Of a stretch of 64,000 nucleotides of DNA, positions 1 through 64,000 are shown piece by piece; the stretch's first letter is position 1, and every line of letters begins with the position of its first letter. The stretch lies in assembly GCF_029953285.1 (NCBI RefSeq), contig NZ_JASAOI010000029.1, positions 1 to 64,000 of the forward strand. The letters are read 5' to 3'. Position numbers and translations under genes: made by a program. This stretch comes from Yinghuangia seranimata. GTDB lineage: Bacteria > Actinomycetota > Actinomycetes > Streptomycetales > Streptomycetaceae. Under the pieces are notes generated by a model that saw nothing but the letters and a program-made list of their open reading frames with translations, was not told the DNA's origin and made no database searches.

Positions 1-204
1 CGGTAGACGCGGTGTTCGCTCGACACGACCCGCTTTACCAGGGGCTTCACGCCTGCGGGAGCCGCGCACCACCGCGCACGGCAACTCCCGCCCGCGCGCC
101 CCCACGGCTTTCACTGAGAAAACCTCAATAGGGATTCGTGTGCCTCAATGCCCCGATTTGGTGCGATATGAGAACCGTGAAGTGCGGTCACCGGTCGTCA
201 AAGG

Positions 205-487
205 TGGTCGCCCGCCCCACGCCGGGACCGCAGCCCGGCAACGCAACGCACCCGATGCGCCTCCACACCGCCTCCCCCTCCCGATAGTTGCCGTGGTTTT
301 AAGCGCGGCCGGGCGGCTGTCAAGGCGCCCCCACCACCCCGGGACAGGCCACCTGTTGATGACTGATCCACCGCGCCTTGACAGGCGACCGGCCGCGCGG
401 ACAATCCCCAATCGGGAGGGGGAGGTGGCCTCCGCCGGCAGACAGGTCCGGGACGGCGCATGGACTTCGACTCCCACGCCGCAACGG
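205..487. repeat. MITE-like palindromic intergenic element, copy A
   Basis: A non-coding unit about 283 bp long that recurs in opposite orientation at 14970-15240 at roughly 75-80% identity by eye. Its core (274-422) is a long imperfect inverted repeat: CCCCCTCCCGAT at 274-285 mirrors ATCGGGAGGGGG at 411-422, and CTGTCAAGGCGC at 317-328 mirrors GCGCCTTGACAG at 373-384. A smaller ACAGG/CCTGT stem lies between the arms. No credible gene lies in it. It sits directly downstream of the acyl-CoA dehydrogenase stop. It may be a MITE-type element or a structured RNA. Bases 1-204 hold nothing else I recognise. Confidence 0.7.
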
Positions 488-507
488 AACAGGCGCGCCC
501 GGACCCG

Positions 508-2109
508 TCACCAGCCCTCGCGCAGGGCCCGGTCCGCCAGTTCTGCACGGGCCGACGTCGGGCCGCCGTGGGCCAGTTCGGCGAGGCGGGTGATCGCGCG
601 GAGGTCGCCCAGGCCCGACTCTCGCAGGTAGCCGTGGGCGCCGCACAGCAGGATCGCGTCCTCGACGACACGGTGGCAGGCCGGGCCGACCACGGCGCGA
701 GCGGCGAGTTCGTCCGCTTCGCCGCGTTGCGCCACCAGCCCGCGCGCTGCGGCGAGTTCGAGTCTCATGTCGGCAAGTCTCTGCCTGACCACCGGCAGTT
801 TCGCCAGCACCGTGCCGTACGCCTGGCGCCGCCCCACATACTCGACCGCTATGCGCAGGGCCTGTTCGGCGGCGGCCACGGCGTCGGCCAGCAGGCCTTC
901 GCCCTCGGTGGGTTCGGCTATCGCCTCGCCTCGCTCGCCCAGCACCAGTGCGGCGATCGTCGCGCGGTGGAGGTCGTTCGCGCCGACGCTGATCGGACCG
1001 TCCAGCCGGAATACCGCCTCGGCCTCGAACCGCGCTGCGGCGGACGGGTCTTCATTGCCTGCGACCGTGTCGGCGGCGATCCGGGCCGCGGCCTGGACGA
1101 ACTCGGTCAGCCTGACCTTCGCGACCGCTGCGGCGGCCGGGTCCGCCTTCACCGCCTTCACCGCCGTCGCCGCCGCGACCGGGGCGAGCGCGGGCGCGCG
1201 TTCGGCCGCGAGGCCCGCCCACAGGCCGCCCAGCGCGTCGCGCAGCACCCCGGCCCGAGCGGCGGCCACGGGGTCGGCGCCCCGCAGGTCCGCCGCCCCC
1301 GTCGTCCGTGCCCATGCCGTCAGGTCGGCCACGATCCTGTGTGCCCACCCCAGGTGGAACATGCCGCCCTGCTCGGCCCGGATCGCCCGGGCGGCCTGGC
1401 GGCGTCCGGCGCCTGCTTCGCCGAGGAGTTCGGCCTCCGTCGCGTCGAACTCCAGCTCGTCGAGGGTGTATCCGGCGAGCGTGGGCATCCGGCGCACCGC
1501 GACCGTGTCCCCCGCGGCCCGCAGGTCGACGACGAACATGGCCGGCCCGTGCCGGGTCTGGGCCGCCGTCAGACAGCGCTCGGCCTTGGCCCCGCCGGTG
1601 ATGCGGGACTTGACGCCGGTCAGCCGCCACACCCCGTCCCCATCCTGCTCCCCCCGGGTGGCCAGACCCGCGAACAGGTCGTTGCCCGAGGTGGGTTCGG
1701 TGTACGCGCAGCACCACATCTCGGTGCCGCCCAGCATGCCGGGGAGCAGGCGTGAGCGCTGCCGGGCGCTGCCGTACGCGATCACCGGCCGCGCCGCGAG
1801 GGTCACCCCTGTGTCGACCAACGGTGCGTGGTGCCAAGCGACTTCGTACGCGAAGGCCGCCGCCCACGTCGCGGGTCGCCCGCCGCCGCCCATCGCGAAC
1901 GGCAGCGAGACGCCCAGCAGGCCCCGCTCCCCCGCCTCGCGCAGCAGCTCGCGCTCGAACTTCTCGTCCAGTCCGGTCCTGTCGGCCGGGTCGGTGTGGT
2001 GGGCGGTGCGTTCCGGAGCCATTGCCCCGGTCAGCCACGTGCATACGCCGGCACGGAACGCCTCGGCGGGTGCGTCGAGTCCGAGGTCGAGTGGGTGGTG
2101 CGGCCTCAC
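508..2109 (-). CDS. Acyl-CoA dehydrogenase, full domain fused to a second C-terminal domain
   Basis: A 533-residue flavoprotein of the acyl-CoA dehydrogenase family, expected to use FAD to introduce a 2,3-double bond into an acyl-CoA. The first ~385 residues form a complete unit: helical N-terminal domain, a middle beta-domain with AYTEPTSGND, and the C-terminal helical bundle ending in an LDGPISVGANDLHR-type stretch. A further ~145 residues repeat the start of another C-terminal bundle (EYVGRRQAYGTVLAKLPVVR), giving a fusion longer than the usual ~380 residues. The GTG start at 2109 overlaps the stop of the upstream amidohydrolase as GTGA, so the two are translationally coupled. Substrate unknown. 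Confidence 0.85.
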   Translation of the reverse strand: MRPHHPLDLGLDAPAEAFRAGVCTWLTGAMAPERTAHHTDPADRTGLDEKFERELLREAGERGLLGVSLPFAMGGGGRPATWAAAFAYEVAWHHAPLVDTGVTLAARPVIAYGSARQRSRLLPGMLGGTEMWCCAYTEPTSGNDLFAGLATRGEQDGDGVWRLTGVKSRITGGAKAERCLTAAQTRHGPAMFVVDLRAAGDTVAVRRMPTLAGYTLDELEFDATEAELLGEAGAGRRQAARAIRAEQGGMFHLGWAHRIVADLTAWARTTGAADLRGADPVAAARAGVLRDALGGLWAGLAAERAPALAPVAAATAVKAVKADPAAAAVAKVRLTEFVQAAARIAADTVAGNEDPSAAARFEAEAVFRLDGPISVGANDLHRATIAALVLGERGEAIAEPTEGEGLLADAVAAAEQALRIAVEYVGRRQAYGTVLAKLPVVRQRLADMRLELAAARGLVAQRGEADELAARAVVGPACHRVVEDAILLCGAHGYLRESGLGDLRAITRLAELAHGGPTSARAELADRALREGW

Positions 2110-3323
2110 TGGGGTTCCGGCAGGTCGAGGCCGAGGAGGCGGATGGCGTTGCCGCGCGCGAGCTTGTGGATCGTGGCGTCGTCGAGGTGGCCGAACTGCG
2201 CGGCGGCCGCGGCGCGCGAGTGGGGCCACGTGCCGTCCTGATGCGGGTAGTCGGTCTCGAACGCCACGTTGTCCACGCCCACGTGGTCGAGGAGTTCGAC
2301 GCCGACGGCGTCCTTGAAGAAGCACGAGTACATCTGCCGGCGGTAGTACGTGGACGGCGGCTCGGGGCACAGGCGTTGGCTGCCCGACCAGCCCCGGTGC
2401 GTCGTCCAGACGTCGTCGATGCGTTCCAGCAGGTACGGGATCCACCCGATCTGCGCCTCGGCGAACAGCAGGTTGAGGCGCGGGCGGCGGTGCAGGACGC
2501 CGGAGAACATCCAATCGGCCATGGAGGCCGCCGAGTTGCCGAAGATGATCGTGGACGCGACGGCGTCGGGGGCGTCCGGCGAGGCCTGCGGGGTCTTGGT
2601 GCCCGACCCGATGTGCATCGCCAGCACCGTGCCGGTCTCCTCGCACGCCTCGAACAACGGCTCCCACGCGCCCGAGTAGATGCTCGGCAGCCCCAGGTAG
2701 GTCGGGAGTTCGCTGAACGCGGCCGCCCGCACGCCGCGTTCGGCGTTCCGCCGTACCTCGGCGGCGGCGGCCTCGGCGTCCCACAGCGGGACCAGGCACA
2801 GCGGGATCAGCCTGCCGCCCGACGTGCCGCACCACTCCTCGACCATCCAGTCGTTGTACGCGCGCACGCACGACAGCGCCAGCTCGCGGTCCTTGCCGCC
2901 GAGGAACAACTGGCCGCAGAAACGGGGGTAGTTCGGGAAGCACATCTGCGCCTGGACGTGGTTGAGGTCCATGTCGGCGAGCCGGTCGGCGGTGCGCCAG
3001 CAGCCCGGGCGCATCTGGTCGTACGTGATGCCGGTCATCGTGATCTCGTCGGCCGGGTAACCGGCGGCGGCGATGAGGCGCTTGACGGAGTAGTAGTGGT
3101 CCTCGTAGTGCCACCAGGCGACGTCGGGGCCGTCCTCGCCGGGCGCCTCGCGGTAGGTTCCGCCGGTCAACACCGGTTGTCCGCCGGGGAGATGCTCGAT
3201 GCGCGGACCGATGTCGCGGTAACGACGCGGCAGGCGCGAGGACCACAGGTCGGGGGGCTCGACGACGTGGGCGTCCAGGTCGACGAGGGGCGGGATGCGC
3301 TCCAGATCCGGAGTAGCCGTCAT
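2106..3323 (-). CDS. Amidohydrolase, ACMSD-like (amidohydrolase 2 family)
   Basis: A 405-residue metal-dependent amidohydrolase of the TIM-barrel group that includes aminocarboxymuconate-semialdehyde and resorcylate decarboxylases. The N-terminus VDLDAHVVEPPDLW carries the metal-binding H-x-V variant typical of actinobacterial members, and the C-terminal FETDYPHQDGTWPHS has the conserved metal-site aspartate and histidines. I place the start at ATG 3323. A TTG two codons upstream (3329) would lie inside the palindrome at 3328-3343. It is the first gene of a two-gene unit with the acyl-CoA dehydrogenase, which suggests a ring- or side-chain-degrading step feeding CoA chemistry. Substrate not deducible. 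Confidence 0.85.
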   Translation of the reverse strand: MTATPDLERIPPLVDLDAHVVEPPDLWSSRLPRRYRDIGPRIEHLPGGQPVLTGGTYREAPGEDGPDVAWWHYEDHYYSVKRLIAAAGYPADEITMTGITYDQMRPGCWRTADRLADMDLNHVQAQMCFPNYPRFCGQLFLGGKDRELALSCVRAYNDWMVEEWCGTSGGRLIPLCLVPLWDAEAAAAEVRRNAERGVRAAAFSELPTYLGLPSIYSGAWEPLFEACEETGTVLAMHIGSGTKTPQASPDAPDAVASTIIFGNSAASMADWMFSGVLHRRPRLNLLFAEAQIGWIPYLLERIDDVWTTHRGWSGSQRLCPEPPSTYYRRQMYSCFFKDAVGVELLDHVGVDNVAFETDYPHQDGTWPHSRAAAAAQFGHLDDATIHKLARGNAIRLLGLDLPEPQ

Positions 3324-3327
3324 GGCC

Positions 3328-3343
3328 AATCATCATAATGATT
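3328..3343. promoter_or_regulatory. Palindromic operator AATCAT-N4-ATGATT
   Basis: A perfect 6-4-6 inverted repeat between the divergent amidohydrolase and enoyl-CoA hydratase genes. Its core ATCAT-N4-ATGAT is identical in half-site and spacing to a palindrome at 6353-6366 in the other divergent promoter of this block. The nearby GntR regulator (4575-5378) is the natural candidate to bind both; that link is inferred. Confidence 0.55.
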
Positions 3344-3368
3344 GCAAGTGCACGATGGCAGAACGCGG

Positions 3369-3422
3369 AACGTCGAACGTCCTGTACGTCCAACGTCGAA
3401 CGTCGAACGTCGAACGTCCAAC
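3369..3422. repeat. Short direct repeats in a 5' leader
   Basis: Several near-perfect tandem copies of an AACGTCG-type unit occupy the leader just upstream of the enoyl-CoA hydratase ribosome-binding site. They are in-frame readable but the real start lies after them. Role unknown; possibly replication slippage. Confidence 0.6.
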
Positions 3423-3437
3423 GCGAAGGAGCCTCGT

Positions 3438-4253
3438 ATGGCCGACGGAGACCACTACGGCTTCACGTACCTGCGCACCGAACTGCGGGGGCGGATCCTG
3501 TGGGTGACCCTCGACCGCCCCGAGCGGCGCAACGCGATCAGCCCGGAGATGCACGCCGAGTTCACCCCGCTGTTCCGCCGTGTGGCCGCCGACGAGCAGG
3601 TCGACGTGGTGGTGGTGACCGGGGCCGGCGACAAGGCCTTCTGCGTCGGGGCCGACTTCGCCGGAATGGACGCCAAGCTCACCGAGGGCTACCCCGACGG
3701 GAATCCGGAGCTGTTGGAGGGGTCGGCGGCCCTGGTGCGCGCCCAACTCGCCGTACCGCAGCCGGTGATCGCGGCGGTCAACGGCGACGCGCTGGGGCTC
3801 GGCGCGACGCTCGCGCTGTTCTGCGACGTGACGTTCCTGGCCGACACCGCGCGTATCGGCGACCCGCACGTGAACGCGGGCCTGGTGGCGGGCGACGGCG
3901 GCGCGATCCTGTGGCCGCTCCTGCTTGGCGTCAACCGGGGCAAGGAGTATCTGATGACCGGCGACATGATGACCGCCGACGAGGCCCTGCGCTACGGCCT
4001 CGTCAACCACGTCTGCCCGGCGGCAGAGGTCCGAACCCGCGCCGCGGCCCTGGCCGAACGCCTCGCCGCCGGCCCGCAGATCGCCATCCGCTTCAACAAG
4101 CGCCTGGCCAACACGGAGCTGGCCGACCGCGTGAACCGCCTGCTCGACACGTCGCTGGCCCTGGAGGCCGTGACGTTCGAGACGGCGGACCACAGGGAGG
4201 CGGTGACGGCGTTTCTAGAACGCCGCCACCCACACTTCGGCGGGAATGCCTGA
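3438..4253 (+). CDS. Enoyl-CoA hydratase/isomerase
   Basis: A 271-residue crotonase-fold protein that hydrates or isomerises enoyl-CoA thioesters. Diagnostic stretches are DRPERRNAISPEMH near the N-terminus, an oxyanion-hole region around GAGDKAFCVGADFAGMDAK, and the AAVNGDALGLGATLAL and DPHVNAGLVAGDGG segments. The catalytic glutamate of the first site lies in a changed context (FCDVTF replaces the usual D-rich motif), so the exact reaction (hydratase, isomerase or another crotonase chemistry) is open. The start was chosen at ATG 3438, 8 nt after a GAAGGAG ribosome site, rather than earlier ATGs that read through the direct repeats. Divergent from the amidohydrolase/acyl-CoA dehydrogenase pair, probably the same pathway. 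Confidence 0.88.
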   Translation: MADGDHYGFTYLRTELRGRILWVTLDRPERRNAISPEMHAEFTPLFRRVAADEQVDVVVVTGAGDKAFCVGADFAGMDAKLTEGYPDGNPELLEGSAALVRAQLAVPQPVIAAVNGDALGLGATLALFCDVTFLADTARIGDPHVNAGLVAGDGGAILWPLLLGVNRGKEYLMTGDMMTADEALRYGLVNHVCPAAEVRTRAAALAERLAAGPQIAIRFNKRLANTELADRVNRLLDTSLALEAVTFETADHREAVTAFLERRHPHFGGNA

Positions 4254-4412
4254 CTGACAGGTTGCCCGTCCGCTCAAGGACACCGGCCTGCCCTCGCCGG
4301 CGCCCGGTGCCCGGGCGCCGCGGCGCGGCTGCTGCGCGCTTCGGCGAAGAGCGATGAGGCCCAGATTGCCCCGCTGCGCGGGCCCGGCCCAGTCCCGGCC
4401 CAGTCCCGGCCC

Positions 4413-4503
4413 ATGCCCGCGCCCCCATGCCCGCGCCCCCATGCCCGCGCCCCCATGCCCGCGCCCCCATGCCCGCGCCCCCATGCCCGCGCCCCCATGC
4501 CCG
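4413..4503. repeat. 14-bp tandem repeat, 6.5 copies
   Basis: ATGCCCGCGCCCCC repeats perfectly with 14-bp spacing (ATG at 4413, 4427, 4441, 4455, 4469, 4483, 4497), preceded by two copies of a CCCAGTCCCGGC unit. It fills the 320-bp gap 4254-4574 between the convergent enoyl-CoA hydratase and GntR genes, where I see no gene. Such VNTR-like arrays are prone to length change. Confidence 0.9.
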
Positions 4504-4574
4504 CCAGGCGCTTCGCGCCGGCGGGCGCCGGCGGGGTGTGCGCGGGGCCGGTCGGGTGCGTTCGTCGTTGTCCG

Positions 4575-5378
4575 TTACACCTTGACCGGGCGGGCGCTGT
4601 GGGCTCGGAGGGGGTATTCCTGGGCGCCGGCGATGTGGCGGGAGGCGAGGCGGTAGACCTCGGTGTCGTCGCCTGCGGCGATCAGGGCGATCAGCTTGCC
4701 GTGGTCGCGGAGGCTGGCTTCGCGGACGGCGCGGGCCGTGTCGGCGAGGGCGGCGTCCGCCCAGACCTGTTCCTGGCGGGCCCACAGGACCTCGACGGCG
4801 CCGAGGAGGATCTGCATCGTCGCGTTGCCGCACCGTTCCACGAGGGCCTCGTGGAAGGCGCGGTTCTCGCGGAGGAAGGCGTCGCCGTCGTCGAGGACGT
4901 CGGCCATGCGCGCGTGGACGGCCTCCAGGTGCGGCACCACCGCCGTCGCCCGGTCGGCGCGCGACGCGCAGAGCGCGGCGCACACCGGTTCCAACTGCCG
5001 CAGCGCGCCCGCCAGATCCTCCAGCGGGACGTGCCGGGCGTGCATGACCATCCCGAACATGTGGGCCGCGTCCGCCGGTTGGGGCACGTGGACGACGGCG
5101 CCGCCCGCGTTGCCCCGCCGAACCGTGATCAGGCCCTCGGTCTCCAGCACCCGGAACGCCTGCCGCACCGTGGTGCGGCCCACGCCGAACTCGGCCATCA
5201 GGTCGTCCTGCTTGGGCAGCGTGCCGCCGTCCGGGATGGCCCCGTCGAGGATCCGGGCGCGCAGCCGGGCGGCGACCGCGTCGGCGATGCTGTGGTGCCG
5301 TACCGCCTCGGCGTCGCCCGGCGGCAGCGCCCGCACCGACGCCGCGCCGCCCGCGCCCAGCCCTCGACGCTCGGTCAC
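4575..5378 (-). CDS. GntR-family regulator, FadR/FCD subfamily
   Basis: A 267-residue repressor/activator. A winged helix-turn-helix spans about residues 30-95 (LMAEFGVGRTTVRQAFRVLE, then the wing ITVRRGNAGG). It is followed by an all-helical FCD ligand-binding domain with metal-site-type residues in ENRAFHEALV and LRDHGKLI. FCD regulators commonly sense small organic acids or acyl-CoA derivatives. The GTG start at 5378 overlaps the aldo-keto reductase stop (GTGA), so both are on one transcript. It lies between two divergent promoters that share an ATCAT-N4-ATGAT palindrome and is inferred to control both and so itself. Confidence 0.88.
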   Translation of the reverse strand: MTERRGLGAGGAASVRALPPGDAEAVRHHSIADAVAARLRARILDGAIPDGGTLPKQDDLMAEFGVGRTTVRQAFRVLETEGLITVRRGNAGGAVVHVPQPADAAHMFGMVMHARHVPLEDLAGALRQLEPVCAALCASRADRATAVVPHLEAVHARMADVLDDGDAFLRENRAFHEALVERCGNATMQILLGAVEVLWARQEQVWADAALADTARAVREASLRDHGKLIALIAAGDDTEVYRLASRHIAGAQEYPLRAHSARPVKV

Positions 5379-6313
5379 GCCACGGCCCCCGCGGTGATCG
5401 CGGCGATCTCCGCCAGCTCGTCGGCGGTCAGGTCGACCACCGCGGCGGCGTTGGCCGCGGCCTGCTCGGCGCTCGTCGCCCCGACCAGGACGGACGGCAC
5501 CTCGGGCTGCGCGGCGAGCCAGGACAGCGCGAGCTCGAGGAGCGTCCGGCCGTGGTCGGCGGCGTACGCGGTGAGCTTCTCGACGATGTCGAAGTTCGCG
5601 TCGGTGGCGCCGTCGGCGAGCCGCGGGATGGCCGCGAAGCGGGTGTTCTCCGGGAACTCCTCGCCGCGCCGGTACTTGCCGGTCAGCAGCCCGGACGCGA
5701 GCGGGAAGTACGGAATCACCCCGAGGTCCAGGTGCCGTGCCGCCGGCACGACCTCGCGCTCGATGCCGCGCTTGAGCAGGCTCCACTCGGCCTGCGTGGC
5801 GATGAACCGGGCGCCGCCGGACGCCCGCGCGATGTGGTCGGCGTCGACCAGCTGCCAGCCGGTGAGGTTGGAGTTGGCGATGTACCGGACCTTGCCCTGC
5901 CGCACCAGGTCGTCGAGGGCCGCGAGGGTCTCCTCCATCGGGGTGTCCGGGTCCGGGAAGTGCAGGTAGTACAGGTCGATGTGGTCGGTGCCGAGCCGGG
6001 TCAGGCTGGTCTCGACCTGCCGCATGACCTGGAGCCGCGCCGCGCCGCCGTCGTACGGGCCCTTGCCCGGCGCGCCGAACTTGGTCGCGACCACCACCTC
6101 GTCGCGCCGCGAGCCGAGGGCGCGGCCGAGCATCTCCTCGGAGCGCCCGCCGCCGTAGATGTACGCGGTGTCGAAGAAGGTCACGCCCGCGTCGAGCGCG
6201 GCGCCGACCACCTTGTCCGCCGCGGCGGCGTCTATCCGCATGCCGAAGTTGTTACACCCGAGACCGACCGCCGAGACCTTGAGGCCCGATCCCCCGACCC
6301 TGCTGTACCGCAC
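5375..6313 (-). CDS. Aldo-keto reductase
   Basis: A 312-residue NADPH-dependent (beta/alpha)8 oxidoreductase. The catalytic tetrad is visible: D in FFDTAYIYGGG, Y in the same motif, K in VVVATKFG, and H in IDLYYLHFPD. The C-terminal SVLVGATSAEQ binds the nucleotide phosphate. The GTG start at 6313 follows an AGGGGAG ribosome site. It resembles the group containing glyceraldehyde-3-phosphate reductase and deoxysugar ketoreductases. It is divergent from an RfbH-like 3-dehydrase and co-transcribed with the GntR regulator, so a sugar or hydroxy-aldehyde substrate is possible but unproven. Confidence 0.9.
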   Translation of the reverse strand: MRYSRVGGSGLKVSAVGLGCNNFGMRIDAAAADKVVGAALDAGVTFFDTAYIYGGGRSEEMLGRALGSRRDEVVVATKFGAPGKGPYDGGAARLQVMRQVETSLTRLGTDHIDLYYLHFPDPDTPMEETLAALDDLVRQGKVRYIANSNLTGWQLVDADHIARASGGARFIATQAEWSLLKRGIEREVVPAARHLDLGVIPYFPLASGLLTGKYRRGEEFPENTRFAAIPRLADGATDANFDIVEKLTAYAADHGRTLLELALSWLAAQPEVPSVLVGATSAEQAAANAAAVVDLTADELAEIAAITAGAVA

Positions 6314-6352
6314 GCGCCGACTCCCCTCACGCTCCGAACCACTTGCCCCACC

Positions 6353-6366
6353 ATCATAGCCATGAT
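6353..6366. promoter_or_regulatory. Palindromic operator ATCAT-N4-ATGAT
   Basis: A 5-4-5 inverted repeat in the divergent promoter between the aldo-keto reductase and the RfbH-like gene. Half-sites and spacing match the palindrome at 3329-3342. Probable binding site of the GntR protein encoded at 4575-5378; inferred only. Confidence 0.55.
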
Positions 6367-6445
6367 AGCCATGAAAGGGATGCTGACGCTCCGTCAGCCA
6401 CCCTCGGCACCACCACCACATCACAACACCCAGGGGCGGAACCAC

Positions 6446-7648
6446 ATGCGCAAGATCCCGTACGCCGGCAGCGTCCACGACCAGGCCGAGATCGACGCCA
6501 TGCTGACCATCCTCAACGGTCCCCCCAGCGCCATGACCATCGGCCCCAACGTCGCCGCCATGGAGCAGAAGGTCGCCGCGCTGTTCGGCAAGAGCCACGG
6601 CCTGATGTGCAACTCGGGATCGTCCGCCCTCTACCTCGCCATCGAGCTGCTCCGCCTCACGCCCGGTGACGAGATCATCACCTCGACGCTGACCTTCTCC
6701 ACCGACATCGCCCCCATGGTCAAGGCCGGCCTCGTCCCCGTCCTCGCCGACGTCGACCCCGACACCTTCCAGATCGACGTCGACCGCATCGAAGGCCTCA
6801 TCGGCCCGCGCACCAAGGCCATCCTCACCCCCAACCTCGCCGGCAACGCCCCCGACTGGGACCGCATCCGCGAGATCGCCGACCGGCACGGCCTCGTCGT
6901 CGTCGAGGACTCCTGCGACGCCCTCGGCGCCACCCTGCGCGGCACCCCCACCGGCACCCGCGCCGACATCTCCGTCACCAGCTTCGCCATGAGCCACATC
7001 ATCACCTGCGCCGGCAACGGCGGCATGGTGCTCGTGGACGACGAGGCCCTGCGCGACCGCGGCCTCATGCTGCGCCGCTGGGGCCGCCGCTCCGAACTCC
7101 AGCTGTTCGGCTCCAAGAAGGGCAACCGCGACTTCTTCGAGGAGATCGACGGCGTGCTCTACGACAACCTGTTCATCTTCGACGAGATCGGCTGGAACTT
7201 CGAACCGTCGGAGCTCGGCGCCGCCTTCGGCCTCGCCCAACTGGAGAAGCTGCCGCGCTTCCTGGCGACCCGTCAGCGCCACTTCGCGGCACACCACGCG
7301 TTCTTCTCCAAGCACCCCGAGGCGTTCATCGCGCCGCGCCAGACCGAGGGGCTGGAGACCGGCTGGCTCAACTTCCCCGCGATCATCAACCCGGAGGCCG
7401 GCTTCACCCGCGGCGAACTCCAGCAGTACCTCGAGGAGCGCGGCGTCTCGACGCGCACGGTGTGGTCCGGCAACATCCTGCGCCAGCCCGGCTTCAAGGA
7501 CATCGCGCACCGCGCCGACCCGGACGGCTACCCGAACGCCGACCGGGTCATGCAGCACGCGTTCATCGTGCCGATGAACCACCGCATGGACGACGAGGAC
7601 ACGGCGTACATCCACGAGCAGGTGGAGGGGTTCCTGGCCTCGCGCTGA
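6446..7648 (+). CDS. DegT/DnrJ/EryC1-family protein, RfbH/ColD-like 3-dehydrase
   Basis: A 400-residue PLP/PMP-fold enzyme. The family lysine that normally forms the internal aldimine is a histidine (SFAMSHIIT, H184), as in the deoxysugar 3-dehydrases RfbH (E1) and ColD, which use PMP to remove a C3 hydroxyl rather than transaminate. The downstream GWNFEPSELGAAFGLAQLEK stretch is also RfbH-like. The cysteine set that holds the [2Fe-2S] cluster in E1 is absent (the only cysteines are near residues 55, 157 and 188), favouring a ColD-like, cluster-free mechanism. The ATG at 6446 follows GGGGCGGA. No other deoxysugar genes are adjacent, so the substrate is unknown. Confidence 0.8.
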   Translation: MRKIPYAGSVHDQAEIDAMLTILNGPPSAMTIGPNVAAMEQKVAALFGKSHGLMCNSGSSALYLAIELLRLTPGDEIITSTLTFSTDIAPMVKAGLVPVLADVDPDTFQIDVDRIEGLIGPRTKAILTPNLAGNAPDWDRIREIADRHGLVVVEDSCDALGATLRGTPTGTRADISVTSFAMSHIITCAGNGGMVLVDDEALRDRGLMLRRWGRRSELQLFGSKKGNRDFFEEIDGVLYDNLFIFDEIGWNFEPSELGAAFGLAQLEKLPRFLATRQRHFAAHHAFFSKHPEAFIAPRQTEGLETGWLNFPAIINPEAGFTRGELQQYLEERGVSTRTVWSGNILRQPGFKDIAHRADPDGYPNADRVMQHAFIVPMNHRMDDEDTAYIHEQVEGFLASR

Positions 7649-7749
7649 CGAAGGCGGGGGCGAGGGTGGGGCGCTGCTGCCGCTGGACGGTGCGGGCCAG
7701 GACGAGGCGCGGCAGCGCGCCGCGGGACGGAGCAGAACGGCGGACCGGG

Positions 7750-8862
7750 TCACCCCCGCTCCGCCACCCACCCCGCGACCAGGTCCGCCGCCTCGTCCCG
7801 CGCGCCCGGCGGGTCCTGGAGGTAGTGGTCGGCCTTGACCAGCGCCAGGCGCTTGTCCGACGCGGCCAGGCCGTCCAGGATCGCGCGGGCGTCGCTGTCG
7901 AACACGCCCGTGTCGGCGGTCGCGTGCACCACGAGCGACGGCACCGTGATCCGGGCCAGGTGCGGCGCGGCGCGGCACTGCGACGTGCGCAGGCTCCACA
8001 TCGACAGCCAGCCGCGCAGCGTGCAGACCAGACCCACCCCGTGCACGCCGTAGTTCGCGCGTGCCGGCTCGCCGCGGTAGCACTGGTTCGGGATCCGGTC
8101 GGACGGCTCGATCGACGGGTCGACCATCCGCAGGTCGGCCCATGTGCGCGGGACGAGGAACAGCCGGTCGCGGGCCCGCGTTCCGCGCAGCGCGTCGAGT
8201 TCGGCCAGCGCCCAGTCGGTGATGCGCTCGTTGCGGGCCCGCTGCGCGGCGCGGTAGCGGTGCTGGAACTCCGCGTCGTACGGCGGCCCGTGGCGCTCGT
8301 CGAACGGGTCGAGCTCCGGGTCGACGGAGAGCGGGTCGGTCTCGTCGGTGACAGACGGGTCCATCCAGGCCGTGAGGACGTCCGGCCGCCCCGCGTGCGC
8401 GGCGAGCGCCACGAACAGGTCCCCGGGCGGCAGTTCGTCCAGCTCCGGAACCGGCCGCAGGCCCGGCGCGGGGCGGACGTTCGGCTCGACGGCCTGCGAC
8501 TGGTAGGCGGCCATCAGCGACCCGCCGCCGGAGTTGCCGAGCAGCACCACCCGTTCCACGCCTGCCTGTTCGCGCAGCCAGCGCACCCCGACGCCGATCT
8601 CGGCGAGCGCGTGGTCGAGCAGGAAGTGCGGCTCGTCGCCGCGGAACCGGGTGTTCCAGCCGAGGAACCCGTAGCCGCGCTCGGCGAGGTAGGGCGCGAG
8701 GTAGTGCTCGGCGAAGTCGATGTTGTAGTGCGTCGCGATGAACGCGGTGCGCGGCGGCGGTCCGGCCGCGGGCCGGTGGTAGAGCCCCTGGCAGGGGTGG
8801 CCGCCGGCTCCGGCGCGTCCGACCAGCGGCGACGGCAGTCCCACGAACTCCCGGCTGATCAT
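7750..8862 (-). CDS. Alpha/beta hydrolase
   Basis: A 370-residue alpha/beta-hydrolase-fold protein. The nucleophile elbow is GNSGGGS (Ser111). An early THYNIDFAEHYLAPYLAERG segment replaces the classical HG oxyanion motif. A late VVHATADTGVF holds the acid residue and KADHYLQDP the catalytic histidine. The family contains esterases, lipases and peptidases; nothing in the neighbourhood narrows the substrate. Start at ATG 8862 with a purine-rich GGGGGAC upstream. Divergent from the VOC protein across a 165-bp promoter region. Confidence 0.85.
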   Translation of the reverse strand: MISREFVGLPSPLVGRAGAGGHPCQGLYHRPAAGPPPRTAFIATHYNIDFAEHYLAPYLAERGYGFLGWNTRFRGDEPHFLLDHALAEIGVGVRWLREQAGVERVVLLGNSGGGSLMAAYQSQAVEPNVRPAPGLRPVPELDELPPGDLFVALAAHAGRPDVLTAWMDPSVTDETDPLSVDPELDPFDERHGPPYDAEFQHRYRAAQRARNERITDWALAELDALRGTRARDRLFLVPRTWADLRMVDPSIEPSDRIPNQCYRGEPARANYGVHGVGLVCTLRGWLSMWSLRTSQCRAAPHLARITVPSLVVHATADTGVFDSDARAILDGLAASDKRLALVKADHYLQDPPGARDEAADLVAGWVAERG

Positions 8863-9027
8863 GCCCGGTCCCCCGTTCCTCGTGGTGATCCCGGATCAGA
8901 TGTCGTACTGGACCCGTGCGATCGAGGCGATCCGCTGCCGCGTCAGGCTAGAGCAATCTGCTGAACGAGCGCTAGCTTTGGGGGTGTTCGCACGAGACCC
9001 CGGGACACCAGGGACGGAGGGCACCAC

Positions 9028-9591
9028 ATGGCCTGGCAGAACCCCGAGTTCGCACTGGGCGGGGTGAACCACCTCGCGCTCGTATGCTCCGACATGAAGG
9101 AAACCGTCGAGTTCTACCGCGACATCCTCGGCATGCGTCTGGTGAAGACCATCGACCTGCCGCGCGGGCTCGGCCAGCACTTCTTCTTCGACATGGGCGG
9201 CGGCAACTGCCTGGCGTTCTTCTGGTTCGCCGACAACCCGGACGCGGTGCCGGGCGTCTCGGCGCCGGTGGCGCTGCCGGGCGAGGGCGACTTCAGCAGC
9301 GCGGTCGGGTCGATGAACCACATCGCGATCACGGTGCCGGAGGAGCACTTCCTCGCCTACCGCGACAAGCTGCTGGGGCGGGGCGTCCGGGTCGGACCTG
9401 TTATCGACCACGACGACAGTCCGCTCGGTGTCGCACCCGAACTGCACGACGGGGTGTTCGTCCGCTCGTTCTACTTCCAGGACCCGGATGGGATCCTGCT
9501 CGAATTCGCGTGCTGGCGGCGCGAGATGGGGCAGGACGGCGATGTGGTGCACGAGCCTCGGACGGCGGCGGAGCGTACGTCGGCCGGCTGA
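9028..9591 (+). CDS. VOC-superfamily protein (glyoxalase/extradiol dioxygenase fold)
   Basis: A 187-residue two-repeat betaalphabetabetabeta metalloprotein. The N-terminal NHLALVCSDMKETVEFYRDILG is the classic VOC entry with a metal-ligand histidine. NHIAITVP opens the second half, and FYFQDPDGILLEFA holds the terminal glutamate ligand. Members include glyoxalase I, fosfomycin-resistance enzymes and ring-cleaving dioxygenases; the reaction cannot be assigned from sequence. ATG 9028 is preceded by GGACGGAGGG. Confidence 0.88.
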   Translation: MAWQNPEFALGGVNHLALVCSDMKETVEFYRDILGMRLVKTIDLPRGLGQHFFFDMGGGNCLAFFWFADNPDAVPGVSAPVALPGEGDFSSAVGSMNHIAITVPEEHFLAYRDKLLGRGVRVGPVIDHDDSPLGVAPELHDGVFVRSFYFQDPDGILLEFACWRREMGQDGDVVHEPRTAAERTSAG

Positions 9592-9628
9592 CGGGCGGGT
9601 CGTCGAAAGCGGGTCACCGGAATGCGCG

Positions 9629-9669
9629 AGGCCGGGCGTCAGAGATCCTCAGAGCTCTGAGCCCGGCCT
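9629..9669. terminator. Bidirectional terminator hairpin
   Basis: Between convergent genes. AGGCCGGGC pairs with GCCCGGCCT and TCAGAG with CTCTGA, separated only by a one-base bulge, giving a ~15-bp stem. It can serve the VOC gene and the nucleotidyltransferase. Confidence 0.75.
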
Positions 9670-9681
9670 TCTCGACGGTTT

Positions 9682-10419
9682 TCAGCCCCGCAGTTCCTTC
9701 GCGGCCTCGGAGAGGTCCTTCGCGGTGTCGATCGCGCGCCAGTACGACCCCTGCGGGATGGCGAACCCGGCGAGGCGCTGCTCGCGCGCCAGCCTCGGGA
9801 ACGTCGTCCGCTCGTGGTCGCCGACGTCCGGCAGCAGCGCCGTGAACTCCGCCGAGAACACGTACACGCCCGCGTTGATCGGGTACGGCGACGTGGGCGC
9901 CTCGATGAAGTCGAGCACGTGCCCGAACTTGTCCGTCTCCACGACGCCCCACGGGATACGGGGCCGGGCCAGCGACAGCGTCGCGATCGCGTGCCGCTCC
10001 TCGTGGAAGGCGGCCATCTCGCGCAGCGAGAAGCGCGTCCAGATGTCGCCGTTGGTGGCGTACCACGGCTCGTCGGGCCGCGGCAGCGCGGCGGCCGCGA
10101 ACTTCAGACCGCCGCCGCGCCCCAGCGGCTCGGTCTCCACCACGGTCGACACCGCGAGCGGCAGGTCGGCGGTCTTCAGCCAGTCCTGCAGCACCTCGGC
10201 CAGGTGGCCGCACGAGACGACGACGTCGGTGACGCCCTCCTCGGCGAGCCACGCGAGCTGGTGGCCGATGATCGGCGTGCCGGTGCCCGGGATCTCGACC
10301 ATCGGCTTGGGCCGGTCGTCGGTGTAGGGCCGCAGGCGCGAACCCTGCCCGCCGGCCAGGATCACGGCCTGCGTGATGGGGCGCGAGGGCTGCGCCGTGC
10401 TACGTGCTGCGGAAGTCAT
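9682..10419 (-). CDS. Sugar-phosphate nucleotidyltransferase
   Basis: A 245-residue nucleotidyltransferase that activates a sugar 1-phosphate with an NTP. The signature AVILAGGQGSRLRPYT with RPKPMVEI a few residues later forms the nucleotide site. NGDIW carries the metal-binding aspartate, and INAGVYVF is the typical sugar-site strand. The protein lacks the C-terminal beta-helix of larger pyrophosphorylases. ATG 10419 was chosen; an in-frame GTG at 10467 has no better ribosome site. Likely mannose- or glucose-1-phosphate specific, for cell-wall or secondary glycan synthesis; inferred from family only. Confidence 0.87.
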   Translation of the reverse strand: MTSAARSTAQPSRPITQAVILAGGQGSRLRPYTDDRPKPMVEIPGTGTPIIGHQLAWLAEEGVTDVVVSCGHLAEVLQDWLKTADLPLAVSTVVETEPLGRGGGLKFAAAALPRPDEPWYATNGDIWTRFSLREMAAFHEERHAIATLSLARPRIPWGVVETDKFGHVLDFIEAPTSPYPINAGVYVFSAEFTALLPDVGDHERTTFPRLAREQRLAGFAIPQGSYWRAIDTAKDLSEAAKELRG

Positions 10420-10746
10420 GCCCACGACGATATCGACTTGTCCCGAAGGACCGAAAACGTGTGTCACCCGGCGGGTGGGTGCTGTCGGTGCAGGCTTGTT
10501 GAATGTTGTCGAAGCAGAGCGCTAAGGCCGGTTATTTTTGACGACAACCAGCGAGTCGGCACGCGTCACAGCGCCCGCCGCACCGCCAGGCGGGACGACA
10601 GGTTCCGCTCAGGAGTACCGCCGACCCCGAGCACCGCACTAGCATCCGACCGGGGCAGGCGCACGCCCGGCGTACTCATGGTGGGGACCGGAGTACCGGG
10701 GGCGCGCGATGCGGTCCGGCGGGGGCACGGCGTTGGGGGGCAGTGC
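10420..10746. other. Divergent promoter region, no gene
   Basis: 327 bp between the divergent nucleotidyltransferase and lipoprotein genes. It contains an AT-richer patch around 10525-10550 (GGTTATTTTTGACGAC) suited to promoters. I see no credible coding frame. Confidence 0.6.
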
Positions 10747-11334
10747 ATGAAAGGGCGCGTCGTCGCGTACACGCTCGTCGCGGCCGGGATGTGGCTCGTG
10801 GCGGGCTGCATCGGGTCGGGATCGGGCTGCTGCCCGCACGCGGCCACCTCCACCATCCAGCCGACCGGCCCAGGCGTCCTCCCGACGAGCCGCGTCCCGC
10901 AACCACCCCCCACCCCCGGCGCCCCCCGCCCCACAGCCTGCGAGCTGCTCACCCCCGCGCAGGTCGGCGAGGCCCTCGACACCGACGAGGTCACCGCGGT
11001 CGTGGACGAGGACGGGCGCGCGTGTCTGTTCCTCCGACCCGACAGCCAGCGCGTCCTCACCGTCCGCGTCCGCGACCTCCCCAGCGCCCTGATCGGCGAC
11101 GCCGACCGGGTAGCCCGCCTGACCGCCGCCCCCCAGGCCGAGACCGAGCCCGTCACCGGCGTCGGCGACGCGGCGTACTTCTACAGCGACGCCACCTCCA
11201 ACGGCCTGGCCTTCGCCCGAGGCCACGGCGACCGCGTGACGAGCGTCGACATCAACGCGGCGGGGCCGCGGGCACACCCACCGCGTGAGGCGCTGGTGAA
11301 GTTGGGGCGATCGGCGCTGAACGCGCTGCGCTGA
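10747..11334 (+). CDS. DUF3558-like lipoprotein
   Basis: A 195-residue secreted lipoprotein. Residues 1-20 are a lipoprotein signal with lipobox LVAG-C (Cys21), followed by a Cys/Pro-rich linker. From about residue 60, ACELLTPAQVGEAL opens a domain resembling DUF3558, common in actinobacterial surface lipoproteins, with a paired cysteine in GRACLF. ATG 10747 is the only start that keeps the signal. Function unknown. Confidence 0.78.
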   Translation: MKGRVVAYTLVAAGMWLVAGCIGSGSGCCPHAATSTIQPTGPGVLPTSRVPQPPPTPGAPRPTACELLTPAQVGEALDTDEVTAVVDEDGRACLFLRPDSQRVLTVRVRDLPSALIGDADRVARLTAAPQAETEPVTGVGDAAYFYSDATSNGLAFARGHGDRVTSVDINAAGPRAHPPREALVKLGRSALNALR

Positions 11335-12255
11335 GGGCGGCGGGTGAGGAGGTCGGTGGGGGCTCGCCACGCGCGGGGGCTCGGCACATGGGAACGCAGT
11401 TGCACGCAAACGCGGCACGCGCGGATCGGCGCACGGGGGCGTAGTGCGCGCGAGCGCAGTGTGGGCGAGCCCAAGCGCAACACGGGTGCCAGCGGTGTGG
11501 AGGCGCGCGGCGCGGGTAGGGGTGGGCCGGCCCGGCTGGGAGCCCCTGCCGTACCGGCTCGAACAACTGCGCTGCGGCGTCGAACCGCACCCCACGGAGA
11601 GCAGCCAGGACTGAACCCGCACCGCAGCCGGTGGCGGACGCCCCCGCACGCCAAGGGACCCGGACCCGCCAAGGCCCCCGCCCGGACCTGACAGCCCGCG
11701 GTAAGCGCTGGCTCGGTACGGACGGAGTCGGCGCGCGCGGGCGCCACGGGCGATCGCAGTACAGAAACGTGCGGTGCGAGCGCGCGCAGCACACGCGGGC
11801 TCGGGTCGGGCGAGCGCGGCGCACGCGGGGCGAAGGACGTACGAGCGCAGTGCCGGCTAACTCAGCGCGACTGAGCGGAGCACGTGCGGGCTCAGTACAA
11901 CCGATCGCGGCGTGTCCCAGCGCGGCTCGTGCGAGCGCGGCGCGTCCCAGCGCGGCACGACCAGGCACGGCGCGTCCCAACGCGGCCACGACCCAACGCA
12001 GCGCGACCAGGCACGGCGCGCGCACGGTCGAATGGGTCTGGCGGGAGTCTGACTCGGCCGAATGAGGGCCGCCGAATGAGCGACAGTCACAGGCCACCCC
12101 GCGCGGCGGCGTTGGGCCCATCGTCCGGCCTCTGCCCCGGTGCGTGTCCGCTTGTGCGGAGTTGGCGTCTGCCGTGCGAACCGGCCGCCTTCCAACTGTT
12201 CGGAACCACACTCTCGTGCACGTGACGTCCACACCTGTCGGCGCGATCTGCCACC
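11335..12255. repeat. Gene-poor region with degenerate GC repeats
   Basis: About 920 bp with no convincing gene. The part at roughly 11750-12022 is built from irregular 10-16 bp variants of GCGCGGC(A/G)CG separated by CCCAG/CCAGG, densest at 11918-12022. Long open frames on both strands here are a by-product of the GC-rich repeats. The region precedes a decayed glycosidase gene. Confidence 0.5.
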
Positions 12256-12945
12256 ATGGGGCGGCGCAGTGGGGCCAGGCCACCGGCCCCGCCCGAAGGG
12301 AGCCGCCGGAAGATGCCGTCCCCAGAGACCACGGTCGGGTCGCGCACGGCCCAGGACCGCACCGGCCCGCGCGTGGCCGGACCCCGAGCGGGCGACGCGT
12401 ACGAAGTCGCCCGCGCCCCACGTGAACTGCCAGGCCCCGCCCGCCGCCTCACGGTGCCCGCCGGGCGCGTCGAGGCCAGCGGCACGGACGCCGAGTTGCG
12501 GGCGTTGACGCTGCTGACGAACCGTACGAGCACCCGAACCAGCGCCACCGGCGGGCCCGCGATCCCGCTGCGCGACGGCGTGCGGGTGTATCTGGAAGGT
12601 CTCCCGAACGGCTCGGCGGGCGCCTACGCCCAGGTCGTGGCCGAGCTCGCGGAGGCGGAGGTCGCGGTGCTGCGGGTCGCGGCCGCGCCGGACGCCGACG
12701 CGGTGGACCGGGTTCTGGACATCGCCGCCACGGTTCCGACGATCGTCGTGCTGCGGCTCGACGGGCCGGACCCGGTACCGGAGTTCGCCGACCAGTGCGC
12801 CGCGCTGCTGGCCGACCGCGGGGCGGGCGACCAGACGGTGCTGGACGTCGTGTTCGGGCGCCACGCGCCGCTGGGCCGACTGCCGTTCGACCTGCCGGCC
12901 GTCGACGGGCCGGGCTACGACGCGGGATTCGGGCTGTCGTTCTGA
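12256..12945 (+). pseudogene. Remnant of glycoside hydrolase family 3 enzyme, C-terminal part
   Basis: Codes for 229 residues. From about residue 70 it matches the C-terminal half of GH3 beta-glucosidase-type enzymes: LRALTLLTN, a VRVYLEGLP strand, VAVLRVA, a VVLRLDGPDP strand, the near-terminal GRLPFDLP motif and the end YDAGFGLSF. The (beta/alpha)8 domain with the catalytic aspartate, normally ~350 residues upstream, is missing; the first ~60 residues are low complexity and unlike GH3. I read this as a truncated, non-catalytic remnant. Upstream sequence gives no missing half in any frame. Confidence 0.6.
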
Positions 12946-12961
12946 CGGTCGCGCGGGTCCG

Positions 12962-14224
12962 CTACGCGGGCTGCGCGGCGTGGTCCGGCTCGGCCTCGGC
13001 CTCGGCGGTACCGTCGGCCGGTTCGGGTGCCCGCGTCCACATGTCCGGCATGGCCAGCAGCCCGAGGTTGGCGCCCGCCACCAACACCGCCGCGACGAGC
13101 AGCGGCGCCGTCGTGCCGACCGCCGCCGCGATGGGGGCGGCGACGGCGAACCCGAGCGGCCGTACGGCGAACGACACCATCGCGTCGATCGACCCGACGC
13201 GCCCGAGCTTGTCGTGCGGGATGCGGCGCTGCATCTCGGTCTCCCAGAGTGGGCTGAGCACGCCGAGCCCGAACATCGCGGCGAGGTACGCGGCGGTGAC
13301 CACCGCGAGCGGGGCGTGCAGCCCGAAGGCGAGCAGCGGCAGCGTGTACGCCGCGGCCCCGAAAGCGACGGCGACCAGCGGGTGGCGTTGCGGCAGGCGC
13401 GGTGCGGTGTAGACGCCGGCGACCATGCCGATCGTCCCGCCCTGCACGATGACCACCCAGGACGTGTCGCCGCCGAGCCGGTCGTGGGCGATCAACGGGC
13501 CGAGGGTGAGCAGGAACCCGGCGGCCAGGTGCCAGACGGCGTGCGCGCACACGTTGGCAAGGAACCACGGGTGGCGGCGGGTCTCCGTCCAGCCGTCGCG
13601 GAGTTGGGCCTTGAAGGCGGAGGTGCCGGCGCGGGCGGCGGTGGCGGGACGCTCGGTCCGGAGCCCGCCGAGGGTCGTCGCGGAGACGACGAACAGGACC
13701 GACGTGACCAGGGCCGACCAGCCGCCGGACAGCGCGAGCATGAGGCCGCCCGCCGCGGCCGGTGCGGCGATCTGCGCGAGCGCGGCGGCGACGCCGATAC
13801 GGGCGTTCATGCGCAGGCGTTCGGCCTGGGGAACGGCGGCCGCGACGAGGGTGCGGACCGCGGGCGTCCCGAACGCGACGGCTGCCCCGGTGACGGCGGC
13901 CAGCGCGGAGAGCGAGGCGACGTTCGGGCGTCCCGCGAACAGCACGGCGGCGATGCCCAGTTGCGCGGCCGCGCGGACCAGGTCGGCGGCGAGGACGACG
14001 CGCTGCGGCCGGAACCGGTCGGCGGCGACGCCGGCGACGGGGAGCAGGAGCAGCATCGGGACGAGCTCGCAGGCGAGCACGATGCCGAGGTCGGCCTTCG
14101 AACCGCCGCGGATGAGGGCGAGCGTGAGGGTGGTCGGGATCATCCCGGTCGCGAGGGCCGCGAGGGTGCGGCCTACGAGCAGCCGGCGGGCGGTGGAGCG
14201 CACGAGGGGCTCGGGTGAGGGCAT
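12962..14224 (-). CDS. MFS transporter (drug-efflux type)
   Basis: A 420-residue inner-membrane protein with about 12 hydrophobic segments. The loop VAADRFRPQRVV between segments 2 and 3 is the MFS motif A, and a variant repeats after segment 8. The polar tail carries Glu/Ala repeats. Proton-driven exporters of this type expel antibiotics or small metabolites. The ATG at 14224 lies beside a long palindrome and the gene is divergent from a MarR regulator, the usual arrangement for a substrate-induced efflux pump. Confidence 0.88.
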   Translation of the reverse strand: MPSPEPLVRSTARRLLVGRTLAALATGMIPTTLTLALIRGGSKADLGIVLACELVPMLLLLPVAGVAADRFRPQRVVLAADLVRAAAQLGIAAVLFAGRPNVASLSALAAVTGAAVAFGTPAVRTLVAAAVPQAERLRMNARIGVAAALAQIAAPAAAGGLMLALSGGWSALVTSVLFVVSATTLGGLRTERPATAARAGTSAFKAQLRDGWTETRRHPWFLANVCAHAVWHLAAGFLLTLGPLIAHDRLGGDTSWVVIVQGGTIGMVAGVYTAPRLPQRHPLVAVAFGAAAYTLPLLAFGLHAPLAVVTAAYLAAMFGLGVLSPLWETEMQRRIPHDKLGRVGSIDAMVSFAVRPLGFAVAAPIAAAVGTTAPLLVAAVLVAGANLGLLAMPDMWTRAPEPADGTAEAEAEPDHAAQPA

Positions 14225-14225
14225 G

Positions 14226-14279
14226 CGCCGAATGTATTTCGCTGACGAATCATTCGTCAACGAAATACATCTTTCGGCG
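14226..14279. promoter_or_regulatory. Large palindromic operator for the MarR/MFS pair
   Basis: An extended dyad between divergent genes. ATGTATTTCG (14232-14241) mirrors CGAAATACAT (14261-14270), with inner GACGAAT/ATTCGTC (14244-14250/14252-14258) and outer CGCCGAA/TTCGGCG. The symmetry and AT content fit a MarR dimer site overlapping both promoters. Confidence 0.7.
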
Positions 14280-14293
14280 GTCGCCCGCCGGCG

Positions 14294-14890
14294 ATGGGCA
14301 CAATGCACAATGTGCGGATGAACGACGCGCACGGCAGGGGGAACGCGGGCAGCCGGCCCGCAACGGAGGGCGGCGACACGGCGACCGAGGACTCGGTCGA
14401 CCGGCACATCGCCCGCTGGCGCGACAAGGCGCCGTTCGACGAACGGGTCGAGGGCATCATCACCCGCATCCAGCTCATCAACCGACACATCCGCCAGACC
14501 AAGAACCGCGCACTCGCCGAAGTCGGACTCCAGGACTTCGAGTTCGAGACCCTGCACCGGCTCGCCTCCCGCGGCACCCCCGGCCGCGCCACCCCGTCCG
14601 AACTCGCCGCCGAGTTGAAGATCTCCCCTGCGGGCATGACGGGACGCCTCGACACCCTGGAAAAGGCGGGCCTGATCCGGCGCTTGAGGGAAAGCGCCGA
14701 CCGGCGGCGCATCGACATCGAACTGACCGACACCGGACGCGAACGCTGGCTTGCGGCGATGAACCTGCGCGCGGTGGCGGAGACCGACATGTTGACGCCG
14801 TTCTCGCTGGAGGACCAGGACGAACTGTCGGGATTGCTGAAGCGGATGCTGAAGCATGTGGAGGGGGACGCCGAGCCGCCGGTGCCTTGA
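14294..14890 (+). CDS. MarR-family transcriptional regulator
   Basis: A winged-helix dimeric regulator of 198 residues. The DNA-binding part is TPSELAAELKISPAGMTGRL (about residues 98-117), followed by the wing with the conserved DRRRIDIELTDTGRE. The ~50-residue N-terminal extension is unusually long and acidic. Downstream in-frame ATGs at 14303 and 14318 are possible starts. Divergent from the MFS transporter with a shared palindrome, so it most likely represses both until a ligand binds. Confidence 0.88.
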   Translation: MGTMHNVRMNDAHGRGNAGSRPATEGGDTATEDSVDRHIARWRDKAPFDERVEGIITRIQLINRHIRQTKNRALAEVGLQDFEFETLHRLASRGTPGRATPSELAAELKISPAGMTGRLDTLEKAGLIRRLRESADRRRIDIELTDTGRERWLAAMNLRAVAETDMLTPFSLEDQDELSGLLKRMLKHVEGDAEPPVP

Positions 14891-14969
14891 GGTCGGCCCG
14901 GCTTCCTGATCCGGGGCAGCGCCTTTGGGGTACGAGCCGGCCGGCATCTGCGCTGCGGGGCTCGCACGT

Positions 14970-15240
14970 TGCGGCGTGGAAGTCCCTTGCCATGAACCGT
15001 TCCCGACCTGGCTGTCGGCGGCGTCCTGACGCCCCTCCCGACTTTTGATGGTCCGCGCGGCCGAACGACTGTCAAGCCGCGGTGGATCTCGCGCGAACAG
15101 GCGGCCTGTCGCGTGCCGTTGGAGGCGGCTTGACAGCCGCCCGCCCGCGCAGACAACCCGGCAGCTATCGGGAGGGGCGCGGGGTGTGAAGGCGCTTTGG
15201 TCGCGTTGGTCTTGCCGGGCTGCGGTCCCAGCGTGGTCGC
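14970..15240. repeat. MITE-like palindromic intergenic element, copy B
   Basis: Inverted-orientation copy of the element at 205-487. Core 15032-15177 runs from CCCCTCCCGA to TCGGGAGGGG. The inner stem CTGTCAAGCCGC (15069-15080) / GCGGCTTGACAG (15125-15136) carries a paired G-to-C exchange on both strands relative to copy A, so pairing is preserved. No coding sequence. It lies in the 720-bp gene-free gap 14891-15612. Confidence 0.7.
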
Positions 15241-15311
15241 CGCCGACTCCGTCGACGGAAAGGCCCGCACCCCGCCCCCCCCCGGCCGCCCTGCCACCCG
15301 CTCCACGACCC

Positions 15312-15350
15312 TGGGAACCAAATGGACGCTGAGCGTCCATTTGGTTCCCA
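15312..15350. repeat. Perfect 19-bp inverted repeat, 1-nt spacer
   Basis: TGGGAACCAAATGGACGCT pairs perfectly with AGCGTCCATTTGGTTCCCA around a single G. It is too long and symmetrical for a typical terminator and has no U-tract. Possible cruciform, transposon-end relic or transcription stop. Confidence 0.8.
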
Positions 15351-15444
15351 AGGCCAAAAACACACCTGCCGAAATGCCGGATTCAGGGCCTTTGCGATCA
15401 TCGGGAGTGCGGAATCGGTGCCCGCCGCCCTCCCACACCAAGAT

Positions 15445-15486
15445 CATGAGAGGTTCGCGGCAACATATTGCCGCGAACCTCTCATG
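15445..15486. repeat. Perfect 19-bp inverted repeat, 4-nt spacer
   Basis: CATGAGAGGTTCGCGGCAA (15445-15463) pairs perfectly with its complement at 15468-15486 around CATA. It lies 95 bp after the other hairpin and is unrelated to it in sequence. It may act as a terminator for the leftward gene at 15613 or belong to a mobile relic. Confidence 0.8.
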
Positions 15487-15498
15487 AAGATTGTAATA

Positions 15499-15576
15499 CC
15501 CGCCGGCCCCCCGCCCCCCCCCCACCCCCCCCCACCTGCCGGGGGGGGGGCCCCCCCCCCCGCCCCGCCCCCCACC
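15499..15576. repeat. G/C homopolymer block
   Basis: Runs of 6-11 C residues interrupted by single A or G, then ten G (15541-15550) directly followed by eleven C (15551-15561). Extreme composition 36 bp beyond the stop of the gene at 15613. Run lengths are exactly the kind that sequencing and assembly get wrong. Confidence 0.9.
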
Positions 15577-15612
15577 GGTCTGTTCGTGGGTCACCGTGCC
15601 CGTGCCGCCGCC

Positions 15613-16353
15613 TCACAGCGTGCGGCGTACACCCGCCTGGCGTTCGAGGTTCCGCAGTTGCACCGCGAGGCTTCCGTCGACCGCGCTGCGGGCGGGGCCG
15701 CTGCGGCCGATGGGCAGGACCTCCTCGCTGCGCATGTCCTCCAGCATCAGCGCGAACGCCGCATACGTCGCCACGAGCGCCACGAGAATTCCCAGCGCCC
15801 CGGACACACGGGTGATCGCTTCGACGCCGGTCAGCCCCGACAGCCCGGTGGCCGCCCATCGGGGCAGGGAGACCACCAGCACGAGCCACAGCGCGCGCTT
15901 GGGCTTGGTCACGGAGGCCATCAGCGCTCCGAAGCAGAGGAACGCCAGGTTGAACACGCCGAGCACCCGGAGCCCACCGTCCGCACCGGAACCCATGACC
16001 AGGGAGTACGCCAGCCAGCTGCCGGCGAACGTACCCATGAGCGTTGCCGCGATCACATCCCGGGCCCCGAACGCCAGCACGCTCACCAGGAGTTGGAGCG
16101 CGAAGGCGGGCAGCACACACAGCGCGACCGCCTTGCGGTCCGCGGCCTCCAGGACACCGAGTTGCAGGCATCCGGTCATCACGGAGGCGATCGCCACGGT
16201 GAAGAAGCCCAGCGGCATCGGTGAAGCGATGGGCCGCAGGTTGATCCGCGTCATCGACCGGAGGTCCGGTTCGAAGCTGCGCCGTGGAGGCGCGTCCGGG
16301 CTGTCGCCGGGCTCGCCGGCGCTCTCGGCGCCGGTGGATGGGAAGGTATTCAT
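15613..16353 (-). CDS. GPR1/FUN34/YaaH (SatP-like) acetate-transporter family protein
   Basis: A 246-residue membrane protein with six hydrophobic helices. The family entry motif is seen as ASPMPLGFFTVAIASVM (canonical NPAPLGL), near residue 45. SatP-type proteins carry acetate/succinate across the cytoplasmic membrane. The start is ATG 16353, preceded by AGGAAG; upstream in-frame codons are poor. The long basic C-terminal tail with DGSLAVQLRNLERQAGVR is not typical of the family. Last gene of the minus-strand run that includes an esterase and an amidohydrolase, so uptake or release of an acid product is plausible. Confidence 0.75.
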   Translation of the reverse strand: MNTFPSTGAESAGEPGDSPDAPPRRSFEPDLRSMTRINLRPIASPMPLGFFTVAIASVMTGCLQLGVLEAADRKAVALCVLPAFALQLLVSVLAFGARDVIAATLMGTFAGSWLAYSLVMGSGADGGLRVLGVFNLAFLCFGALMASVTKPKRALWLVLVVSLPRWAATGLSGLTGVEAITRVSGALGILVALVATYAAFALMLEDMRSEEVLPIGRSGPARSAVDGSLAVQLRNLERQAGVRRTL

Positions 16354-16378
16354 CGAGCGGGCTTCCTTGTTCGTGGGT

Positions 16379-18274
16379 TCAGTGGGCGAAGCACGGGTCG
16401 ACGAACGGCGCGGGCACATCAGCTACGGCCCCGCGCGCGATACGCCACTGGCGGTGCTGCTCGGACTCGGCGACGGCCTCGGCCATGGCGAGTGCCTGGC
16501 GGGCGCCGCCGGACTGGTAGCCGCCGAAGCGCGCCACCGGACTCCACACCGGGCTGACCGGCGGCAGGGCTTCGTCGAGTCCCTCGTACTCCGCGCTCGC
16601 GTACACGATGCGGCCGCCGACGACGGTCAGCACCGATTCGATGTCGGGGATGGCCGCCTCGGGCACGGTGAAGTAGTCGTCGGACAGGATCGCGAGGTCG
16701 GCGTAACAGCCTTCCCTCAGCGTGCCCTTGACGTCCTGCTCACCGGTGAGTTGCGCGCCGCCGCGGGTGTACAGGCCGAGGGCGGTCTCCCTGCTGAGCA
16801 GGTTCGCCGCCCGGTAGAGCGGTGTGCCGCCGACGGTCCGGCCGCTCACCAGCCAGTGCAGCGCGACCCACGGGTTGTACGAGGACACCCGCGTGGCGTC
16901 GGTTCCGGCGGCGACGGTCAGGCCCCGGTCGAGCATGGCCCGCACCGGCGGGGTGTGGGAGGTGACCGCGGCGCCGTACCGGTCGAGGAAGGCGGCGCCC
17001 TGGAAGGACATCCGGTTCTGGACGGACAGGGCCCCGCCGAGGGCCGCGATCCGGTCGAGGCTCTCGGGCGAGACGGTCTCGGCGTGGTCGAACAGCCAGC
17101 GGTTCCCTGCGGGGAACAACCCCTCCGCCGCGAGCTTCTCGAACACGGCCAGGTCGCGGCGGATCGTCTCGTCGTAGGTCGCGTGGAGCCGGAAGCCCCA
17201 GTCGTGCTCCATCAGCAGCCGGACCGCCTGCTCGAACTCGGCCTCGTACCCGTCGGCGAGTTCGGGCCGGGGTTCGGAGAAGTTCTCGAAGTCCGCGGCG
17301 GCCCAGGTCAGGTTCTCACCCGCGCCGTTCAGCCGGAGCCACTCGTCTCCGTCCTCGGGCTTGACCGTCTCCGTCCAGCGCCTCAGATCGGCGAGCTCCT
17401 GCCCCGCGGTCTGCGGGAACAGGTGGTAGGCGATGCGCAGCGACAGCTCCCCCGACCGCGCCAGGTCGATGACGGTGGCGTAGTTGTCGGGGAAGTTCTG
17501 GAACCCGCCGGCGGCGTCGACCGCCGAGGTCAGCCCGAAGCGGTTGAGCTCGCGCAGGAAGTGGCGGGTGGAGGTGCGCCGGTCGGCCTCGTCGAGGGCC
17601 GGCGCCTTGGCGAGGGTGGAGTAGAGGATGAGGGCGCTGGGCGCGGCCAGCAGCACCCCGTTCGGTTCGCCGTCCCGGCCCCGTACGATCTGGCCGCCGC
17701 GCGGATCGGGGGTGTCCCGGGTGAACCCGGCGGCCTGGACGGCGGCCCGGTTCATCAGCGCCGACTGGTACAGGTGCAGCACGAACACCGGCGTGTCCGG
17801 TGCGGCGGCGTTCAGCTCGGCCACCGTCGGCATCCTGCGTTCAGCGAACTGCTCGGCGGTCCAGCCGCCCACGACCCGGATCCACTGCCCCTTCGGGGTG
17901 CGGCCCGCCTGTTCGCGCAGCATGGCCAGCGCCTGGCGGAGGCTGCGCACGCCGTCCCAGCGCAGCTCCAGGACGTAGTTCAGGCCGCCGCGGATGACGT
18001 GCAGGTGCGAGTCGTTCAGCCCGGGGACGACCCGGCGCCCGAGGGCGTCGACGATCCTGGTCGCCGGGCCCACGAGGTGGGCGAGGTCGTGGTCGCCACC
18101 GAGCGCCGCGACCCGGCCGCCGCGTATCGCGACGGCGCAGGCCTCGGGGCGGCCGGGATCGCCGGTGAACACCTTCGCGTTGCGGACGATCAGGTCGGCC
18201 GGTGACCGTTCCGGCCGCGGGGCGGGCAGGACGCCGGCGACGGGCATGCTCGCCGAGCGGATGACCTCGGTCAT
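16379..18274 (-). CDS. Amidohydrolase, YtcJ-like
   Basis: A 631-residue amidohydrolase-superfamily enzyme. The N-terminal ADLIVRNAKVFTGDPGRPEA strand block, the metal motif NDSHLHVIRGG, a second site in LHATYDE, HAETVSPESL, and the late AAGTDATRVSSYNPW aspartate all match the YtcJ group. It hydrolyses amide or ester-like C-N bonds, with true substrates mostly unknown. ATG 18274 overlaps the stop of the upstream esterase (ATGA), so the two are coupled. About 60 C-terminal residues after the barrel are extra. Confidence 0.87.
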   Translation of the reverse strand: MTEVIRSASMPVAGVLPAPRPERSPADLIVRNAKVFTGDPGRPEACAVAIRGGRVAALGGDHDLAHLVGPATRIVDALGRRVVPGLNDSHLHVIRGGLNYVLELRWDGVRSLRQALAMLREQAGRTPKGQWIRVVGGWTAEQFAERRMPTVAELNAAAPDTPVFVLHLYQSALMNRAAVQAAGFTRDTPDPRGGQIVRGRDGEPNGVLLAAPSALILYSTLAKAPALDEADRRTSTRHFLRELNRFGLTSAVDAAGGFQNFPDNYATVIDLARSGELSLRIAYHLFPQTAGQELADLRRWTETVKPEDGDEWLRLNGAGENLTWAAADFENFSEPRPELADGYEAEFEQAVRLLMEHDWGFRLHATYDETIRRDLAVFEKLAAEGLFPAGNRWLFDHAETVSPESLDRIAALGGALSVQNRMSFQGAAFLDRYGAAVTSHTPPVRAMLDRGLTVAAGTDATRVSSYNPWVALHWLVSGRTVGGTPLYRAANLLSRETALGLYTRGGAQLTGEQDVKGTLREGCYADLAILSDDYFTVPEAAIPDIESVLTVVGGRIVYASAEYEGLDEALPPVSPVWSPVARFGGYQSGGARQALAMAEAVAESEQHRQWRIARGAVADVPAPFVDPCFAH

Positions 18275-19224
18275 GCCAGGTCCCGGCGCAGGGTGTCGGT
18301 CGCGAGGCCGATGGCCAGCTCCGCGGCCTGCGTCCCGCGCAGCGCGTTCAGCATGACGAAGTCGTGGATGGCCCCCTGCACGCGCAGGGCGGTGACGGGA
18401 ACTCCGGCGGCGCGGAGCTTGGCCGCGTACGCCTCGCCCTCGTCGCGCAGCACGTCGGCCTCCGCGGTGATGACCAAGGCGGGCGGCAGTCCGGTGAGTT
18501 CGTCGAGCGACGCACGCAGCGGGGAGGCGGTGATCCGTGCGCGGTCGGCCTCGTCGGTCGTGTACTGGTCCCAGAACCACCGCATGGCGTCGCGGCGCAG
18601 GAAGTAGCCTTCGGCGAACCGGAGGTAGGAGTCGGTGTCGAACGCGGCGTCGGTGACCGGGTAGAAGAGGACCTGGCGGACGATCCGGACGTCCCCGCGT
18701 TGCTTGGCCATGAGGGTCAGCGCGGCGGTCATGTTGCCGCCGACCGAGTCGCCTGCGACCGCGAGGCGGGTGCCGTCGAGGCCCTTGCCGTGTCCCTCGC
18801 GGACGATCCACTGGGCGACGCTGTAGTTCTGCTCGATGGCGACGGGGTAGCGGGCCTCGGGCGAGAGGTCGTACTCGGGGAAGACCACGGCCGCCCTTGC
18901 GCCGACCGCGAGTTCGCGGACCAGCCGGTCGTGGGTGTGTGCGTTGCCGAAGACCCAGCCCGCGCCGTGGATGTAGAGGACGACGGGCAGGGTTCCGATG
19001 ACGCCGCGCGGGCGGACGATCCGCACGCGGACGGCCCCGGTGGGCCCGCCCTGGACGGTGACCCATTCCTCGTCGACGGGCGGAAGGGCGACGCCTTCGC
19101 CGCTCTGCACGCCGTCGACCGCCGTGCGGCCTTCCGCGGGCGGGATCTGGTAGAGGAACGGCGGCTGAGCCGTGGCGTCGGCGAAGTCCTGTGCGGCGGG
19201 CTCGAGTACGGGCTGGTTCGACAT
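18271..19224 (-). CDS. Alpha/beta hydrolase fold-3 esterase (HSL family)
   Basis: A 317-residue esterase of the hormone-sensitive-lipase family. Oxyanion motif HGAGW (residues 86-90, usual HGGGW), nucleophile GDSVGGN (Ser160), acid in VITAEADVLRDEG and histidine in GAIHDFVML. It cleaves short-chain acyl or aryl esters. Start ATG 19224 with AAGGAA upstream. It lies after a strong hairpin (19268-19302) that follows the haloperoxidase-type gene, so it may begin its own transcript, followed by the coupled YtcJ-like gene. Confidence 0.9.
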   Translation of the reverse strand: MSNQPVLEPAAQDFADATAQPPFLYQIPPAEGRTAVDGVQSGEGVALPPVDEEWVTVQGGPTGAVRVRIVRPRGVIGTLPVVLYIHGAGWVFGNAHTHDRLVRELAVGARAAVVFPEYDLSPEARYPVAIEQNYSVAQWIVREGHGKGLDGTRLAVAGDSVGGNMTAALTLMAKQRGDVRIVRQVLFYPVTDAAFDTDSYLRFAEGYFLRRDAMRWFWDQYTTDEADRARITASPLRASLDELTGLPPALVITAEADVLRDEGEAYAAKLRAAGVPVTALRVQGAIHDFVMLNALRGTQAAELAIGLATDTLRRDLA

Positions 19225-19267
19225 GGCGGAGGTTCCTTCTCGTGCGGGCTGTACGGGGTGGGGCGCA

Positions 19268-19302
19268 ACGGGGCGCCGCCCACAGGGGTGGCGGCGCCCC
19301 GT
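19268..19302 (-). terminator. Terminator-like hairpin, 13-bp stem
   Basis: ACGGGGCGCCGCC pairs perfectly with GGCGGCGCCCCGT around a 9-nt loop, directly after the stop of the hydrolase gene at 19320. No U-tract, as is common in high-GC actinobacteria. Probably separates the Dps/DoxX unit from the esterase unit. Confidence 0.7.
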
Positions 19303-19319
19303 ACGCGAAAGGTCGTCGC

Positions 19320-20824
<1,505 letters not shown>

Positions 20825-20837
20825 GGATTGCTCCTGT

Positions 20838-21362
20838 TCAAGTACGTTGCGCCGTGGGCGCGATGGCCGGACCGGGCCGCGCGGGGCGGTGCAGGACGAG
20901 CCGGGTGAGCAGCCCGCAGCCGACACCCGCCGCGAGCACGACGGCCGACCACCACAGCGGGTACGCCGTCAGGCCGAAGGCCGCGTCGAGGGACCACGCG
21001 CCGGGCCCGGTGGCCGACAGCGCCACCGCGGCGCCGATCAGGACGAGCGGGTACTCGTAGCCGTCGTTCTGCACCCAAAGGCCGTTGCGCCACTTCACCG
21101 TCAAGGCGACGGTCATGACCCCGACGGCCCCGGCCGCCGCGAGCGGGGTCAGGAACCCCGCGGCCAGCAGCAGGCCCGACCCGATCTGGCCGCCGCCCGC
21201 CGCGAGGGCGGTGAGGACGCCGCCGCGGAACCCGTCCGAGCGGAACTCCTCGACACCGCCGTCGAGTCCCTTGCCGCCCAGCCGCCGGCTGACCTTCTGC
21301 ACCCCGTGGCCGGCGACGAGCAGGCCCACGAGCAGACGCAGGATCAGAATGCCGGTGTCCAC
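20838..21362 (-). CDS. DoxX-family membrane protein
   Basis: A 174-residue protein with four membrane helices. The entry LRLLVGLLVAGHGVQKV and later VGVMTVALTVKWRNGLW match DoxX/MhqP-type proteins, which are linked to quinone or thiol redox stress in actinobacteria. GTG 21362 sits 5 nt downstream of the isochorismatase-type gene stop. Member of the YcaC-DoxX-Dps unit. Confidence 0.85.
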   Translation of the reverse strand: MDTGILILRLLVGLLVAGHGVQKVSRRLGGKGLDGGVEEFRSDGFRGGVLTALAAGGGQIGSGLLLAAGFLTPLAAAGAVGVMTVALTVKWRNGLWVQNDGYEYPLVLIGAAVALSATGPGAWSLDAAFGLTAYPLWWSAVVLAAGVGCGLLTRLVLHRPARPGPAIAPTAQRT

Positions 21363-21367
21363 GGCGG

Positions 21368-22030
21368 TCAGCCGGCGGCGTGTTCGCCGATGACACTCTG
21401 CGCGTAGACGACACCGAGGCCGTACGCGCCGGCGTGCGCCTTGACGATCTCCAGCACCGCGCCGTACGTCTCCTGGCGCGCCCAGTCGCGCTGGAGCTCC
21501 AGCAGCACCTGCACCCACGTCACCGGAACGGCGCCCGCGGCGACCATCCGCTGAAGGGCGTGCTCGTGCGCGGCCGGGCTGACGCCGCCGGAGGCGTCCG
21601 CGACGACGTACACCTCGTACCCCTGTCCCAGCGCGGACAGCGCGGGCAGGACCACGCAGACCTCGGTCCACAGCCCGGACAGGATGATCTTCTTGCGCCC
21701 GGTCGCCTTGACCGCGGCCACGAGCGCCTCGTCCTCCCAGGCGTTCATCGTCGTCCGGTCGATGGCCTCGTGCCCGGGGAAGACCTCCGCGAGCTGCGGC
21801 AGCAGCGGACCGGAGAACGACTCGGCGGCCACCGTGGTCAGCACGGTGGGCACCCCGAACGCCCGTGCGGCCTTGGCGAGTCCGACCGTGCTGTTGACGA
21901 TCGCGGCACGGTCGCCGCTCCCGGTGCCGAAGAACATCTGCGGCTGGTGGTCGACGAACAGCATGACCGCGTTGTCGGGCGTCAGCAGATCCGCGCTCGG
22001 CGCAGGGCGCACGTTGGCGATGTCGAACAT
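21368..22030 (-). CDS. Isochorismatase-family hydrolase, YcaC-like
   Basis: A 220-residue cysteine hydrolase. The catalytic triad is visible: Asp27 in MLFVDHQPQMFF, a lysine in TGRKKIILSG (113 or 114), and Cys125 in WTEVCVVLPA. The MFFGTGS and C-terminal half resemble YcaC, a stress-linked hydrolase of unknown substrate. ATG 22030 has a strong AGGACCTCC leader. It heads the leftward unit with DoxX and Dps; the 228-bp gap upstream holds its promoter. Confidence 0.88.
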   Translation of the reverse strand: MFDIANVRPAPSADLLTPDNAVMLFVDHQPQMFFGTGSGDRAAIVNSTVGLAKAARAFGVPTVLTTVAAESFSGPLLPQLAEVFPGHEAIDRTTMNAWEDEALVAAVKATGRKKIILSGLWTEVCVVLPALSALGQGYEVYVVADASGGVSPAAHEHALQRMVAAGAVPVTWVQVLLELQRDWARQETYGAVLEIVKAHAGAYGLGVVYAQSVIGEHAAG

Positions 22031-22258
22031 GAGGAGGTCCTCTCGGAACAGTCAGGAATGTCCAGCCGCCGCGTCCCCGCTGGTCGGCATGCATGGAAGC
22101 TATGGCCGCCCCGACCACCCGACTGTTCCGCCAGCGACCGGCACCTGGCACATCAGCGCACCACTGCCGTTCGGCAGCGACCGCCTCACGAAGGGGGCGG
22201 CATCGTCCCGGCACACCCGGCTTGGCATCATGACCACGCCAGCCGATCGGGGGGATCC

Positions 22259-22701
22259 ATGCGCGCCCGCGCGTTCACCTACGCCGCAACCGCCGCCGTC
22301 CTGAGCGTCGTCCTCATGCCCACTCGGGCATCACGTTCGACGCGACCCTCGTGCGGGTCGTGGACCCGGCCCTTCCCGAGAATCCCGCGAACCCGAACAC
22401 CTACCCGAAGAGCGGCTACCGGTTCGTCGCCATCCAATGGAAGATCACCAACACCGGGCTGGAAGAGCTCAAATCGGACCAGATCTACAGCACGCACATC
22501 GTTGACGACCACGGCGAGTGGCACCTGTCAGTGCTGGCCCATATCGCCGCCGGCGCCTGCTTCCCCTCCGACGTCAAGATTCCCCCGGGCGAAAGCCGCC
22601 TCGGCTTCCTCGTCTACGAACTCCCCCTGGCCGCAAAGGCGAACACGGTCCGGTTCGACGGCGACTACGACAAGCCCGTCGGCACGTGGAAACTGACCTG
22701 A
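22259..22701 (+). pseudogene. Secreted DUF4352-like protein broken between signal and domain
   Basis: An N-terminal signal-like stretch (MRARAFTYAATAAVLSVVLM, from ATG 22259) is in one frame. The following beta-sandwich domain is in another frame from about 22321: GITFDATLVRVVDPA, then GYRFVAIQWKITNTG, LAHIAAGACFP and PPGESRLGFLVYELP. This matches the DUF4352/telokin-like domain of actinobacterial lipoproteins. The linker and lipobox normally between them are missing, so a deletion with frameshift is likely. An internal ATG at 22351 could still give a signal-less 116-residue protein. Confidence 0.6.
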
Positions 22702-22716
22702 CCCGCCACCCGTGGA

Positions 22717-23391
22717 TCATTGCCCGCTGTCGGCAGGACGGCGGTCGTCCGAGGTTTCGGCCTTCCACTCGGTGACGCGCGCCTCCTGACCGTCGCCGCC
22801 TCCTGGACCGAACGTGGCGCCCATGATCCCGACCCGGATCTCCTCAAGGCGCTTCGACTGCGCTTCGGCACGCTCGACGAGCTCACCCAACTCCTCTGCG
22901 GACAACCGGTGATCGTCGTCCGCGAGGGCACGTAGACCGCGCCACATCGACGCCTTGCCCTCGACGCCCATGCGCATCGTCTCCAACTCGATGACGGCGC
23001 TCAGCGGCGAGCGGCCGAGCAGTCGGCCGTTCGGCTTGAGCCCGCCGGCCTGGGTCATCGCCCACGCCAGGGCGAACTTCGCCGGCACAGGCGAGCATCC
23101 CAGGTCGTCCATGACCCGGCGCAGCGTCTCGCGGTCCTCGGCGACCTCCTTCGCGAACTCGGCCAGCCCGAGGCCGTACGCGCCCCCCTTGTGGTTGCGC
23201 GCGATCCGCCGCGCGAGGCTCACCCCGCTGGTGGCACCGGCGAAATGGTCGCTCAGGTAGATGCGGAGCAGCCGCGCGGCGTCGTCGCTGTCCTGCGGGC
23301 GCTGGTTGGCCGGGAACGCGCGCCGCCGCATCACCTCGGTGACCCCGGGAGGCGCCGGCTGCTGTTCGGCAGGTCGCTTGGACTCGGTCAT
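22717..23391 (-). CDS. Conserved helical hypothetical protein
   Basis: A 224-residue, largely alpha-helical soluble protein. LLRIYLSDHFAGATSGVSLA, EFAKEVAEDRETLRRVMDDL and GRSPLSAVIELETMRMGVEGK resemble a four-helix-bundle, ferritin-like arrangement seen in an uncharacterised actinobacterial family. Acidic/His positions are suggestive of metal binding but I cannot confirm a site. ATG 23391 has a GGAGG-type leader. It neighbours a CsbD-like stress protein, so a general-stress role is possible. Confidence 0.7.
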   Translation of the reverse strand: MTESKRPAEQQPAPPGVTEVMRRRAFPANQRPQDSDDAARLLRIYLSDHFAGATSGVSLARRIARNHKGGAYGLGLAEFAKEVAEDRETLRRVMDDLGCSPVPAKFALAWAMTQAGGLKPNGRLLGRSPLSAVIELETMRMGVEGKASMWRGLRALADDDHRLSAEELGELVERAEAQSKRLEEIRVGIMGATFGPGGGDGQEARVTEWKAETSDDRRPADSGQ

Positions 23392-23480
23392 GACGGGACC
23401 TCCTCGCCGGGACGCCCGCAGGAGGCGACCCCGGCTGCGGTTCGGACTCGGGTTCGGATCGGGGCGGTCACCGGGCGCGG

Positions 23481-23536
23481 TCAGTGGTCAGTGGTCAGTG
23501 GTCAGTGGTCAGTGGTCAGTGGTCAGTGGTCAGTGG
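23481..23536. repeat. Eight perfect TCAGTGG tandem repeats
   Basis: 56 bp of perfect heptamer repeat. The last copy contains the stop codon of the CsbD-like gene (TCA at 23530-23532 read on the minus strand), so every copy offers the same stop in register. A VNTR-type array in the 3' trailer. Confidence 0.95.
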
Positions 23537-23718
23537 TCACGATCGTCGTCGCCGGTGAGGGAGTCCACTGCGCCCTTCGCCTTCTCGACGGCTTCCTTGG
23601 CCTTGCCCTTGGCCTGGTCGGCCTCGCCTTCGCCTTCCAGGCGCTTGTCACCGGTGACCTTCCCGGCCGCCTCCTTGGCTCGCCCCTTCAGCTTGTCCGC
23701 CGCGCTCTCGTCGCTCAT
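23530..23718 (-). CDS. CsbD-family stress protein
   Basis: A 62-residue, highly charged protein rich in Lys, Glu, Ala and Gly. KLKGRAKEAAGKVTGDKRLE followed by an Ala/Lys repeat is the CsbD signature. CsbD-like proteins are small general-stress proteins, under SigB control in Bacillus; their molecular role is unknown. ATG 23718 follows an AAGGAG ribosome site. Its 3' end runs into a heptamer tandem repeat. Confidence 0.9.
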   Translation of the reverse strand: MSDESAADKLKGRAKEAAGKVTGDKRLEGEGEADQAKGKAKEAVEKAKGAVDSLTGDDDRDH

Positions 23719-24000
23719 GCGTCAACTCCTTCCTCATCGGGCCCCTCGTCCCACCTTGGCCCTCCCCAGGCATGCCCGCACGTCAGTCCGGAGCCGCGGG
23801 CCGGCACCGGGTCGGCGGGGCGACAGGGGCATGATCCTGCGACACAGCGCGGCTACCCGCCGCCGACGGGGGTATTCCGACAACGAACCAGGTCGCGCTT
23901 GGCGGCGCCGGGGAGGCTTCTGCCGGCTTCCGGTGCCGCCCATCCAGGTCCAGCGTCACCGCGAACTGGTCGGGCGCGCCGCACCGCAAGGGATCCGCAC

Positions 24001-24501
24001 ATGGCATTCGACGAGTTCACCGACGCTCTGGACTACCCGGTGTTCGTGGTCACGGCGGTGGACACCGCGACCGGCGAGCGTGCCGGGTGCCTGGTGGGCT
24101 TCGCGACGCAGTGCAGCTTGGAGCCCGCGCGGTTTCTCGTCTGCCTCTCCACGGCAAACCACACCTACCGCGTCGCCCGGGCCTCGCCGGTACTCGCCGT
24201 CCACGCCCTCGGCGTCACTCAGCACGGCCTCGCACGGTTGTTCGGAGAACGCACCGGCGACACCACCGACAAGTTCGCCCAGTGCCGGTGGGAGCCCGGC
24301 GAAGCCGGCGTTCCCCTGCTGTCGGACTGCCCTCAGCGCTTCATCGGACGTGTCCTGCACCGCGTGGACAACCTGGGTGACCATGCCGGGTTCGTGCTCG
24401 CTCCCGCCGAGTCCGCCCCGGACGTCGCCACGGACAACACCGTTCCCGGGCTGCTGATGTTCTCCCAGGTCCAAGACCTCACACCGGGGCACCCTGCGTG
24501 A
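24001..24501 (+). CDS. Flavin reductase-like (FMN-binding split-barrel) protein
   Basis: A 166-residue flavin-reductase-domain protein. FVVTAVDTATGERAGCLVGF, CSLEPARFLVCLSTANHTYR and FGERTGDTTDKFAQ match the FMN-binding split barrel that reduces flavins or acts as a small flavoenzyme. The final CRWEPGEAGVPLLSDCP is the usual substrate-side region. ATG 24001 with AAGGGAT 6 nt upstream. Its 3' end overlaps a convergent small gene by 23 nt. Confidence 0.85.
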   Translation: MAFDEFTDALDYPVFVVTAVDTATGERAGCLVGFATQCSLEPARFLVCLSTANHTYRVARASPVLAVHALGVTQHGLARLFGERTGDTTDKFAQCRWEPGEAGVPLLSDCPQRFIGRVLHRVDNLGDHAGFVLAPAESAPDVATDNTVPGLLMFSQVQDLTPGHPA

Positions 24502-24769
24502 TCGCCGCGTACTCGGCGCCGGCATCGAGCCGCTCGTACGCGCGAGTGCGGGCCTCCTGCTCCCGGTGCGCCTCCGCGAGGACGCCCGCATCCACGGCGG
24601 GCACCGGTCTACCCGGCCGCGCGGTGACGCCGGCACGCGACCAGCGTGCCCGCAACGTCTCGGACCGCCGTCTCCCACGGCCGCGGCCGACGGTGACCGT
24701 CGTGGGCGCGTGCGGGTAGCGGGCGTCGACGCGGCGCTCGTCGGCGTCTCCGAACGGGCGCCCGCGCAC
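24479..24769 (-). CDS. Small hypothetical protein
   Basis: A possible 96-residue protein. Third codon positions are almost all G or C over its last 40 residues (from PAVDAGVLAEAHREQEARTR to the stop), which fits a real gene better than the alternative frames. I recognise no family. The start is uncertain (GTG 24769, or ATG 24853 inside the TetR gene). It would lie between the TetR stop and the flavin reductase stop, a 302-bp gap otherwise without a gene. Confidence 0.35.
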   Translation of the reverse strand: MRGRPFGDADERRVDARYPHAPTTVTVGRGRGRRRSETLRARWSRAGVTARPGRPVPAVDAGVLAEAHREQEARTRAYERLDAGAEYAAITQGAPV

Positions 24770-24803
24770 CCGGACCCCACCAGCCAGGCCCCCTCCCCCG
24801 CAT

Positions 24804-25433
24804 TCAGCCAGACGCCGCGCTCCCCAGCCGACGTGCCTGGCCGGCCACCCCATGGACCCCGTCCAGCACCAGCGCCAACAGCCGTGCGGGCTGGGCCTCG
24901 TCTCCGTACTGGTTCGCGGACAGGGCGAGGCCGACCACCAGTTGCACCAGGTCGTCGACCGTCACGTCGCTCCGCGCGGTGCCCTCGCGTTGCGCGCGCT
25001 CGAGGACGGACGCGGCCGCGGCGAAGATGCGCCCGTGGCAGTCGGCGCCGAACTCCTCGTCGTGCGCGGCCATCGCGGCCGCGCCGATGCCGTGGTTGAG
25101 CCGGGCGTGGGCGAGGAAGGCCGCGAGCCATTCGGCGAGCGCCGCGTCGGCGGTGGGCCCCTCGGGGCCGGGCTCGGCCAGTCGGCCGGCGTGGGCGCAC
25201 AGCGCGTCGACGCGTTCCTGGATGACGGCGGCCAGCAGCGCCTGCCGGTTCGGGAAGTGCCGGTACAGCGTGCCGGGCCCGACGCCCGCGCGCCGGGCGA
25301 TCTCGTTGAGGGACGCGTCGGGCCCGCTCTCGGCGAAGACCTCGCGCGCCGCGGCGAGCACGCGTTCACGGTTGAGCCGCGCGTCGGCGCGCTTGGCCCC
25401 CGGCGCACCGGCGGGCCCTGTCGTGGTGGCCAT
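24804..25433 (-). CDS. TetR-family transcriptional regulator
   Basis: A 209-residue repressor. The N-terminal helix-turn-helix reads ARLNRERVLAAAREVF, then SLNEIARRAGVGPGTLYRHF, with the C-terminal helical domain binding an unknown ligand. ATG 25433 was chosen because CAGGA precedes it; a GTG at 25457 is the alternative. The gene is divergent from the luciferase-like oxidoreductase, with two identical palindromes between them, so it most likely represses both. Confidence 0.9.
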   Translation of the reverse strand: MATTTGPAGAPGAKRADARLNRERVLAAAREVFAESGPDASLNEIARRAGVGPGTLYRHFPNRQALLAAVIQERVDALCAHAGRLAEPGPEGPTADAALAEWLAAFLAHARLNHGIGAAAMAAHDEEFGADCHGRIFAAAASVLERAQREGTARSDVTVDDLVQLVVGLALSANQYGDEAQPARLLALVLDGVHGVAGQARRLGSAASG

Positions 25434-25465
25434 CGTCCTGCCCCCTCGCGTATCCACTAGCCAAG

Positions 25466-25480
25466 CGGAGATGTTCTCCG
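25466..25480. promoter_or_regulatory. TetR operator 1, CGGAGA-N3-TCTCCG
   Basis: A perfect 6-3-6 palindrome upstream of the TetR gene. It is matched by an identical half-site arrangement 34 bp away, near the start of the oxidoreductase gene. Confidence 0.75.
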
Positions 25481-25498
25481 TATCGTAGCGTCACTGAA

Positions 25499-25515
25499 CC
25501 GGAGAACCTCTCCGG
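25499..25515. promoter_or_regulatory. TetR operator 2, CCGGAGA-N3-TCTCCGG
   Basis: A perfect 7-3-7 palindrome, 20 bp upstream of the oxidoreductase ATG. Centre-to-centre distance to the first site is 34 bp, about three helical turns, so two dimers could sit on one face of the DNA. Confidence 0.75.
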
Positions 25516-25534
25516 ATGACTGCTTGGAGCCCCC

Positions 25535-26497
25535 ATGCGCGACGACAACACGACAGCCACCGGACCGGGCCAGGTAGGCGTCTGGACCTTCGCCTTCGAC
25601 GCACAGCCGGCCGGCCTGGTGCGCGACGCCGCCGCCGAGATCGAGGACCTCGGCTACGGCGCCGTCTGGCACGGTGAGGCGTTCGGCCGCGACACCTTCG
25701 GCCAGGCCTGGCTGCTGCTCGGCGCGACCCGCCGCCTCACCGTCGCGTCCGGCATCGCCAACATCGCCTTCCGCGACCCGATCGCCACCGCCACCGCGAC
25801 CCGCACGCTCGGCGACGCGTTCCCCGGCCGCTACCTGCTCGGACTCGGCGGCCACCGCGTCGACGACACCGTCCACCACCTCGACGGCTACCCGATGCCC
25901 GCACGCGGGCGGGCCGTCACCACGATGCGGGCCTACCTCGACGCTATGGACGCCGTCCCCCAACACGGCCCCCGGCCCGAGCCGGCGCCGCGCCGACTCC
26001 TCGCCGCCCTCGGCCCGAAAATGCTCGAACTCGCCGGTCAGCGCGCGGACGGCGCGCACCCGTACTTCGTCCCCGTCGAACACACCGAGCGCGCCCGCCG
26101 CATCCTGGGCCCGGACGCGTTCCTCGGCGTCGAACAGGCCGTCGTCCTCGACACCGACGCGGCCCGCGCCCGCGAAGTGGCCACCGCCCACGTCGCGGGG
26201 TACATCGCCGCGGCGCCGCACCAGCTGGCGAACGTCCGCCGACTCGGCTTCGACGACGCGGACACCGCCGGCGGCCCCAGCCGCAGGCTCGTCGACGCGA
26301 TCGTCGCGTACGGGGACGTCGACGCCATCCGCCACCGAGTCCGCGAACACCTCGACGCGGGCGCCGACCACGTGTGCATCCAGGTCCTCACCACCGACCC
26401 GGCCGCACTCCCCATGCAGGAGTGGCGCGAACTCGCGTCCGCGGTGGTGCCGAAGCCGACGGGAACGCTGCCGGAACGTATCGGGGGCCGCCGATAG
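25535..26497 (+). CDS. Luciferase-like (LLM-class) flavin/F420-dependent oxidoreductase
   Basis: A 320-residue bacterial-luciferase-fold oxidoreductase. IEDLGYGAVWHGEAFG, LTVASGIANIAFRDPIATA, GRYLLGLGGH and ADGAHPYFVPVEHTERAR are hallmarks of the actinobacterial F420-dependent branch (TIGR03620-type); FMN remains possible. Start ATG 25535. It is the presumed target of the divergent TetR regulator, which suggests induction by its own substrate or a xenobiotic. Confidence 0.87.
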   Translation: MRDDNTTATGPGQVGVWTFAFDAQPAGLVRDAAAEIEDLGYGAVWHGEAFGRDTFGQAWLLLGATRRLTVASGIANIAFRDPIATATATRTLGDAFPGRYLLGLGGHRVDDTVHHLDGYPMPARGRAVTTMRAYLDAMDAVPQHGPRPEPAPRRLLAALGPKMLELAGQRADGAHPYFVPVEHTERARRILGPDAFLGVEQAVVLDTDAARAREVATAHVAGYIAAAPHQLANVRRLGFDDADTAGGPSRRLVDAIVAYGDVDAIRHRVREHLDAGADHVCIQVLTTDPAALPMQEWRELASAVVPKPTGTLPERIGGRR

Positions 26498-26667
26498 TTC
26501 GGCGTCGTCCCCCCAGGAGCGCCTAGCGGGAACGGGTGGCGGCTACGGAACCGGGGTGGATCGAAAACGCCGCCCTGGACGTGCTGTTCGATCAGATGCG
26601 CGACCCGCAGCCCGTCCACGCGGCGGCGTTGACCGTCAACCTGCCCGCGCCTCGGCCCGCCGCAGCG

Positions 26668-29466
26668 TCACCCCTCATCCGGCCCGAAGTCCGCGATCAG
26701 GTCGGCGGCCGCCAAGCGGGTGACCCGGTCCGGGGCCGTGTCGGAGACCCCGGGGTAGAGCCGGTACAGGGCACCGCGCGGCGTGTCCGGTTCGACCGGG
26801 ACGTCGCCGTGCACGAGCGCCAACAGCGCGTCGCGCCCGCGCACCTCCTCGGCGAGCACCGCACCTGACTGATCGACAGGGACGAGCCGGACCCGGTCGG
26901 CGTGCGGGCCCGCAAGCCGGGCCGCGAAGGCCTCTCGGAGCTCGTCGGGACGCCGCCGGTAGGTACGCAAATCCACTCCGCTGTCAACGAGTTCGCGTAC
27001 GTGCACCTCGTCGGCGCGCGCGGCCGCGGACAGCCGCGCCAGGTCCCACAAGGTGGCTCGGGCGCCGGGCTTGAAGTGGCTGTGCACGTCGCGCACCAAC
27101 GCGGCAAGCGCCTCATGGTGCCGGGCGACGCTGTGCGCGCCGTCGACCGAGTCGAGATTGAGGTCGGTCCAGCGCGCGTTCCGGGTGGCCAGGTCGACCA
27201 CCATCGGCACGCTGATCCGCGCCGGCCCGGCCAGGTCGAAGCGCTGCGTCACGCCGCGCGGGTCGAAGGCCTCGACGCGGGTCTCCCCGGCGAAGGTGTC
27301 CAGGTCGATGAACCCGGCGAACGCGTCGAGCAGTTCCTCGAAGGCGATGTTGTTGTAGCTGAACACGACGACCACGGCGTGCCGTGCACCGAGCCGCGCC
27401 AGCGCGGGCAGGTCCAGGTCGACGAACTCGCTGGCGCCACGCGGCGCGGGAGCCGAGGTGAGGTCGCCGGAGTGCACGGCCGCGCCATCGCCGTACACGA
27501 GGCGTGTGTAGTCGCACATGCCGTGGAACGACCAGTCCTCGCCGAACAGCGCGACGGACAGGTCGAGGTCGACGCGCACACCCGGAGGTTCCATCCAATG
27601 CAGGAACAAGCGGACGCGCCCGCTGGCCGGCATCGCCTGCACACTGCCGCGCGGCACCTCGACGAGCGCTTTGGCAGCCGTGCGTACCGCGAACGGCGCA
27701 ACCAGGTCCTCAAGTCCACGGTCGAGGACCGCGACGTCGACGCTCGGCCGCCGGGTGGCGCGGCGCAGCAACTCGGCCTCAATACGTGCGACGACCGGCG
27801 CGCTCGCCGCAGCCGGAACGGGCGGTTCCCAGTCGTCGAACCCGACGGCCCGGGACGCCTCGCCGCGCGGGAACCAGACGCGGCGCTCGCCCAGTTCGCG
27901 GGACACCCGCAGCCGACCGAGCGCCCCGAGCAGCGGCCCGGGCGCGGCACGCGGGAGGGTCCGCGCGAGCGCGGCGGCAACCGTCTCGGGCACCCCGGCG
28001 CCGCCGACGGTCTGGTGCACACGCAGCAGTTGATGCAGACGCCGCACGAACTCACCCGGGCGCTTCGCAAGTTCCTCGACCGCGGCGTCCACGTCGCCGG
28101 CGTACAGAGCCTGCTCGACACGCGACGCGAACGTACGCGCGACCAGCCGCACCGCGGGCAGTCCCCCGCGGCTTTCGTCGACTTCCACGACGTCGACCGG
28201 CAGTGCGGCAGCGGCCGCGCGCAGCGATCGACCGAACGCGTCGTCGGCCAGGCGGGTGCCGCGCAACGCCGCGAACGCGACCGCTGCCCGCGGATGCTTG
28301 CGGGCGTACTCGAACGGGTGCAGCACTTCGGCCGCACGCAGCCAGGCCTGGCGATGCCGCGGCAGGTCCTCGGCGACATACTCGAACGGCAACCCATCTA
28401 TGACACCGACCAGTTCGCGCCGCAGCGGGCGCGGCAGCGCACGCAGCCGGCTGGGCGCGGTGACCAGGTCGGGGTCGGCACCGGAATACGCCCACAGCAG
28501 GCGCAGGACATCCGTCGCCGTGTCGAGGCGGCCGGCGAGCAGCGCGCGGGCGGACGCCGCCGTGGACGGGACGTCGAGCAACAGAGCCAGGACGGCGGCT
28601 TTGCTGGCCCGGATCGGGACGTCGGCAGGCAGCCACACCGCGGGATCGGTGACGCGCGCATCAGCCGCCCGCTCGCCGGCGCTCTCGGCAGCGGGTTCGT
28701 CCGCTAGGTCCACAACACCGGCGGGCACCCCGACGACCGCAATATGCCGGGTCAGTGCGCCCAAATCGCCCCGATCGCGCGGATTCAACGGCGTTCGGCG
28801 ACCGAGCAGTTCGAGGAGCTGTCCATACGCGTCGGCGTCACGGTCGACACCGAGCCGCAGCAACCGCAACACCCCTTCGGCGCGCGGACCGTGGACGTCG
28901 CGCGCGGGCGACAGGTACGGGTAGGCGACGTTGGGCATCTCTGCCCCGCACACCGGGCATGCCGTCAGCTGCGCCTCTCGGGCAAGGCACGGGGAGCAAA
29001 CAATGTGCCCGCACGAGGCCAGCGCCCCGACGTCGCCGGTGGCGCAGCAGATGAGGCACGGCTGGTGGGGTTGGCTGAGCAGGAACTCCCGCATCTGCGC
29101 CGAGTAAGCGGCGTGCGCGTACGGCGGGACGCTGTGCGGAAAGCCGGAGAAGAGCGGCTGATGCGTGCGGTCCGCACCGAGCAGCGCGTCGACGCGTCCG
29201 AGCGTACGCATGCCGTGCCCGGCCAGGTCGACCGGCGCCAATGCGACGAGCGCATCGCGGAGTTCCCGGGTCAGAGCATGCCCACGCGCCCCCAAGTCGG
29301 CCTCCAGCGCGACGACCCCCGCCGCGTTCCCTCGCGCATCGTCGGGCGTACCGCCACCGGGGTACACCGTGCCGAGCCGCCGCAGCAGAATCCCGTCGAC
29401 ATCGTCCGCAGCATGAGCCGTCGTGACACTGCCGGAACGGACACCACGACGCAGCGGTGTGGACAC
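26668..29466 (-). CDS. RING-finger, TerD-like domain protein (MXAN_6230/SCO0854 family)
   Basis: A 932-residue protein of the actinobacterial/myxobacterial family typified by MXAN_6230 and SCO0854. A C3HC4 RING finger is complete: Cys137, Cys140, Cys152, His154, Cys157, Cys160, Cys170, Cys173. A long helical middle follows. Near residues 640-750, VDLDLSVALFGEDWSFHGMC, a YGDGAAVHSGDLTS stretch and AVVVVFSYN form a TerD-like beta-sandwich, a tellurite-resistance/stress fold. RING fingers are rare in bacteria; whether this one binds an E2-like partner is unknown. The start (GTG 29466) is uncertain; a GTG 14 codons on is also possible. Confidence 0.8.
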   Translation of the reverse strand: MSTPLRRGVRSGSVTTAHAADDVDGILLRRLGTVYPGGGTPDDARGNAAGVVALEADLGARGHALTRELRDALVALAPVDLAGHGMRTLGRVDALLGADRTHQPLFSGFPHSVPPYAHAAYSAQMREFLLSQPHQPCLICCATGDVGALASCGHIVCSPCLAREAQLTACPVCGAEMPNVAYPYLSPARDVHGPRAEGVLRLLRLGVDRDADAYGQLLELLGRRTPLNPRDRGDLGALTRHIAVVGVPAGVVDLADEPAAESAGERAADARVTDPAVWLPADVPIRASKAAVLALLLDVPSTAASARALLAGRLDTATDVLRLLWAYSGADPDLVTAPSRLRALPRPLRRELVGVIDGLPFEYVAEDLPRHRQAWLRAAEVLHPFEYARKHPRAAVAFAALRGTRLADDAFGRSLRAAAAALPVDVVEVDESRGGLPAVRLVARTFASRVEQALYAGDVDAAVEELAKRPGEFVRRLHQLLRVHQTVGGAGVPETVAAALARTLPRAAPGPLLGALGRLRVSRELGERRVWFPRGEASRAVGFDDWEPPVPAAASAPVVARIEAELLRRATRRPSVDVAVLDRGLEDLVAPFAVRTAAKALVEVPRGSVQAMPASGRVRLFLHWMEPPGVRVDLDLSVALFGEDWSFHGMCDYTRLVYGDGAAVHSGDLTSAPAPRGASEFVDLDLPALARLGARHAVVVVFSYNNIAFEELLDAFAGFIDLDTFAGETRVEAFDPRGVTQRFDLAGPARISVPMVVDLATRNARWTDLNLDSVDGAHSVARHHEALAALVRDVHSHFKPGARATLWDLARLSAAARADEVHVRELVDSGVDLRTYRRRPDELREAFAARLAGPHADRVRLVPVDQSGAVLAEEVRGRDALLALVHGDVPVEPDTPRGALYRLYPGVSDTAPDRVTRLAAADLIADFGPDEG

Positions 29467-29702
29467 GCACAGCCCCCCTGAAGAACGTCAGGCGGGGGCG
29501 GAGAGTGGGTGCGCGATCTTTTCGAAGAAGGAGAAGGATGCACACCGCGGAGCCGCCCCCGCGCCGAGATCGTAGACGGCACAGGGGCGTCACGGCCACG
29601 TGATATTCGGCCTGCGGTGCCTGGAGGCTGCTCGACGCTGCCGCGGGCGGTGTCGGGCAGGGGTCCTAGGCTCGCCTGACGTCCGTCAGGAGGATTCCCA
29701 CC

Positions 29703-30548
29703 GTGAGCTTCGCCAGCCCGCCACCGATGTTCGATATCGCGCAGCTCTTTCCGGAGCTTGCCCCGCTCGCTGCCACGTCGATGCGTTTGCACCCGCGGCG
29801 CGGCAAACCGGAATTGCGCGACTCATCGGTAAGCGGGCCGCTGTTGTGGCCCGCGGACGACCCCTGGCCGTGGTGCACCGACTCCCCGTACGAGCACGAC
29901 GAACCCAATGCCTACCAACCATTGCTGCAGGTCTTCGCGCGGGACGCACCGACGATGTTCTTCCCCGACGGCTGTGACCTCCTGCAACTGCTGTGGTGCC
30001 CCAACGAGACCTGCTCGCCGGAAGGACATCCCCTCGCGGGCTGTCCACGGCCGCTCGCACGCTGGCGTGCCAGTGCCGATGTCACCGACGTTCTCGTGTC
30101 TCCGCCGACGCCCGAAGTGGTGTCCGATGAGTGGTTCCCCTGCCACCCGTGCGTCGTCAGCCCCGAGCCCGTCACCGAGTACCCGTACATCGCCGACCTG
30201 CCGCAGGAACTCCAGGAGCGCATCTACGCCTGGGAACCCACCGTGGACCGTTCAGACGATGAGGGGAACTATCAGTACTCGCTGTCCACCGTTCCGGGCA
30301 CCAAGACCGGCGGCCATCCCAACTGGGCACCGATCGACCCCCGCTGGCCCGCCTGCTCGTGCGGACGCCGCATGACGTATCTGCTCACGATCGACGACGG
30401 TGAAGGCGGCGCCACGGGAACACGATGGGCCCGACAGGACTACGACCACGAGCGCGAGACCGGACACGAGCTGATGCTGAAGGGCGGCCTGCTCGCCTTT
30501 GCGTGCACCCATTGCCCTGATGCTCCACTGGACTACCGGTGCACCTGA
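29703..30548 (+). CDS. YwqG-like (DUF1963) family protein, paralogue 1
   Basis: A 281-residue soluble protein. Family features: an early MRLHPRRG strand, GPLLWPADDPWP, QPLLQVFARDAP, LLQLLWCPN and the closing ACTHCPD. Conserved Cys pairs (CSCGR; CTHC) may bind zinc. DUF1963 proteins are proposed immunity or regulatory proteins but have no settled role. A GTG start after AGGAGGATT is convincing. A close paralogue is at 49977-50852. Confidence 0.72.
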   Translation: MSFASPPPMFDIAQLFPELAPLAATSMRLHPRRGKPELRDSSVSGPLLWPADDPWPWCTDSPYEHDEPNAYQPLLQVFARDAPTMFFPDGCDLLQLLWCPNETCSPEGHPLAGCPRPLARWRASADVTDVLVSPPTPEVVSDEWFPCHPCVVSPEPVTEYPYIADLPQELQERIYAWEPTVDRSDDEGNYQYSLSTVPGTKTGGHPNWAPIDPRWPACSCGRRMTYLLTIDDGEGGATGTRWARQDYDHERETGHELMLKGGLLAFACTHCPDAPLDYRCT

Positions 30549-30804
30549 CGTACGTCCCGCGTTAGGCGAAGTGCTTTCACGGTCACGGGCGGTGCCGGGG
30601 GATGCCAGGGGCTGACGTGGCTGCGGCGGCGGATCAGCTGACGTGGGGCCCGGCCGTTTCGGGGGCCTGGCGCGGCCCTTCACCGGCGAGCGCAGGGACA
30701 TCGGTCAGACGCAAGGGCACTCGAGGCTGCGCGGGCTCGCGGTAATCGCGTGCTGGGTGGCACGGACTGATGGCAAGATGACGGCATGTTGACCCGAAAG
30801 GCTG

Positions 30805-31287
30805 ATGCCGCGTAGGCGTCCGAAGGGGCTGCGCGCGGAGCGCTGGCGGCCCAGGAGAGGTGTCCCGGTTCACCGGATCCGCGGTGTTTCGGCGGCGACT
30901 CGTGTGGCGATCCGGAAATTGGAAGACGAGCGCCTGCGGCCGGGGGCTGTGGCCGCCGCGTTGGCGGAGTGCCGGTGGCATCTGCGGCAACCAGGGCGCG
31001 TTCTGCCGGATCCAGTGATGGCTTGCGACTGCTGTGATCCTCTGGTGGCTCGCGACGATCTGGAGGACGTGTTGCTGTGGCTTCCCCGAGGTGCGCGGAC
31101 CGACCTCGCCAGGCTCATCGCAAGACTGGACGCCGAGTTCGACCGCAGGGCCGTCCCGCTTAGCGCTCACCTCCTGCTGCCAACGCCGTTCGGTGCTTGT
31201 GGGTATTGGCGGCGGCGATTCATGGAGGACCGGCAGTACGTGGGTCCTCGCCGCTCAGCGCTCAACAGACGAGCAGGCACGACCTAG
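30805..31287 (+). CDS. Conserved hypothetical protein
   Basis: A 160-residue basic protein. The central CDCCDPLVARDDLEDVLLWL and RTDLARLIARLDAEFDRRAVP segments look like a genuine, amphipathic helical protein; the CDCC could be a metal or redox site. The first ~40 residues are Arg-rich. ATG 30805 with GAAAGG upstream. The preceding 256 bp hold no other gene. Function unknown. Confidence 0.6.
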   Translation: MPRRRPKGLRAERWRPRRGVPVHRIRGVSAATRVAIRKLEDERLRPGAVAAALAECRWHLRQPGRVLPDPVMACDCCDPLVARDDLEDVLLWLPRGARTDLARLIARLDAEFDRRAVPLSAHLLLPTPFGACGYWRRRFMEDRQYVGPRRSALNRRAGTT

Positions 31288-31380
31288 GCGCGCGGCTTGA
31301 ACTGGGCGCAGTGGGTGCAGTTCCGTTGGTGTGAAATCGCGTGACGGAAACGTACTTCTGTGGTGCGCGCGTCTATCTGA

Positions 31381-31775
31381 TCACGCCGAAGTCACGCGGT
31401 TTGGGGTGTCTTCGCGGATCAGTTCACCGGCGGCGGCCACCAGCGCGGTAATGGACGCGCAGATGGCAGGCACGAACAGGACCAGGGGATGAACCAGAAC
31501 CAGGGCGCGAGGAGCAAGGTCACGAACCCGAGAACGGTTCCCGATATCAGCTCTGCGACTATCAGCCCCTGGTTGGTGCGCGTGGTGAGCGGCCATGCGA
31601 GGAGGGTGAAGGCGATGACTCCGGGACCGCTCACCTCCAGCCAGGTCAACCCGGCCCAGTGGAGCACGCCGAGAATGAGCAGGACAGGTGGCGCCGCCAG
31701 GCCGAAGGCGATGCCGGCGCAGCGCGCGGCGGTCCGGTTCAGGGGGCGCGCGAGCACCGAGGCCAGATCGGCCAT
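31381..31775 (-). pseudogene. Small membrane protein with a single-base frameshift
   Basis: From ATG 31775 the frame gives three good membrane helices (GLAAPPVLLILGVLHWAG, then VIAFTLLAWPL, then GTVLGFVTLLLAPWFWF). At the four-C run on the minus strand (31485-31488) it turns into low-quality sequence. Adding one C restores a fourth helix (LVLFVPAICASITALVAAAG) and a polar tail ending at 31381. Either a true frameshift or a sequencing error. Without repair the product is 118 residues. Function unknown. Confidence 0.6.
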
Positions 31776-31810
31776 CGCATGCCCTCCCTCCGAATTCGAA
31801 GAATCATACG

Positions 31811-31828
31811 TTTGAGCGTCCGCTCAAA
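31811..31828. promoter_or_regulatory. Palindrome TTTGAGCG-N2-CGCTCAAA
   Basis: A perfect 8-2-8 inverted repeat of the kind bound by TetR-type dimers, between the leftward membrane protein and a rightward short reading frame. No matching regulator gene is adjacent. Confidence 0.6.
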
Positions 31829-31843
31829 ACGACCCTACACATC

Positions 31844-31999
31844 GTGGCTGCGGACAGGTTCGCCCGTCTCTACCGAGAACTCGTTGACAGCCTGGCCACG
31901 TCCTGCGGGATCCGGACCTCTGGGTTCGACGTCGCGCCCTGGTTCTCCGAGACGGGCCGGGAGTATCTGAGTGCTCGGCTCAGGCCGTTTCGGGCGTAG
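31844..31999 (+). CDS. Short 51-residue reading frame, possible gene remnant
   Basis: GTG 31844 opens a 51-residue frame with coding-like composition: ADRFARLYRELVDSLATS, then VAPWFSETGREYLSARLRP. It looks like the C-terminal end of a larger protein or a small independent gene. It starts 15 bp after the palindrome at 31811-31828. Its end overlaps the convergent Rieske gene by 20 nt. No family recognised. Confidence 0.35.
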   Translation: MAADRFARLYRELVDSLATSCGIRTSGFDVAPWFSETGREYLSARLRPFRA

Positions 32000-33218
32000 G
32001 CGGGTCGGCGGGCGGCGCGGCTCCGCAGGTTGAGGCGTCGGGGCAGGGGGCGGGTGTGGTGGCGAGGGGGGTGCCGTTGGTTCGTAGGACGTGGCGGAGT
32101 TGGAGGATCAGGGGGAAGACCTCGTGGTTGTGGTCGGCGCCTTGTTCGTCCCAGGCGCGTTGTTCGGCTTCGACTGCCATGCGGTCTTCGGCGAAGACGC
32201 GTTCGGTGAAGCGGCGGATGAAGGGCCAGGCCAGGTTCAGGGCGCCGGGGAGGCGGGGTTTGGCGATCGACAGCAGGCCGTAGACGTGGTTGGTGCGCTG
32301 TTGGGCGTCTTCGGGGACGTAGGCGACCCACAGGGAGAAGGCCGGGAGTTCGGCCTTCTCTGGGACCAGGTGCAGGGTTTGGTAGGGGTATTGGGTGCGG
32401 ATCGTGATGACGTCCGGGGACTTCGATCCGCCGACGCCTTCGGCCGCCAGGAGTCCCGCGCCGCGGTCTTTGCGGCCGCCTGCGTGGGTGAAGAGGTAGC
32501 GGGCCTCGACGAAGTCCGGTCCCGCGTCGCTGCCGAGGAGGGTCGGCTGGATGCGGCCCAGGATGCCGCGGTGCAGGAACTGGTGGTTCATGTCGAGGAG
32601 GTTCTCGTGCATGAAGGAGTAGTGGCACCGGACGGTGCGCGAGAACATCATCGTCTTGTGGCTCGGCGAGGCGCATTCGGGCAGGTTCGGTAGCTCCGCC
32701 TCGTCGGCGCGGGCGGGGTCGCCGGGGTAGACGAAGACCAGCCCGTACGCCTCGCGGACCGGGTAGGCGCGCACCCCGCGCGGCGGGCGGTCCACGCCCT
32801 TGGGGAGGTACGGGATCTGCGAGATGCGGCCGGTCCCCCGGTACGCCCACGCGTGGTAGCAGCAGCGCAGGAGATCGCCTTCCACGACGCCCATGCTCAG
32901 CGGGACCTGCCGGTGCGCGCAGCGGTCCTCGAGCGCGTACACGGTGCCGCTCGTGCCGCGGTACAGGGCGATCCGCTCCCCCGCGAAGCGCGCCGCGAAG
33001 GTCTTGCCGGTGCGTACGGCAGACGAGACGGCCACGGGGTACCAGAAGTCGGGGTGGATGCCGACGCGGCGCAGGTCCGGGAGGCCGGCGGGGGGTGGGT
33101 ACGGCCGATCCGGCTCCATCTGCGCGGCGTCGCCGGCGGTTGCGGCTGAGGCTGCGGCGGCGTCTGCCGCCGCGGCTTCGGCGGCCGCGGCGCGTACTGG
33201 TCGCTGCGTCCCGGTCAT
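31980..33218 (-). CDS. Rieske [2Fe-2S] oxygenase-type protein linked to the hydrogenase locus
   Basis: A 412-residue Rieske-type protein. The cluster ligands are C-x-H in RCAHRQVP (near residue 98) and C-x2-H in CCYHAW (near 118). A mononuclear-iron motif follows at about 205-217: NLLDMNHQFLHRG, giving N-x2-D-x2-H-x3-H where oxygenases such as VanA have H-x4-H. The first ~45 residues are an Ala-rich low-complexity lead. ATG 33218 has a GGGAGGG site. It is divergent from hhyS across 401 bp. It could be a true oxygenase or, by inference, an electron carrier for the hydrogenase. Confidence 0.82.
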   Translation of the reverse strand: MTGTQRPVRAAAAEAAAADAAAASAATAGDAAQMEPDRPYPPPAGLPDLRRVGIHPDFWYPVAVSSAVRTGKTFAARFAGERIALYRGTSGTVYALEDRCAHRQVPLSMGVVEGDLLRCCYHAWAYRGTGRISQIPYLPKGVDRPPRGVRAYPVREAYGLVFVYPGDPARADEAELPNLPECASPSHKTMMFSRTVRCHYSFMHENLLDMNHQFLHRGILGRIQPTLLGSDAGPDFVEARYLFTHAGGRKDRGAGLLAAEGVGGSKSPDVITIRTQYPYQTLHLVPEKAELPAFSLWVAYVPEDAQQRTNHVYGLLSIAKPRLPGALNLAWPFIRRFTERVFAEDRMAVEAEQRAWDEQGADHNHEVFPLILQLRHVLRTNGTPLATTPAPCPDASTCGAAPPADPPTPETA

Positions 33219-33619
33219 GTGGCCCTCCCGACCCGGCCCACCGGCGCCCGGGCGCACGGAGGCGCCGACGTGGCGGTCGCAGGCCTTTCCGGCGCCTGCG
33301 ATAGGGCGAACCTCCAGTGTCCTGCCGGACTGCGTCGGCAGCCAGAGGCCGAACGGGTGCTGGTGGGCGGTAGACGGTCGTGGTGCTTCCACGTCGGAAT
33401 GGACGCCGATCCTTGCCCGCGCCCGCCGTTCCCAAACTCCGCCGTCCGGGCGAACCGAACGCGAACCGCGCTGCCACAAAGGCCGGTTGGGGCACACGGG
33501 TGAGGTCCGCGGCATACGGGGGACCCTCAAGGGCCTCGGCGCGACGGCCGGGGTCTCGGCTGATATGAAGTGGTCTGGGAAGTTTTGTCCCAACCTCTCG
33601 TGTCCGAGGAGGCATCCCT
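33219..33619. promoter_or_regulatory. Divergent promoter region of the hydrogenase operon
   Basis: 401 bp without a gene between the Rieske gene and hhyS. It must hold the promoters for both. The hhyS-proximal end has an AT-richer segment (GATATGAAGTGGTCTGGG, near 33560) and the GAGGAGG ribosome site at 33607-33613. No clear palindrome was seen. Confidence 0.5.
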
Positions 33620-34675
33620 ATGGGTGCTGCATCGACCACCGCCTCCGATACCGACGTGGTGCACATTCTGTGGATCAACGCCGGGCTCAGCTGTGACGGC
33701 GACTCGGTGTCGCTGACCGCCGCAATGCAGCCGAGCATCGAGGAGATCGTCACCGGCGCATTGCCCGGCCTACCGCCGATCGCGGTGCACTGGCCGTTGA
33801 TCGACTTCGAATGCGGGCCCGTCCAGGGCGCGGACAACTTCGTCGAATGGTTCTTCAAGGCCGACCGCGGCGAACTGGAGCCGTTCGTCCTGGTGATCGA
33901 GGGCTCGATCCCCAACGAGTCGATCAAGGCCGAGGGCTACTGGTGCGGCTTCGGCGACAACCCGGAGACCGGCCAGCCGATCACCACCAGCGAGTGGCTG
34001 GACCGGCTCGCTCCGAAGGCGACCGCGGTCGTCGCGATCGGGACGTGCGCGACGTACGGCGGCATCCACGCCATGGAGGGCAACCCGACCGGCGCCATGG
34101 GCGTACCGGACTACCTCGGCTGGGACTGGACGTCGAAGGCGGGCCTGCCGATCGTGTGCGTGCCCGGCTGTCCGATCCAGCCGGACAACTTCGCCGAGAC
34201 GCTGACCTATCTGCTGTACCAGCTCGCCGGGTCGGCGCCGATGATCCCGCTCGACGACAAGCTGCGCCCGCGCTGGCTGTTCGAGGCCACCGTGCACGAG
34301 GGCTGCGACCGCGGCGGCTACTACGAGCAGGGCCAGTTCGCCGACGAGTACGGCACGCCGGAGTGCCTGGTCCGGCTCGGCTGCTGGGGCCCGGTGGTCA
34401 AGTGCAACGTGCCCAAGCGCGGCTGGATCAACGGCGTCGGCGGCTGCCCGAACGTGGGCGGCATCTGCATCGCGTGCACGATGCCGGGCTTCCCGGACAA
34501 GTTCATGCCCTTCATGGACGCGCCGCCCGGGTCGATCGTGTCGTCCGGCGCGAGCTCGGCGTACGGCGCGGCCATCCGCCGACTGCGTTCGATGACCCTC
34601 AAGACCGTCGACAAGGAACCCAAGTGGCGGCACACCGGCAAGCGCATCACGACCGGCTACCGGCCGCCGTGGTGA
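33620..34675 (+). CDS. hhyS: [NiFe] hydrogenase small subunit, group 1h (high-affinity)
   Basis: A 351-residue iron-sulfur subunit that passes electrons away from the NiFe site. The proximal-cluster entry is INAGLSCDGDSVSL: Cys25-x2-Asp28, where standard hydrogenases have C-x2-C. A 3Cys-1Asp proximal [4Fe-4S] ligation is the known hallmark of group 1h/5 enzymes. Further ligands are in AIGTCATYGG, VPGCPIQPDN, HEGCDRGG, LGCWGPVVKCNVPKR and CPNVGGICIACTMPGFPDKF. There is no twin-arginine signal, so the enzyme is cytoplasmic-side. ATG 33620 after GAGGAGG. First gene of a 15-gene transcript. Confidence 0.95.
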   Translation: MGAASTTASDTDVVHILWINAGLSCDGDSVSLTAAMQPSIEEIVTGALPGLPPIAVHWPLIDFECGPVQGADNFVEWFFKADRGELEPFVLVIEGSIPNESIKAEGYWCGFGDNPETGQPITTSEWLDRLAPKATAVVAIGTCATYGGIHAMEGNPTGAMGVPDYLGWDWTSKAGLPIVCVPGCPIQPDNFAETLTYLLYQLAGSAPMIPLDDKLRPRWLFEATVHEGCDRGGYYEQGQFADEYGTPECLVRLGCWGPVVKCNVPKRGWINGVGGCPNVGGICIACTMPGFPDKFMPFMDAPPGSIVSSGASSAYGAAIRRLRSMTLKTVDKEPKWRHTGKRITTGYRPPW

Positions 34676-34702
34676 CGGCCGCGACGGGTCCGTCCGCCGC
34701 GC

Positions 34703-34744
34703 CGGCGACCGCCGTCACGACAGCAGTCGTGGCGGCGGTCGCCG
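34703..34744 (+). other. Intercistronic hairpin between hhyS and hhyL
   Basis: A 19-bp stem (34703-34721 with 34726-34744) with a 4-nt AGCA loop and one G-U pair, inside the 129-nt gap between the two structural genes, the longest gap before hypA. It may act as an RNA-processing, stability or attenuation element setting subunit levels. Confidence 0.65.
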
Positions 34745-34804
34745 CACATCCCACTCAACCCGCACAGCGCTGACACCCCCGGCACGAAAGGCAGCACGAA
34801 CGCA

Positions 34805-36586
34805 ATGGCACCGACGACCACGGCCGGGGACGGCAGCGGCCTTGTCGAGATGTCCTGGGATCCGATCACCCGGATCGTGGGCAGCCTCGGCATCCACACC
34901 AAGATCGACTTCAAGCAGAAGAAGGTCGCGGAGTGCTACAGCACTTCGTCGGTCTTCCGCGGCTACAGCGTCTTCATGCGCGGCAAGGACCCGCGCGACG
35001 CGCACTTCATCACCAGCCGGATCTGCGGCATCTGCGGCGACAACCACGCCACGTGCTCGGTGTACGCGCAGAACATGGCGTACGGCGTCAAGCCGCCACA
35101 CCTCGGCGAGTGGATCATCAACCTCGGCGAGGCGGCCGAGTACATGTTCGACCACAACATCTTCCAGGAGAACCTGGTCGGGGTCGACTACTGCGAGAAG
35201 ATGGTCCGCGAGACCAACCCCGGCGTGCTGGAGCAGGCCGAGCGCACCGAGGCGCCGCACGCGGCGGACCACGGCTACCGCACCATCGCCGACATCATGC
35301 GCTCGCTCAACCCCATCGAGGGCGAGTTCTACCGCGAGGCGCTGCAGGTCAGCCGCTACACGCGCGAGATGTTCTGCCTGATGGAGGGGCGGCACGTCCA
35401 CCCGTCCACGCTGTACCCGGGCGGTGTCGGCACGGTCGCGTCCGTGCAGTTGTTCACCGACTACCTCACGCGCCTGATGCGGTACGTCGAGTTCATGAAG
35501 AAGGTCGTCCCGCTGCACGACGACCTGTTCGACTTCTTCTACGAGGCGCTGCCCGGGTACGAGGAGGTCGGCCGCCGCCGGATCCTGCTCGGCTGCTGGG
35601 GCAGCCTGAACGACCCGGATTACTGCGACTTCACGTACGCGAACATGACGGACTGGGGCCGGCGCATGTTCGTGACCCCCGGCGTCGTCGTGGACGGGAA
35701 GCTGGTCACCAACGACCTGACCCGCATCAACCTGGGCATCCGCATCCTGCTGGGCAGTTCGTACTACCAGGACTGGGAGGGCCAGGAGCAGTTCGTCACG
35801 CACGACCCGCTCGGCAACCCGGTCGACCCGCGGCACCCGTGGAACCAGCACACCATCCCGGCCCCGCAGAAGCGCGACTTCGACGACAAGTACAGCTGGG
35901 TCATGTCGCCGCGCTGGTTCGACGGCACCGACCACCTGGCGCTGGACACCGGCGGCGGCCCGATCGCGCGGCTGTGGTCGACGGCGCTGTCCGGGCTGGT
36001 CGACATCGGGTACATCAAGGCCACCGGGCACAGCGTGCAGATCAACCTGCCGCGCTCGATGACCAAGCCCGAGGTCACGTTCGAGTGGAAGATCCCGCAG
36101 TGGAGCAACGCCATCGAACGCAACCGCGCGCGCACCTACTTCCAGGCGTACTCCGCCGCGGCCGCGCTGCACTTCGCGGAGAAGGCGCTCGCCGAGGTCC
36201 GCGCCGGGCGCAGCCAGACCTGGGAGAAGTTCGAGGTCCCGGACGAGAGCATCGGCTGCGGCTTCACCGAGGCGGTGCGCGGCGTGCTGTCGCACCATAT
36301 GGTGATCCGCGACGGCAAGATCGCGAACTACCACCCGTACCCGCCCACTCCGTGGAACGCGAGTGTGCGCGACAGCTACGGGACTCCGGGGCCGTACGAG
36401 GACGCGGTGCAGAACACCCCGATCTTCGAGGAGAACAGCCCGGAGAACTTCAAGGGCATCGACATCATGCGCGCCGTACGCAGCTTCGACCCGTGCCTGC
36501 CGTGCGGCGTGCACATGTACGTCGGCAACGGCCGCACGCACAAGCAGCTCCACGTCCCCACCGGCCTCAGCGGGCTCACGGGATGA
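34805..36586 (+). CDS. hhyL: [NiFe] hydrogenase large subunit, group 1h
   Basis: A 593-residue catalytic subunit that binds the NiFe(CN)2CO centre and oxidises H2. L1 motif RICGICGDNH (about residues 72-81) and L2 motif DPCLPCGVH (about 562-570) supply the four nickel cysteines. A ~23-residue tail follows the final histidine and is the probable substrate of the endopeptidase at 39807. Downstream overlap with the NifU-domain gene is ATGA. With hhyS it forms the O2-tolerant enzyme known to consume atmospheric H2 in Streptomyces, Mycolicibacterium and Rhodococcus. Confidence 0.96.
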   Translation: MAPTTTAGDGSGLVEMSWDPITRIVGSLGIHTKIDFKQKKVAECYSTSSVFRGYSVFMRGKDPRDAHFITSRICGICGDNHATCSVYAQNMAYGVKPPHLGEWIINLGEAAEYMFDHNIFQENLVGVDYCEKMVRETNPGVLEQAERTEAPHAADHGYRTIADIMRSLNPIEGEFYREALQVSRYTREMFCLMEGRHVHPSTLYPGGVGTVASVQLFTDYLTRLMRYVEFMKKVVPLHDDLFDFFYEALPGYEEVGRRRILLGCWGSLNDPDYCDFTYANMTDWGRRMFVTPGVVVDGKLVTNDLTRINLGIRILLGSSYYQDWEGQEQFVTHDPLGNPVDPRHPWNQHTIPAPQKRDFDDKYSWVMSPRWFDGTDHLALDTGGGPIARLWSTALSGLVDIGYIKATGHSVQINLPRSMTKPEVTFEWKIPQWSNAIERNRARTYFQAYSAAAALHFAEKALAEVRAGRSQTWEKFEVPDESIGCGFTEAVRGVLSHHMVIRDGKIANYHPYPPTPWNASVRDSYGTPGPYEDAVQNTPIFEENSPENFKGIDIMRAVRSFDPCLPCGVHMYVGNGRTHKQLHVPTGLSGLTG

Positions 36587-37152
36587 CGGCCGAGCAGACG
36601 GGGCTGCGGGTCCAGGAGTCCCTGGACCGGCTGACCGGCACCGGGGCGCAGGCCGCCGCCGAGGACCTGGTGCGCGAGATGATGGCGTTCTACGGCGAGG
36701 GCCTGGCGGCGGTCGTGCGGCTGCTGCCGGGCGACGCGCTGGAGCCGCTGCTGGACGACCCGGCGGTGGCCGGGCTGTTGGTGCTGCACGACCTGCACCC
36801 CGAGGACGTCGCCGCCCGAATCGCCCGGGCGCTCTCGGCGCTTCCCGAACAGCCGGTGGACATCGAGGAGTTCGATCCGGACACGGGCGTTCTGCGGCTG
36901 CGCCGGCGCGGCGGCGCCGACGGCGGGTGCGGATGCGGCGGGGGCGCGGCGGTGCGCGAGGCCGTCGAAGGCGTCCTCGCCTGCCATGCGCCGGAGGTCG
37001 CGTCCGTCGACATCGCCGAGCCGCCGAAGCTGCTGCAGATCGGCGTGCGGCCGCCGGAGCCGGCCCGCCGTGGTGAGCCTGTGGAGGCCGCGCACCGCGG
37101 CGCTCCCCTGAACGCCGCGCACCGCGCCGAGGCCGTGGAGATCGCTCGATGA
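36583..37152 (+). CDS. NifU C-terminal-domain protein, hydrogenase-associated
   Basis: A 189-residue protein. The first ~80 residues are helical (VREMMAFYGEGLAAVVRLLPG, then LVLHDLHPEDVAARI). Residues ~80-165 form a NifU C-terminal-like alpha/beta domain. The usual C-x2-C cluster site is here C-x-C within DGGCGCGGG (about 115-119), followed by REAVEGVLACHAPEVASVDI. NifU domains carry Fe-S clusters, so a role in delivering clusters to HhyS or electron transfer is inferred. Coupled to hhyL and to the next gene by ATGA overlaps. Confidence 0.8.
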   Translation: MTAEQTGLRVQESLDRLTGTGAQAAAEDLVREMMAFYGEGLAAVVRLLPGDALEPLLDDPAVAGLLVLHDLHPEDVAARIARALSALPEQPVDIEEFDPDTGVLRLRRRGGADGGCGCGGGAAVREAVEGVLACHAPEVASVDIAEPPKLLQIGVRPPEPARRGEPVEAAHRGAPLNAAHRAEAVEIAR

Positions 37153-37790
37153 GCGAATCCGCCGGCTCGGGGACCGCGCTGCTGCGCCGGCTGCGCGCCC
37201 CCTCGGCACCCCCGCAGGAGGCCTGTGCCCTGTGCGGCGCCCGACTCGGTTCCGAGCACCGGCACTTGGCCGACATCGAACGCCGGGCCCTGGCCTGCTG
37301 CTGCGGCGCGTGCGCCATGCTGTTCGACCGGCCGGGTGCGGCCGGCGGGCGGTTCCGCTCGCTGCCCAGTCGCGTCCTGGTCGACCCCGACCACCACGTC
37401 GACGCCGCTGTCTGGGCGGCGCTCGGCATCCCGGTGGGCACGGCGTTCGTCCTGCGCGACGCCGCGCAGGACCGCGTCGTCCTGTTCTACCCCAGCCCCG
37501 CCGGAGCCACCGAGAGCCAGGCCGACGACGACGCCTGGCGGACCCTGCGTCAGGCCACCCGCCTGGCCGGGCTGTTGGAGCCGGACGTCGAGGCGCTGCT
37601 GCTGCGCCGTGACGGCGACCGGGTCGACTGCTACCTGGTGCCGGTCGACGCCTGCTACGAACTCGTCGGCCGCATGCGGCTGCACTGGCACGGCTTCGAC
37701 GGCGGCTCCGTCGCCCGCTCCGAACTCGACGCGTTCTTCGGCCGGTTGGCCGAACGCTCCGACCATCTCGCCGCTCGGGAGTCCGCGTGA
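37149..37790 (+). CDS. DUF5947-family protein, hydrogenase-associated
   Basis: A 213-residue protein of a family found next to group 1h hydrogenases. Cysteine-rich N-terminus: CALCGARL (near residue 27) and LACCCGACAMLF (near 49), suggesting a zinc or Fe-S knuckle. A beta-rich region around VLFYPSPAG and a WHGFDGGSVARSELDAFF end follow. No enzyme motif seen. ATG 37149 overlaps the stop of the NifU-domain gene. Its fixed place in the operon suggests a maturation or electron-transfer role. Confidence 0.75.
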   Translation: MSESAGSGTALLRRLRAPSAPPQEACALCGARLGSEHRHLADIERRALACCCGACAMLFDRPGAAGGRFRSLPSRVLVDPDHHVDAAVWAALGIPVGTAFVLRDAAQDRVVLFYPSPAGATESQADDDAWRTLRQATRLAGLLEPDVEALLLRRDGDRVDCYLVPVDACYELVGRMRLHWHGFDGGSVARSELDAFFGRLAERSDHLAARESA

Positions 37791-38416
37791 CCGGCGTTTC
37801 CTTCGCGTGCACCGAGGTGCGCGCAGATCCGTACGCGGCCGGGCCCACCCTGGTGTTCCGGCTGCGCGTCACCGCGTCCGAGGGTGAGCGCGTGCACGCG
37901 GTGGCGCTGCGCTGCCAGTTGCGCATCGAACCCGCGCGGCGCTCGTACTCGACCGCCGAAGGCGAGGGTCTGGCCGACCTTTTCGGCGAGCGCTCGCGTT
38001 GGGCGACGTCGATGAACCCGGTGCAGTTCGCGCAGGTCTCGCTGATGGTGCCGTCGTTCACCGGCGAGACCGACATCGACATGCCGGTGCCGTGCACGTA
38101 CGACATGGACGTCGCCTCGACCCGCTACCTGGACGCCCTGGAGGCCGGCGACGCGTCGCTGCTCCTGCTGTTCTCCGGCACGGTCTTCTCCGGGCCGGCC
38201 GGGTTCCAGGTCGCGCCGGTCGGCTGGGACCGGGAGGCCCGCGTCCGCATGCCCGCGAAGGTGTGGCGCGACATGATGGAGCAGCACTTCCCCGGCTGCG
38301 GCTGGGTACGGCTGCCCTCGGACGTGATGGACACCCTGCTGGCCTACCGCTCGCGCCGCGCGCTGCCGTCGATGGAGGCGGCGGTGCGCGAACTGGTCGA
38401 GGGGAACGCCCGGTGA
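37787..38416 (+). CDS. DUF6084-family protein, hydrogenase-associated
   Basis: A 209-residue protein. It starts with a beta-rich module (LVFRLRVTASEGERVHAVAL). SYSTAEGEGLADLFGERSRW is a recognisable family stretch, and FPGCGWVRLPSDVMDTLLAY closes the fold. No cofactor motif is obvious. GTG 37787 overlaps the previous stop (GTGA), and its own stop overlaps the next GTG, so expression is tightly coupled. Known only by co-occurrence with this hydrogenase type. Confidence 0.75.
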   Translation: MTGVSFACTEVRADPYAAGPTLVFRLRVTASEGERVHAVALRCQLRIEPARRSYSTAEGEGLADLFGERSRWATSMNPVQFAQVSLMVPSFTGETDIDMPVPCTYDMDVASTRYLDALEAGDASLLLLFSGTVFSGPAGFQVAPVGWDREARVRMPAKVWRDMMEQHFPGCGWVRLPSDVMDTLLAYRSRRALPSMEAAVRELVEGNAR

Positions 38417-39807
38417 CCGCCCCCGTGTTGCCGACCGGCGTCGAGGAACGCTTCGCCGCGGCCCGGCAGATCGCCGACGCGGTGCTCTTCGAGGGCTACG
38501 TCCTCTACCCCTACCGCGCCTCTGCGGCGAAGAACCGGCTGCGCTGGCAGTTCGGCGTCCTGGTCCCGCCCGGCTACGGCACGGACCGGGCCGAGCACTC
38601 GCACCAGCGCACCGAGTGCCTGATCGAGCCGCGCGGCGCGGACGCGCGGCTCGCCGTCGAGCTGCGGTTCCTGCGCGCCCAACGCCGCACCGTGCAACGC
38701 GCCACCGAGGACGGCGCGTTCGTCCCGGTCGAGGCGCTGGAGCTCGCGGACCGGCGCCTGGTGCCGTGGGACGAGGGTGCCGAGGAACGCGTCGGCGTCG
38801 ACGTACCGGTGGCCGACCTGCTCGGCGACGGCGTCGAACACCTCTTCTCGCTGGCGGCCGCCGACGACGAGGAAGCGGTGTACGAGGACGGCGTTCTGGT
38901 GGGCCGTCTGCTGCGCCGCCGCGAACGCGTCGACGGCGTCATCCGTCTGACCGCCACCGAAGTACCGGGCCCCTACGCGGCGTTGCGGCTCTCCGCGGTG
39001 GTCTCCAACACTTCCTCGTGGAGCCCGCACGACGGCGCCGAGCGCGACGACGCGCTCGCCCACTCCCTCATCTCCGCCCACGTGCTGCTGGGTCTGGCGC
39101 CCGGCTCGTTCGTGTCGGTCACCGACCCGCCCGAGTGGGCCAAGGCCGCGGTCGCCGAGTGCCGCAACGAGTACTGCTGGCCGGTGCTCGTGGACGGGCC
39201 GGGACGCGACGACGTCATGCTCGCCTCGCCGATCATCCTCGAGGACCGCCCGCAGATCGCGCCGGAGAGCCCCGGCGTGCTCTACGACGCCACCGAGATC
39301 GACGAGATCCTCGCGCTGCGCACCGCCGCGCTGACCGACGAGGAGAAGCGCGAGGCACGCGGCACCGACGCACGCGCCGGCGCGGTCGTGGACCTCGCCG
39401 ACTCGCTGCCGCCCGAGGTGCTGGACCGGCTGCACGGCGCCGTCCGGGCGCTGCGCGAGGTCACCGACACGCGGGTGGCCGCGACCGAACGGCCCGAGAC
39501 CCCGTGGTGGGACCCGGGCGGCGACCCCAGTGTGGATCCGGAGCACGACCATGTCGTGGTCGACGGCGTCCGGGTGGCCGCGGGCAGCCGGGTGGTCCTG
39601 CGTCCGGGGCAGCGGCGCACCGACGCGCAGGACGCGTTCCTGCACGGGCGTACCGCACTGGTCGAGGCCGTCCTGCACGACGTGGACGGCGCGGTGCACG
39701 TCGCGGTGACCATGGACGGCGACCCCGGCGCGGACCTGTGGCGCGCGCAGGGGCGGTTCCGGTACTTCCAGCCGGACGAGATCGCGCCCGTGCCGGAGGT
39801 CCCCTGA
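38413..39807 (+). CDS. Uncharacterised hydrogenase-operon protein, 464 residues
   Basis: I recognise no characterised family. It opens with FEGYVLYPYRASAAKNRLRW, has a beta-rich first half with ECLIEPRG, VELRFLRAQ and VSNTSSWSPHDG, then NEYCWPVLVDG, ASPIILEDRPQIAPESPG, and a helical LTDEEKREARGTDARA region. A C-terminal ~75-residue barrel-like part (VVDGVRVAAGSRVVLRPG) resembles a small regulatory or HypC-like beta-domain but I cannot assign it. GTG 38413 overlaps the previous stop; the stop overlaps the protease ATG (TGATG). Probably a scaffold or maturation factor. Confidence 0.75.
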   Translation: MTAPVLPTGVEERFAAARQIADAVLFEGYVLYPYRASAAKNRLRWQFGVLVPPGYGTDRAEHSHQRTECLIEPRGADARLAVELRFLRAQRRTVQRATEDGAFVPVEALELADRRLVPWDEGAEERVGVDVPVADLLGDGVEHLFSLAAADDEEAVYEDGVLVGRLLRRRERVDGVIRLTATEVPGPYAALRLSAVVSNTSSWSPHDGAERDDALAHSLISAHVLLGLAPGSFVSVTDPPEWAKAAVAECRNEYCWPVLVDGPGRDDVMLASPIILEDRPQIAPESPGVLYDATEIDEILALRTAALTDEEKREARGTDARAGAVVDLADSLPPEVLDRLHGAVRALREVTDTRVAATERPETPWWDPGGDPSVDPEHDHVVVDGVRVAAGSRVVLRPGQRRTDAQDAFLHGRTALVEAVLHDVDGAVHVAVTMDGDPGADLWRAQGRFRYFQPDEIAPVPEVP

Positions 39808-40382
39808 TGAGCGCCTCCCCCGCGCCCGGCCGCGTCCTGGTCGCCGGGATCGGCAACATCTTCCTGGGCGACGACGGCTTCGGCGTCGAGACGCTGCGCA
39901 GCCTGGCCGCGGACGAACTGCCCGACCACGTCGAGGCCGTCGACTTCGGCGTACGCGGCGTGCATCTCGCCTACCAGGTCCTCGAGGGCTACCACACGCT
40001 CATCCTCGTCGACGCGGCCGCGCGCGGCGGCCCGCCGGGCACCGTGTACCTGATCGAACCCGAGGCGGGCCCCGTGGAGTCCGCGGCCGCCGAGCCGCTG
40101 CTCGACGGCCACCGTATGGGCCCGGACGCCGTGCTCGCCCTCCTCGGCACGCTCGCCGCCGGAACCGGCACCGTGCCTCCCGCGCGGATCCTGGTCGTCG
40201 GCTGCGAACCCGCGTCCCTCGAGGAGGGCATCGGCCTCAGCCCGGCCGTCGCGGCGGCCGTCGACGAAGCCGCGGCCCTGGTCCGCCGCCTCCTGCGCGG
40301 CGACGTACCTGCACTGGACACCCCGCGCGGCGACGTGTCGGCCGCGGACACCCGAGCACCCGGAAAGGCAGCACCGTGCTGA
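39807..40382 (+). CDS. hupD: [NiFe] hydrogenase maturation endopeptidase
   Basis: A 191-residue HupD/HyaD-family protease that removes the C-terminal tail of the large subunit after nickel insertion. GIGNIFLGDDGFG holds the nickel-ligand acid (usual GNxLxxDxGxG), VDFGVRGVHLAYQVLEGY and LILVDAA the second acid, and DGHRMGPDAVLALL the nickel-ligand histidine. A ~30-residue C-terminal extension is low complexity. Start ATG 39807 overlaps the preceding stop; its stop overlaps the DUF6893 miniprotein. Confidence 0.92.
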   Translation: MSASPAPGRVLVAGIGNIFLGDDGFGVETLRSLAADELPDHVEAVDFGVRGVHLAYQVLEGYHTLILVDAAARGGPPGTVYLIEPEAGPVESAAAEPLLDGHRMGPDAVLALLGTLAAGTGTVPPARILVVGCEPASLEEGIGLSPAVAAAVDEAAALVRRLLRGDVPALDTPRGDVSAADTRAPGKAAPC

Positions 40383-40480
40383 AGAAACTCGTCGTCCTGA
40401 GCGTCGCCGCCGCGGCCGCCGTCACCCTTATCCGCAACCTCCCCGACCTCAAGCGCTACCTCAAGATCCGCCAGATGTGA
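40376..40480 (+). CDS. DUF6893-family 34-residue miniprotein
   Basis: GTG 40376 opens a 34-residue frame: MLKKLVVLSVAAAAAVTLIR, then a basic amphipathic tail LPDLKRYLKIRQM. One hydrophobic segment flanked by lysines predicts a single-pass membrane or membrane-anchored peptide. Its 5' end overlaps the protease stop, and the stop codon lies in a 12-bp tandem repeat. DUF6893 small proteins recur in this operon in Streptomyces; a role in tethering the hydrogenase to the membrane is an inference. Confidence 0.75.
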   Translation: MLKKLVVLSVAAAAAVTLIRNLPDLKRYLKIRQM

Positions 40481-40528
40481 CGCCAGATGTGACGCCGGAA
40501 GTGACGCCGGAAGTGACGCCACATGCGG
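40469..40528 (+). repeat. 12-bp tandem repeat, about five copies
   Basis: CGCCAGATGTGA twice, then CGCCGGAAGTGA twice, then a partial variant. The first copy encodes the end and stop of the DUF6893 miniprotein. It fills part of the 169-nt gap before hypA, where a secondary promoter could also lie. Confidence 0.85.
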
Positions 40529-40649
40529 CCCGCGCTGCTGCGAACGGGTGTTGCTGTGGGCGTGGCGGACGCGTAGTGGGGTCTCGGGGGCGGGCGGACC
40601 CCTACTAATAGACGCGTCCGCTCGGCGTACCGCCCAGGGAGTGAGGCCG

Positions 40650-41033
40650 ATGCACGAAATGTCTGTCGCGCTGGCCCTGGTCGACCAGGTCGCCGAGGCG
40701 GCCCGGGCCGACGGCCGGGAGCGCGCGCTGGCCGTGCACGTGCAGATCGGCGAACTGGCGGGCGTGGTCGGCGACGCGTTGGACTTCGCCTTCGAGCTCG
40801 CGCGGGAGGGCACGCCGTTGGAGGGTGCCCGGCTGGTTGTCGAGACGGTGCCCGCGCGGGCGCGGTGCCGCGACTGCGCCGGCGAGTTCGCGGTCGGGGC
40901 CCCGCCGGACCTGACCTGTCGCGGCTGCGGCGGGACCAATGTCGAGCTGTTGAGCGGACGCGAGCTGCGGATCACCGCCGTCGAATGGGCGGACGGGCCC
41001 GCGTACGCCGCGTCCGCGGGCCAGAAGGGCTGA
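40650..41033 (+). CDS. hypA: Hydrogenase nickel-insertion protein HypA
   Basis: A 127-residue nickel metallochaperone. MHEMSVA at the N-terminus gives the nickel-binding His2. The zinc site is two C-x2-C pairs, CRDC and CRGC, about residues 73-92. Works with HypB to load nickel into HhyL. ATG 40650; 4 nt before hypB. The 169-nt gap upstream is the only long gap in the second half of the locus. Confidence 0.95.
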   Translation: MHEMSVALALVDQVAEAARADGRERALAVHVQIGELAGVVGDALDFAFELAREGTPLEGARLVVETVPARARCRDCAGEFAVGAPPDLTCRGCGGTNVELLSGRELRITAVEWADGPAYAASAGQKG

Positions 41034-41037
41034 GCCA

Positions 41038-41967
41038 ATGTGCCGCACGCATGAACTCCGGCTGGCGCTGCTGGCCCGTAACGACGGAAGCGCGACCGAG
41101 CTGCGGGAGGAGTTGGCCGCCCGCGGGACCGTTGTGGTCAATCTGCTGTCGAGCCCGGGGAGCGGCAAGACGGCGCTGCTGGAGGCCGAGCTGACGCGGG
41201 CGCGGGAGCGCGGCCTCGCGGTGGCGGCGCTGACGGCGGACCTCGCGACGGAGAACGACGCGACGCGGCTGGCGCGCTCGGGGGTTCCGGTCAAGCAGGT
41301 CCTGACCGATGGGCTGTGCCATCTCGAAGCGTCCATGCTGCGCGGCCAGTTGGACGGCTGGCTGCCGGACGGCACGCGGCTGGTGTTCGTGGAGAACGTC
41401 GGGAACCTGGTGTGCCCGGCCTCGTACGACCTGGGCGAACGGCTGCGCGTGGCGCTGATGTCGGTGACCGAGGGCGAGGACAAGCCGCTCAAGTACCCCA
41501 CGGCGTTCGGGCTGGCGAACCTGGTGGTGGTGACGAAGGCGGATCTGGCCGCGGCGGCGGAGTTCGACGAGGCGGCCTTCCTGCTGAACGTCCGACGGGT
41601 GAATCCGGGCGTGGAGGTGCTGTTCACCTCGGCGCGCAAGGGGCAGGGCGTCGGGGAACTGCTCGACCGCGCCGTCGCGGTGGCGGAGGGGGCCGAACCG
41701 CATCGCCCGGTGATGGCGGATGAGCCGGTGCAGCACACGGGGTGTACGGACGCGCACGGCGACGAGCACGACGACGGGCAGGGGCACGGGCATAGCCGTG
41801 ATCACGGGCACGGGCACGGGCATAGCCATGATCACACGCACGACCGCGGCGACGGGCATCGTCACAGCCATGGACGTACCAACGGTCGCGAGCACGGCCA
41901 GGAGACCGACCCCGTCGCGGCGCCGTCCCGGCCGCGGCCGAACCTCGCGGTCGGGGAACTGTCTTGA
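41038..41967 (+). CDS. hypB: Hydrogenase nickel-insertion GTPase HypB
   Basis: A 309-residue SIMIBI-class GTPase that drives nickel transfer. P-loop SSPGSGKTALLE (about residues 38-49), a TADLATENDA switch region, ENVGNLVCP with the conserved cysteine of the dimer metal site, and TKADL for guanine specificity. The nickel-storage histidine tract is at the C-terminus (about 228-290, with at least 15 His in HGHGHSHDH-type runs) instead of the N-terminus used by proteobacterial HypB. Start ATG 41038; stop overlaps the hypF TTG. Confidence 0.95.
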   Translation: MCRTHELRLALLARNDGSATELREELAARGTVVVNLLSSPGSGKTALLEAELTRARERGLAVAALTADLATENDATRLARSGVPVKQVLTDGLCHLEASMLRGQLDGWLPDGTRLVFVENVGNLVCPASYDLGERLRVALMSVTEGEDKPLKYPTAFGLANLVVVTKADLAAAAEFDEAAFLLNVRRVNPGVEVLFTSARKGQGVGELLDRAVAVAEGAEPHRPVMADEPVQHTGCTDAHGDEHDDGQGHGHSRDHGHGHGHSHDHTHDRGDGHRHSHGRTNGREHGQETDPVAAPSRPRPNLAVGELS

Positions 41968-44432
41968 CGCTCAGTCAGGAGCGGGACACGGCAGTACGCG
42001 AGCGCCGCCGGGTGGCCGTCGGCGGCGTGGTGCAGGGCGTCGGTTTCCGTCCCTTCGTGTACGCGCTGGCCACCGGTCTCGGGCTGGACGGGCATGTCAC
42101 CAACACCGGAGACGGCGTCCTCGCGGAAATCGAAGGCCCGGCAGAGGTGCTGGACCTCTTCTGCACGCGGGTCCGCTCCGACGCGCCGCCGTTGGCCCGC
42201 GTCGTGTCGGTGGTCGCCGAGCCGCTCGCCCCGGTCGGCGCGACGGGCTTCGCGATCGCCCCGACCGTCCAGGGGACCGCCCGTACGCTGTGCCCGCCCG
42301 ACACCGCCACCTGCGCGGACTGCCTGGCCGAACTCGCCGATCCCGCCGACCGGCGCCACCGCCACCCGTTCATCACCTGCACGAACTGCGGCCCCCGCTA
42401 CACGATCGTGACCGGTCTCCCCTACGACCGCGCGGCCACCACGATGGCCGGTTTCGCGATGTGTCCGGACTGCGCGCGCGAGTACGCCGACCCGGCCGAC
42501 CGGCGCTTCCACGCCCAGCCGATCGCCTGCCACGCGTGCGGCCCGCGGCTGTCGCTCGTCCGACCGGACGCGCCCGTGCGGGAGGGCGACGCCGCCGTCG
42601 TCGCGGCGCGGGCGATGCTCGCCGACGGCGCGATCCTCGCGGTGAAGGGCATCGGCGGCTACCACCTCGCGTGCGACGCCCGGAATCCGGACGCCGTGGC
42701 CGAACTGCGGCGCCGCAAGAACCGCGGCGACAAGCCCTTCGCGGTGCTCGCCCGCGACCTCGACGAGGTCGCCGCGTGGGTCGAGGTCGACGAGTCCGAA
42801 CGGGCTTTGCTGACCGGCCCCGAGCGACCGATCGTCCTGTTGCGGCGACGCGGGCACACGGCCGCGCCCGAGGGCCGCGACGCGCGTACCGCCGCCGCCC
42901 TCGACCACGTCGCGCCGCGCTGCCCGGACCTGGGCGTCATGCTGCCGTACGCCCCCGTCCACCATCTGCTGCTCGGCCTCCCCGGCGATCCCCCGGGGCC
43001 GACGCTGCTGGTGCTGACCAGCGCGAACCTCTCCGGCGAACCCATCGTCACGGACGACGCAGAGGCCCGCGACAAGCTGGCGCCGCTGGTCGACGGGTGG
43101 CTCACGCACGACCGTCCCATCCATGTCCCCTGCGACGACTCGGTGGTGCGCGTGGTCGACGGCGAGCCGTCGCCGGTGCGCCGCTCGCGCGGCTGGGCTC
43201 CCCTGCCGATCGCGCTGCCGCTGCCGGTGGTTCCTTCGCTCGCGGTCGGCGGGGACCTCAAGTGCGTGCTCGCGCTGGCCGAGGGCGAACGCGCTTGGCT
43301 GTCCGGGCACATCGGCGACATGGACGACCTCGCGACGCTGCGCGCGTTCGACCGGGCGGTCGAGCAACTCGGCGCGGTCACCGGTGTCGTCCCCGAGCGT
43401 GTGGCGGCCGACCTGCACCCGCGTTACCGCTCCGCGCAGCGGGCGCGCCACCTCGCCGGCGAGCGCCTCGTGCACGGAGTGCAGCACCACCACGCGCACA
43501 TCGCGTCCGTCATGGCCGAGAACGGGTTGGACGGCCGCTCCCCGATCGTCGGCGTCGCGTTCGACGGCACCGGGTACGGCACGGACGGCGCGGTGTGGGG
43601 CGGCGAGTTCCTGGTGGCGGACTACGCGGGCTTCGACCGCTTCGCGCACGTGGCGTACGTCCCGCTGCCGGGCGGTGACGTGGCGGTGCGGCGGCCGTAC
43701 CGGATGGCTTTGGCGCACCTGTACGCCGCGGGCATCGACTGGGACTCCGACCTGCCCAGCGTGCGCGCCTGCCCCGCTGACGAACTCGCCCTGCTGAAGA
43801 AGCAGTTGGACCTCGGCCTCAACTGTGCGCCGACGTCCAGCATGGGACGCCTCTTCGACGCGGTCTCCTCGCTCGCCGGGGTGTGCCACCACAGCGGGTA
43901 CGAGGCCCAGGCGGCGATCGAGCTGGAGGCGGCGGCGTTGCGACACGGGGTTCACGGGTCGCACGGGCGGCACGAGCCACAAAGCGGCGAAGGCGCACGC
44001 GACGCAGGCGGCGCCGGCATCGGCGATGCAGGCGGCTACCGCTTCGAACTCCATGACGGAGACGGCCCGTTGCGCGCCGAACCCGGCCCGGTGCTGGCCG
44101 CCGTCGCGGCCGACGTACGCGCGGGCGTGGGAACCGGGGAGATCGCGACGCGGTTCCACACGGCCGTCGCGGACCTGGTGGTACGCGTCTGCAGGGCCGC
44201 GCGCGAGCGCTACGGGGTCTCGACGGCCGCGCTGTCCGGCGGTGTGTTCGGCAACGCGGTCCTGGCGTCCGCCTGCGCGCGCGGGCTGCGCGCGGACGGG
44301 TTCACGGTGGTGCGGCACCGAGCCGTTCCGCCGAACGACGGAGGACTGGCACTCGGCCAGTTGATGGTGGCGGCCCGTGCGGCCGCCGACGAGGAGGAAA
44401 GCCCATGTGCCTGGCGGTGCCCGGCAGGGTGA
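41964..44432 (+). CDS. hypF: Carbamoyltransferase HypF
   Basis: An 822-residue enzyme that makes the CN- ligand precursor from carbamoyl phosphate and ATP and hands it to HypE. Domains in order: acylphosphatase ([15 protein letters not shown]), two zinc fingers (CADC/CTNCG and CPDC/CHACG), a YrdC-like adenylation domain ([14 protein letters not shown]), and a Kae1-like carbamoyl-transfer domain ([29 protein letters not shown]). TTG 41964 overlaps the hypB stop. The 3' end overlaps hypC by 28 nt. A His/Gly-rich insert of about 30 residues is near 660-690. Confidence 0.95.
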
Positions 44433-44758
44433 CGCGGATCCTGGAGCGGGACGGCACCCGCATGGCGGTGATGGACTTCGGCGGCGTCGAGAAGGACGTC
44501 TGCCTGGAGTACCTGCCGGATCTCCGGGTCGACGAGTACGCGATCGTGCACGTCGGTTTCGCGTTGCAGCGCCTCGACGAGGAGTCGGCGCGCAAGACCC
44601 TTGGACTCTTCGAGGAACTAGGCCTGCTCCAAGAGGAGTTCGGCGATCCGTGGGAGGCGGCCGCGGCCTCGGGTCCGGCCCTGGAGTGGGCCGCGGCGGA
44701 CGCGGCGGCAGGTGCGGCGTCGGCCGCAGCGACGGCGAGTGCGGAGGCGGATCGGTGA
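44405..44758 (+). CDS. hypC: Hydrogenase assembly chaperone HypC
   Basis: A 117-residue HypC/HupF-family chaperone. Cys2 in MCLAVPGRV binds the Fe(CN)2CO unit together with HypD, and [20 protein letters not shown] completes the small beta-barrel. The C-terminal ~40 residues are an Ala-rich extension absent from most homologues (family length ~75-90). Start lies inside hypF; stop overlaps hypD GTG. Confidence 0.94.
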
Positions 44759-45879
44759 AGTACCTTGCGGAGTTCCAGAATCCCGACTTGGCCAAGGGCC
44801 TCCTGGACGACATCCGGGCCACGGTCACCCGGCCGTGGGCCCTCATGGAGGTGTGCGGCGGCCAGACGCACACGATCATCCGGCACGGCATCGACCAGTT
44901 GCTGCCGGACGAGGTCGAGCTGATCCACGGCCCGGGCTGCCCGGTGTGCGTGACGCCGCTCGAAGTCATCGACAAGGCACTGGAGATCGCGTCGCGGCCG
45001 GAGGTGATCTTCTGCTCGTTCGGCGACATGCTGCGTGTGCCGGGCACCGACCGCGACCTGTTCCGGGTGCGCGGCGAGGGCGGCGACGTGCGGGTCGTGT
45101 ACTCACCGCTGGACGCGCTGGAGATCGCGCGTGAGAACCCGCACCGCGAGGTCGTGTTCTTCGGCATCGGGTTCGAAACCACGGCGCCGCCCAACGCGAT
45201 GACGGTCCATCAGGCCCGCAAGCAGAACATCCGCAACTTCAGCATGCTGGTCTCGCACGTGCGGGTGCCTCCGGCCATCGAGGCGATCATGACCTCGGCG
45301 GACTGCCGCGTCCAGGGCTTCCTGGCCGCGGGGCACGTGTGCAGCGTGATGGGCACCGCCGAATACCCGGAGCTGGCCGAGAAGTTCCGGGTGCCGATCG
45401 TCGTCACCGGCTTCGAGCCGCTGGACATCCTCGAAGGCGTGCGCCGTACCGTACGGCAGTTGGAGCGCGGCGAGCACACCGTGGACAACGCGTACCCGCG
45501 CGCGGTCCGCCCCGAGGGCAATCCCGCGGCGCGCGCGATGCTCGAGGACGTGTTCGAGGTGACCGACCGGGCGTGGCGCGGTATCGGCGTGATCCCTCAG
45601 AGCGGCTGGCGGCTCTCCGACAAGTACCGCGACCAGGACGCCGAACACCGCTTCGACGTCACGGGGATCAACACCTGCGAGCCGAGCGCGTGCCGCAGCG
45701 GCGAGGTGCTGCAGGGGCTGCTCAAGCCGAACGAGTGCGAGGCGTTCGGCACGACGTGCACGCCGCGTACGCCGCTCGGCGCCACGATGGTGTCCAGCGA
45801 GGGCGCGTGCGCCGCGTACTACCTGTACCGGCGGCTCGGCACCCCGGCGGCGAACCGGGAGGCGAGCCCCGTTGGCTGA
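44755..45879 (+). CDS. hypD: Hydrogenase iron-site assembly protein HypD
   Basis: A 374-residue [4Fe-4S] scaffold that, with HypC, assembles Fe(CN)2[13 protein letters not shown] carries the conserved active cysteine, [11 protein letters not shown] and GHVCSVMG the redox-active cysteines, and [14 protein letters not shown] with FGTTCTP the cluster ligands. GTG 44755 overlaps hypC; 3' end overlaps hypE by 8 nt. Confidence 0.96.
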
Positions 45880-46984
45880 CACCGTGACCAACCCCGCGGC
45901 CTCCGGCACCGCGACCGTCCCCGGGGCCGCGCCGGCGCCGGACTTCTCCAACTGGAGCTGCCCGCTCCCGCTGCGCGACCACCCTCGCGTGGTGATGGGC
46001 CACGGCGGCGGCGGCGCGATGTCCGCCGAGCTGGTGGCCAACCTGTTCGCCCCGGCGTTCGGCGGCACCGCGCTGGCAGGGCTGGGCGATTCCGCCACCG
46101 TGGCGCTCGGCGGTGCCCGACTGGCGTTCTCCACCGACTCGTACGTCGTCAGGCCGCTGTTCTTCCCCGGCGGCGGCATCGGCGACCTCGCGGTCAACGG
46201 CACGGTGAACGACCTGGCCATGAGCGGGGCCCGGGCGGCGTACCTGTCGTGCGGGTTCATCCTCGAAGAGGGCGTCGAGATGGCCGTGGTCGGCCGGATC
46301 GCCGAGACCATGGGCGCGGCGGCGCGCGCGGCCGGGGTGGAGATCGTCACCGGCGACACCAAGGTCGTCGAGTCCGGGCGCGGCGACGGCGTGTACGTCA
46401 ACACGGCCGGGATCGGGCTCGTCCCGGCCGGCGTCGACATCCGGCCGCAGCGCGCGGCGCCGGGCGACGTGGTCATCGTGAGCGGCGAGATCGGCCTGCA
46501 CGGCGTGGCGATCATGAGCGTCCGCGAGGGCCTCGAGTTCGGTGCCCGGGTGGAGAGCGACTGCGCCGCGCTCGGCGGCCTGGTCGAGGCGATGCTCGCG
46601 GTCACGCAGGACATCCACGTCCTGCGCGACCCGACCCGCGGCGGACTGGGCGCGGCGGTCAACGAGATCGCCTCGGCGGCGGGGGTGGGCGTCGCGCTGC
46701 GCGAACGCGCGATCCCCGTCCCGGACCAGGTCGCCAGCGCGTGCGCGATCCTCGGCCTGGACCCGATGTACGTCGCCAACGAGGGCAAGCTCGTCGCCTT
46801 CGTCCCACGCGACCAGGCCGACGCCGTGCTGGCCGCCATGCACGCCCATCCGCTGGGTGCCCGCGCGGCGGTCATCGGCGAGTGTGTGGACGACCACCAC
46901 GGCATGGTCGTCGCCCGAACCGCCTTCGGCGGCACGCGCGTTGTCGACCTCCCGCTGGGCGAGCAGCTCCCCCGGATCTGCTGA
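45872..46984 (+). CDS. hypE: Hydrogenase cyanide-ligand protein HypE
   Basis: A 370-residue PurM-like ATPase that dehydrates a carbamoylated cysteine to thiocyanate. [18 protein letters not shown] opens the fold, with [29 protein letters not shown] and [14 protein letters not shown] forming the nucleotide site. The protein ends in PRIC, the invariant C-terminal cysteine. TTG 45872 is the best start. Last gene of the hydrogenase transcript, followed by a terminator. Confidence 0.96.
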
Positions 46985-47012
46985 GCGCGAGCCCGTCGCG
47001 AGGAGCGTAGGC

Positions 47013-47043
47013 AGGGGCGGTACGGCCGAGCCGTACCGCCCCT
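47013..47043 (+). terminator. Terminator of the hydrogenase/hyp operon
   Basis: AGGGGCGGTACGGC pairs perfectly with GCCGTACCGCCCCT around a 3-nt loop, 28 nt after the hypE stop. It is the strongest stop signal in this part of the window and marks the 3' end of the 15-gene unit. Confidence 0.85.
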
Positions 47044-47199
47044 TCGCGTGCGGGAGCACGCAGCCCAGGCTGTGCGGACACCGCGCCGATCCGCGACGCA
47101 GGCGGCTCGCGGCGGCCGGAGTGACGCGGGCAGCGCGTGACGTCGTGTCGGCCCGCTCGTTACGCGCCCGGCGGGATGCGCAGGAGGCGCGGGGGTCGC

Positions 47200-47226
47200 C
47201 GGCGGGTGGTGCGCTGCCACCCGCCG
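47200..47226 (-). terminator. Terminator-like hairpin after the secreted protein gene
   Basis: CGGCGGGTGG pairs with CCACCCGCCG around 7 nt, 10 bp beyond the stop of the leftward gene at 47237. Confidence 0.65.
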
Positions 47227-47236
47227 ACGTGCCCGG

Positions 47237-47788
47237 TCAGATCACGCTCTCGCAGTTCACCGCGGTCTCGACGTTCTTGCACTGGTCGGCGTCGCCGACC
47301 GCCGGGTCGTAGACCGTGTCCCCGGAGACCTGCGTCCCGCCGAAGATCCGGTCCTGCCACGGCGTCGTCCAGAACGTGTCGTCGCCCGCCTCGCCGCGCG
47401 CGTCGAAGCCGCCGCTCGCCGACGAGCCGTTGACCGCCCGGTCGTTGCCGTCGCCGAAGCAGATGAGCAGGCCGGACAGGCCGGTGAGGTCGACGACGTC
47501 GTCGCCGCCGAGCGCCGCGACGACGTCGCCCGACACCAGGCGGAAGGCCGGGTTCGGCGACGTGGCACTGAAGTAGTCGGACGCGTTCGTGCCGACCTTG
47601 GTCGCGGTGCGGATCTGCCCGGTGGCGTCCTGGCAGGTCGCCGTCACGGCCGAGGCGGGGCCGGCGAGCGCGACGGCGCCGACCGGGACCGCGAGGACCG
47701 TCGCCGCGGCGAGGGCGGCGAAGGTGCCGCGGCCGCGCGGCCGCGACGGGTGGGCGGTGGCCGAGGTGCGGCGCGTACGGATGGTCAT
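47237..47788 (-). CDS. Secreted GD-rich protein
   Basis: A 183-residue exported protein. A signal peptide with basic head and hydrophobic core (FAALAAATVLAVPVGAVALA) ends near GPASA-V. The mature part has GGDDVVDLTG, FGDGNDRAVNG and GEAGDDTFWT, echoing RTX-type calcium-binding nonapeptides but with too few repeats for a full beta-roll. Four cysteines may form disulfides. ATG 47788 follows a GGAAGGAG site. Divergent from an ECF sigma factor, a possible regulator. Confidence 0.75.
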   Translation of the reverse strand: MTIRTRRTSATAHPSRPRGRGTFAALAAATVLAVPVGAVALAGPASAVTATCQDATGQIRTATKVGTNASDYFSATSPNPAFRLVSGDVVAALGGDDVVDLTGLSGLLICFGDGNDRAVNGSSASGGFDARGEAGDDTFWTTPWQDRIFGGTQVSGDTVYDPAVGDADQCKNVETAVNCESVI

Positions 47789-47955
47789 GACGGTTCTCCT
47801 TCCGCCGGTGCGCCGCCGTCCGCGGCGCGGTGTCGGACCGTGGTTCGGACGCCGCGCCCGGACGGATGAAGCGAATTTCGGTGGGGCGCGCCCCATCCGC
47901 GCCCGCTCCGGCTCCGAACAACCGGCGCGGGGAGGTGACCACGGGGGGTGGGCGC

Positions 47956-48582
47956 ATGCGAGGACAAGGACGAGGACGAGCCGGCGCGACACGGCCGGAG
48001 GACGGCGACGAGGCGTTGCACGCGCGGCTGGTGCACGGCGACGCGGCGGCGCTCGGCGAGGCGTACGACCTGATGGCCGGCGTGGTGCACGCGGTCGCCC
48101 TGCGGGTCAGCGGCAGCCGGTCGGCGGCGGAGGACATCGTGCAGGAGGTGTTCGTTCATCTGTGGTCGAACCCGTACGCGTTCCGACCCGAACGCGGCAC
48201 GATGCGGGGCTGGTTGTGCATGTTGGCGCACCGGCGCGCGGTCGACTGGGTCCGCGCCGAGGAGGCCCGCGACCGGCGCCTGCGGCGCCTGGGGGCGGCG
48301 GTCCGCTACACGGCAGTGCCGAGCGCCGAGGACAGCGTCGTCGCCGCGGACGAGGCCCACCGGGTGCGCGCGGCCGTCGGCAACCTCCCGGCGGCCCAGC
48401 GCGAGGCGATCGAGCTGGCGTTCTTCGCCGGCAACACCTACCGCCAGGTCGCCGAACGCCTGGGCGTCCCCGAGGGCACGGTGAAGTCCCGCATGCGCGT
48501 GGGCCTCCGACAACTCGCCGTGGCCCTGGCCCACCCGGCGCGGCCAAGGATGACCGGCGAGACGAGGGCCGGGGAGGCGTGA
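47956..48582 (+). CDS. ECF-type RNA polymerase sigma factor
   Basis: A 208-residue sigma factor. Region 2 contains SRSAAEDIVQEVFVHLW (-10 recognition), and region 4 NTYRQVAERLGVPEGTVKSRM (helix-turn-helix, -35 recognition). It resembles the SigK/SigM-like ECF groups. ATG 47956 was chosen; an upstream GTG (47935) with GGGGAG is an alternative. Its stop overlaps the start of the partner gene (TGATG), typical of sigma/anti-sigma pairs. Confidence 0.9.
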   Translation: MRGQGRGRAGATRPEDGDEALHARLVHGDAAALGEAYDLMAGVVHAVALRVSGSRSAAEDIVQEVFVHLWSNPYAFRPERGTMRGWLCMLAHRRAVDWVRAEEARDRRLRRLGAAVRYTAVPSAEDSVVAADEAHRVRAAVGNLPAAQREAIELAFFAGNTYRQVAERLGVPEGTVKSRMRVGLRQLAVALAHPARPRMTGETRAGEA

Positions 48583-49757
48583 TGAAGGACGCATGGTCGA
48601 CGGAGAATGACGGGGCTCAGGAGAGGCCCGACGGCGGGACGACGGATAGTGGGACGACGGACCGTGAGACGGCGAACGGCGGGACCACGGACGGCGGGAC
48701 GACGAACAGCGGCACCACAAACAGCGGGACCACGGACAGCGGCACCACGGACAGCGGAACGGGCCCGGCCTCGCCGCTCGGCAGCCCCGACGCGCGGGAC
48801 GCCGCCCCGCCGTTCGGCGCACAGCCGAACGCCGGGAACAACGGCCGCGCGCCGGCGCACCTGGAGGCTGCCGACCCCGACGCTCCCCGACAGGTGTTCG
48901 TGAGCGGCGGGCAGGTCTCCGTTGGGGGCTTGCCGCCCGACGGTCTGCGCGGGCGGGTGATGGCGCAGGCGTTCGCGGTGCGGCGGCCCGCTGCCGACGT
49001 GCCGGATTTCGCGGCGTGTTTCGCGGGAGCGGTGGCGATGTTCGAGGCGCTGCTCAACGATCTCCTGCCGGCCGGCGGCGCGTTGGCCGGGTCGCGGCTG
49101 GGTGCGGCCGGGGGGCGGTTCGGGCCGCCGTGGGAGCCGGCCGGTGTGCTGGCGCACCTGGTCGCGACGGACGGCGCGCTGTGCCGCCAACTCGGCGTCC
49201 CCGAGGCCGTACCCCTGCCGGGCCCGGTCCCGGTGTGCCCGGGCGACCCGGACGGGGCCCGCACCGAGGTCGTCGTGGCGCGGCTACGCGACCGCACCCT
49301 CGACGAGGTCCGCGGCGTCTGGCGCGCCCAGGCCGACCGGCTGCTCGCCGCCGCCCGAGCCGTCCCGGCGACGCGCCTGCTCGCAGACGCCTACGCTGAC
49401 AGGGCGTTCGAGACGTGGGGCCACACCCGCGACCTGGCCGAGGCCGCCGGTCGCGGCGACGTCCGGCCGCCACGGGTCGACCAGCTGGTCGCGTACGGCC
49501 TGCGGGTGCTGCGCCCACGCCTTGTCGGACCGCCGGTCGACCTCGTTCTGACCGGCCCCGGCGCCGGTCGCTGGACGCTCGGACCGCGCACGGATCGCGC
49601 ATCCGAGCCCGAGGCTGAAATCACCGTCGACGCCGTCGAGTTCTGCCTGCTCTTCGGCGCACGCCGCACGCCGGACACGCTCCCCGCCCACATCAGCGGC
49701 GACCCCGTCTCGGCCCGCGTGCTCCTGGAGACGGTCGTGTCCCTAGCCCGACTGTGA
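48582..49757 (+). CDS. MDMPI-fold protein, probable sigma-factor partner
   Basis: A 391-residue protein. The C-terminal ~250 residues match the mycothiol-dependent maleylpyruvate isomerase (DinB-like) fold: FEALLNDLLPAGG, WEPAGVLAHLVATDGALCRQL and FETWGHTRDLAEAAG. Homologues downstream of ECF genes usually begin with a zinc-finger anti-sigma domain. Here that segment is replaced by a Thr/Gly tandem repeat (GTTDSGTT/GTTNSGTT, DNA unit 15 bp, about 48631-48760) and no HxxxCxxC is present. Whether it still binds the sigma factor is open. Confidence 0.75.
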   Translation: MKDAWSTENDGAQERPDGGTTDSGTTDRETANGGTTDGGTTNSGTTNSGTTDSGTTDSGTGPASPLGSPDARDAAPPFGAQPNAGNNGRAPAHLEAADPDAPRQVFVSGGQVSVGGLPPDGLRGRVMAQAFAVRRPAADVPDFAACFAGAVAMFEALLNDLLPAGGALAGSRLGAAGGRFGPPWEPAGVLAHLVATDGALCRQLGVPEAVPLPGPVPVCPGDPDGARTEVVVARLRDRTLDEVRGVWRAQADRLLAAARAVPATRLLADAYADRAFETWGHTRDLAEAAGRGDVRPPRVDQLVAYGLRVLRPRLVGPPVDLVLTGPGAGRWTLGPRTDRASEPEAEITVDAVEFCLLFGARRTPDTLPAHISGDPVSARVLLETVVSLARL

Positions 49758-49976
49758 CCGCCGGGGGCCGCTTCAGCTCCCGGCCGACACCCCGTGTGGC
49801 AGACCGGGATACCCACCTGCGGGCATCGGGACGACCGGTGGAGACCAACGGCCGCATAGTGGCATTGGCTCAACGACAACGGCAGCGGCGCCGTCGTCAG
49901 GGCTTGTCGGGAGCGGCGGGCACAATGCGCCTGGGCACACGACCACCAGGTGCCGGTTTTGGAGGAAGCGCTCGAA

Positions 49977-50852
49977 ATGGTCCGCACGACACCGCCCCGG
50001 CCGATCACGGTCACCGAGGTGTTCCCTGAGCTCAGCGCGTACAAGCGCACGGCGATCCGCTTGCACCCGCGGCCCGGCGCCTCCAGTGCCGACGAAAGCT
50101 CGATGGGCGGCCCGTTGCTGTGGCCGGCCGGTGAACCCTGGCCCCACTGCACGCGCGACCACGAAGACGAGGCCGGGCCGGTGGCGCTTCTGCCGGTGCT
50201 GCAGGTGTACGCCCGCGACGTTCCCGAACTGCCCGGATGGGACTGGCCGGAGGGAACCGATCTCCTACAGGTCCTGTGGTGCCCGAACGACCACCGCGAC
50301 CCGAGCATCGACCCGTGGTACGAAGGCCCGATCCCCACACTGTTCTGGCGCAGGTCCGCCGATGTCCAGGACGTGCTGCACACTCCCCCAGCCAGTCGCT
50401 TCGCCTGCGACCCCGAGTACTACCACCCCGCCGACGACTGGTACACGCTGACTCCGTGCGTGATCCACCCCGAGGCGGTGGCCGAGTACCCGGACGCTGG
50501 CGAGGTCCCGAAGGAACTGGCCCTGCGGATACACGAGTGGGAGGAATTCTCCGGGCCGGAATATCAGTATGAGTTGTCGATCTCGCCGGGCTGCAAGGTC
50601 GGCGGGTGGCCGACATGGCACCTGACGGACTTCCACGCGATCGACTGCCCGTGCGGCGCACGCATGCAGCCCCTCCTGACAATCGCGAGCAGCGAATGGC
50701 ACGGCGGTGGCGAGAGCTGGATCCCCGTCGAAGACCACCCCGACACCCGGGACTCCGACCCGCTGGGCATCGACGTCGGACGGTACGGACAGATGCGCGT
50801 CTTCGCCTGCCCGACGTCCCTCGACCACCCGATCCGGCTCGACACGCAGTGA
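49977..50852 (+). CDS. YwqG-like (DUF1963) family protein, paralogue 2
   Basis: A 291-residue paralogue of the protein at 29703-30548. Shared landmarks are a RLHPRPG strand, GGPLLWPAGEPWP, LPVLQVYARDVPE, LLQVLWCPND, a CVIHPE segment and CPCGARMQPLLTI. The cysteine pairs are partly kept (CPCG) but the terminal C-x2-C of paralogue 1 is a single Cys here. ATG 49977 has a clear GGAGGAAG 8 nt upstream. Alone on its transcript; function unknown. Confidence 0.75.
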   Translation: MVRTTPPRPITVTEVFPELSAYKRTAIRLHPRPGASSADESSMGGPLLWPAGEPWPHCTRDHEDEAGPVALLPVLQVYARDVPELPGWDWPEGTDLLQVLWCPNDHRDPSIDPWYEGPIPTLFWRRSADVQDVLHTPPASRFACDPEYYHPADDWYTLTPCVIHPEAVAEYPDAGEVPKELALRIHEWEEFSGPEYQYELSISPGCKVGGWPTWHLTDFHAIDCPCGARMQPLLTIASSEWHGGGESWIPVEDHPDTRDSDPLGIDVGRYGQMRVFACPTSLDHPIRLDTQ

Positions 50853-51002
50853 CCGACGTCGGCGGCGGCCTCTCCTGCTGAACGTGGCCGGTCGGCCGAC
50901 CGGGACGGCGGCGTCGGCGACGCGTCGTCGCGGCCTCCCGCTCGCGCGCTCAGCCGCGCCCTACGGCGCCTGGTGTGATCGAGTCCTTGAGGACGTGTGT
51001 GC

Positions 51003-51689
51003 CTACGCGGCGTGGACTGGGGCGCCCGCGACGAGGGTCACTGGGGTGCTGCCCAGGATTTCCTCAAGGCGTTGCCGCAAGGCCGGGGAGTCGGCGCCCT
51101 GCTGACTGGTCGTCACCTGGATGCCTGAGGCGTCCGAGGCCGCGGAGACGATGTAGATCGGGGATCCGGCGATGTCGTGCCCGGCCTTGGTGATGTCGTC
51201 CATCGCCGCCTGCAGGAACTGTCGGGTGTAGCGGCACGGGTAGATGTCGAGGCGAGCCAGGTCGATGCCGGGGGCGGCCTGCTTTGCCGCGTCCGCCAAC
51301 TGCCGTCCGCGGGCCAGGTCGGTGACGCAGAGGGCGACCCGGCCGGCCGGGAAGTCCGTGACCTGCGTGCCATAGATGTCGGCGAAGGCACCCCTGCCCT
51401 GCGCCCCCACGGCCTGGGACAGCGCCGACGCCTCCGGGGTGTTGGCCGGAACGCCTCCGAGGGTGGTGGGGGCGGGCCGGTCCTTCCACTGGTCGAGGGT
51501 CGGGCACGCCGCCGCCCCGGACCCTGTGGTCGCGGTGGGCGCGGCGGACACGCTCGGAGTGGTGGACGCATCGGCCGTCGTCGACGACACAGCCGCAGGA
51601 GGGCCGGCCGACGTCGGTGCGGGGCTCCCACACCCTGCGGCGACCATGATGACGGTCGCACAGGCGATCGATACGGTGATGCGGTTCAC
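51003..51689 (-). CDS. Lipoprotein of unknown function
   Basis: A 228-residue surface lipoprotein. Signal with lipobox VAAG-C (Cys20), then a Ser/Thr/Ala linker of ~40 residues. The folded part has paired cysteines (ACPTLDQW, ALCVTDLA, YPCRYTRQF). No enzyme motif. GTG 51689 follows GGGGAAG and gives the signal directly; longer in-frame starts would bury it. Confidence 0.75.
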   Translation of the reverse strand: MNRITVSIACATVIMVAAGCGSPAPTSAGPPAAVSSTTADASTTPSVSAAPTATTGSGAAACPTLDQWKDRPAPTTLGGVPANTPEASALSQAVGAQGRGAFADIYGTQVTDFPAGRVALCVTDLARGRQLADAAKQAAPGIDLARLDIYPCRYTRQFLQAAMDDITKAGHDIAGSPIYIVSAASDASGIQVTTSQQGADSPALRQRLEEILGSTPVTLVAGAPVHAA

Positions 51690-51813
51690 GGCTTCCCCTT
51701 GGCGCGACGCCATCCCAGCGGCGATCCGACGCGACAGAGCCCGTGCTGGTTCCATGGACCGGTGGGGGCCGGGGGCACGGGTGTTACGCGGGCGCTGGTG
51801 AGGGCGGACAGGG

Positions 51814-52074
51814 TTACGTGGTGGGTGTGTCCTGGGGGCGCTTGCGGCGGCGGCCGGTACCGCGTTTCCAGGGGTGCGAACCGTCCGGTGTGACCTCGAG
51901 CCAGGCTTTTACGCCGTGGTTGTCGGTGGCATATCCGCCGCAGACCCACGCGGTGCCGTTCCACCATTCAAGCGCGAGGGCGCCGGGGGCGACCACGCCG
52001 AGGCGTCGGACGCGGCGGGCGCCGATGTACTCACCGGGTTGGTTGAGGAGTTCGTCAAGGCTGTTGCGGTCCAC
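51814..52074 (-). CDS. Small hypothetical protein, 86 residues
   Basis: GTG 52074. ELLNQPGEYIGARRVRRLG, then LEWWNGTAWVCGGYATDNHG and a basic tail KRGTGRRRKR. Trp-rich beta-like centre, no recognised family. Codon use is gene-like. The basic tail suggests nucleic-acid contact, but that is speculation. Confidence 0.5.
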   Translation of the reverse strand: MDRNSLDELLNQPGEYIGARRVRRLGVVAPGALALEWWNGTAWVCGGYATDNHGVKAWLEVTPDGSHPWKRGTGRRRKRPQDTPTT

Positions 52075-52257
52075 CGTCCAGCCGCCTCCCTCCGTGTTGT
52101 CGCCTTCCTGGCAGGTTACCGGCGTTCGCGGATGCAGATCGGTGACGGACGCGATGAGACCACAGTGAACGCCCTGTGTTCGGAACTGGGACCTGGGGTC
52201 AGGGGCGTCCGGCGAGGAGTCGGCGCGTAAGGGCTACTGAGTTCCGGCGGACGTGAC

Positions 52258-52728
52258 CTACCCGCCTCCGAGCAGATGGGCGTTCACCCGCCTGGCCTCG
52301 TCGGCAAGTTCGGGCAGCTCTACCACCTCGACACCCGCGTCTCGGAGCAACTCCACGCCGATGCAGTCCGCGACGAAATGCGCCGGTTCCCGCCACGCGA
52401 TCACCAGCCGCGGGATCCCCGCGTCCAGGATCAGCCGCGCGCAAGGGTGAGGCCGCGACCGCCGCTCCGAACACGGCTCCAGCGTGCTGTACATCGTGGC
52501 CCGAGTCAGCCGTTTGTCGTCTGCGGGCATCTTCGCCAGCGCGGCCTCCTCCGCATGGAAATGCGGATCGCTTTCCCGGCTGTAGCCGTCGGCGAGTTGC
52601 ACGCCGTCGTCGCCGACGATGAGTGCCCCGACGGAGTAAGCCGCCTGCGAGGGCGCGCACTTCGCGGAAAGGTCGATCGCGCGGCGCATCCAGTGCAGGT
52701 CCTGGTCGCGCTGGTTCAAGCGGGTCAC
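52258..52728 (-). CDS. Cytidine/deoxycytidylate deaminase-fold protein (RibD N-terminal-like)
   Basis: A 156-residue zinc deaminase. HFHAEEAAL gives His58 and catalytic Glu60. PCSERRSRPHPCARLIL gives Cys86 and Cys96, with 9 residues between them where CDA/RibD proteins usually have 2-8. It resembles the pyrimidine deaminase half of RibD or a dCMP/tRNA-type deaminase; substrate unknown. GTG 52728 was chosen for its AAGGAACG leader, 11 codons after an ATG at 52761. Confidence 0.8.
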   Translation of the reverse strand: MTRLNQRDQDLHWMRRAIDLSAKCAPSQAAYSVGALIVGDDGVQLADGYSRESDPHFHAEEAALAKMPADDKRLTRATMYSTLEPCSERRSRPHPCARLILDAGIPRLVIAWREPAHFVADCIGVELLRDAGVEVVELPELADEARRVNAHLLGGG

Positions 52729-52943
52729 GTTCGTTCCTTCCGCGGCGCTTGAGCGCGTCATGGCCGCATCGTACCGAACCGTTCGGTTTGACCGGGGCGG
52801 CACGGCGATGCGGTTGGCGGGCGGGCGCCTCGGTTGCGGGGCGGTCCGCGCCGTCGTCCGGCTTAACAACACCTCCTGAACCCCGTAGGACCCGAAGCGG
52901 CGGCACAGCCCAGCACGCCCCGGCCGGCCTTCTGCGACAGCTT

Positions 52944-53861
52944 TCAGGGCTGGAGCACGATCTTGCCGTGGGTGTGCTGCTGTTCCAGCTCGCGGAAGGC
53001 GTCCCGCACCTCTTCCAGCGGGTAGGTACGGGCGATCGGCACCTCCAGCTGGCCGCGCGCGGCAAGCCGGGCCAGCTCGCCGAGTACGACCGCGCACGCC
53101 GCCGCGCCCTCTCCGTAGGTCCGCGCGCCGACCTCGGCCGCGGCCTGCCAGTCGCGGATGGTGTTGATTCGCTCGGGCCGCACACCCAGCTCCACTGCCA
53201 GTGCCACGTAGCCGTCGCCGAAGGTGTCGATGAACGCGTCGACCTTGCCGCCGGACGCCTGACGGATCCGCTCGGCCACGCCGGGCCCGTACTCGATCGG
53301 GAGGACGCCGCGGTCCTGCAACCAAGCGTGGTTCCGCGCGCTCGCCAGCCCGATCACCGTGGCACCGCGCCGTCGGGCGAGCTGAACCGCAAGCGACCCG
53401 ACTCCACCCGCCGCACCGGAGACGACGACTACGTCGTCCGGGCCGGGGTCCACCGCGAACACCGTGGCGTAGGCGGTCGTGCCGGCCACGTACAGTGCCC
53501 CGGCCACCTCCCAGGGCAAGCCCGCCGGACGGGAGACCAGGTTCACGTCATCGACCACGACGAACTGCGCGTGGCTGGCCCGCCTGTGGGTGAAGCCCAG
53601 TACCTCGTCGCCCACCGCGAACCCCCGGACATGCGGGCCGACCTCCACCACGACGCCGGCGAGGTCGCTGCCCTGCCCGGAGGGAAACGCCGCCGGCCAA
53701 CGTTGGTGCAGCGCGCCCGCGCGGATGTGCGCCTCGCCGGGCTGGATCCCGGCCGCGCGGACCTCGACCAACACCTGCGCTGGACCGGGCACCGGCCGCT
53801 CGACCTCCTCCACCCGCAGCACATCGATCCCGCCGTACTCGTGAAACCGCACCGCCCGCAT
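52944..53861 (-). CDS. NADPH:quinone oxidoreductase, zinc-free MDR family
   Basis: A 305-residue medium-chain reductase. The N-terminal MRAVRFHEYGGIDVLRVEEV, GSDLAGVVVEVGPHVRGFAVGDEV and the NADPH-binding GAAGGVGSLAVQLARRRGA are diagnostic. No structural or catalytic zinc cysteines are present, as in QOR-type enzymes. It reduces quinones or enones. ATG 53861 with AGG upstream; upstream in-frame codons look non-coding. Confidence 0.9.
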   Translation of the reverse strand: MRAVRFHEYGGIDVLRVEEVERPVPGPAQVLVEVRAAGIQPGEAHIRAGALHQRWPAAFPSGQGSDLAGVVVEVGPHVRGFAVGDEVLGFTHRRASHAQFVVVDDVNLVSRPAGLPWEVAGALYVAGTTAYATVFAVDPGPDDVVVVSGAAGGVGSLAVQLARRRGATVIGLASARNHAWLQDRGVLPIEYGPGVAERIRQASGGKVDAFIDTFGDGYVALAVELGVRPERINTIRDWQAAAEVGARTYGEGAAACAVVLGELARLAARGQLEVPIARTYPLEEVRDAFRELEQQHTHGKIVLQP

Positions 53862-54125
53862 TGCCTGATCACCGCGCTTTCTCGTCCGAACAAGGCTTGG
53901 CCGGCCGCGCGCCAGAAGCCGACGCCGACCGTGCCACCGCATCCAAAGATCACGCGCGGATCCGTATTCCCAAGAGGACTACGACGACACCGTCCGCGCC
54001 CGGCAACCACCTGTGGCGTCACCCAGCCGTCGCGCGGGTCTGGCCCCCGGGGTTTCCGTGCCCGCGGCTTGGGCAGCCGTGGGGGCAGGCAGCATCGTCG
54101 TGCTGCGGATTGGCATGGGTCCGGT

Positions 54126-55676
54126 ATGGGCGGGACGAAGGTCGAGAGGGAACGTAAGTTCGAAGGCGGCGGGGCGGAGACGCGGCTGAGTGCGCGTGGG
54201 CTTCCTGGCGTTGTCGACGTCGTGGCCGCGCCGGACGAGGACCTTGACGCGGTGTACTACGACACCCCTGACCTGCGGCTTTTGGCGCGGGACGCGACGC
54301 TGCGGAAGCGGTGTGGCGGGCACGACGCGGGATGGCATCTGAAGCGCCGCATCGATGCCGATCGCCGCGAGGAGTTGCAGGTTCCCGAGGGCGCGCCGGG
54401 CGCCGCGGAGGACGCGGTTCCGGACGCTCTGCGGCGACGGGTGACGGCGCTCGCGCGGGGCGTGCCGCTGGTGCCGGTGCTGCGGATGCGGACCCGGCGT
54501 GAGCGCGAGCAGCTGGTGGACGCGCACGGGGCGCCGCTGGCCGAGGTCGCGCATGATCACGTCGCCGCCGAGGTGTTGGAGTCACCGGGCCGCGCGGAGG
54601 CGTGGTCGGAGCTGGAGGTCGAACTCACGGGCGACGGAGAGGGGGCCGGCGCCGACGGATTGCTTGACGCGGTGGAGAAGCAGCTTGGGCGGCACGGCTG
54701 GCATCGCTCCGACCACGCGTCCAAGACCGCCCGGGTGTTCGAGAACGACGTCGAGGCCCCGCGCCGTCCGCGGGCCGGCACGATCGGGCATGTGGTGTAC
54801 GCGCGGATCGCCGAGCAGACGCGCGAACTGCTCGCCGCCGACGCCGCGGTGCGTGTCGACTCCGACGACGGGGTGCACGACATGCGCGTGGCGGCGCGGC
54901 GGCTGCGGAGCGTGCTGCGCTCGTACCGGCGTTACCTGAAGCGGTCGACGACCGATCCGATTGCGGACGAACTGCGTTGGCTGGGACGGGTCTTGGGTGA
55001 TGCTCGGGATCATCAGGTACTGGCGGAGCGCCTGCGGGACCGCGCCGGGCTGCTGGCCGAGCACGCGGACGCGGCGACCGCCGCCGAGCTGGCGGTGGTG
55101 GCGACAACCGCGTACGGCACGGAGACGGAGGCTTACCGCGCCGCTTATGTGGACGCGGTCGACGAGTTGGAGAGGGAACGCTACTTCCGACTGCTGGACG
55201 CGTTGGAGGCGGTGATCGCCGAACCGCCCCTGCGCCCGAAACGGGCGCGCAAGGACGCGGATGACGAAGTACGCCGCGTGCTCGGGCGCGAGCAAAAGCG
55301 CGTGGGGAAGCGCATGGAGCCGGCTCTGGCGGCGCCCGGCGGGGCGGAAGGCGATCAGGCGCTGCACTCCGCGCGCAAGGCCGCGAAGCGTGCGCGGTAC
55401 GCGGCGGAGGCCGGTGTTCCGGCGCTCGGCGGCCGGGCGGAGCGGGCCGCCACGCGGGTCAAGCGCATGCAACGGCTGCTCGGCGAGCACCAGGACGCGG
55501 TGGTGTCGCGGTCGGCGCTGCGTCGCCTGGCCGCAGACGCACACGCCGCGAGGGCGAACACGTTCGCGTACGGCGTGCTCTATGCCGCGGAGCAGCGCAC
55601 GGCCGAGGACGTCGAGGCGCAGGTGCCGGAGGCATGGCGCCGGGCGCGGAAGGCGTTGCGGAAGGCGGCGTCGTGA
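54126..55676 (+). CDS. CYTH-CHAD domain protein
   Basis: A 516-residue fusion. The CYTH triphosphate-tunnel domain begins with E7-x-E9-x-K11 (VERERKFE) and continues with VYYDTPDLRLLARDATLRKR. The CHAD domain (about residues 215-510) has the histidine-rich helices DDGVHDMRVAARRLRSVLRS and ALHSARKAAKRARYAAE. CHAD proteins bind polyphosphate granules; CYTH domains act on triphosphates or polyP. The start was placed at ATG 54126, where homology begins. No polyP kinase is adjacent. Confidence 0.9.
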   Translation: MGGTKVERERKFEGGGAETRLSARGLPGVVDVVAAPDEDLDAVYYDTPDLRLLARDATLRKRCGGHDAGWHLKRRIDADRREELQVPEGAPGAAEDAVPDALRRRVTALARGVPLVPVLRMRTRREREQLVDAHGAPLAEVAHDHVAAEVLESPGRAEAWSELEVELTGDGEGAGADGLLDAVEKQLGRHGWHRSDHASKTARVFENDVEAPRRPRAGTIGHVVYARIAEQTRELLAADAAVRVDSDDGVHDMRVAARRLRSVLRSYRRYLKRSTTDPIADELRWLGRVLGDARDHQVLAERLRDRAGLLAEHADAATAAELAVVATTAYGTETEAYRAAYVDAVDELERERYFRLLDALEAVIAEPPLRPKRARKDADDEVRRVLGREQKRVGKRMEPALAAPGGAEGDQALHSARKAAKRARYAAEAGVPALGGRAERAATRVKRMQRLLGEHQDAVVSRSALRRLAADAHAARANTFAYGVLYAAEQRTAEDVEAQVPEAWRRARKALRKAAS

Positions 55677-55840
55677 GACGGCGCTGACGAGCGCCGGACG
55701 GGGCGCGTCATCGACGATCTCACTGTATTCACCAAGAGGCTGTCGATTCGCGCTCGTTGCGGGAGGCCGTGGCCACGTCGGACAGTAGGACCGGTCGGCG
55801 CTACCGTACGGCGTGTGGGGGCGTCTTCGGGAGGGGTGCC

Positions 55841-56569
55841 GTGGCGACGGTCGACGGGCGGGCGGTCGGGCAGCGGCCGCGAGGGGCCAAGCAGTGGGCG
55901 TGGACGATCGCCCTGCTGGTCGCGGGAGTTGTCGGCATACCGGTGTTCGTCGTCCTGGCGGTGACGCTGCCCGGCACGATCCGCGACGTCCGTGAGTACC
56001 GCGACGCGCCCGTGTGTGCGACGGCCGAGGCCACCGACTGCCGGCGGATGCTCCCTGCCGCCGTGTCCGACCTCGACGTGCGCGGCACCAGGGGCAAGGA
56101 CTACTACGCCAGGTTCGAGGGGGCCGGCGCCCCGACCGGGTGGGTGAAGGTCACGAAGTCCGTCTACCAGGCCGTCGATCCCGGCACCGCGGTGCAGTTG
56201 GAGCAGTGGCGCGGCGACATCACCGGCGTCCGGATCGGCAGCCACCTCCGCGAACTGGACGCGTCCCCGTCCGGTGACGACGACACCCAGATCGCGGCCG
56301 GGCTGTCGCTGCTCCCCCTCGCACCGTTGTGGCTCACCGTCGGCGTCGGCAAGGCGCGCGGGCGCGGGACGTTCGGCCGCAACGCGGTCGGGGACCGGCC
56401 GCGCCAGGCCATGCACGCCGCCGCGGTGGCGGCCGCGCTCACGTTCGGCGCGGCCTTCCTCTCGCTGGGGCTGCTCGGTGTCGTGGTGACCTGGGCGGTG
56501 TCCGTCGTCCTCGCCGCGGCCGTGCTGTTCTTCGAGTGGCGCGCCGCCGCCTTCGACGCGCGCGGATAG
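55841..56569 (+). CDS. Membrane protein of unknown function
   Basis: A 242-residue protein with one N-terminal membrane helix (WTIALLVAGVVGIPVFVVLA), an ~130-residue extracytoplasmic part with two cysteines (PVCATAEATDCRRM), then two or three C-terminal helices (AALTFGAAFLSLGLLGVVVTWA). GTG 55841 has a GGGAGGGG site. Its stop precedes the RibD-like gene by 10 nt, so they may be co-transcribed. Confidence 0.75.
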   Translation: MATVDGRAVGQRPRGAKQWAWTIALLVAGVVGIPVFVVLAVTLPGTIRDVREYRDAPVCATAEATDCRRMLPAAVSDLDVRGTRGKDYYARFEGAGAPTGWVKVTKSVYQAVDPGTAVQLEQWRGDITGVRIGSHLRELDASPSGDDDTQIAAGLSLLPLAPLWLTVGVGKARGRGTFGRNAVGDRPRQAMHAAAVAAALTFGAAFLSLGLLGVVVTWAVSVVLAAAVLFFEWRAAAFDARG

Positions 56570-56579
56570 GCCGCGACGC

Positions 56580-57269
56580 GTGCCGGACCGGCCCTATGTC
56601 CTGCTGTCCTTCGCGGCCTCCCTGGACGGCTACATCGACGACGCCTCCGATCGGCGGCTGATGGTGTCCAACGACGCGGACCTCGACCGGGTCGACGAGG
56701 TCCGGGCCGGGTGCGACGCGATCCTGGTCGGCGCCGCCACCGTCCGCGGCGACAACCCGAGGCTGCTCGTTCGGTCCGAGCGGCGGCGCGCCGAGCGCGT
56801 CGCCGACGGCAGGCCCGACAGCCCGCTCAAGGTCGTGCTGACCGGCGGCGGTGACCTGGACCCCGCCTCGGCGTTCTTCACCGCCGGGACGTGCGGCAAG
56901 GTCGTCTACTGCGCCGCGGGCGGCGTCGACCGTGCCGAGCAGCGCCTGGGCGCGGTCGCGGACGTCGTGGACGCCGGCGAACCGCTCGACCTGGAGCGCG
57001 TGCTGGCCGACCTGCACGCGCGCGGCGTGCGCCGGCTCATGGTCGAGGGCGGCGGCCGCGTGCACACCTGGTTCCTCACCGCCGGCCTCGTCGACGAGAT
57101 CCACGCGGTCGTCGCGCCGTTCTTCGTCGGCGACCCGGCCGCGCCCCGGTTCGTCGGGCCCGGCGGCTTCCCGTACGGCCCGGACCGGCGCATGCGGCTG
57201 GCCGAGACCCGGCGGATCGGCGACGTGGTGCTGTTGCGCTACCTGCTGGGACCGTCGGCGGGTGCCTGA
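56580..57269 (+). CDS. RibD C-terminal/dihydrofolate-reductase-family protein
   Basis: A 229-residue NADPH-dependent reductase fold. FAASLDGYIDDAS, CDAILVGAATVRGDNPRLLV and RRLMVEGGGRVHTWFL match the pyrimidine reductase domain of RibD. It could reduce the riboflavin intermediate or serve another deaminated pyrimidine; the deaminase-fold protein at 52258 is a possible functional partner but on another transcript. GTG 56580. Confidence 0.87.
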   Translation: MPDRPYVLLSFAASLDGYIDDASDRRLMVSNDADLDRVDEVRAGCDAILVGAATVRGDNPRLLVRSERRRAERVADGRPDSPLKVVLTGGGDLDPASAFFTAGTCGKVVYCAAGGVDRAEQRLGAVADVVDAGEPLDLERVLADLHARGVRRLMVEGGGRVHTWFLTAGLVDEIHAVVAPFFVGDPAAPRFVGPGGFPYGPDRRMRLAETRRIGDVVLLRYLLGPSAGA

Positions 57270-57281
57270 CACGAGGTCGAG

Positions 57282-57309
57282 CGGCGGCGAGGCGACGCGT
57301 CCGCCGCCG
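57282..57309 (+). terminator. Weak terminator-like hairpin
   Basis: CGGCGGCG pairs with CGCCGCCG around 12 nt, 13 bp after the RibD-like stop. Short stem; tentative. Confidence 0.4.
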
Positions 57310-57498
57310 AACCAACCGGGTATGTCCCTGGATCGTGCCGTCTCGGTAACAGCGGCCGGAATTCGCGACTCGGGTGCCTAAGGTCGTGGTCACAAGCACG
57401 GCGCCGCCGCGGCGCACCCGGCACCAGGGGGGTTACGGGTATCCGCGTACGCGGCGGCGCCGCAATCCATGACGCACACCGCAACTGGGGGGTTCACG

Positions 57499-58896
57499 GT
57501 GCGTATCACCATGCCGCGCCACGCGGCGACCACTGTCGCTGTTCCGCTGACCGTTCTCGCGCTCTTCGGCCTGACGGCCTGTGAGAAGTCCGGCGGCGAG
57601 GCCACGGACAGGCCGTCCGCGTCCGCCAACGTGTCCGCGGGCAGCGGCAAGCCGGACAAGGACACGGCCCCGGCCACGGACGAGCAACTCTCCGCGGTCC
57701 TCATCGACGGGAAGGACATCCCCGCCGGCTACAGCGGCGGCAAGGTGTCGAACGAACGGACGCCGGGCAAGCCCGGCCAGGTGGTCAGCCCCGCCGTGTG
57801 CGCGGCGCTCGGCAGCGGCGGGGTCCCGGACCCCGTCGGGCACGCGGAGCGCTCGTACGCCGTCGCGGGCGGCGACCCGGAGTCGGACGACTCGGTCCGC
57901 GTGAGCCTGTCGGCCGCGCCGCACGAGGTGCTGAAGAAACAGCTCGACGACGGTGTCAAGGCGCTCGCGTCCTGCGCCACCTACGACATCACCGAAGGCG
58001 GCGAGGTCACGAGCTTCACCGTGACCGACGTCCGAACCGGCGTCCAGGGCAAGGACAGCGTCTCGTACAAGGTCACCGTCACCGCCAAGGGCAAGCCGCT
58101 CGGCACGGCAGTCAACACGCTGGTCCTGCACGGCACCACGGGACTCGCCGTCACGTCGTTCGCCGGGGCGGGCAAGGGTGACCCCGCCGACGCCGCCTCG
58201 TTCGTGACCGCCCAGCTCGCCAAGCTCGACGCGACGCCTCCCGCCGCGGCGGGATCTCCGGCGAGTCCCACCGCCAAGCCGACCAGCAAGCCGTCGGCCA
58301 CGCAGACCACCGACAGCAAGAAGACGCCGACCGCGGGCGAGCTGTCCGCGGCCTTGCTCACCGCGCAGGAAGTCCCCGCCGAGTACTCGGCGGAGGACCC
58401 GGAACCGTCCGCGCCCGGAACAACCCTCCGGCTGTCGGACCCGCGGTGCACGCCGTTGCTGGACGACGGGTCGAAGCAGCGCACCGCCGCGATCCAGCGG
58501 ACGTACCCCAAGACGACTCTCGACGCCTCCGTGCAGCCCACCGAGGGCGTGGTCACCGAGCTGTCGAGCGCCCCGCACGCGGTGCTGAAGCGGGACCTCG
58601 ACGCGTACGTTGCGGCGCTCAAGGTGTGCTCGTCGTTCTCCGAGACGAACAGCGACGGCACCGTCGACCACTACACCGTCAGCGAGGTGTCCGTCGGTCA
58701 ACTCGGGGCCGACACCGTGGCGTTCCGGATGCGCGACGACCACCCGACCGACGGGCGGCTGTACGCCTACCTCGTGGTCGCGCTGAAGGGCGATGTCGTC
58801 ATGCAGCTGGCCTCGTTCTCGACGACCGGGCAGGCGGAGGTGCCGACCGCGATGATCAGCGGCCAGCTGGCCAAGGTGGCCGAACTCGCGCGCTGA
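57499..58896 (+). CDS. Lipoprotein with duplicated sensor-like domain
   Basis: A 465-residue surface lipoprotein. Signal with lipobox LTA-C (Cys27). Two homologous ~190-residue domains are separated by a Thr/Lys/Pro linker: the first runs from LSAVLIDGKDIPAGYS to FVTAQLAKLD, the second from LSAALLTAQEVPAEYS to MISGQLAKVAEL. Each has a conserved cysteine pair (VCAALGSG/ASCATYD; RCTPLL/KVCSSFS). The fold resembles extracellular PknH-type sensor domains. GTG 57499 after a G-rich site; ATG 57511 is possible. Confidence 0.75.
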   Translation: MRITMPRHAATTVAVPLTVLALFGLTACEKSGGEATDRPSASANVSAGSGKPDKDTAPATDEQLSAVLIDGKDIPAGYSGGKVSNERTPGKPGQVVSPAVCAALGSGGVPDPVGHAERSYAVAGGDPESDDSVRVSLSAAPHEVLKKQLDDGVKALASCATYDITEGGEVTSFTVTDVRTGVQGKDSVSYKVTVTAKGKPLGTAVNTLVLHGTTGLAVTSFAGAGKGDPADAASFVTAQLAKLDATPPAAAGSPASPTAKPTSKPSATQTTDSKKTPTAGELSAALLTAQEVPAEYSAEDPEPSAPGTTLRLSDPRCTPLLDDGSKQRTAAIQRTYPKTTLDASVQPTEGVVTELSSAPHAVLKRDLDAYVAALKVCSSFSETNSDGTVDHYTVSEVSVGQLGADTVAFRMRDDHPTDGRLYAYLVVALKGDVVMQLASFSTTGQAEVPTAMISGQLAKVAELAR

Positions 58897-58986
58897 CGCC
58901 ACGGATCGCCACCTTGAAGGGCGTGGTCGGGCGCGGGAAACTGCTCGTGCGGGGGGAGAGGGTTTGGCCGTCGGCATGGGGGTGCC

Positions 58987-60234
58987 ATGGACGGACGGAC
59001 AGCGCCTGCGCGCAGGCGGACACGCCGCGGACACGGAGTGGGGACCGCCGCGATGGCCGTCCTGCTGGTGCTCGCTCTGCTCGGGGCCTCGGGTTCGTGC
59101 CGCGGGAGCGGCGACCGGGTGCTCAAAGTGGTGGCGGAGCAGATCCGTGACATCGCGTTCGACGCGTTCTTCGACCGGCTCATCGGCCAGGACCGCCCCG
59201 GCGTCGTTCCCGGGCCGGCCACCGGAACCCGGCCCGGGGACACGCAAGGGGCGGTCGGCGACGGAAGCCTGCGCGCCGAACCGCTGTGCGACATCGAGCA
59301 GTTGATCCGGTTCCTGACCGACCCGGCGAACAGCCGGGTCGCCGGGGTGTGGGCGGACGAGGCGGGTGTCCCGGTCTCACGGATCCCGACGTACGTGCGG
59401 GGGCTCACGCCCGTCGTGCTGCGCAACGACACGCTGGTGACCAACCACAACTACAAGGACGGCAAGGCGAAGTCGTACGAGTCGCTGTTGCAGGCCGGGA
59501 CGGTCGTCCTGGACGACGAGTTCGGCGTCCCCAGGGTCAAGTGCAACTGCGGCAATCCGCTGAAGCCGCCGCAGGCCCAGCCCGGTTCCATCGAGGTCAG
59601 CATCTCCGACCCGGGCTGGGCGGCGCGGTACAACCCGGCCCAGGTCACCAGGTTCACGCCCGCGTCCACCCCGATGACGTCGTTCTATCTGGCCGACCTC
59701 GACACGGGGGCGGGGCTCCGGCGCCCGACGGGGACCAGGGGCGAGAAGGACCAGCCCGCGCCGGCCCCTCCCCCACCGCCCGCGCCGTCCACGAAGTCCA
59801 CCAAGTCCACGAAGTCCACGACGTCCGACGCCAAGCCGGCGGTCGAGCAGATCGCCGGCCGGTGGACGTACGGCGGAGGGGAACGCCAGTCCTACCCGCT
59901 GCCTGACGGCACGAGCTGGGAGATCGTCCTCGACCGGCAGAACCTCGAGGTCACCGCCCGGGGTTCGTTCACCCTCGACATCACCGCGCACATCACGACG
60001 GGCCCCGTCGCCGGCGCACCCATCCGCGGCCAGTGCACCGGCACCGTCAAGGCCGAGCGCAGCGGGTTCGTCTTCCAGGAGCAGAGCGCCCGCGTGACGT
60101 TCCAGGGCCAGGAGGTGACTTCCGCGGAGCTCGGCGGCCTCGGCTGCGGCGACCTCACCGCGAACGTGCAGGGCGCCGCCCTGGTCGTCACCGACGCCAC
60201 CGGCCTCCGCGTCCGGTTCACACGCGCGGCCTGA
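58987..60234 (+). CDS. DUF6777-family membrane-anchored protein
   Basis: A 415-residue exported protein with an N-terminal hydrophobic anchor (AAMAVLLVLALLGASGSC, which could be a degenerate lipobox). The DUF6777 domain runs from about residue 95 (LCDIEQLIRFLTDPANSRVA) to about 195 (VKCNCGNPLKPP). A Pro-rich, then STKSTKSTKS repeat linker leads to a C-terminal beta-sandwich. Role unknown. ATG 58987. It lies 90 bp after the two-domain lipoprotein gene and may share its transcript. Confidence 0.78.
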   Translation: MDGRTAPARRRTRRGHGVGTAAMAVLLVLALLGASGSCRGSGDRVLKVVAEQIRDIAFDAFFDRLIGQDRPGVVPGPATGTRPGDTQGAVGDGSLRAEPLCDIEQLIRFLTDPANSRVAGVWADEAGVPVSRIPTYVRGLTPVVLRNDTLVTNHNYKDGKAKSYESLLQAGTVVLDDEFGVPRVKCNCGNPLKPPQAQPGSIEVSISDPGWAARYNPAQVTRFTPASTPMTSFYLADLDTGAGLRRPTGTRGEKDQPAPAPPPPPAPSTKSTKSTKSTTSDAKPAVEQIAGRWTYGGGERQSYPLPDGTSWEIVLDRQNLEVTARGSFTLDITAHITTGPVAGAPIRGQCTGTVKAERSGFVFQEQSARVTFQGQEVTSAELGGLGCGDLTANVQGAALVVTDATGLRVRFTRAA

Positions 60235-60246
60235 CCGGATCGGAGG

Positions 60247-60693
60247 TCACCGAAGGTACCAGAGCGCTGCCCCTGCGTTGCGGCCCGACTCGGTGATCCA
60301 CGCCTGAACGAACGGCCGGCACCCATGGTCATAGGCATTCCAGGCGGTGGACGCCTCCGCCCAGGTCGGGTAGGCGTGCACACCCGGCGACGAGGTGGTG
60401 TTGCCCGACACGTCATTGCAGGCGTCGCCCGTCTCCACGAACAGCCGCACGTCGGTGTAGCCGCCTGTGGCCTGGACCTTCCCGTTCCAGTAGCCGCCTC
60501 CCTCCGAGGTCAGGCACATCGAGATGGTCCATCCGTAATGGACGGGATAGGTAGGGCTGAGGTGCCCCGTATTACAGAAGGTGTCCGCGTGCGCGCTGGT
60601 TCCGGTGGCAAGGGTGATCCCGGAAGCGATGGCCGCCGTGGCGGCCGCGGCCGCGAGGGTGCGCCTGGCGCGTTTGAACGGGAGCTTTTTCAT
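60247..60693 (-). CDS. Small secreted protein
   Basis: A 148-residue exported protein with a signal peptide (LAAAAATAAIASGITLATG, cleavage near SAHA-D). The mature ~112 residues are Trp/Tyr/Gly-rich with four cysteines (FCNTG, SMCLTS, DACNDV, HGCRPF), probably two disulfides. No family recognised. ATG 60693 after a GGAGCTCC leader. Convergent with the DUF6777 gene 12 bp away. Confidence 0.72.
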   Translation of the reverse strand: MKKLPFKRARRTLAAAAATAAIASGITLATGTSAHADTFCNTGHLSPTYPVHYGWTISMCLTSEGGGYWNGKVQATGGYTDVRLFVETGDACNDVSGNTTSSPGVHAYPTWAEASTAWNAYDHGCRPFVQAWITESGRNAGAALWYLR

Positions 60694-60797
60694 TCGCAGG
60701 AGCTCCTTCCAGTTCTTCTGGCTCCGATATGCGTCGCCATCATGCGCGGCAGGCCGAGGGAGGTGCGATCGTTTAAGCCGGTGGGTTAAACGTCCGC

Positions 60798-60835
60798 GGG
60801 GGCCGACACCGTCGGGTGTGACGGTGTCGGCCCCC
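60798..60835 (-). terminator. Terminator of the 2-MIB operon
   Basis: GGGGGCCGACACCGTC pairs perfectly with its complement at 60820-60835 around a 6-nt loop, 21 bp after the methyltransferase stop. Confidence 0.85.
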
Positions 60836-60856
60836 CGCGTGCCGCGTAGGCGTCGG

Positions 60857-61753
60857 TCAGACGCGGTCGGCGGCGATCAGCACGTACTGGAACGAGCCGT
60901 CCTCGTAGGACTTGATGAAGGCCTCCTCGATGCCGGTGACCAGGGACGTGGTGGCCCGGAGCCTCCAGTACGGGAGGGTCTGCGGAGTCAGGTCGACGAC
61001 GGCCTGCGGGACCAGGCGGTTGTCGATCATGGCGCGCAGGTACTCCCGGCGGGAGTGGATGTTGCATTCGAAGTGGGCGTTGATCTGGGAGACCCACTTC
61101 GACGGCTGGCCGTAACGCGGGTTCCAGCACCCGGTGATGGTGACGTACCGGCCGCCCACGGCCAGGACGCGGGAGTGCTCGGCCATGAGGTCGTGCAGGT
61201 CGACGTACATGCTCGACTCGTTGTTCCAGGAGGCCGTGGCCTGCCCGGTCTCGAGGGGCATGTCGAGCATGTTGCAGACGCGGGCCCGGACGTGGTTCCC
61301 GATGCCCAGGTCACGGGCACGCCGGTTGGCGAAGTCGGCCTGCGTGGCCGACAGGGTGACGCCCTCCACCTTGCAGCCGAAGCGCCGGTGGGCCATGACC
61401 ATGGAGCCGCCGCGGCCGCAGCCGGCGTCGACGAGGGTGTCGTCGCGGCCGACGGTGCCGAGGTGGTCCATGAGGACGTCGGTCTGCGCCGACTCCAGGC
61501 GGTGGAGTTCGGCGATCAGCCTGTTCTCGTAGCCGCTGTCCCCGGTGTCGCCCAGGGCGGCGTGGTCGACCTCGCCGATGCCGTAGTGGTGGTGGTAGAG
61601 ACCGTCGACGTCGCCGAGACGGAGGTTCACCGGCCTGGCCTCGTTGTTCCAGTACCGGGCGATGTCGCCCTGGTACGGCGTTGCCGGGCGCGGGATGACC
61701 GCAGAGGTGCCGTTGGTGGCGGAGTCGGCCGCGGTGAGGTCAGCGTTGCTCAC
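60857..61753 (-). CDS. gppmt: Geranyl diphosphate 2-C-methyltransferase
   Basis: A 298-residue SAM-dependent C-methyltransferase that makes 2-methylgeranyl diphosphate, the first committed step to 2-methylisoborneol. SAM-binding LVDAGCGRGGSMVMAHRRFG (about residues 110-129) and the ASWNNESSMYVDLHDLMAEHS stretch match Streptomyces enzymes (SCO7701 type). GTG 61753 follows TAAGGACGG. It lies 14 nt downstream of the synthase on the same transcript. Confidence 0.93.
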   Translation of the reverse strand: MSNADLTAADSATNGTSAVIPRPATPYQGDIARYWNNEARPVNLRLGDVDGLYHHHYGIGEVDHAALGDTGDSGYENRLIAELHRLESAQTDVLMDHLGTVGRDDTLVDAGCGRGGSMVMAHRRFGCKVEGVTLSATQADFANRRARDLGIGNHVRARVCNMLDMPLETGQATASWNNESSMYVDLHDLMAEHSRVLAVGGRYVTITGCWNPRYGQPSKWVSQINAHFECNIHSRREYLRAMIDNRLVPQAVVDLTPQTLPYWRLRATTSLVTGIEEAFIKSYEDGSFQYVLIAADRV

Positions 61754-61767
61754 AGATGAGTCCGTCC

Positions 61768-62931
61768 TTACCAGAAGTCGGGCAGGCTGTAGCGGTACGT
61801 GTTGGTCTGGTGCCAGTGGTGGTTGCCGTCGACCCACACGGCGACGCCGCGCAGGAAGCGCAGCACGCGGGGGTCGGGGCAGGACGCCGCCAGTTCGGCC
61901 GCGGCGGCCTCGAACTCGTGCATGAGTTCGTTGTGGACCTCGACCGCCTTGAGGTAGCCCTCCTTCGGGGAGAGCTTCTCCTGTTCGGCGATCACCACCG
62001 GAAGGTTCAGGTGCAGGCCGGGGCTGTCGAGCTCCTTGGTGTACGAGTACAGGTCGTTCGCGACGGTGGTGGCGTTGCCGGCCAGCGCGATCGCCCGTTG
62101 CACGGCCGGCAAGGAGTGCAGGTCCGCCGGGAGTTCGTACCCGCCGACGGTGTCGGTGATGGTGGGGCACGGGCGGAAGTTGTTGAACTGGCGCATCGCC
62201 AGGTACTCCGCCACCTGCGGGACGTACTCCGTCTCGGCCCAGGCGGCTTCGGCGAGGTAGCCCATGTGCAGGCGCGCCATGTTGTGCTGGAACCGGTCGG
62301 CCTGGGACGGGGTCGCCGCCCGGGCGAAGTACTCCATCGCGGAGCGGTAGGAGCGCCGCGGGGCGTCCGCCAGGAGCGACTGCGCCCAGGCCGGTTCGTA
62401 CTCCTTGGTCGTGTGGACCGGGTCGAGCGCGGTGTGCGCCAGCAGGAGCCTTCCGCCCAGGCCGACGGGCGAGCCGCCGTGGTCCTCGCAGTAGCAGTCG
62501 TCGACCACGTTCTCGGCGACCATCAACCGCGCGGCGATCATCAGGTGGTCGACGGTGGGGGCGTCCGGGTGGCAGGCGACCATGTAGCGGCCGACGGAGA
62601 AGCCGTCGAACTGGTCCTCCCACTCCGGCGGGTAGGCCTGGACCTCGTCCACCGCCCACCGCTTGATCCGGCGGCCGACTTCCTCCACCCGTTCCGGATC
62701 GGGCTCCGGGACGGGGTGGTGGTAGAGGCCGGGGATCGGGCTGCCGGGCGCCGGGCGCCCCGAGGTCTGTTCCGTCGTCGCGACCGTCGTGGTTTCGGCC
62801 GTCGGGGGTTGCTCGCGGGGGGCGAAGCGGAGGCTCGTCGTGCCCAGACCGCTGGGGCCCTGCCGAAGCCGCTCCATGAGGGCGGACACGGTCGGCGGCA
62901 GGCCGCCGGGACCGGGGTCGGGATCGGACAT
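61768..62931 (-). CDS. 2-Methylisoborneol synthase
   Basis: A 387-residue class I terpene cyclase converting 2-methylgeranyl diphosphate to the musty odorant 2-MIB. Metal motifs: D144-D145-C-Y-C-E-D150 and N292-D-L-Y-S-Y-T-K-E300. The first ~66 residues are Pro/Gly/Thr-rich and disordered. This leader is known as the cargo-loading tail in family 2B encapsulin systems. Streptomyces homologues are usually ~440 residues, so the leader is ~50 residues short. ATG 62931 with AAGGAG; the shell gene ends 39 nt upstream. Confidence 0.93.
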   Translation of the reverse strand: MSDPDPGPGGLPPTVSALMERLRQGPSGLGTTSLRFAPREQPPTAETTTVATTEQTSGRPAPGSPIPGLYHHPVPEPDPERVEEVGRRIKRWAVDEVQAYPPEWEDQFDGFSVGRYMVACHPDAPTVDHLMIAARLMVAENVVDDCYCEDHGGSPVGLGGRLLLAHTALDPVHTTKEYEPAWAQSLLADAPRRSYRSAMEYFARAATPSQADRFQHNMARLHMGYLAEAAWAETEYVPQVAEYLAMRQFNNFRPCPTITDTVGGYELPADLHSLPAVQRAIALAGNATTVANDLYSYTKELDSPGLHLNLPVVIAEQEKLSPKEGYLKAVEVHNELMHEFEAAAAELAASCPDPRVLRFLRGVAVWVDGNHHWHQTNTYRYSLPDFW

Positions 62932-62970
62932 CCGTGGCTCCTTGGAGAGTTGGGTGGGTCCGCGGGCCCG

Positions 62971-64000
62971 CTAGTCGACCTCGCGCCCGATCTGGACGTT
63001 CTCCAACACCCCGAGCGCGTCGGGCACCAGGATCGCCGCGGAGTAGTAGGTCGTGACCAGGTAGGACATGACCGCCTGCGTGTTGATGCCCATGAACCGG
63101 ACCGACAGGCCGGGCTCGTACTCCTCCGGCAGGCCGGTCTGGTGCAGGCCGATGACCCCCTGCTTGTCCTCGCCGGTACGCATGGCGAGGATCGAGGTGG
63201 TGTTCTCCCTGGTGATCGGGATCTTGCTGCAGGGCAGGACCGGGACGCCGCGCCAGGCAGGGACCGACTGCCCGCCGAGGTCCACGTGGTCCGGGTACAG
63301 CCCCCGGTCGTTGAGCTCGCGCCCGAACGCCGCGATGGCTCGGGGATGGGCGAAGAAGAACCTGGTCCCGCGTCGGCGGCAGAGCAGGTCGTCCATGGCG
63401 TCCGGTGTCGGACGGCCGTCGTGGGACTGGATGCGCTGCTTGAAGGCGGCGTTGTGGAGAAGACCGAACTCCCGGTTGTTGACCAGCTCGTACTCCTGGC
63501 GCTCGCGCAACGCCTCGATGGTCAGCCTGAGTTGTTCCTCGGTCTGGTCATGCGGCCCGTTGTAGAGGTCCGCGACCCTGGTGTGGATCCGCAGAACGGC
63601 CTGCGCGAGGGAGAGCTCGTACTCGCGCGGGTTGAGCTCGTAGTCCACGAACGTGCCGGGCAGCTCGGGCTCGCCGGAGTGGCCGGCCGACATCGTGATC
63701 TCGGCCTCGCCGTGCTTGTTCTGGCTCCGGAGGGACAGGGAGCCGAACTGCCGCAGGTGCTCCCGCAGGTCCGGCGCCGTCGCCAGTACGGCGTCGAAGT
63801 CCGCGCGGGAGAGCGTGAGCAGGGTGCCCGCGGTCTCCGCGGTGGCGGTGTAGTCCCACCGCGTGTCGGCGTCCAACAGGGCCGCCTCACCGAACCGGTC
63901 GCCGTCCGCGAGCACGGACACGACGGTCTCGTCGCCGTACTTGCCCGCAGCGGTCTGCCTGACACGGCCGTGCGCGATCAGGTGAATCCCCTCGGCCGCG
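62971..64000 (-). CDS. Encapsulin shell protein, family 2B (cyclic-nucleotide-binding, EshA-like), partial
   Basis: The C-terminal 342 codons; the start lies beyond the window edge. The first ~75 residues are a cNMP-binding beta-roll ([39 protein letters not shown]). The rest is the HK97-type shell: [53 protein letters not shown] and [20 protein letters not shown]. Proteins of this kind assemble into capsids that hold 2-MIB synthase. The orthologous Streptomyces order (SCO7699-7700-7701) is the same. Confidence 0.9.

Follow-up and report, generated by a model that had tools for sequence, protein, structure and literature searches.

A group 1h [NiFe]-hydrogenase locus with a tightly linked set of candidate assembly and docking genes

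A complete group 1h [NiFe]-hydrogenase locus lies at positions 33620-46984 of the window, the whole stretch of 64,000 nucleotides that was analysed. Its genes follow the order hhyS, hhyL, NifU-like, DUF5947, DUF6084, P464 (the name used here for the 464-aa protein encoded between DUF6084 and hupD), hupD, a DUF6893 miniprotein and hypABFCDE. All are present, open and in the order given by the first-pass annotation, whose claim of a complete locus is borne out, as structural pair, endopeptidase and HypABFCDE were all found. The domain names it had assigned are also correct, with Pfam matches for DUF5947 (9.5e-69), DUF6084 (1.5e-92) and DUF6893 (1.4e-14). The features are:

33620..34675, + strand: hhyS, encoding the 351-aa small subunit; C25-x2-D28 as proximal ligand motif, with neither a Tat motif nor a membrane helix
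34805..36586, + strand: hhyL, large subunit, 593 aa; L1 RICGICGDNH, L2 DPCLPCGVH, 23-aa C-terminal tail
36583..37152, + strand: NifU-like, truncated HhyE-type protein of 189 aa; LLxLHxLHPxD region at the N-terminus, Nfu domain degenerate
37149..37790, + strand: DUF5947, 213 aa; C26xxC29, H37xH39, C50xC52xxC55; PHG067 by position
37787..38416, + strand: DUF6084, 209 aa; predicted Ig-like beta sandwich, C-terminal helices; PHG068 by position
38413..39807, + strand: P464, 464 aa; DrmA-N-terminal-like 26-276, SH3-like barrel 371-464; PHG069 by position
39807..40382, + strand: hupD, large-subunit endopeptidase
40376..40480, + strand: DUF6893 miniprotein of 34 aa, with a single hydrophobic stretch and LPDLKRYLKIRQM as C-terminal tail
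40650..41033, + strand: hypA
41038..41967, + strand: hypB
41964..44432, + strand: hypF, named from its translation; Kitasatospora has the same hypABFCD order
44405..44758, + strand: hypC, translation begins MCLAVPG; named from sequence
44755..45879, + strand: hypD, GTG start; named from sequence
45872..46984, + strand: hypE, TTG start; named from sequence

Upstream lies a Rieske/VanA_C oxygenase gene (31980-33206, minus strand), which was weighed as a redox partner because HucE carries a Rieske motif. It was rejected as not conserved near hhyS: among the 86 loci compared, the profile matches the window and gives one weak match (L100, 25 bits), and in 17 further stretches it gives one strong match about 3 kb from hhyS (G023) and one weak match (G171).

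The proximal cluster site of HhyS reads C25-D26-G27-D28, with Asp replacing one Cys (CxxD) as in group 1h, so the Cys25-x2-Asp28 ligand noticed earlier is confirmed in the translation. CDGD is present in 85 of the 86 HhyS examined, and the HhyS of L136 is incomplete at its 5' end. HhyL carries RICGICGDNH, DPCLPCGVH and then the 23-aa tail; both TSRICGICGDNH and SFDPCLPCGVH, quoted as group 1h motifs (PMC5364354), were found in it, and it shares 79% identity with each of its counterparts in C. necator and M. intracellulare. The HhyS N-terminus, MGAASTTASDTD, contains no RR, so no Tat motif was seen, and no C-terminal membrane helix was detected (max KD19 1.31). Among relatives, RRxF occurs upstream in 4/86 stop-to-stop hhyS frames, these being taken irrespective of true start sites. 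Judged by its sequence, the enzyme is a cytosolic group 1h hydrogenase, a type able to live on traces of H2 in air.

Four junctions in the window, hhyL/NifU-like, NifU-like/DUF5947, DUF5947/DUF6084 and DUF6084/P464, overlap by 4 nt each, P464/hupD by 1 nt and hupD/DUF6893 by 7 nt. The continuous stop-start overlap claimed earlier thus holds from hhyL through DUF6893, and gaps of 129 nt (hhyS-hhyL) and 169 nt (DUF6893-hypA) break the chain on either side. Across those of the 86 loci where both genes of a junction could be placed, the 4-nt overlap recurs for hhyL/NifU-like (70/85), NifU-like/DUF5947 (76/79), DUF5947/DUF6084 (70/79), DUF6084/P464 (75/78) and P464/hupD (71/77); these are raw counts without a chance level, and they are biased towards overlap because the script picked whichever start codon came closest to giving 4 nt. 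The stoichiometric action deduced earlier from this arrangement is overstated and not established, because overlapping stop and start codons show coordinated translation and do not fix ratios. HucM is a permanent structural subunit of the group 2a enzyme, and by analogy some accessory proteins might be permanent subunits in a fixed ratio with HhySL. We consider this improbable, since overlap leaves ratios free and the crystallised C. necator enzyme, which counts against it, reportedly comprises large and small subunits only; what speaks for it is the tight overlap itself and the co-localisation of HhyE with HhyLS on native gels (available text of PMC6883350, citing earlier work).

Co-occurrence was assessed across the phylum in 296 genomes, and in 72,556 plasmid records; the presence of DUF5947, DUF6084 and P464 closely follows that of hhyL, and exceptions are few. 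The first-pass annotation had asked whether the accessory genes frequently occur without a group 1h hydrogenase. For four of the five they do not. Group 1h hhyL is present in 25 of the 26 genomes positive for DUF5947, in 24/27 for DUF6084, in 25/28 for P464 and in 25/28 for the NifU-like gene, but in only 18/25 for DUF6893, whose looser linkage is to hydrogenase clusters. Among the plasmid records, hhyL matches 12, DUF5947 and P464 match the same 12, and DUF6084 matches 10 of those. Behind the DUF5947, DUF6084 and P464 exceptions stand three genomes. In G189 and G216 a contig end cuts the accessory locus, without an hhyL match; G290 (75% complete) has DUF6084 and P464 without hhyL or DUF5947 beside them, and it counts as an exception rather than a contig edge because an unrelated ORF precedes its DUF6084. 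NifU-like matches without group 1h hhyL occur in G017, G162 and G194, a full hhyL without DUF5947 in G042, and hhyL without DUF6084 in G128 and G171. The DUF6893 gene of G150 belongs to a hyp cluster whose hhyS is decayed and where no hhyL and no accessory genes were found; DUF6893 also occurs without an hhyL match in G214 and G269. AurHIII of the aurodox cluster, listed as a DUF6084 protein (available text of PMC9361827), is a possible exception to strict DUF6084-hhyL linkage.

The hhyS-to-protease order is the same in Kitasatospora, M. intracellulare, C. necator and Methylocystis. This conservation in distant bacteria, together with Fisher tests of 5e-16 to 4e-31 over the 296 genomes (related, hence not true probabilities), makes it extremely improbable that the accessory genes are passengers without a hydrogenase role; the DUF6893 family offers one point in favour, as 7 of the 25 genomes that carry it show no group 1h hhyL match, and no supporting point was found for the other four.

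The NifU-like family profile matches the NifU-like PDB entry 2z51 at 1e-21, but for the window protein the NifU label of the first-pass annotation is misleading, since it has lost the CxxC that binds the cluster. Like HhyE, the 189-aa window protein directly follows hhyL and has the N-terminal LHxLHP region. Its degenerate Nfu domain has CGC instead of CxxC, the C-terminal two-CxxC domain (the second of HhyE) is absent, and no Pfam or NCBIfam match of its own, including Pfam NifU, was obtained at the thresholds used. Among 85 aligned proteins, 80 of them from one scan that favoured Streptomyces, the motif is CxC in 61, CxxC in 13 and a single Cys in 6, with no Cys in C. necator and 4 unscored; the second Cys domain (two CxxC) is found in 7 of 81 scored. 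In M. smegmatis, where HhyE is MSMEG_2718, the HhyE-type gene is genetically needed for H2 oxidation (available text of PMC6883350), so that "five uncharacterised genes" was partly wrong. According to the same text, HucE/HhyE-deficient cells show no zymogram activity and an artificial acceptor does not rescue it, which fits an assembly role.

The Cys/His site of DUF5947 (five Cys, two His: C26xxC29, H37xH39, C50xC52xxC55) is kept in 78/79 proteins, and a search against PDB sequences gave no significant match. In the rubredoxin-type maturation protein HoxR/HupI, a rubredoxin fold carries a pair of CxxC knuckles; DUF5947, compared by sequence alone, has CxxC, CxCxxC and HxH. Such near-invariant ligands would suit an electron-wiring module, in which HhyE/NifU-like and DUF5947 would take electrons directly from HhyS and so link it to the respiratory chain. 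This has been proposed for HhyE, and MSMEG_2717/PHG067, the latter being DUF5947 by gene order, was named as a candidate electron acceptor (available text of PMC6883350). However, a relay is not conserved in the NifU-like protein, whose CxxC and second Cys domain are scarce, and the lack of rescue by an artificial acceptor also argues against wiring, which we regard as somewhat unlikely. Cluster ligands are not conserved in HhyE, whereas the DUF5947 ligands are, and the comparison accordingly shifts the focus to DUF5947.

DUF6084 is predicted to form an Ig-like beta sandwich followed by C-terminal helices. Residues 26-276 of P464 resemble in fold the DISARM DrmA N-terminal domain (PDB 7s9v), and residues 371-464 form an SH3-like barrel at the C-terminal end. 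No Pfam or NCBIfam match of its own was obtained for P464 at the thresholds used, nor any RecA helicase domain or helicase match. PADLOC DrmA matches 35/61 and 10/20 P464 relatives (best 1.1e-6) and 4/10 singly scanned ones, the window protein not being among the matches; PDB sequence and NCBIfam searches did not return the relation. Unlike DrmA, P464 is without RecA helicase domains and has an added SH3-like domain, and no DNA role is implied. The available text of the DISARM structure paper reports no known relatives for this DrmA domain, and P464 gains with it a first fold relationship. DUF6084 (C43 in 75/79, C103 in 77/79) and P464 (C250 in 78/78) may have a metal or redox role, because these Cys are conserved.

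DUF6893 is a one-helix miniprotein with a C-terminal tail motif in 69/78 loci; in the 1.73 Mb that these 78 loci span, the motif has no other occurrence. It provides a concrete candidate for membrane attachment of the hydrogenase in actinobacteria.

We tentatively propose, at close to even chances, that a cytosolic group 1h hydrogenase is encoded here along with a module of its own for assembly and docking. This is the most likely reading, supported by co-occurrence, shared order, overlaps reaching hupD, scaffold-like folds, the DUF5947 ligands, the DUF6893 tail and an HhyS with neither membrane helix nor Tat motif; the accessory genes accompany hhyL, in most cases as a single run of overlapping genes that extends to the endopeptidase gene. 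NifU-like, DUF5947, DUF6084 and P464 would act on nascent HhyL/HhyS at a stage preceding or close to cleavage by HupD. P464 and DUF6084 would be non-catalytic scaffolds, the NifU-like protein would work mainly via its conserved N-terminal part, and DUF5947, as the main metal-bearing component, would deliver or protect a cluster or pass an electron. Once the enzyme is complete, the DUF6893 peptide could use its invariant tail to anchor or dock it at the membrane. Counting against the module, Pfam/NCBIfam scans matched none of NifU-like, DUF5947, DUF6084 and P464 to a known maturation factor. A fuller version, a dedicated group 1h machine in which the helicase-free DrmA-N-terminal relative is the scaffold, DUF5947 rather than HhyE the conserved metal/redox part and DUF6893 the missing actinobacterial membrane anchor of an otherwise soluble enzyme, is rather doubtful. 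From the earlier overall reading, a complete group 1h locus, the domain names and tight coupling stand; stoichiometry is overstated, the NifU label misleading and "five uncharacterised" partly wrong.

Among known systems, group 1d hydrogenases have accessory genes HupGHIJK/HoxOQRTV, one member being rubredoxin-type, in one operon with the structural genes. The likeness is by analogy only, and no match to these families appeared in Pfam/NCBIfam scans of the window proteins. The accessory module was considered as a source of high affinity in view of Methylacidiphilum SolV, but this was dropped, since the four genes are all present in C. necator, whose hydrogenase reportedly has only middling H2 affinity. 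Methylacidiphilum SolV has hhyS, hhyL and hupD as consecutive locus tags (MfumV2_978-980), without accessory genes between hhyL and hupD, and the activity, with a Ks of 0.6 uM, is assigned to that enzyme (PMC5364354). This arrangement runs against an assembly module, as do the exceptions in G042, G128, G171 and G290 and the failure to find DUF6893 in C. necator and Methylocystis. The Mycobacterium Hhy locus (M. intracellulare plasmid) shares the window's hhyS-to-protease order and has DUF6893, placed between P464 and hupD rather than after hupD; its NifU-like protein (301 aa) is fully HhyE-like, with CxxC and the second two-CxxC domain. The actinobacterial-type hydrogenase (hofKG) of C. necator H16 pHG1 differs in its reordered hyp genes, an extra SIS-domain gene and a Nfu motif without Cys (CGC in the window). 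Its PHG064-070 run as small subunit, large subunit, NifU family, DUF5947, DUF6084, an unnamed protein and protease, the same core order as in the window, and the locus type is therefore already known. The accessory set is likewise known though unassigned, because HhyE has been studied (available text of PMC6883350) and PHG066-069, the four genes after the large subunit, were described as of unknown function (PMC4377017). How soluble group 1h hydrogenases are assembled in air and handed over to the membrane respiratory chain is left open in the available text of PMC6883350, and it is to these two steps that the proposed assembly and docking module would contribute.

On the plus strand, the locus reads hhyS and hhyL (small and large hydrogenase subunits), a NifU-like gene, DUF5947, DUF6084, P464 (a 464-aa protein with DrmA-N-terminal-like and SH3-like domains), hupD (large-subunit endopeptidase), DUF6893 (a 34-aa miniprotein), hypA, hypB, hypF, hypC, hypD and hypE, the last four named from sequence and Kitasatospora gene order. 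The structural pair, endopeptidase, HypABFCDE and accessory genes listed by the first-pass annotation were thus all found. HhyL is 79% identical to its counterparts in both C. necator and M. intracellulare, and its closest named relatives by identity belong to Streptomyces and Kitasatospora, so that the phylum is presumably Actinomycetota. HhyS carries the proximal motif Cys25-x2-Asp28, and CDGD is present in 85 of 86 HhyS proteins, the remaining one being cut at its start. On these sequence features the hydrogenase is of group 1h, and the earlier assignment stands. The host genome comprises 9.8 Mb in 113 contigs, and the locus has the following neighbours:

26668-29466, minus strand: 932-aa protein, RING-finger match below the Pfam cut-off
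29703-30548, plus strand: first member of a paralogous protein pair, no Pfam match
31980-33206, minus strand: Rieske/VanA_C-type oxygenase, divergent from hhyS
47830-48582, plus strand: sigma-70-family (ECF-like) sigma factor, a short way downstream of hypE
49950-50852, plus strand: second member of the pair, 41% identical to the first over 291 columns

The paralogues bracket the hydrogenase region, one per side, and are possibly an insertion or duplication scar. The oxygenase type also lies near hhy in genome G023 and is no regular neighbour. Elsewhere in the same genome (L150, contig C32, 5917-14657), a second [NiFe]-hydrogenase cluster encodes NAD-binding, 4Fe-4S and small-subunit-like proteins with its own hypF; it presumably resembles a group 3 enzyme.

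The accessory genes were searched, together with HhyL, in one common set of 296 genomes of the phylum. Group 1h HhyL, by our own cut-off of at least 66% identity with fragments counted, occurs in 29, at full length in 23. DUF5947 is present in 26 genomes (25 HhyL-positive; 22 of the 23 with full-length HhyL), DUF6084 in 27 (24; 21 of 23), P464 in 28 (25; 22 of 23), the NifU-like gene in 28 (25; 23 of 23) and DUF6893, above the Pfam cut-off, in 25 (18; 15 of 23). The expectation that homologues would seldom occur without group 1h therefore held for the first four (24-25 of 26-28 genomes), with a looser association for DUF6893 (18/25). Among 72,556 plasmid records, HhyL matches 12; DUF5947 and P464 match the same 12, and DUF6084 matches 10 of them, with no match in either Streptantibioticus cattleyicolor record.

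Three of the 296 genomes hold the NifU-like gene without group 1h HhyL, and only G189, G216 and G290 have DUF5947, DUF6084 or P464 without hhyL. The G189 and G216 loci are interrupted by a contig end. G290 (75% complete) is a real exception to the linkage, unless the rest falls in its missing part; at its locus (L141, 129-945) an unrelated ORF lies immediately upstream of DUF6084-P464-hupD and DUF5947 is absent, leaving half of the module apart from hhyL. DUF6084 is missing from G128, G171 and S. cattleyicolor (L059), where P464 lies upstream of hhyS. G042 is without DUF5947, and at its contig end (L145, 5226-6824) the NifU-like gene and DUF6084 share one frame via an RD-rich low-complexity stretch, either a natural deletion or an assembly error. 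Decayed loci were also observed: a hyp cluster in G150 (L146, 3921-6436) retains hupD, DUF6893 and a decayed hhyS, whereas neither hhyL nor the four accessory genes were found; G107 (L149, 7307-8270) has a remnant ORF resembling parts of hhyS and hhyL, and no accessory genes were found anywhere in its genome. In G182 (L127, L151), P464 ends with its first domain, and no hupD was found at the locus.

Each junction of the window from hhyL through P464 has a 4-nt overlap, followed by 1 nt at P464/hupD and 7 nt at hupD/DUF6893; gaps of 129 and 169 nt separate hhyS from hhyL and DUF6893 from hypA. At the five junctions from hhyL to hupD, the 4-nt overlap is conserved in 70/85, 76/79, 70/79, 75/78 and 71/77 related loci, counts biased towards overlap by picking the start codon closest to it. 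The kept overlaps support coordinated translation of the accessory genes; the stoichiometric action previously read into them does not follow, as overlap implies no fixed ratio.

C26xxC29, H37xH39 and C50xC52xxC55 of DUF5947 are invariant in 39/39 aligned sequences, including C. necator, Methylocystis and Mycobacterium (39 chosen from 79, none excluded on account of the motif). The spaced motif occurs in 78/79, the sole miss being a 42-residue fragment. This set shows a putative conserved multi-ligand site, the only such cluster among the accessory proteins, although others also keep cysteines (DUF6084 C43 in 75/79 and C103 in 77/79; P464 C250 in 78/78). A moderately hydrophobic stretch (KD19 1.75) occurs in DUF5947 as well.

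The 85 NifU-like relatives are mainly Streptomyces and kin and so not in natural proportions. Of them, 61 carry CxC as their Nfu motif, 13 the canonical CxxC and 6 only one Cys; 4 are unscorable, and the C. necator protein lacks the motif. Only 7 of the 85 have a second, two-CxxC domain, and the protein encoded in the window is short and of the CxC type. In a 28-sequence alignment, most invariant residues (L41, H69, L71, H72, P73, R79, P137) are N-terminal to the Nfu domain. Since the ligands are mostly non-canonical and the invariant residues mainly outside this domain, a conserved Fe-S role through it is unlikely for the family overall, this organism included.

Of 78 hupD-bearing loci, 69 carry the DUF6893 C-terminal motif PDxxRYx(4-5)M-stop, 67 of them after hupD and two in the interval from P464 to hupD; it has no other occurrence on either strand of these loci (1.73 Mb). 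Because the search motif itself fixes P, D, R, Y and the terminal Met, their identity (69/69) is by construction; the placement specificity is not. In nine of the 78 loci, among them C. necator, Methylocystis and S. cattleyicolor, the motif was not found. Codon variability is highest at third positions (0.36 vs 0.23 and 0.13), the pattern expected of a translated gene. In G195 and G205 (contig C61), DUF6893 with the same tail adjoins hyp or hupD genes with no nearby group 1h pair. Extra copies lie distant from hupD at L179 5043-5142 (minus strand) and L178 2133-2250, one of them 3.5 kb upstream of hhyS. With its single hydrophobic stretch (KD19 2.1) and basic tail, DUF6893 looks like a membrane peptide whose tail serves for docking, and it would then anchor Hhy to the membrane.

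Assembly and docking are favoured over pure electron wiring for the accessory module, because the published deletion phenotype abolishes zymogram activity, the series of accessory genes continues into the endopeptidase gene, and a conserved multi-ligand site is confined to DUF5947. That same protein keeps alive the rival in which the accessory proteins wire electrons from the hydrogenase.

PMC4377017 describes the C. necator cluster as hofKG together with maturation genes and four ORFs (PHG066-069) to which no function is assigned; by plasmid gene order these ORFs are NifU-like, DUF5947, DUF6084 and P464. The description of the accessory genes as uncharacterised fits these ORFs and fails for HhyE, the M. 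smegmatis NifU-like counterpart, whose gene is required for H2 oxidation according to PMC6883350; the same paper mentions truncated HhyE proteins and proposes MSMEG_2717/PHG067 as a further candidate acceptor. A literature search on DUF5947, DUF6084 and DUF6893 returned a sole match, concerning aurodox, and DrmA appears in none of the eight papers listed from 2,389 matches for DrmA, hydrogenase and NiFe. For methanotrophs, PMC12319191 reports that hhyL is accompanied by four genes whose function is unknown, one of them NifU-like; the NifU domain is apparently missing in one of three strains, a partial precedent for domain loss. Conserved hypothetical proteins named hhaABC adjoin T. roseum hhyLS (PMC6776052). 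In Methylacidiphilum, hhyS, hhyL and hupD are consecutive genes (PMC5364354), which suggests that the module is not universal. Overall, the locus type is already known, while the finding is real and its new leads are testable.
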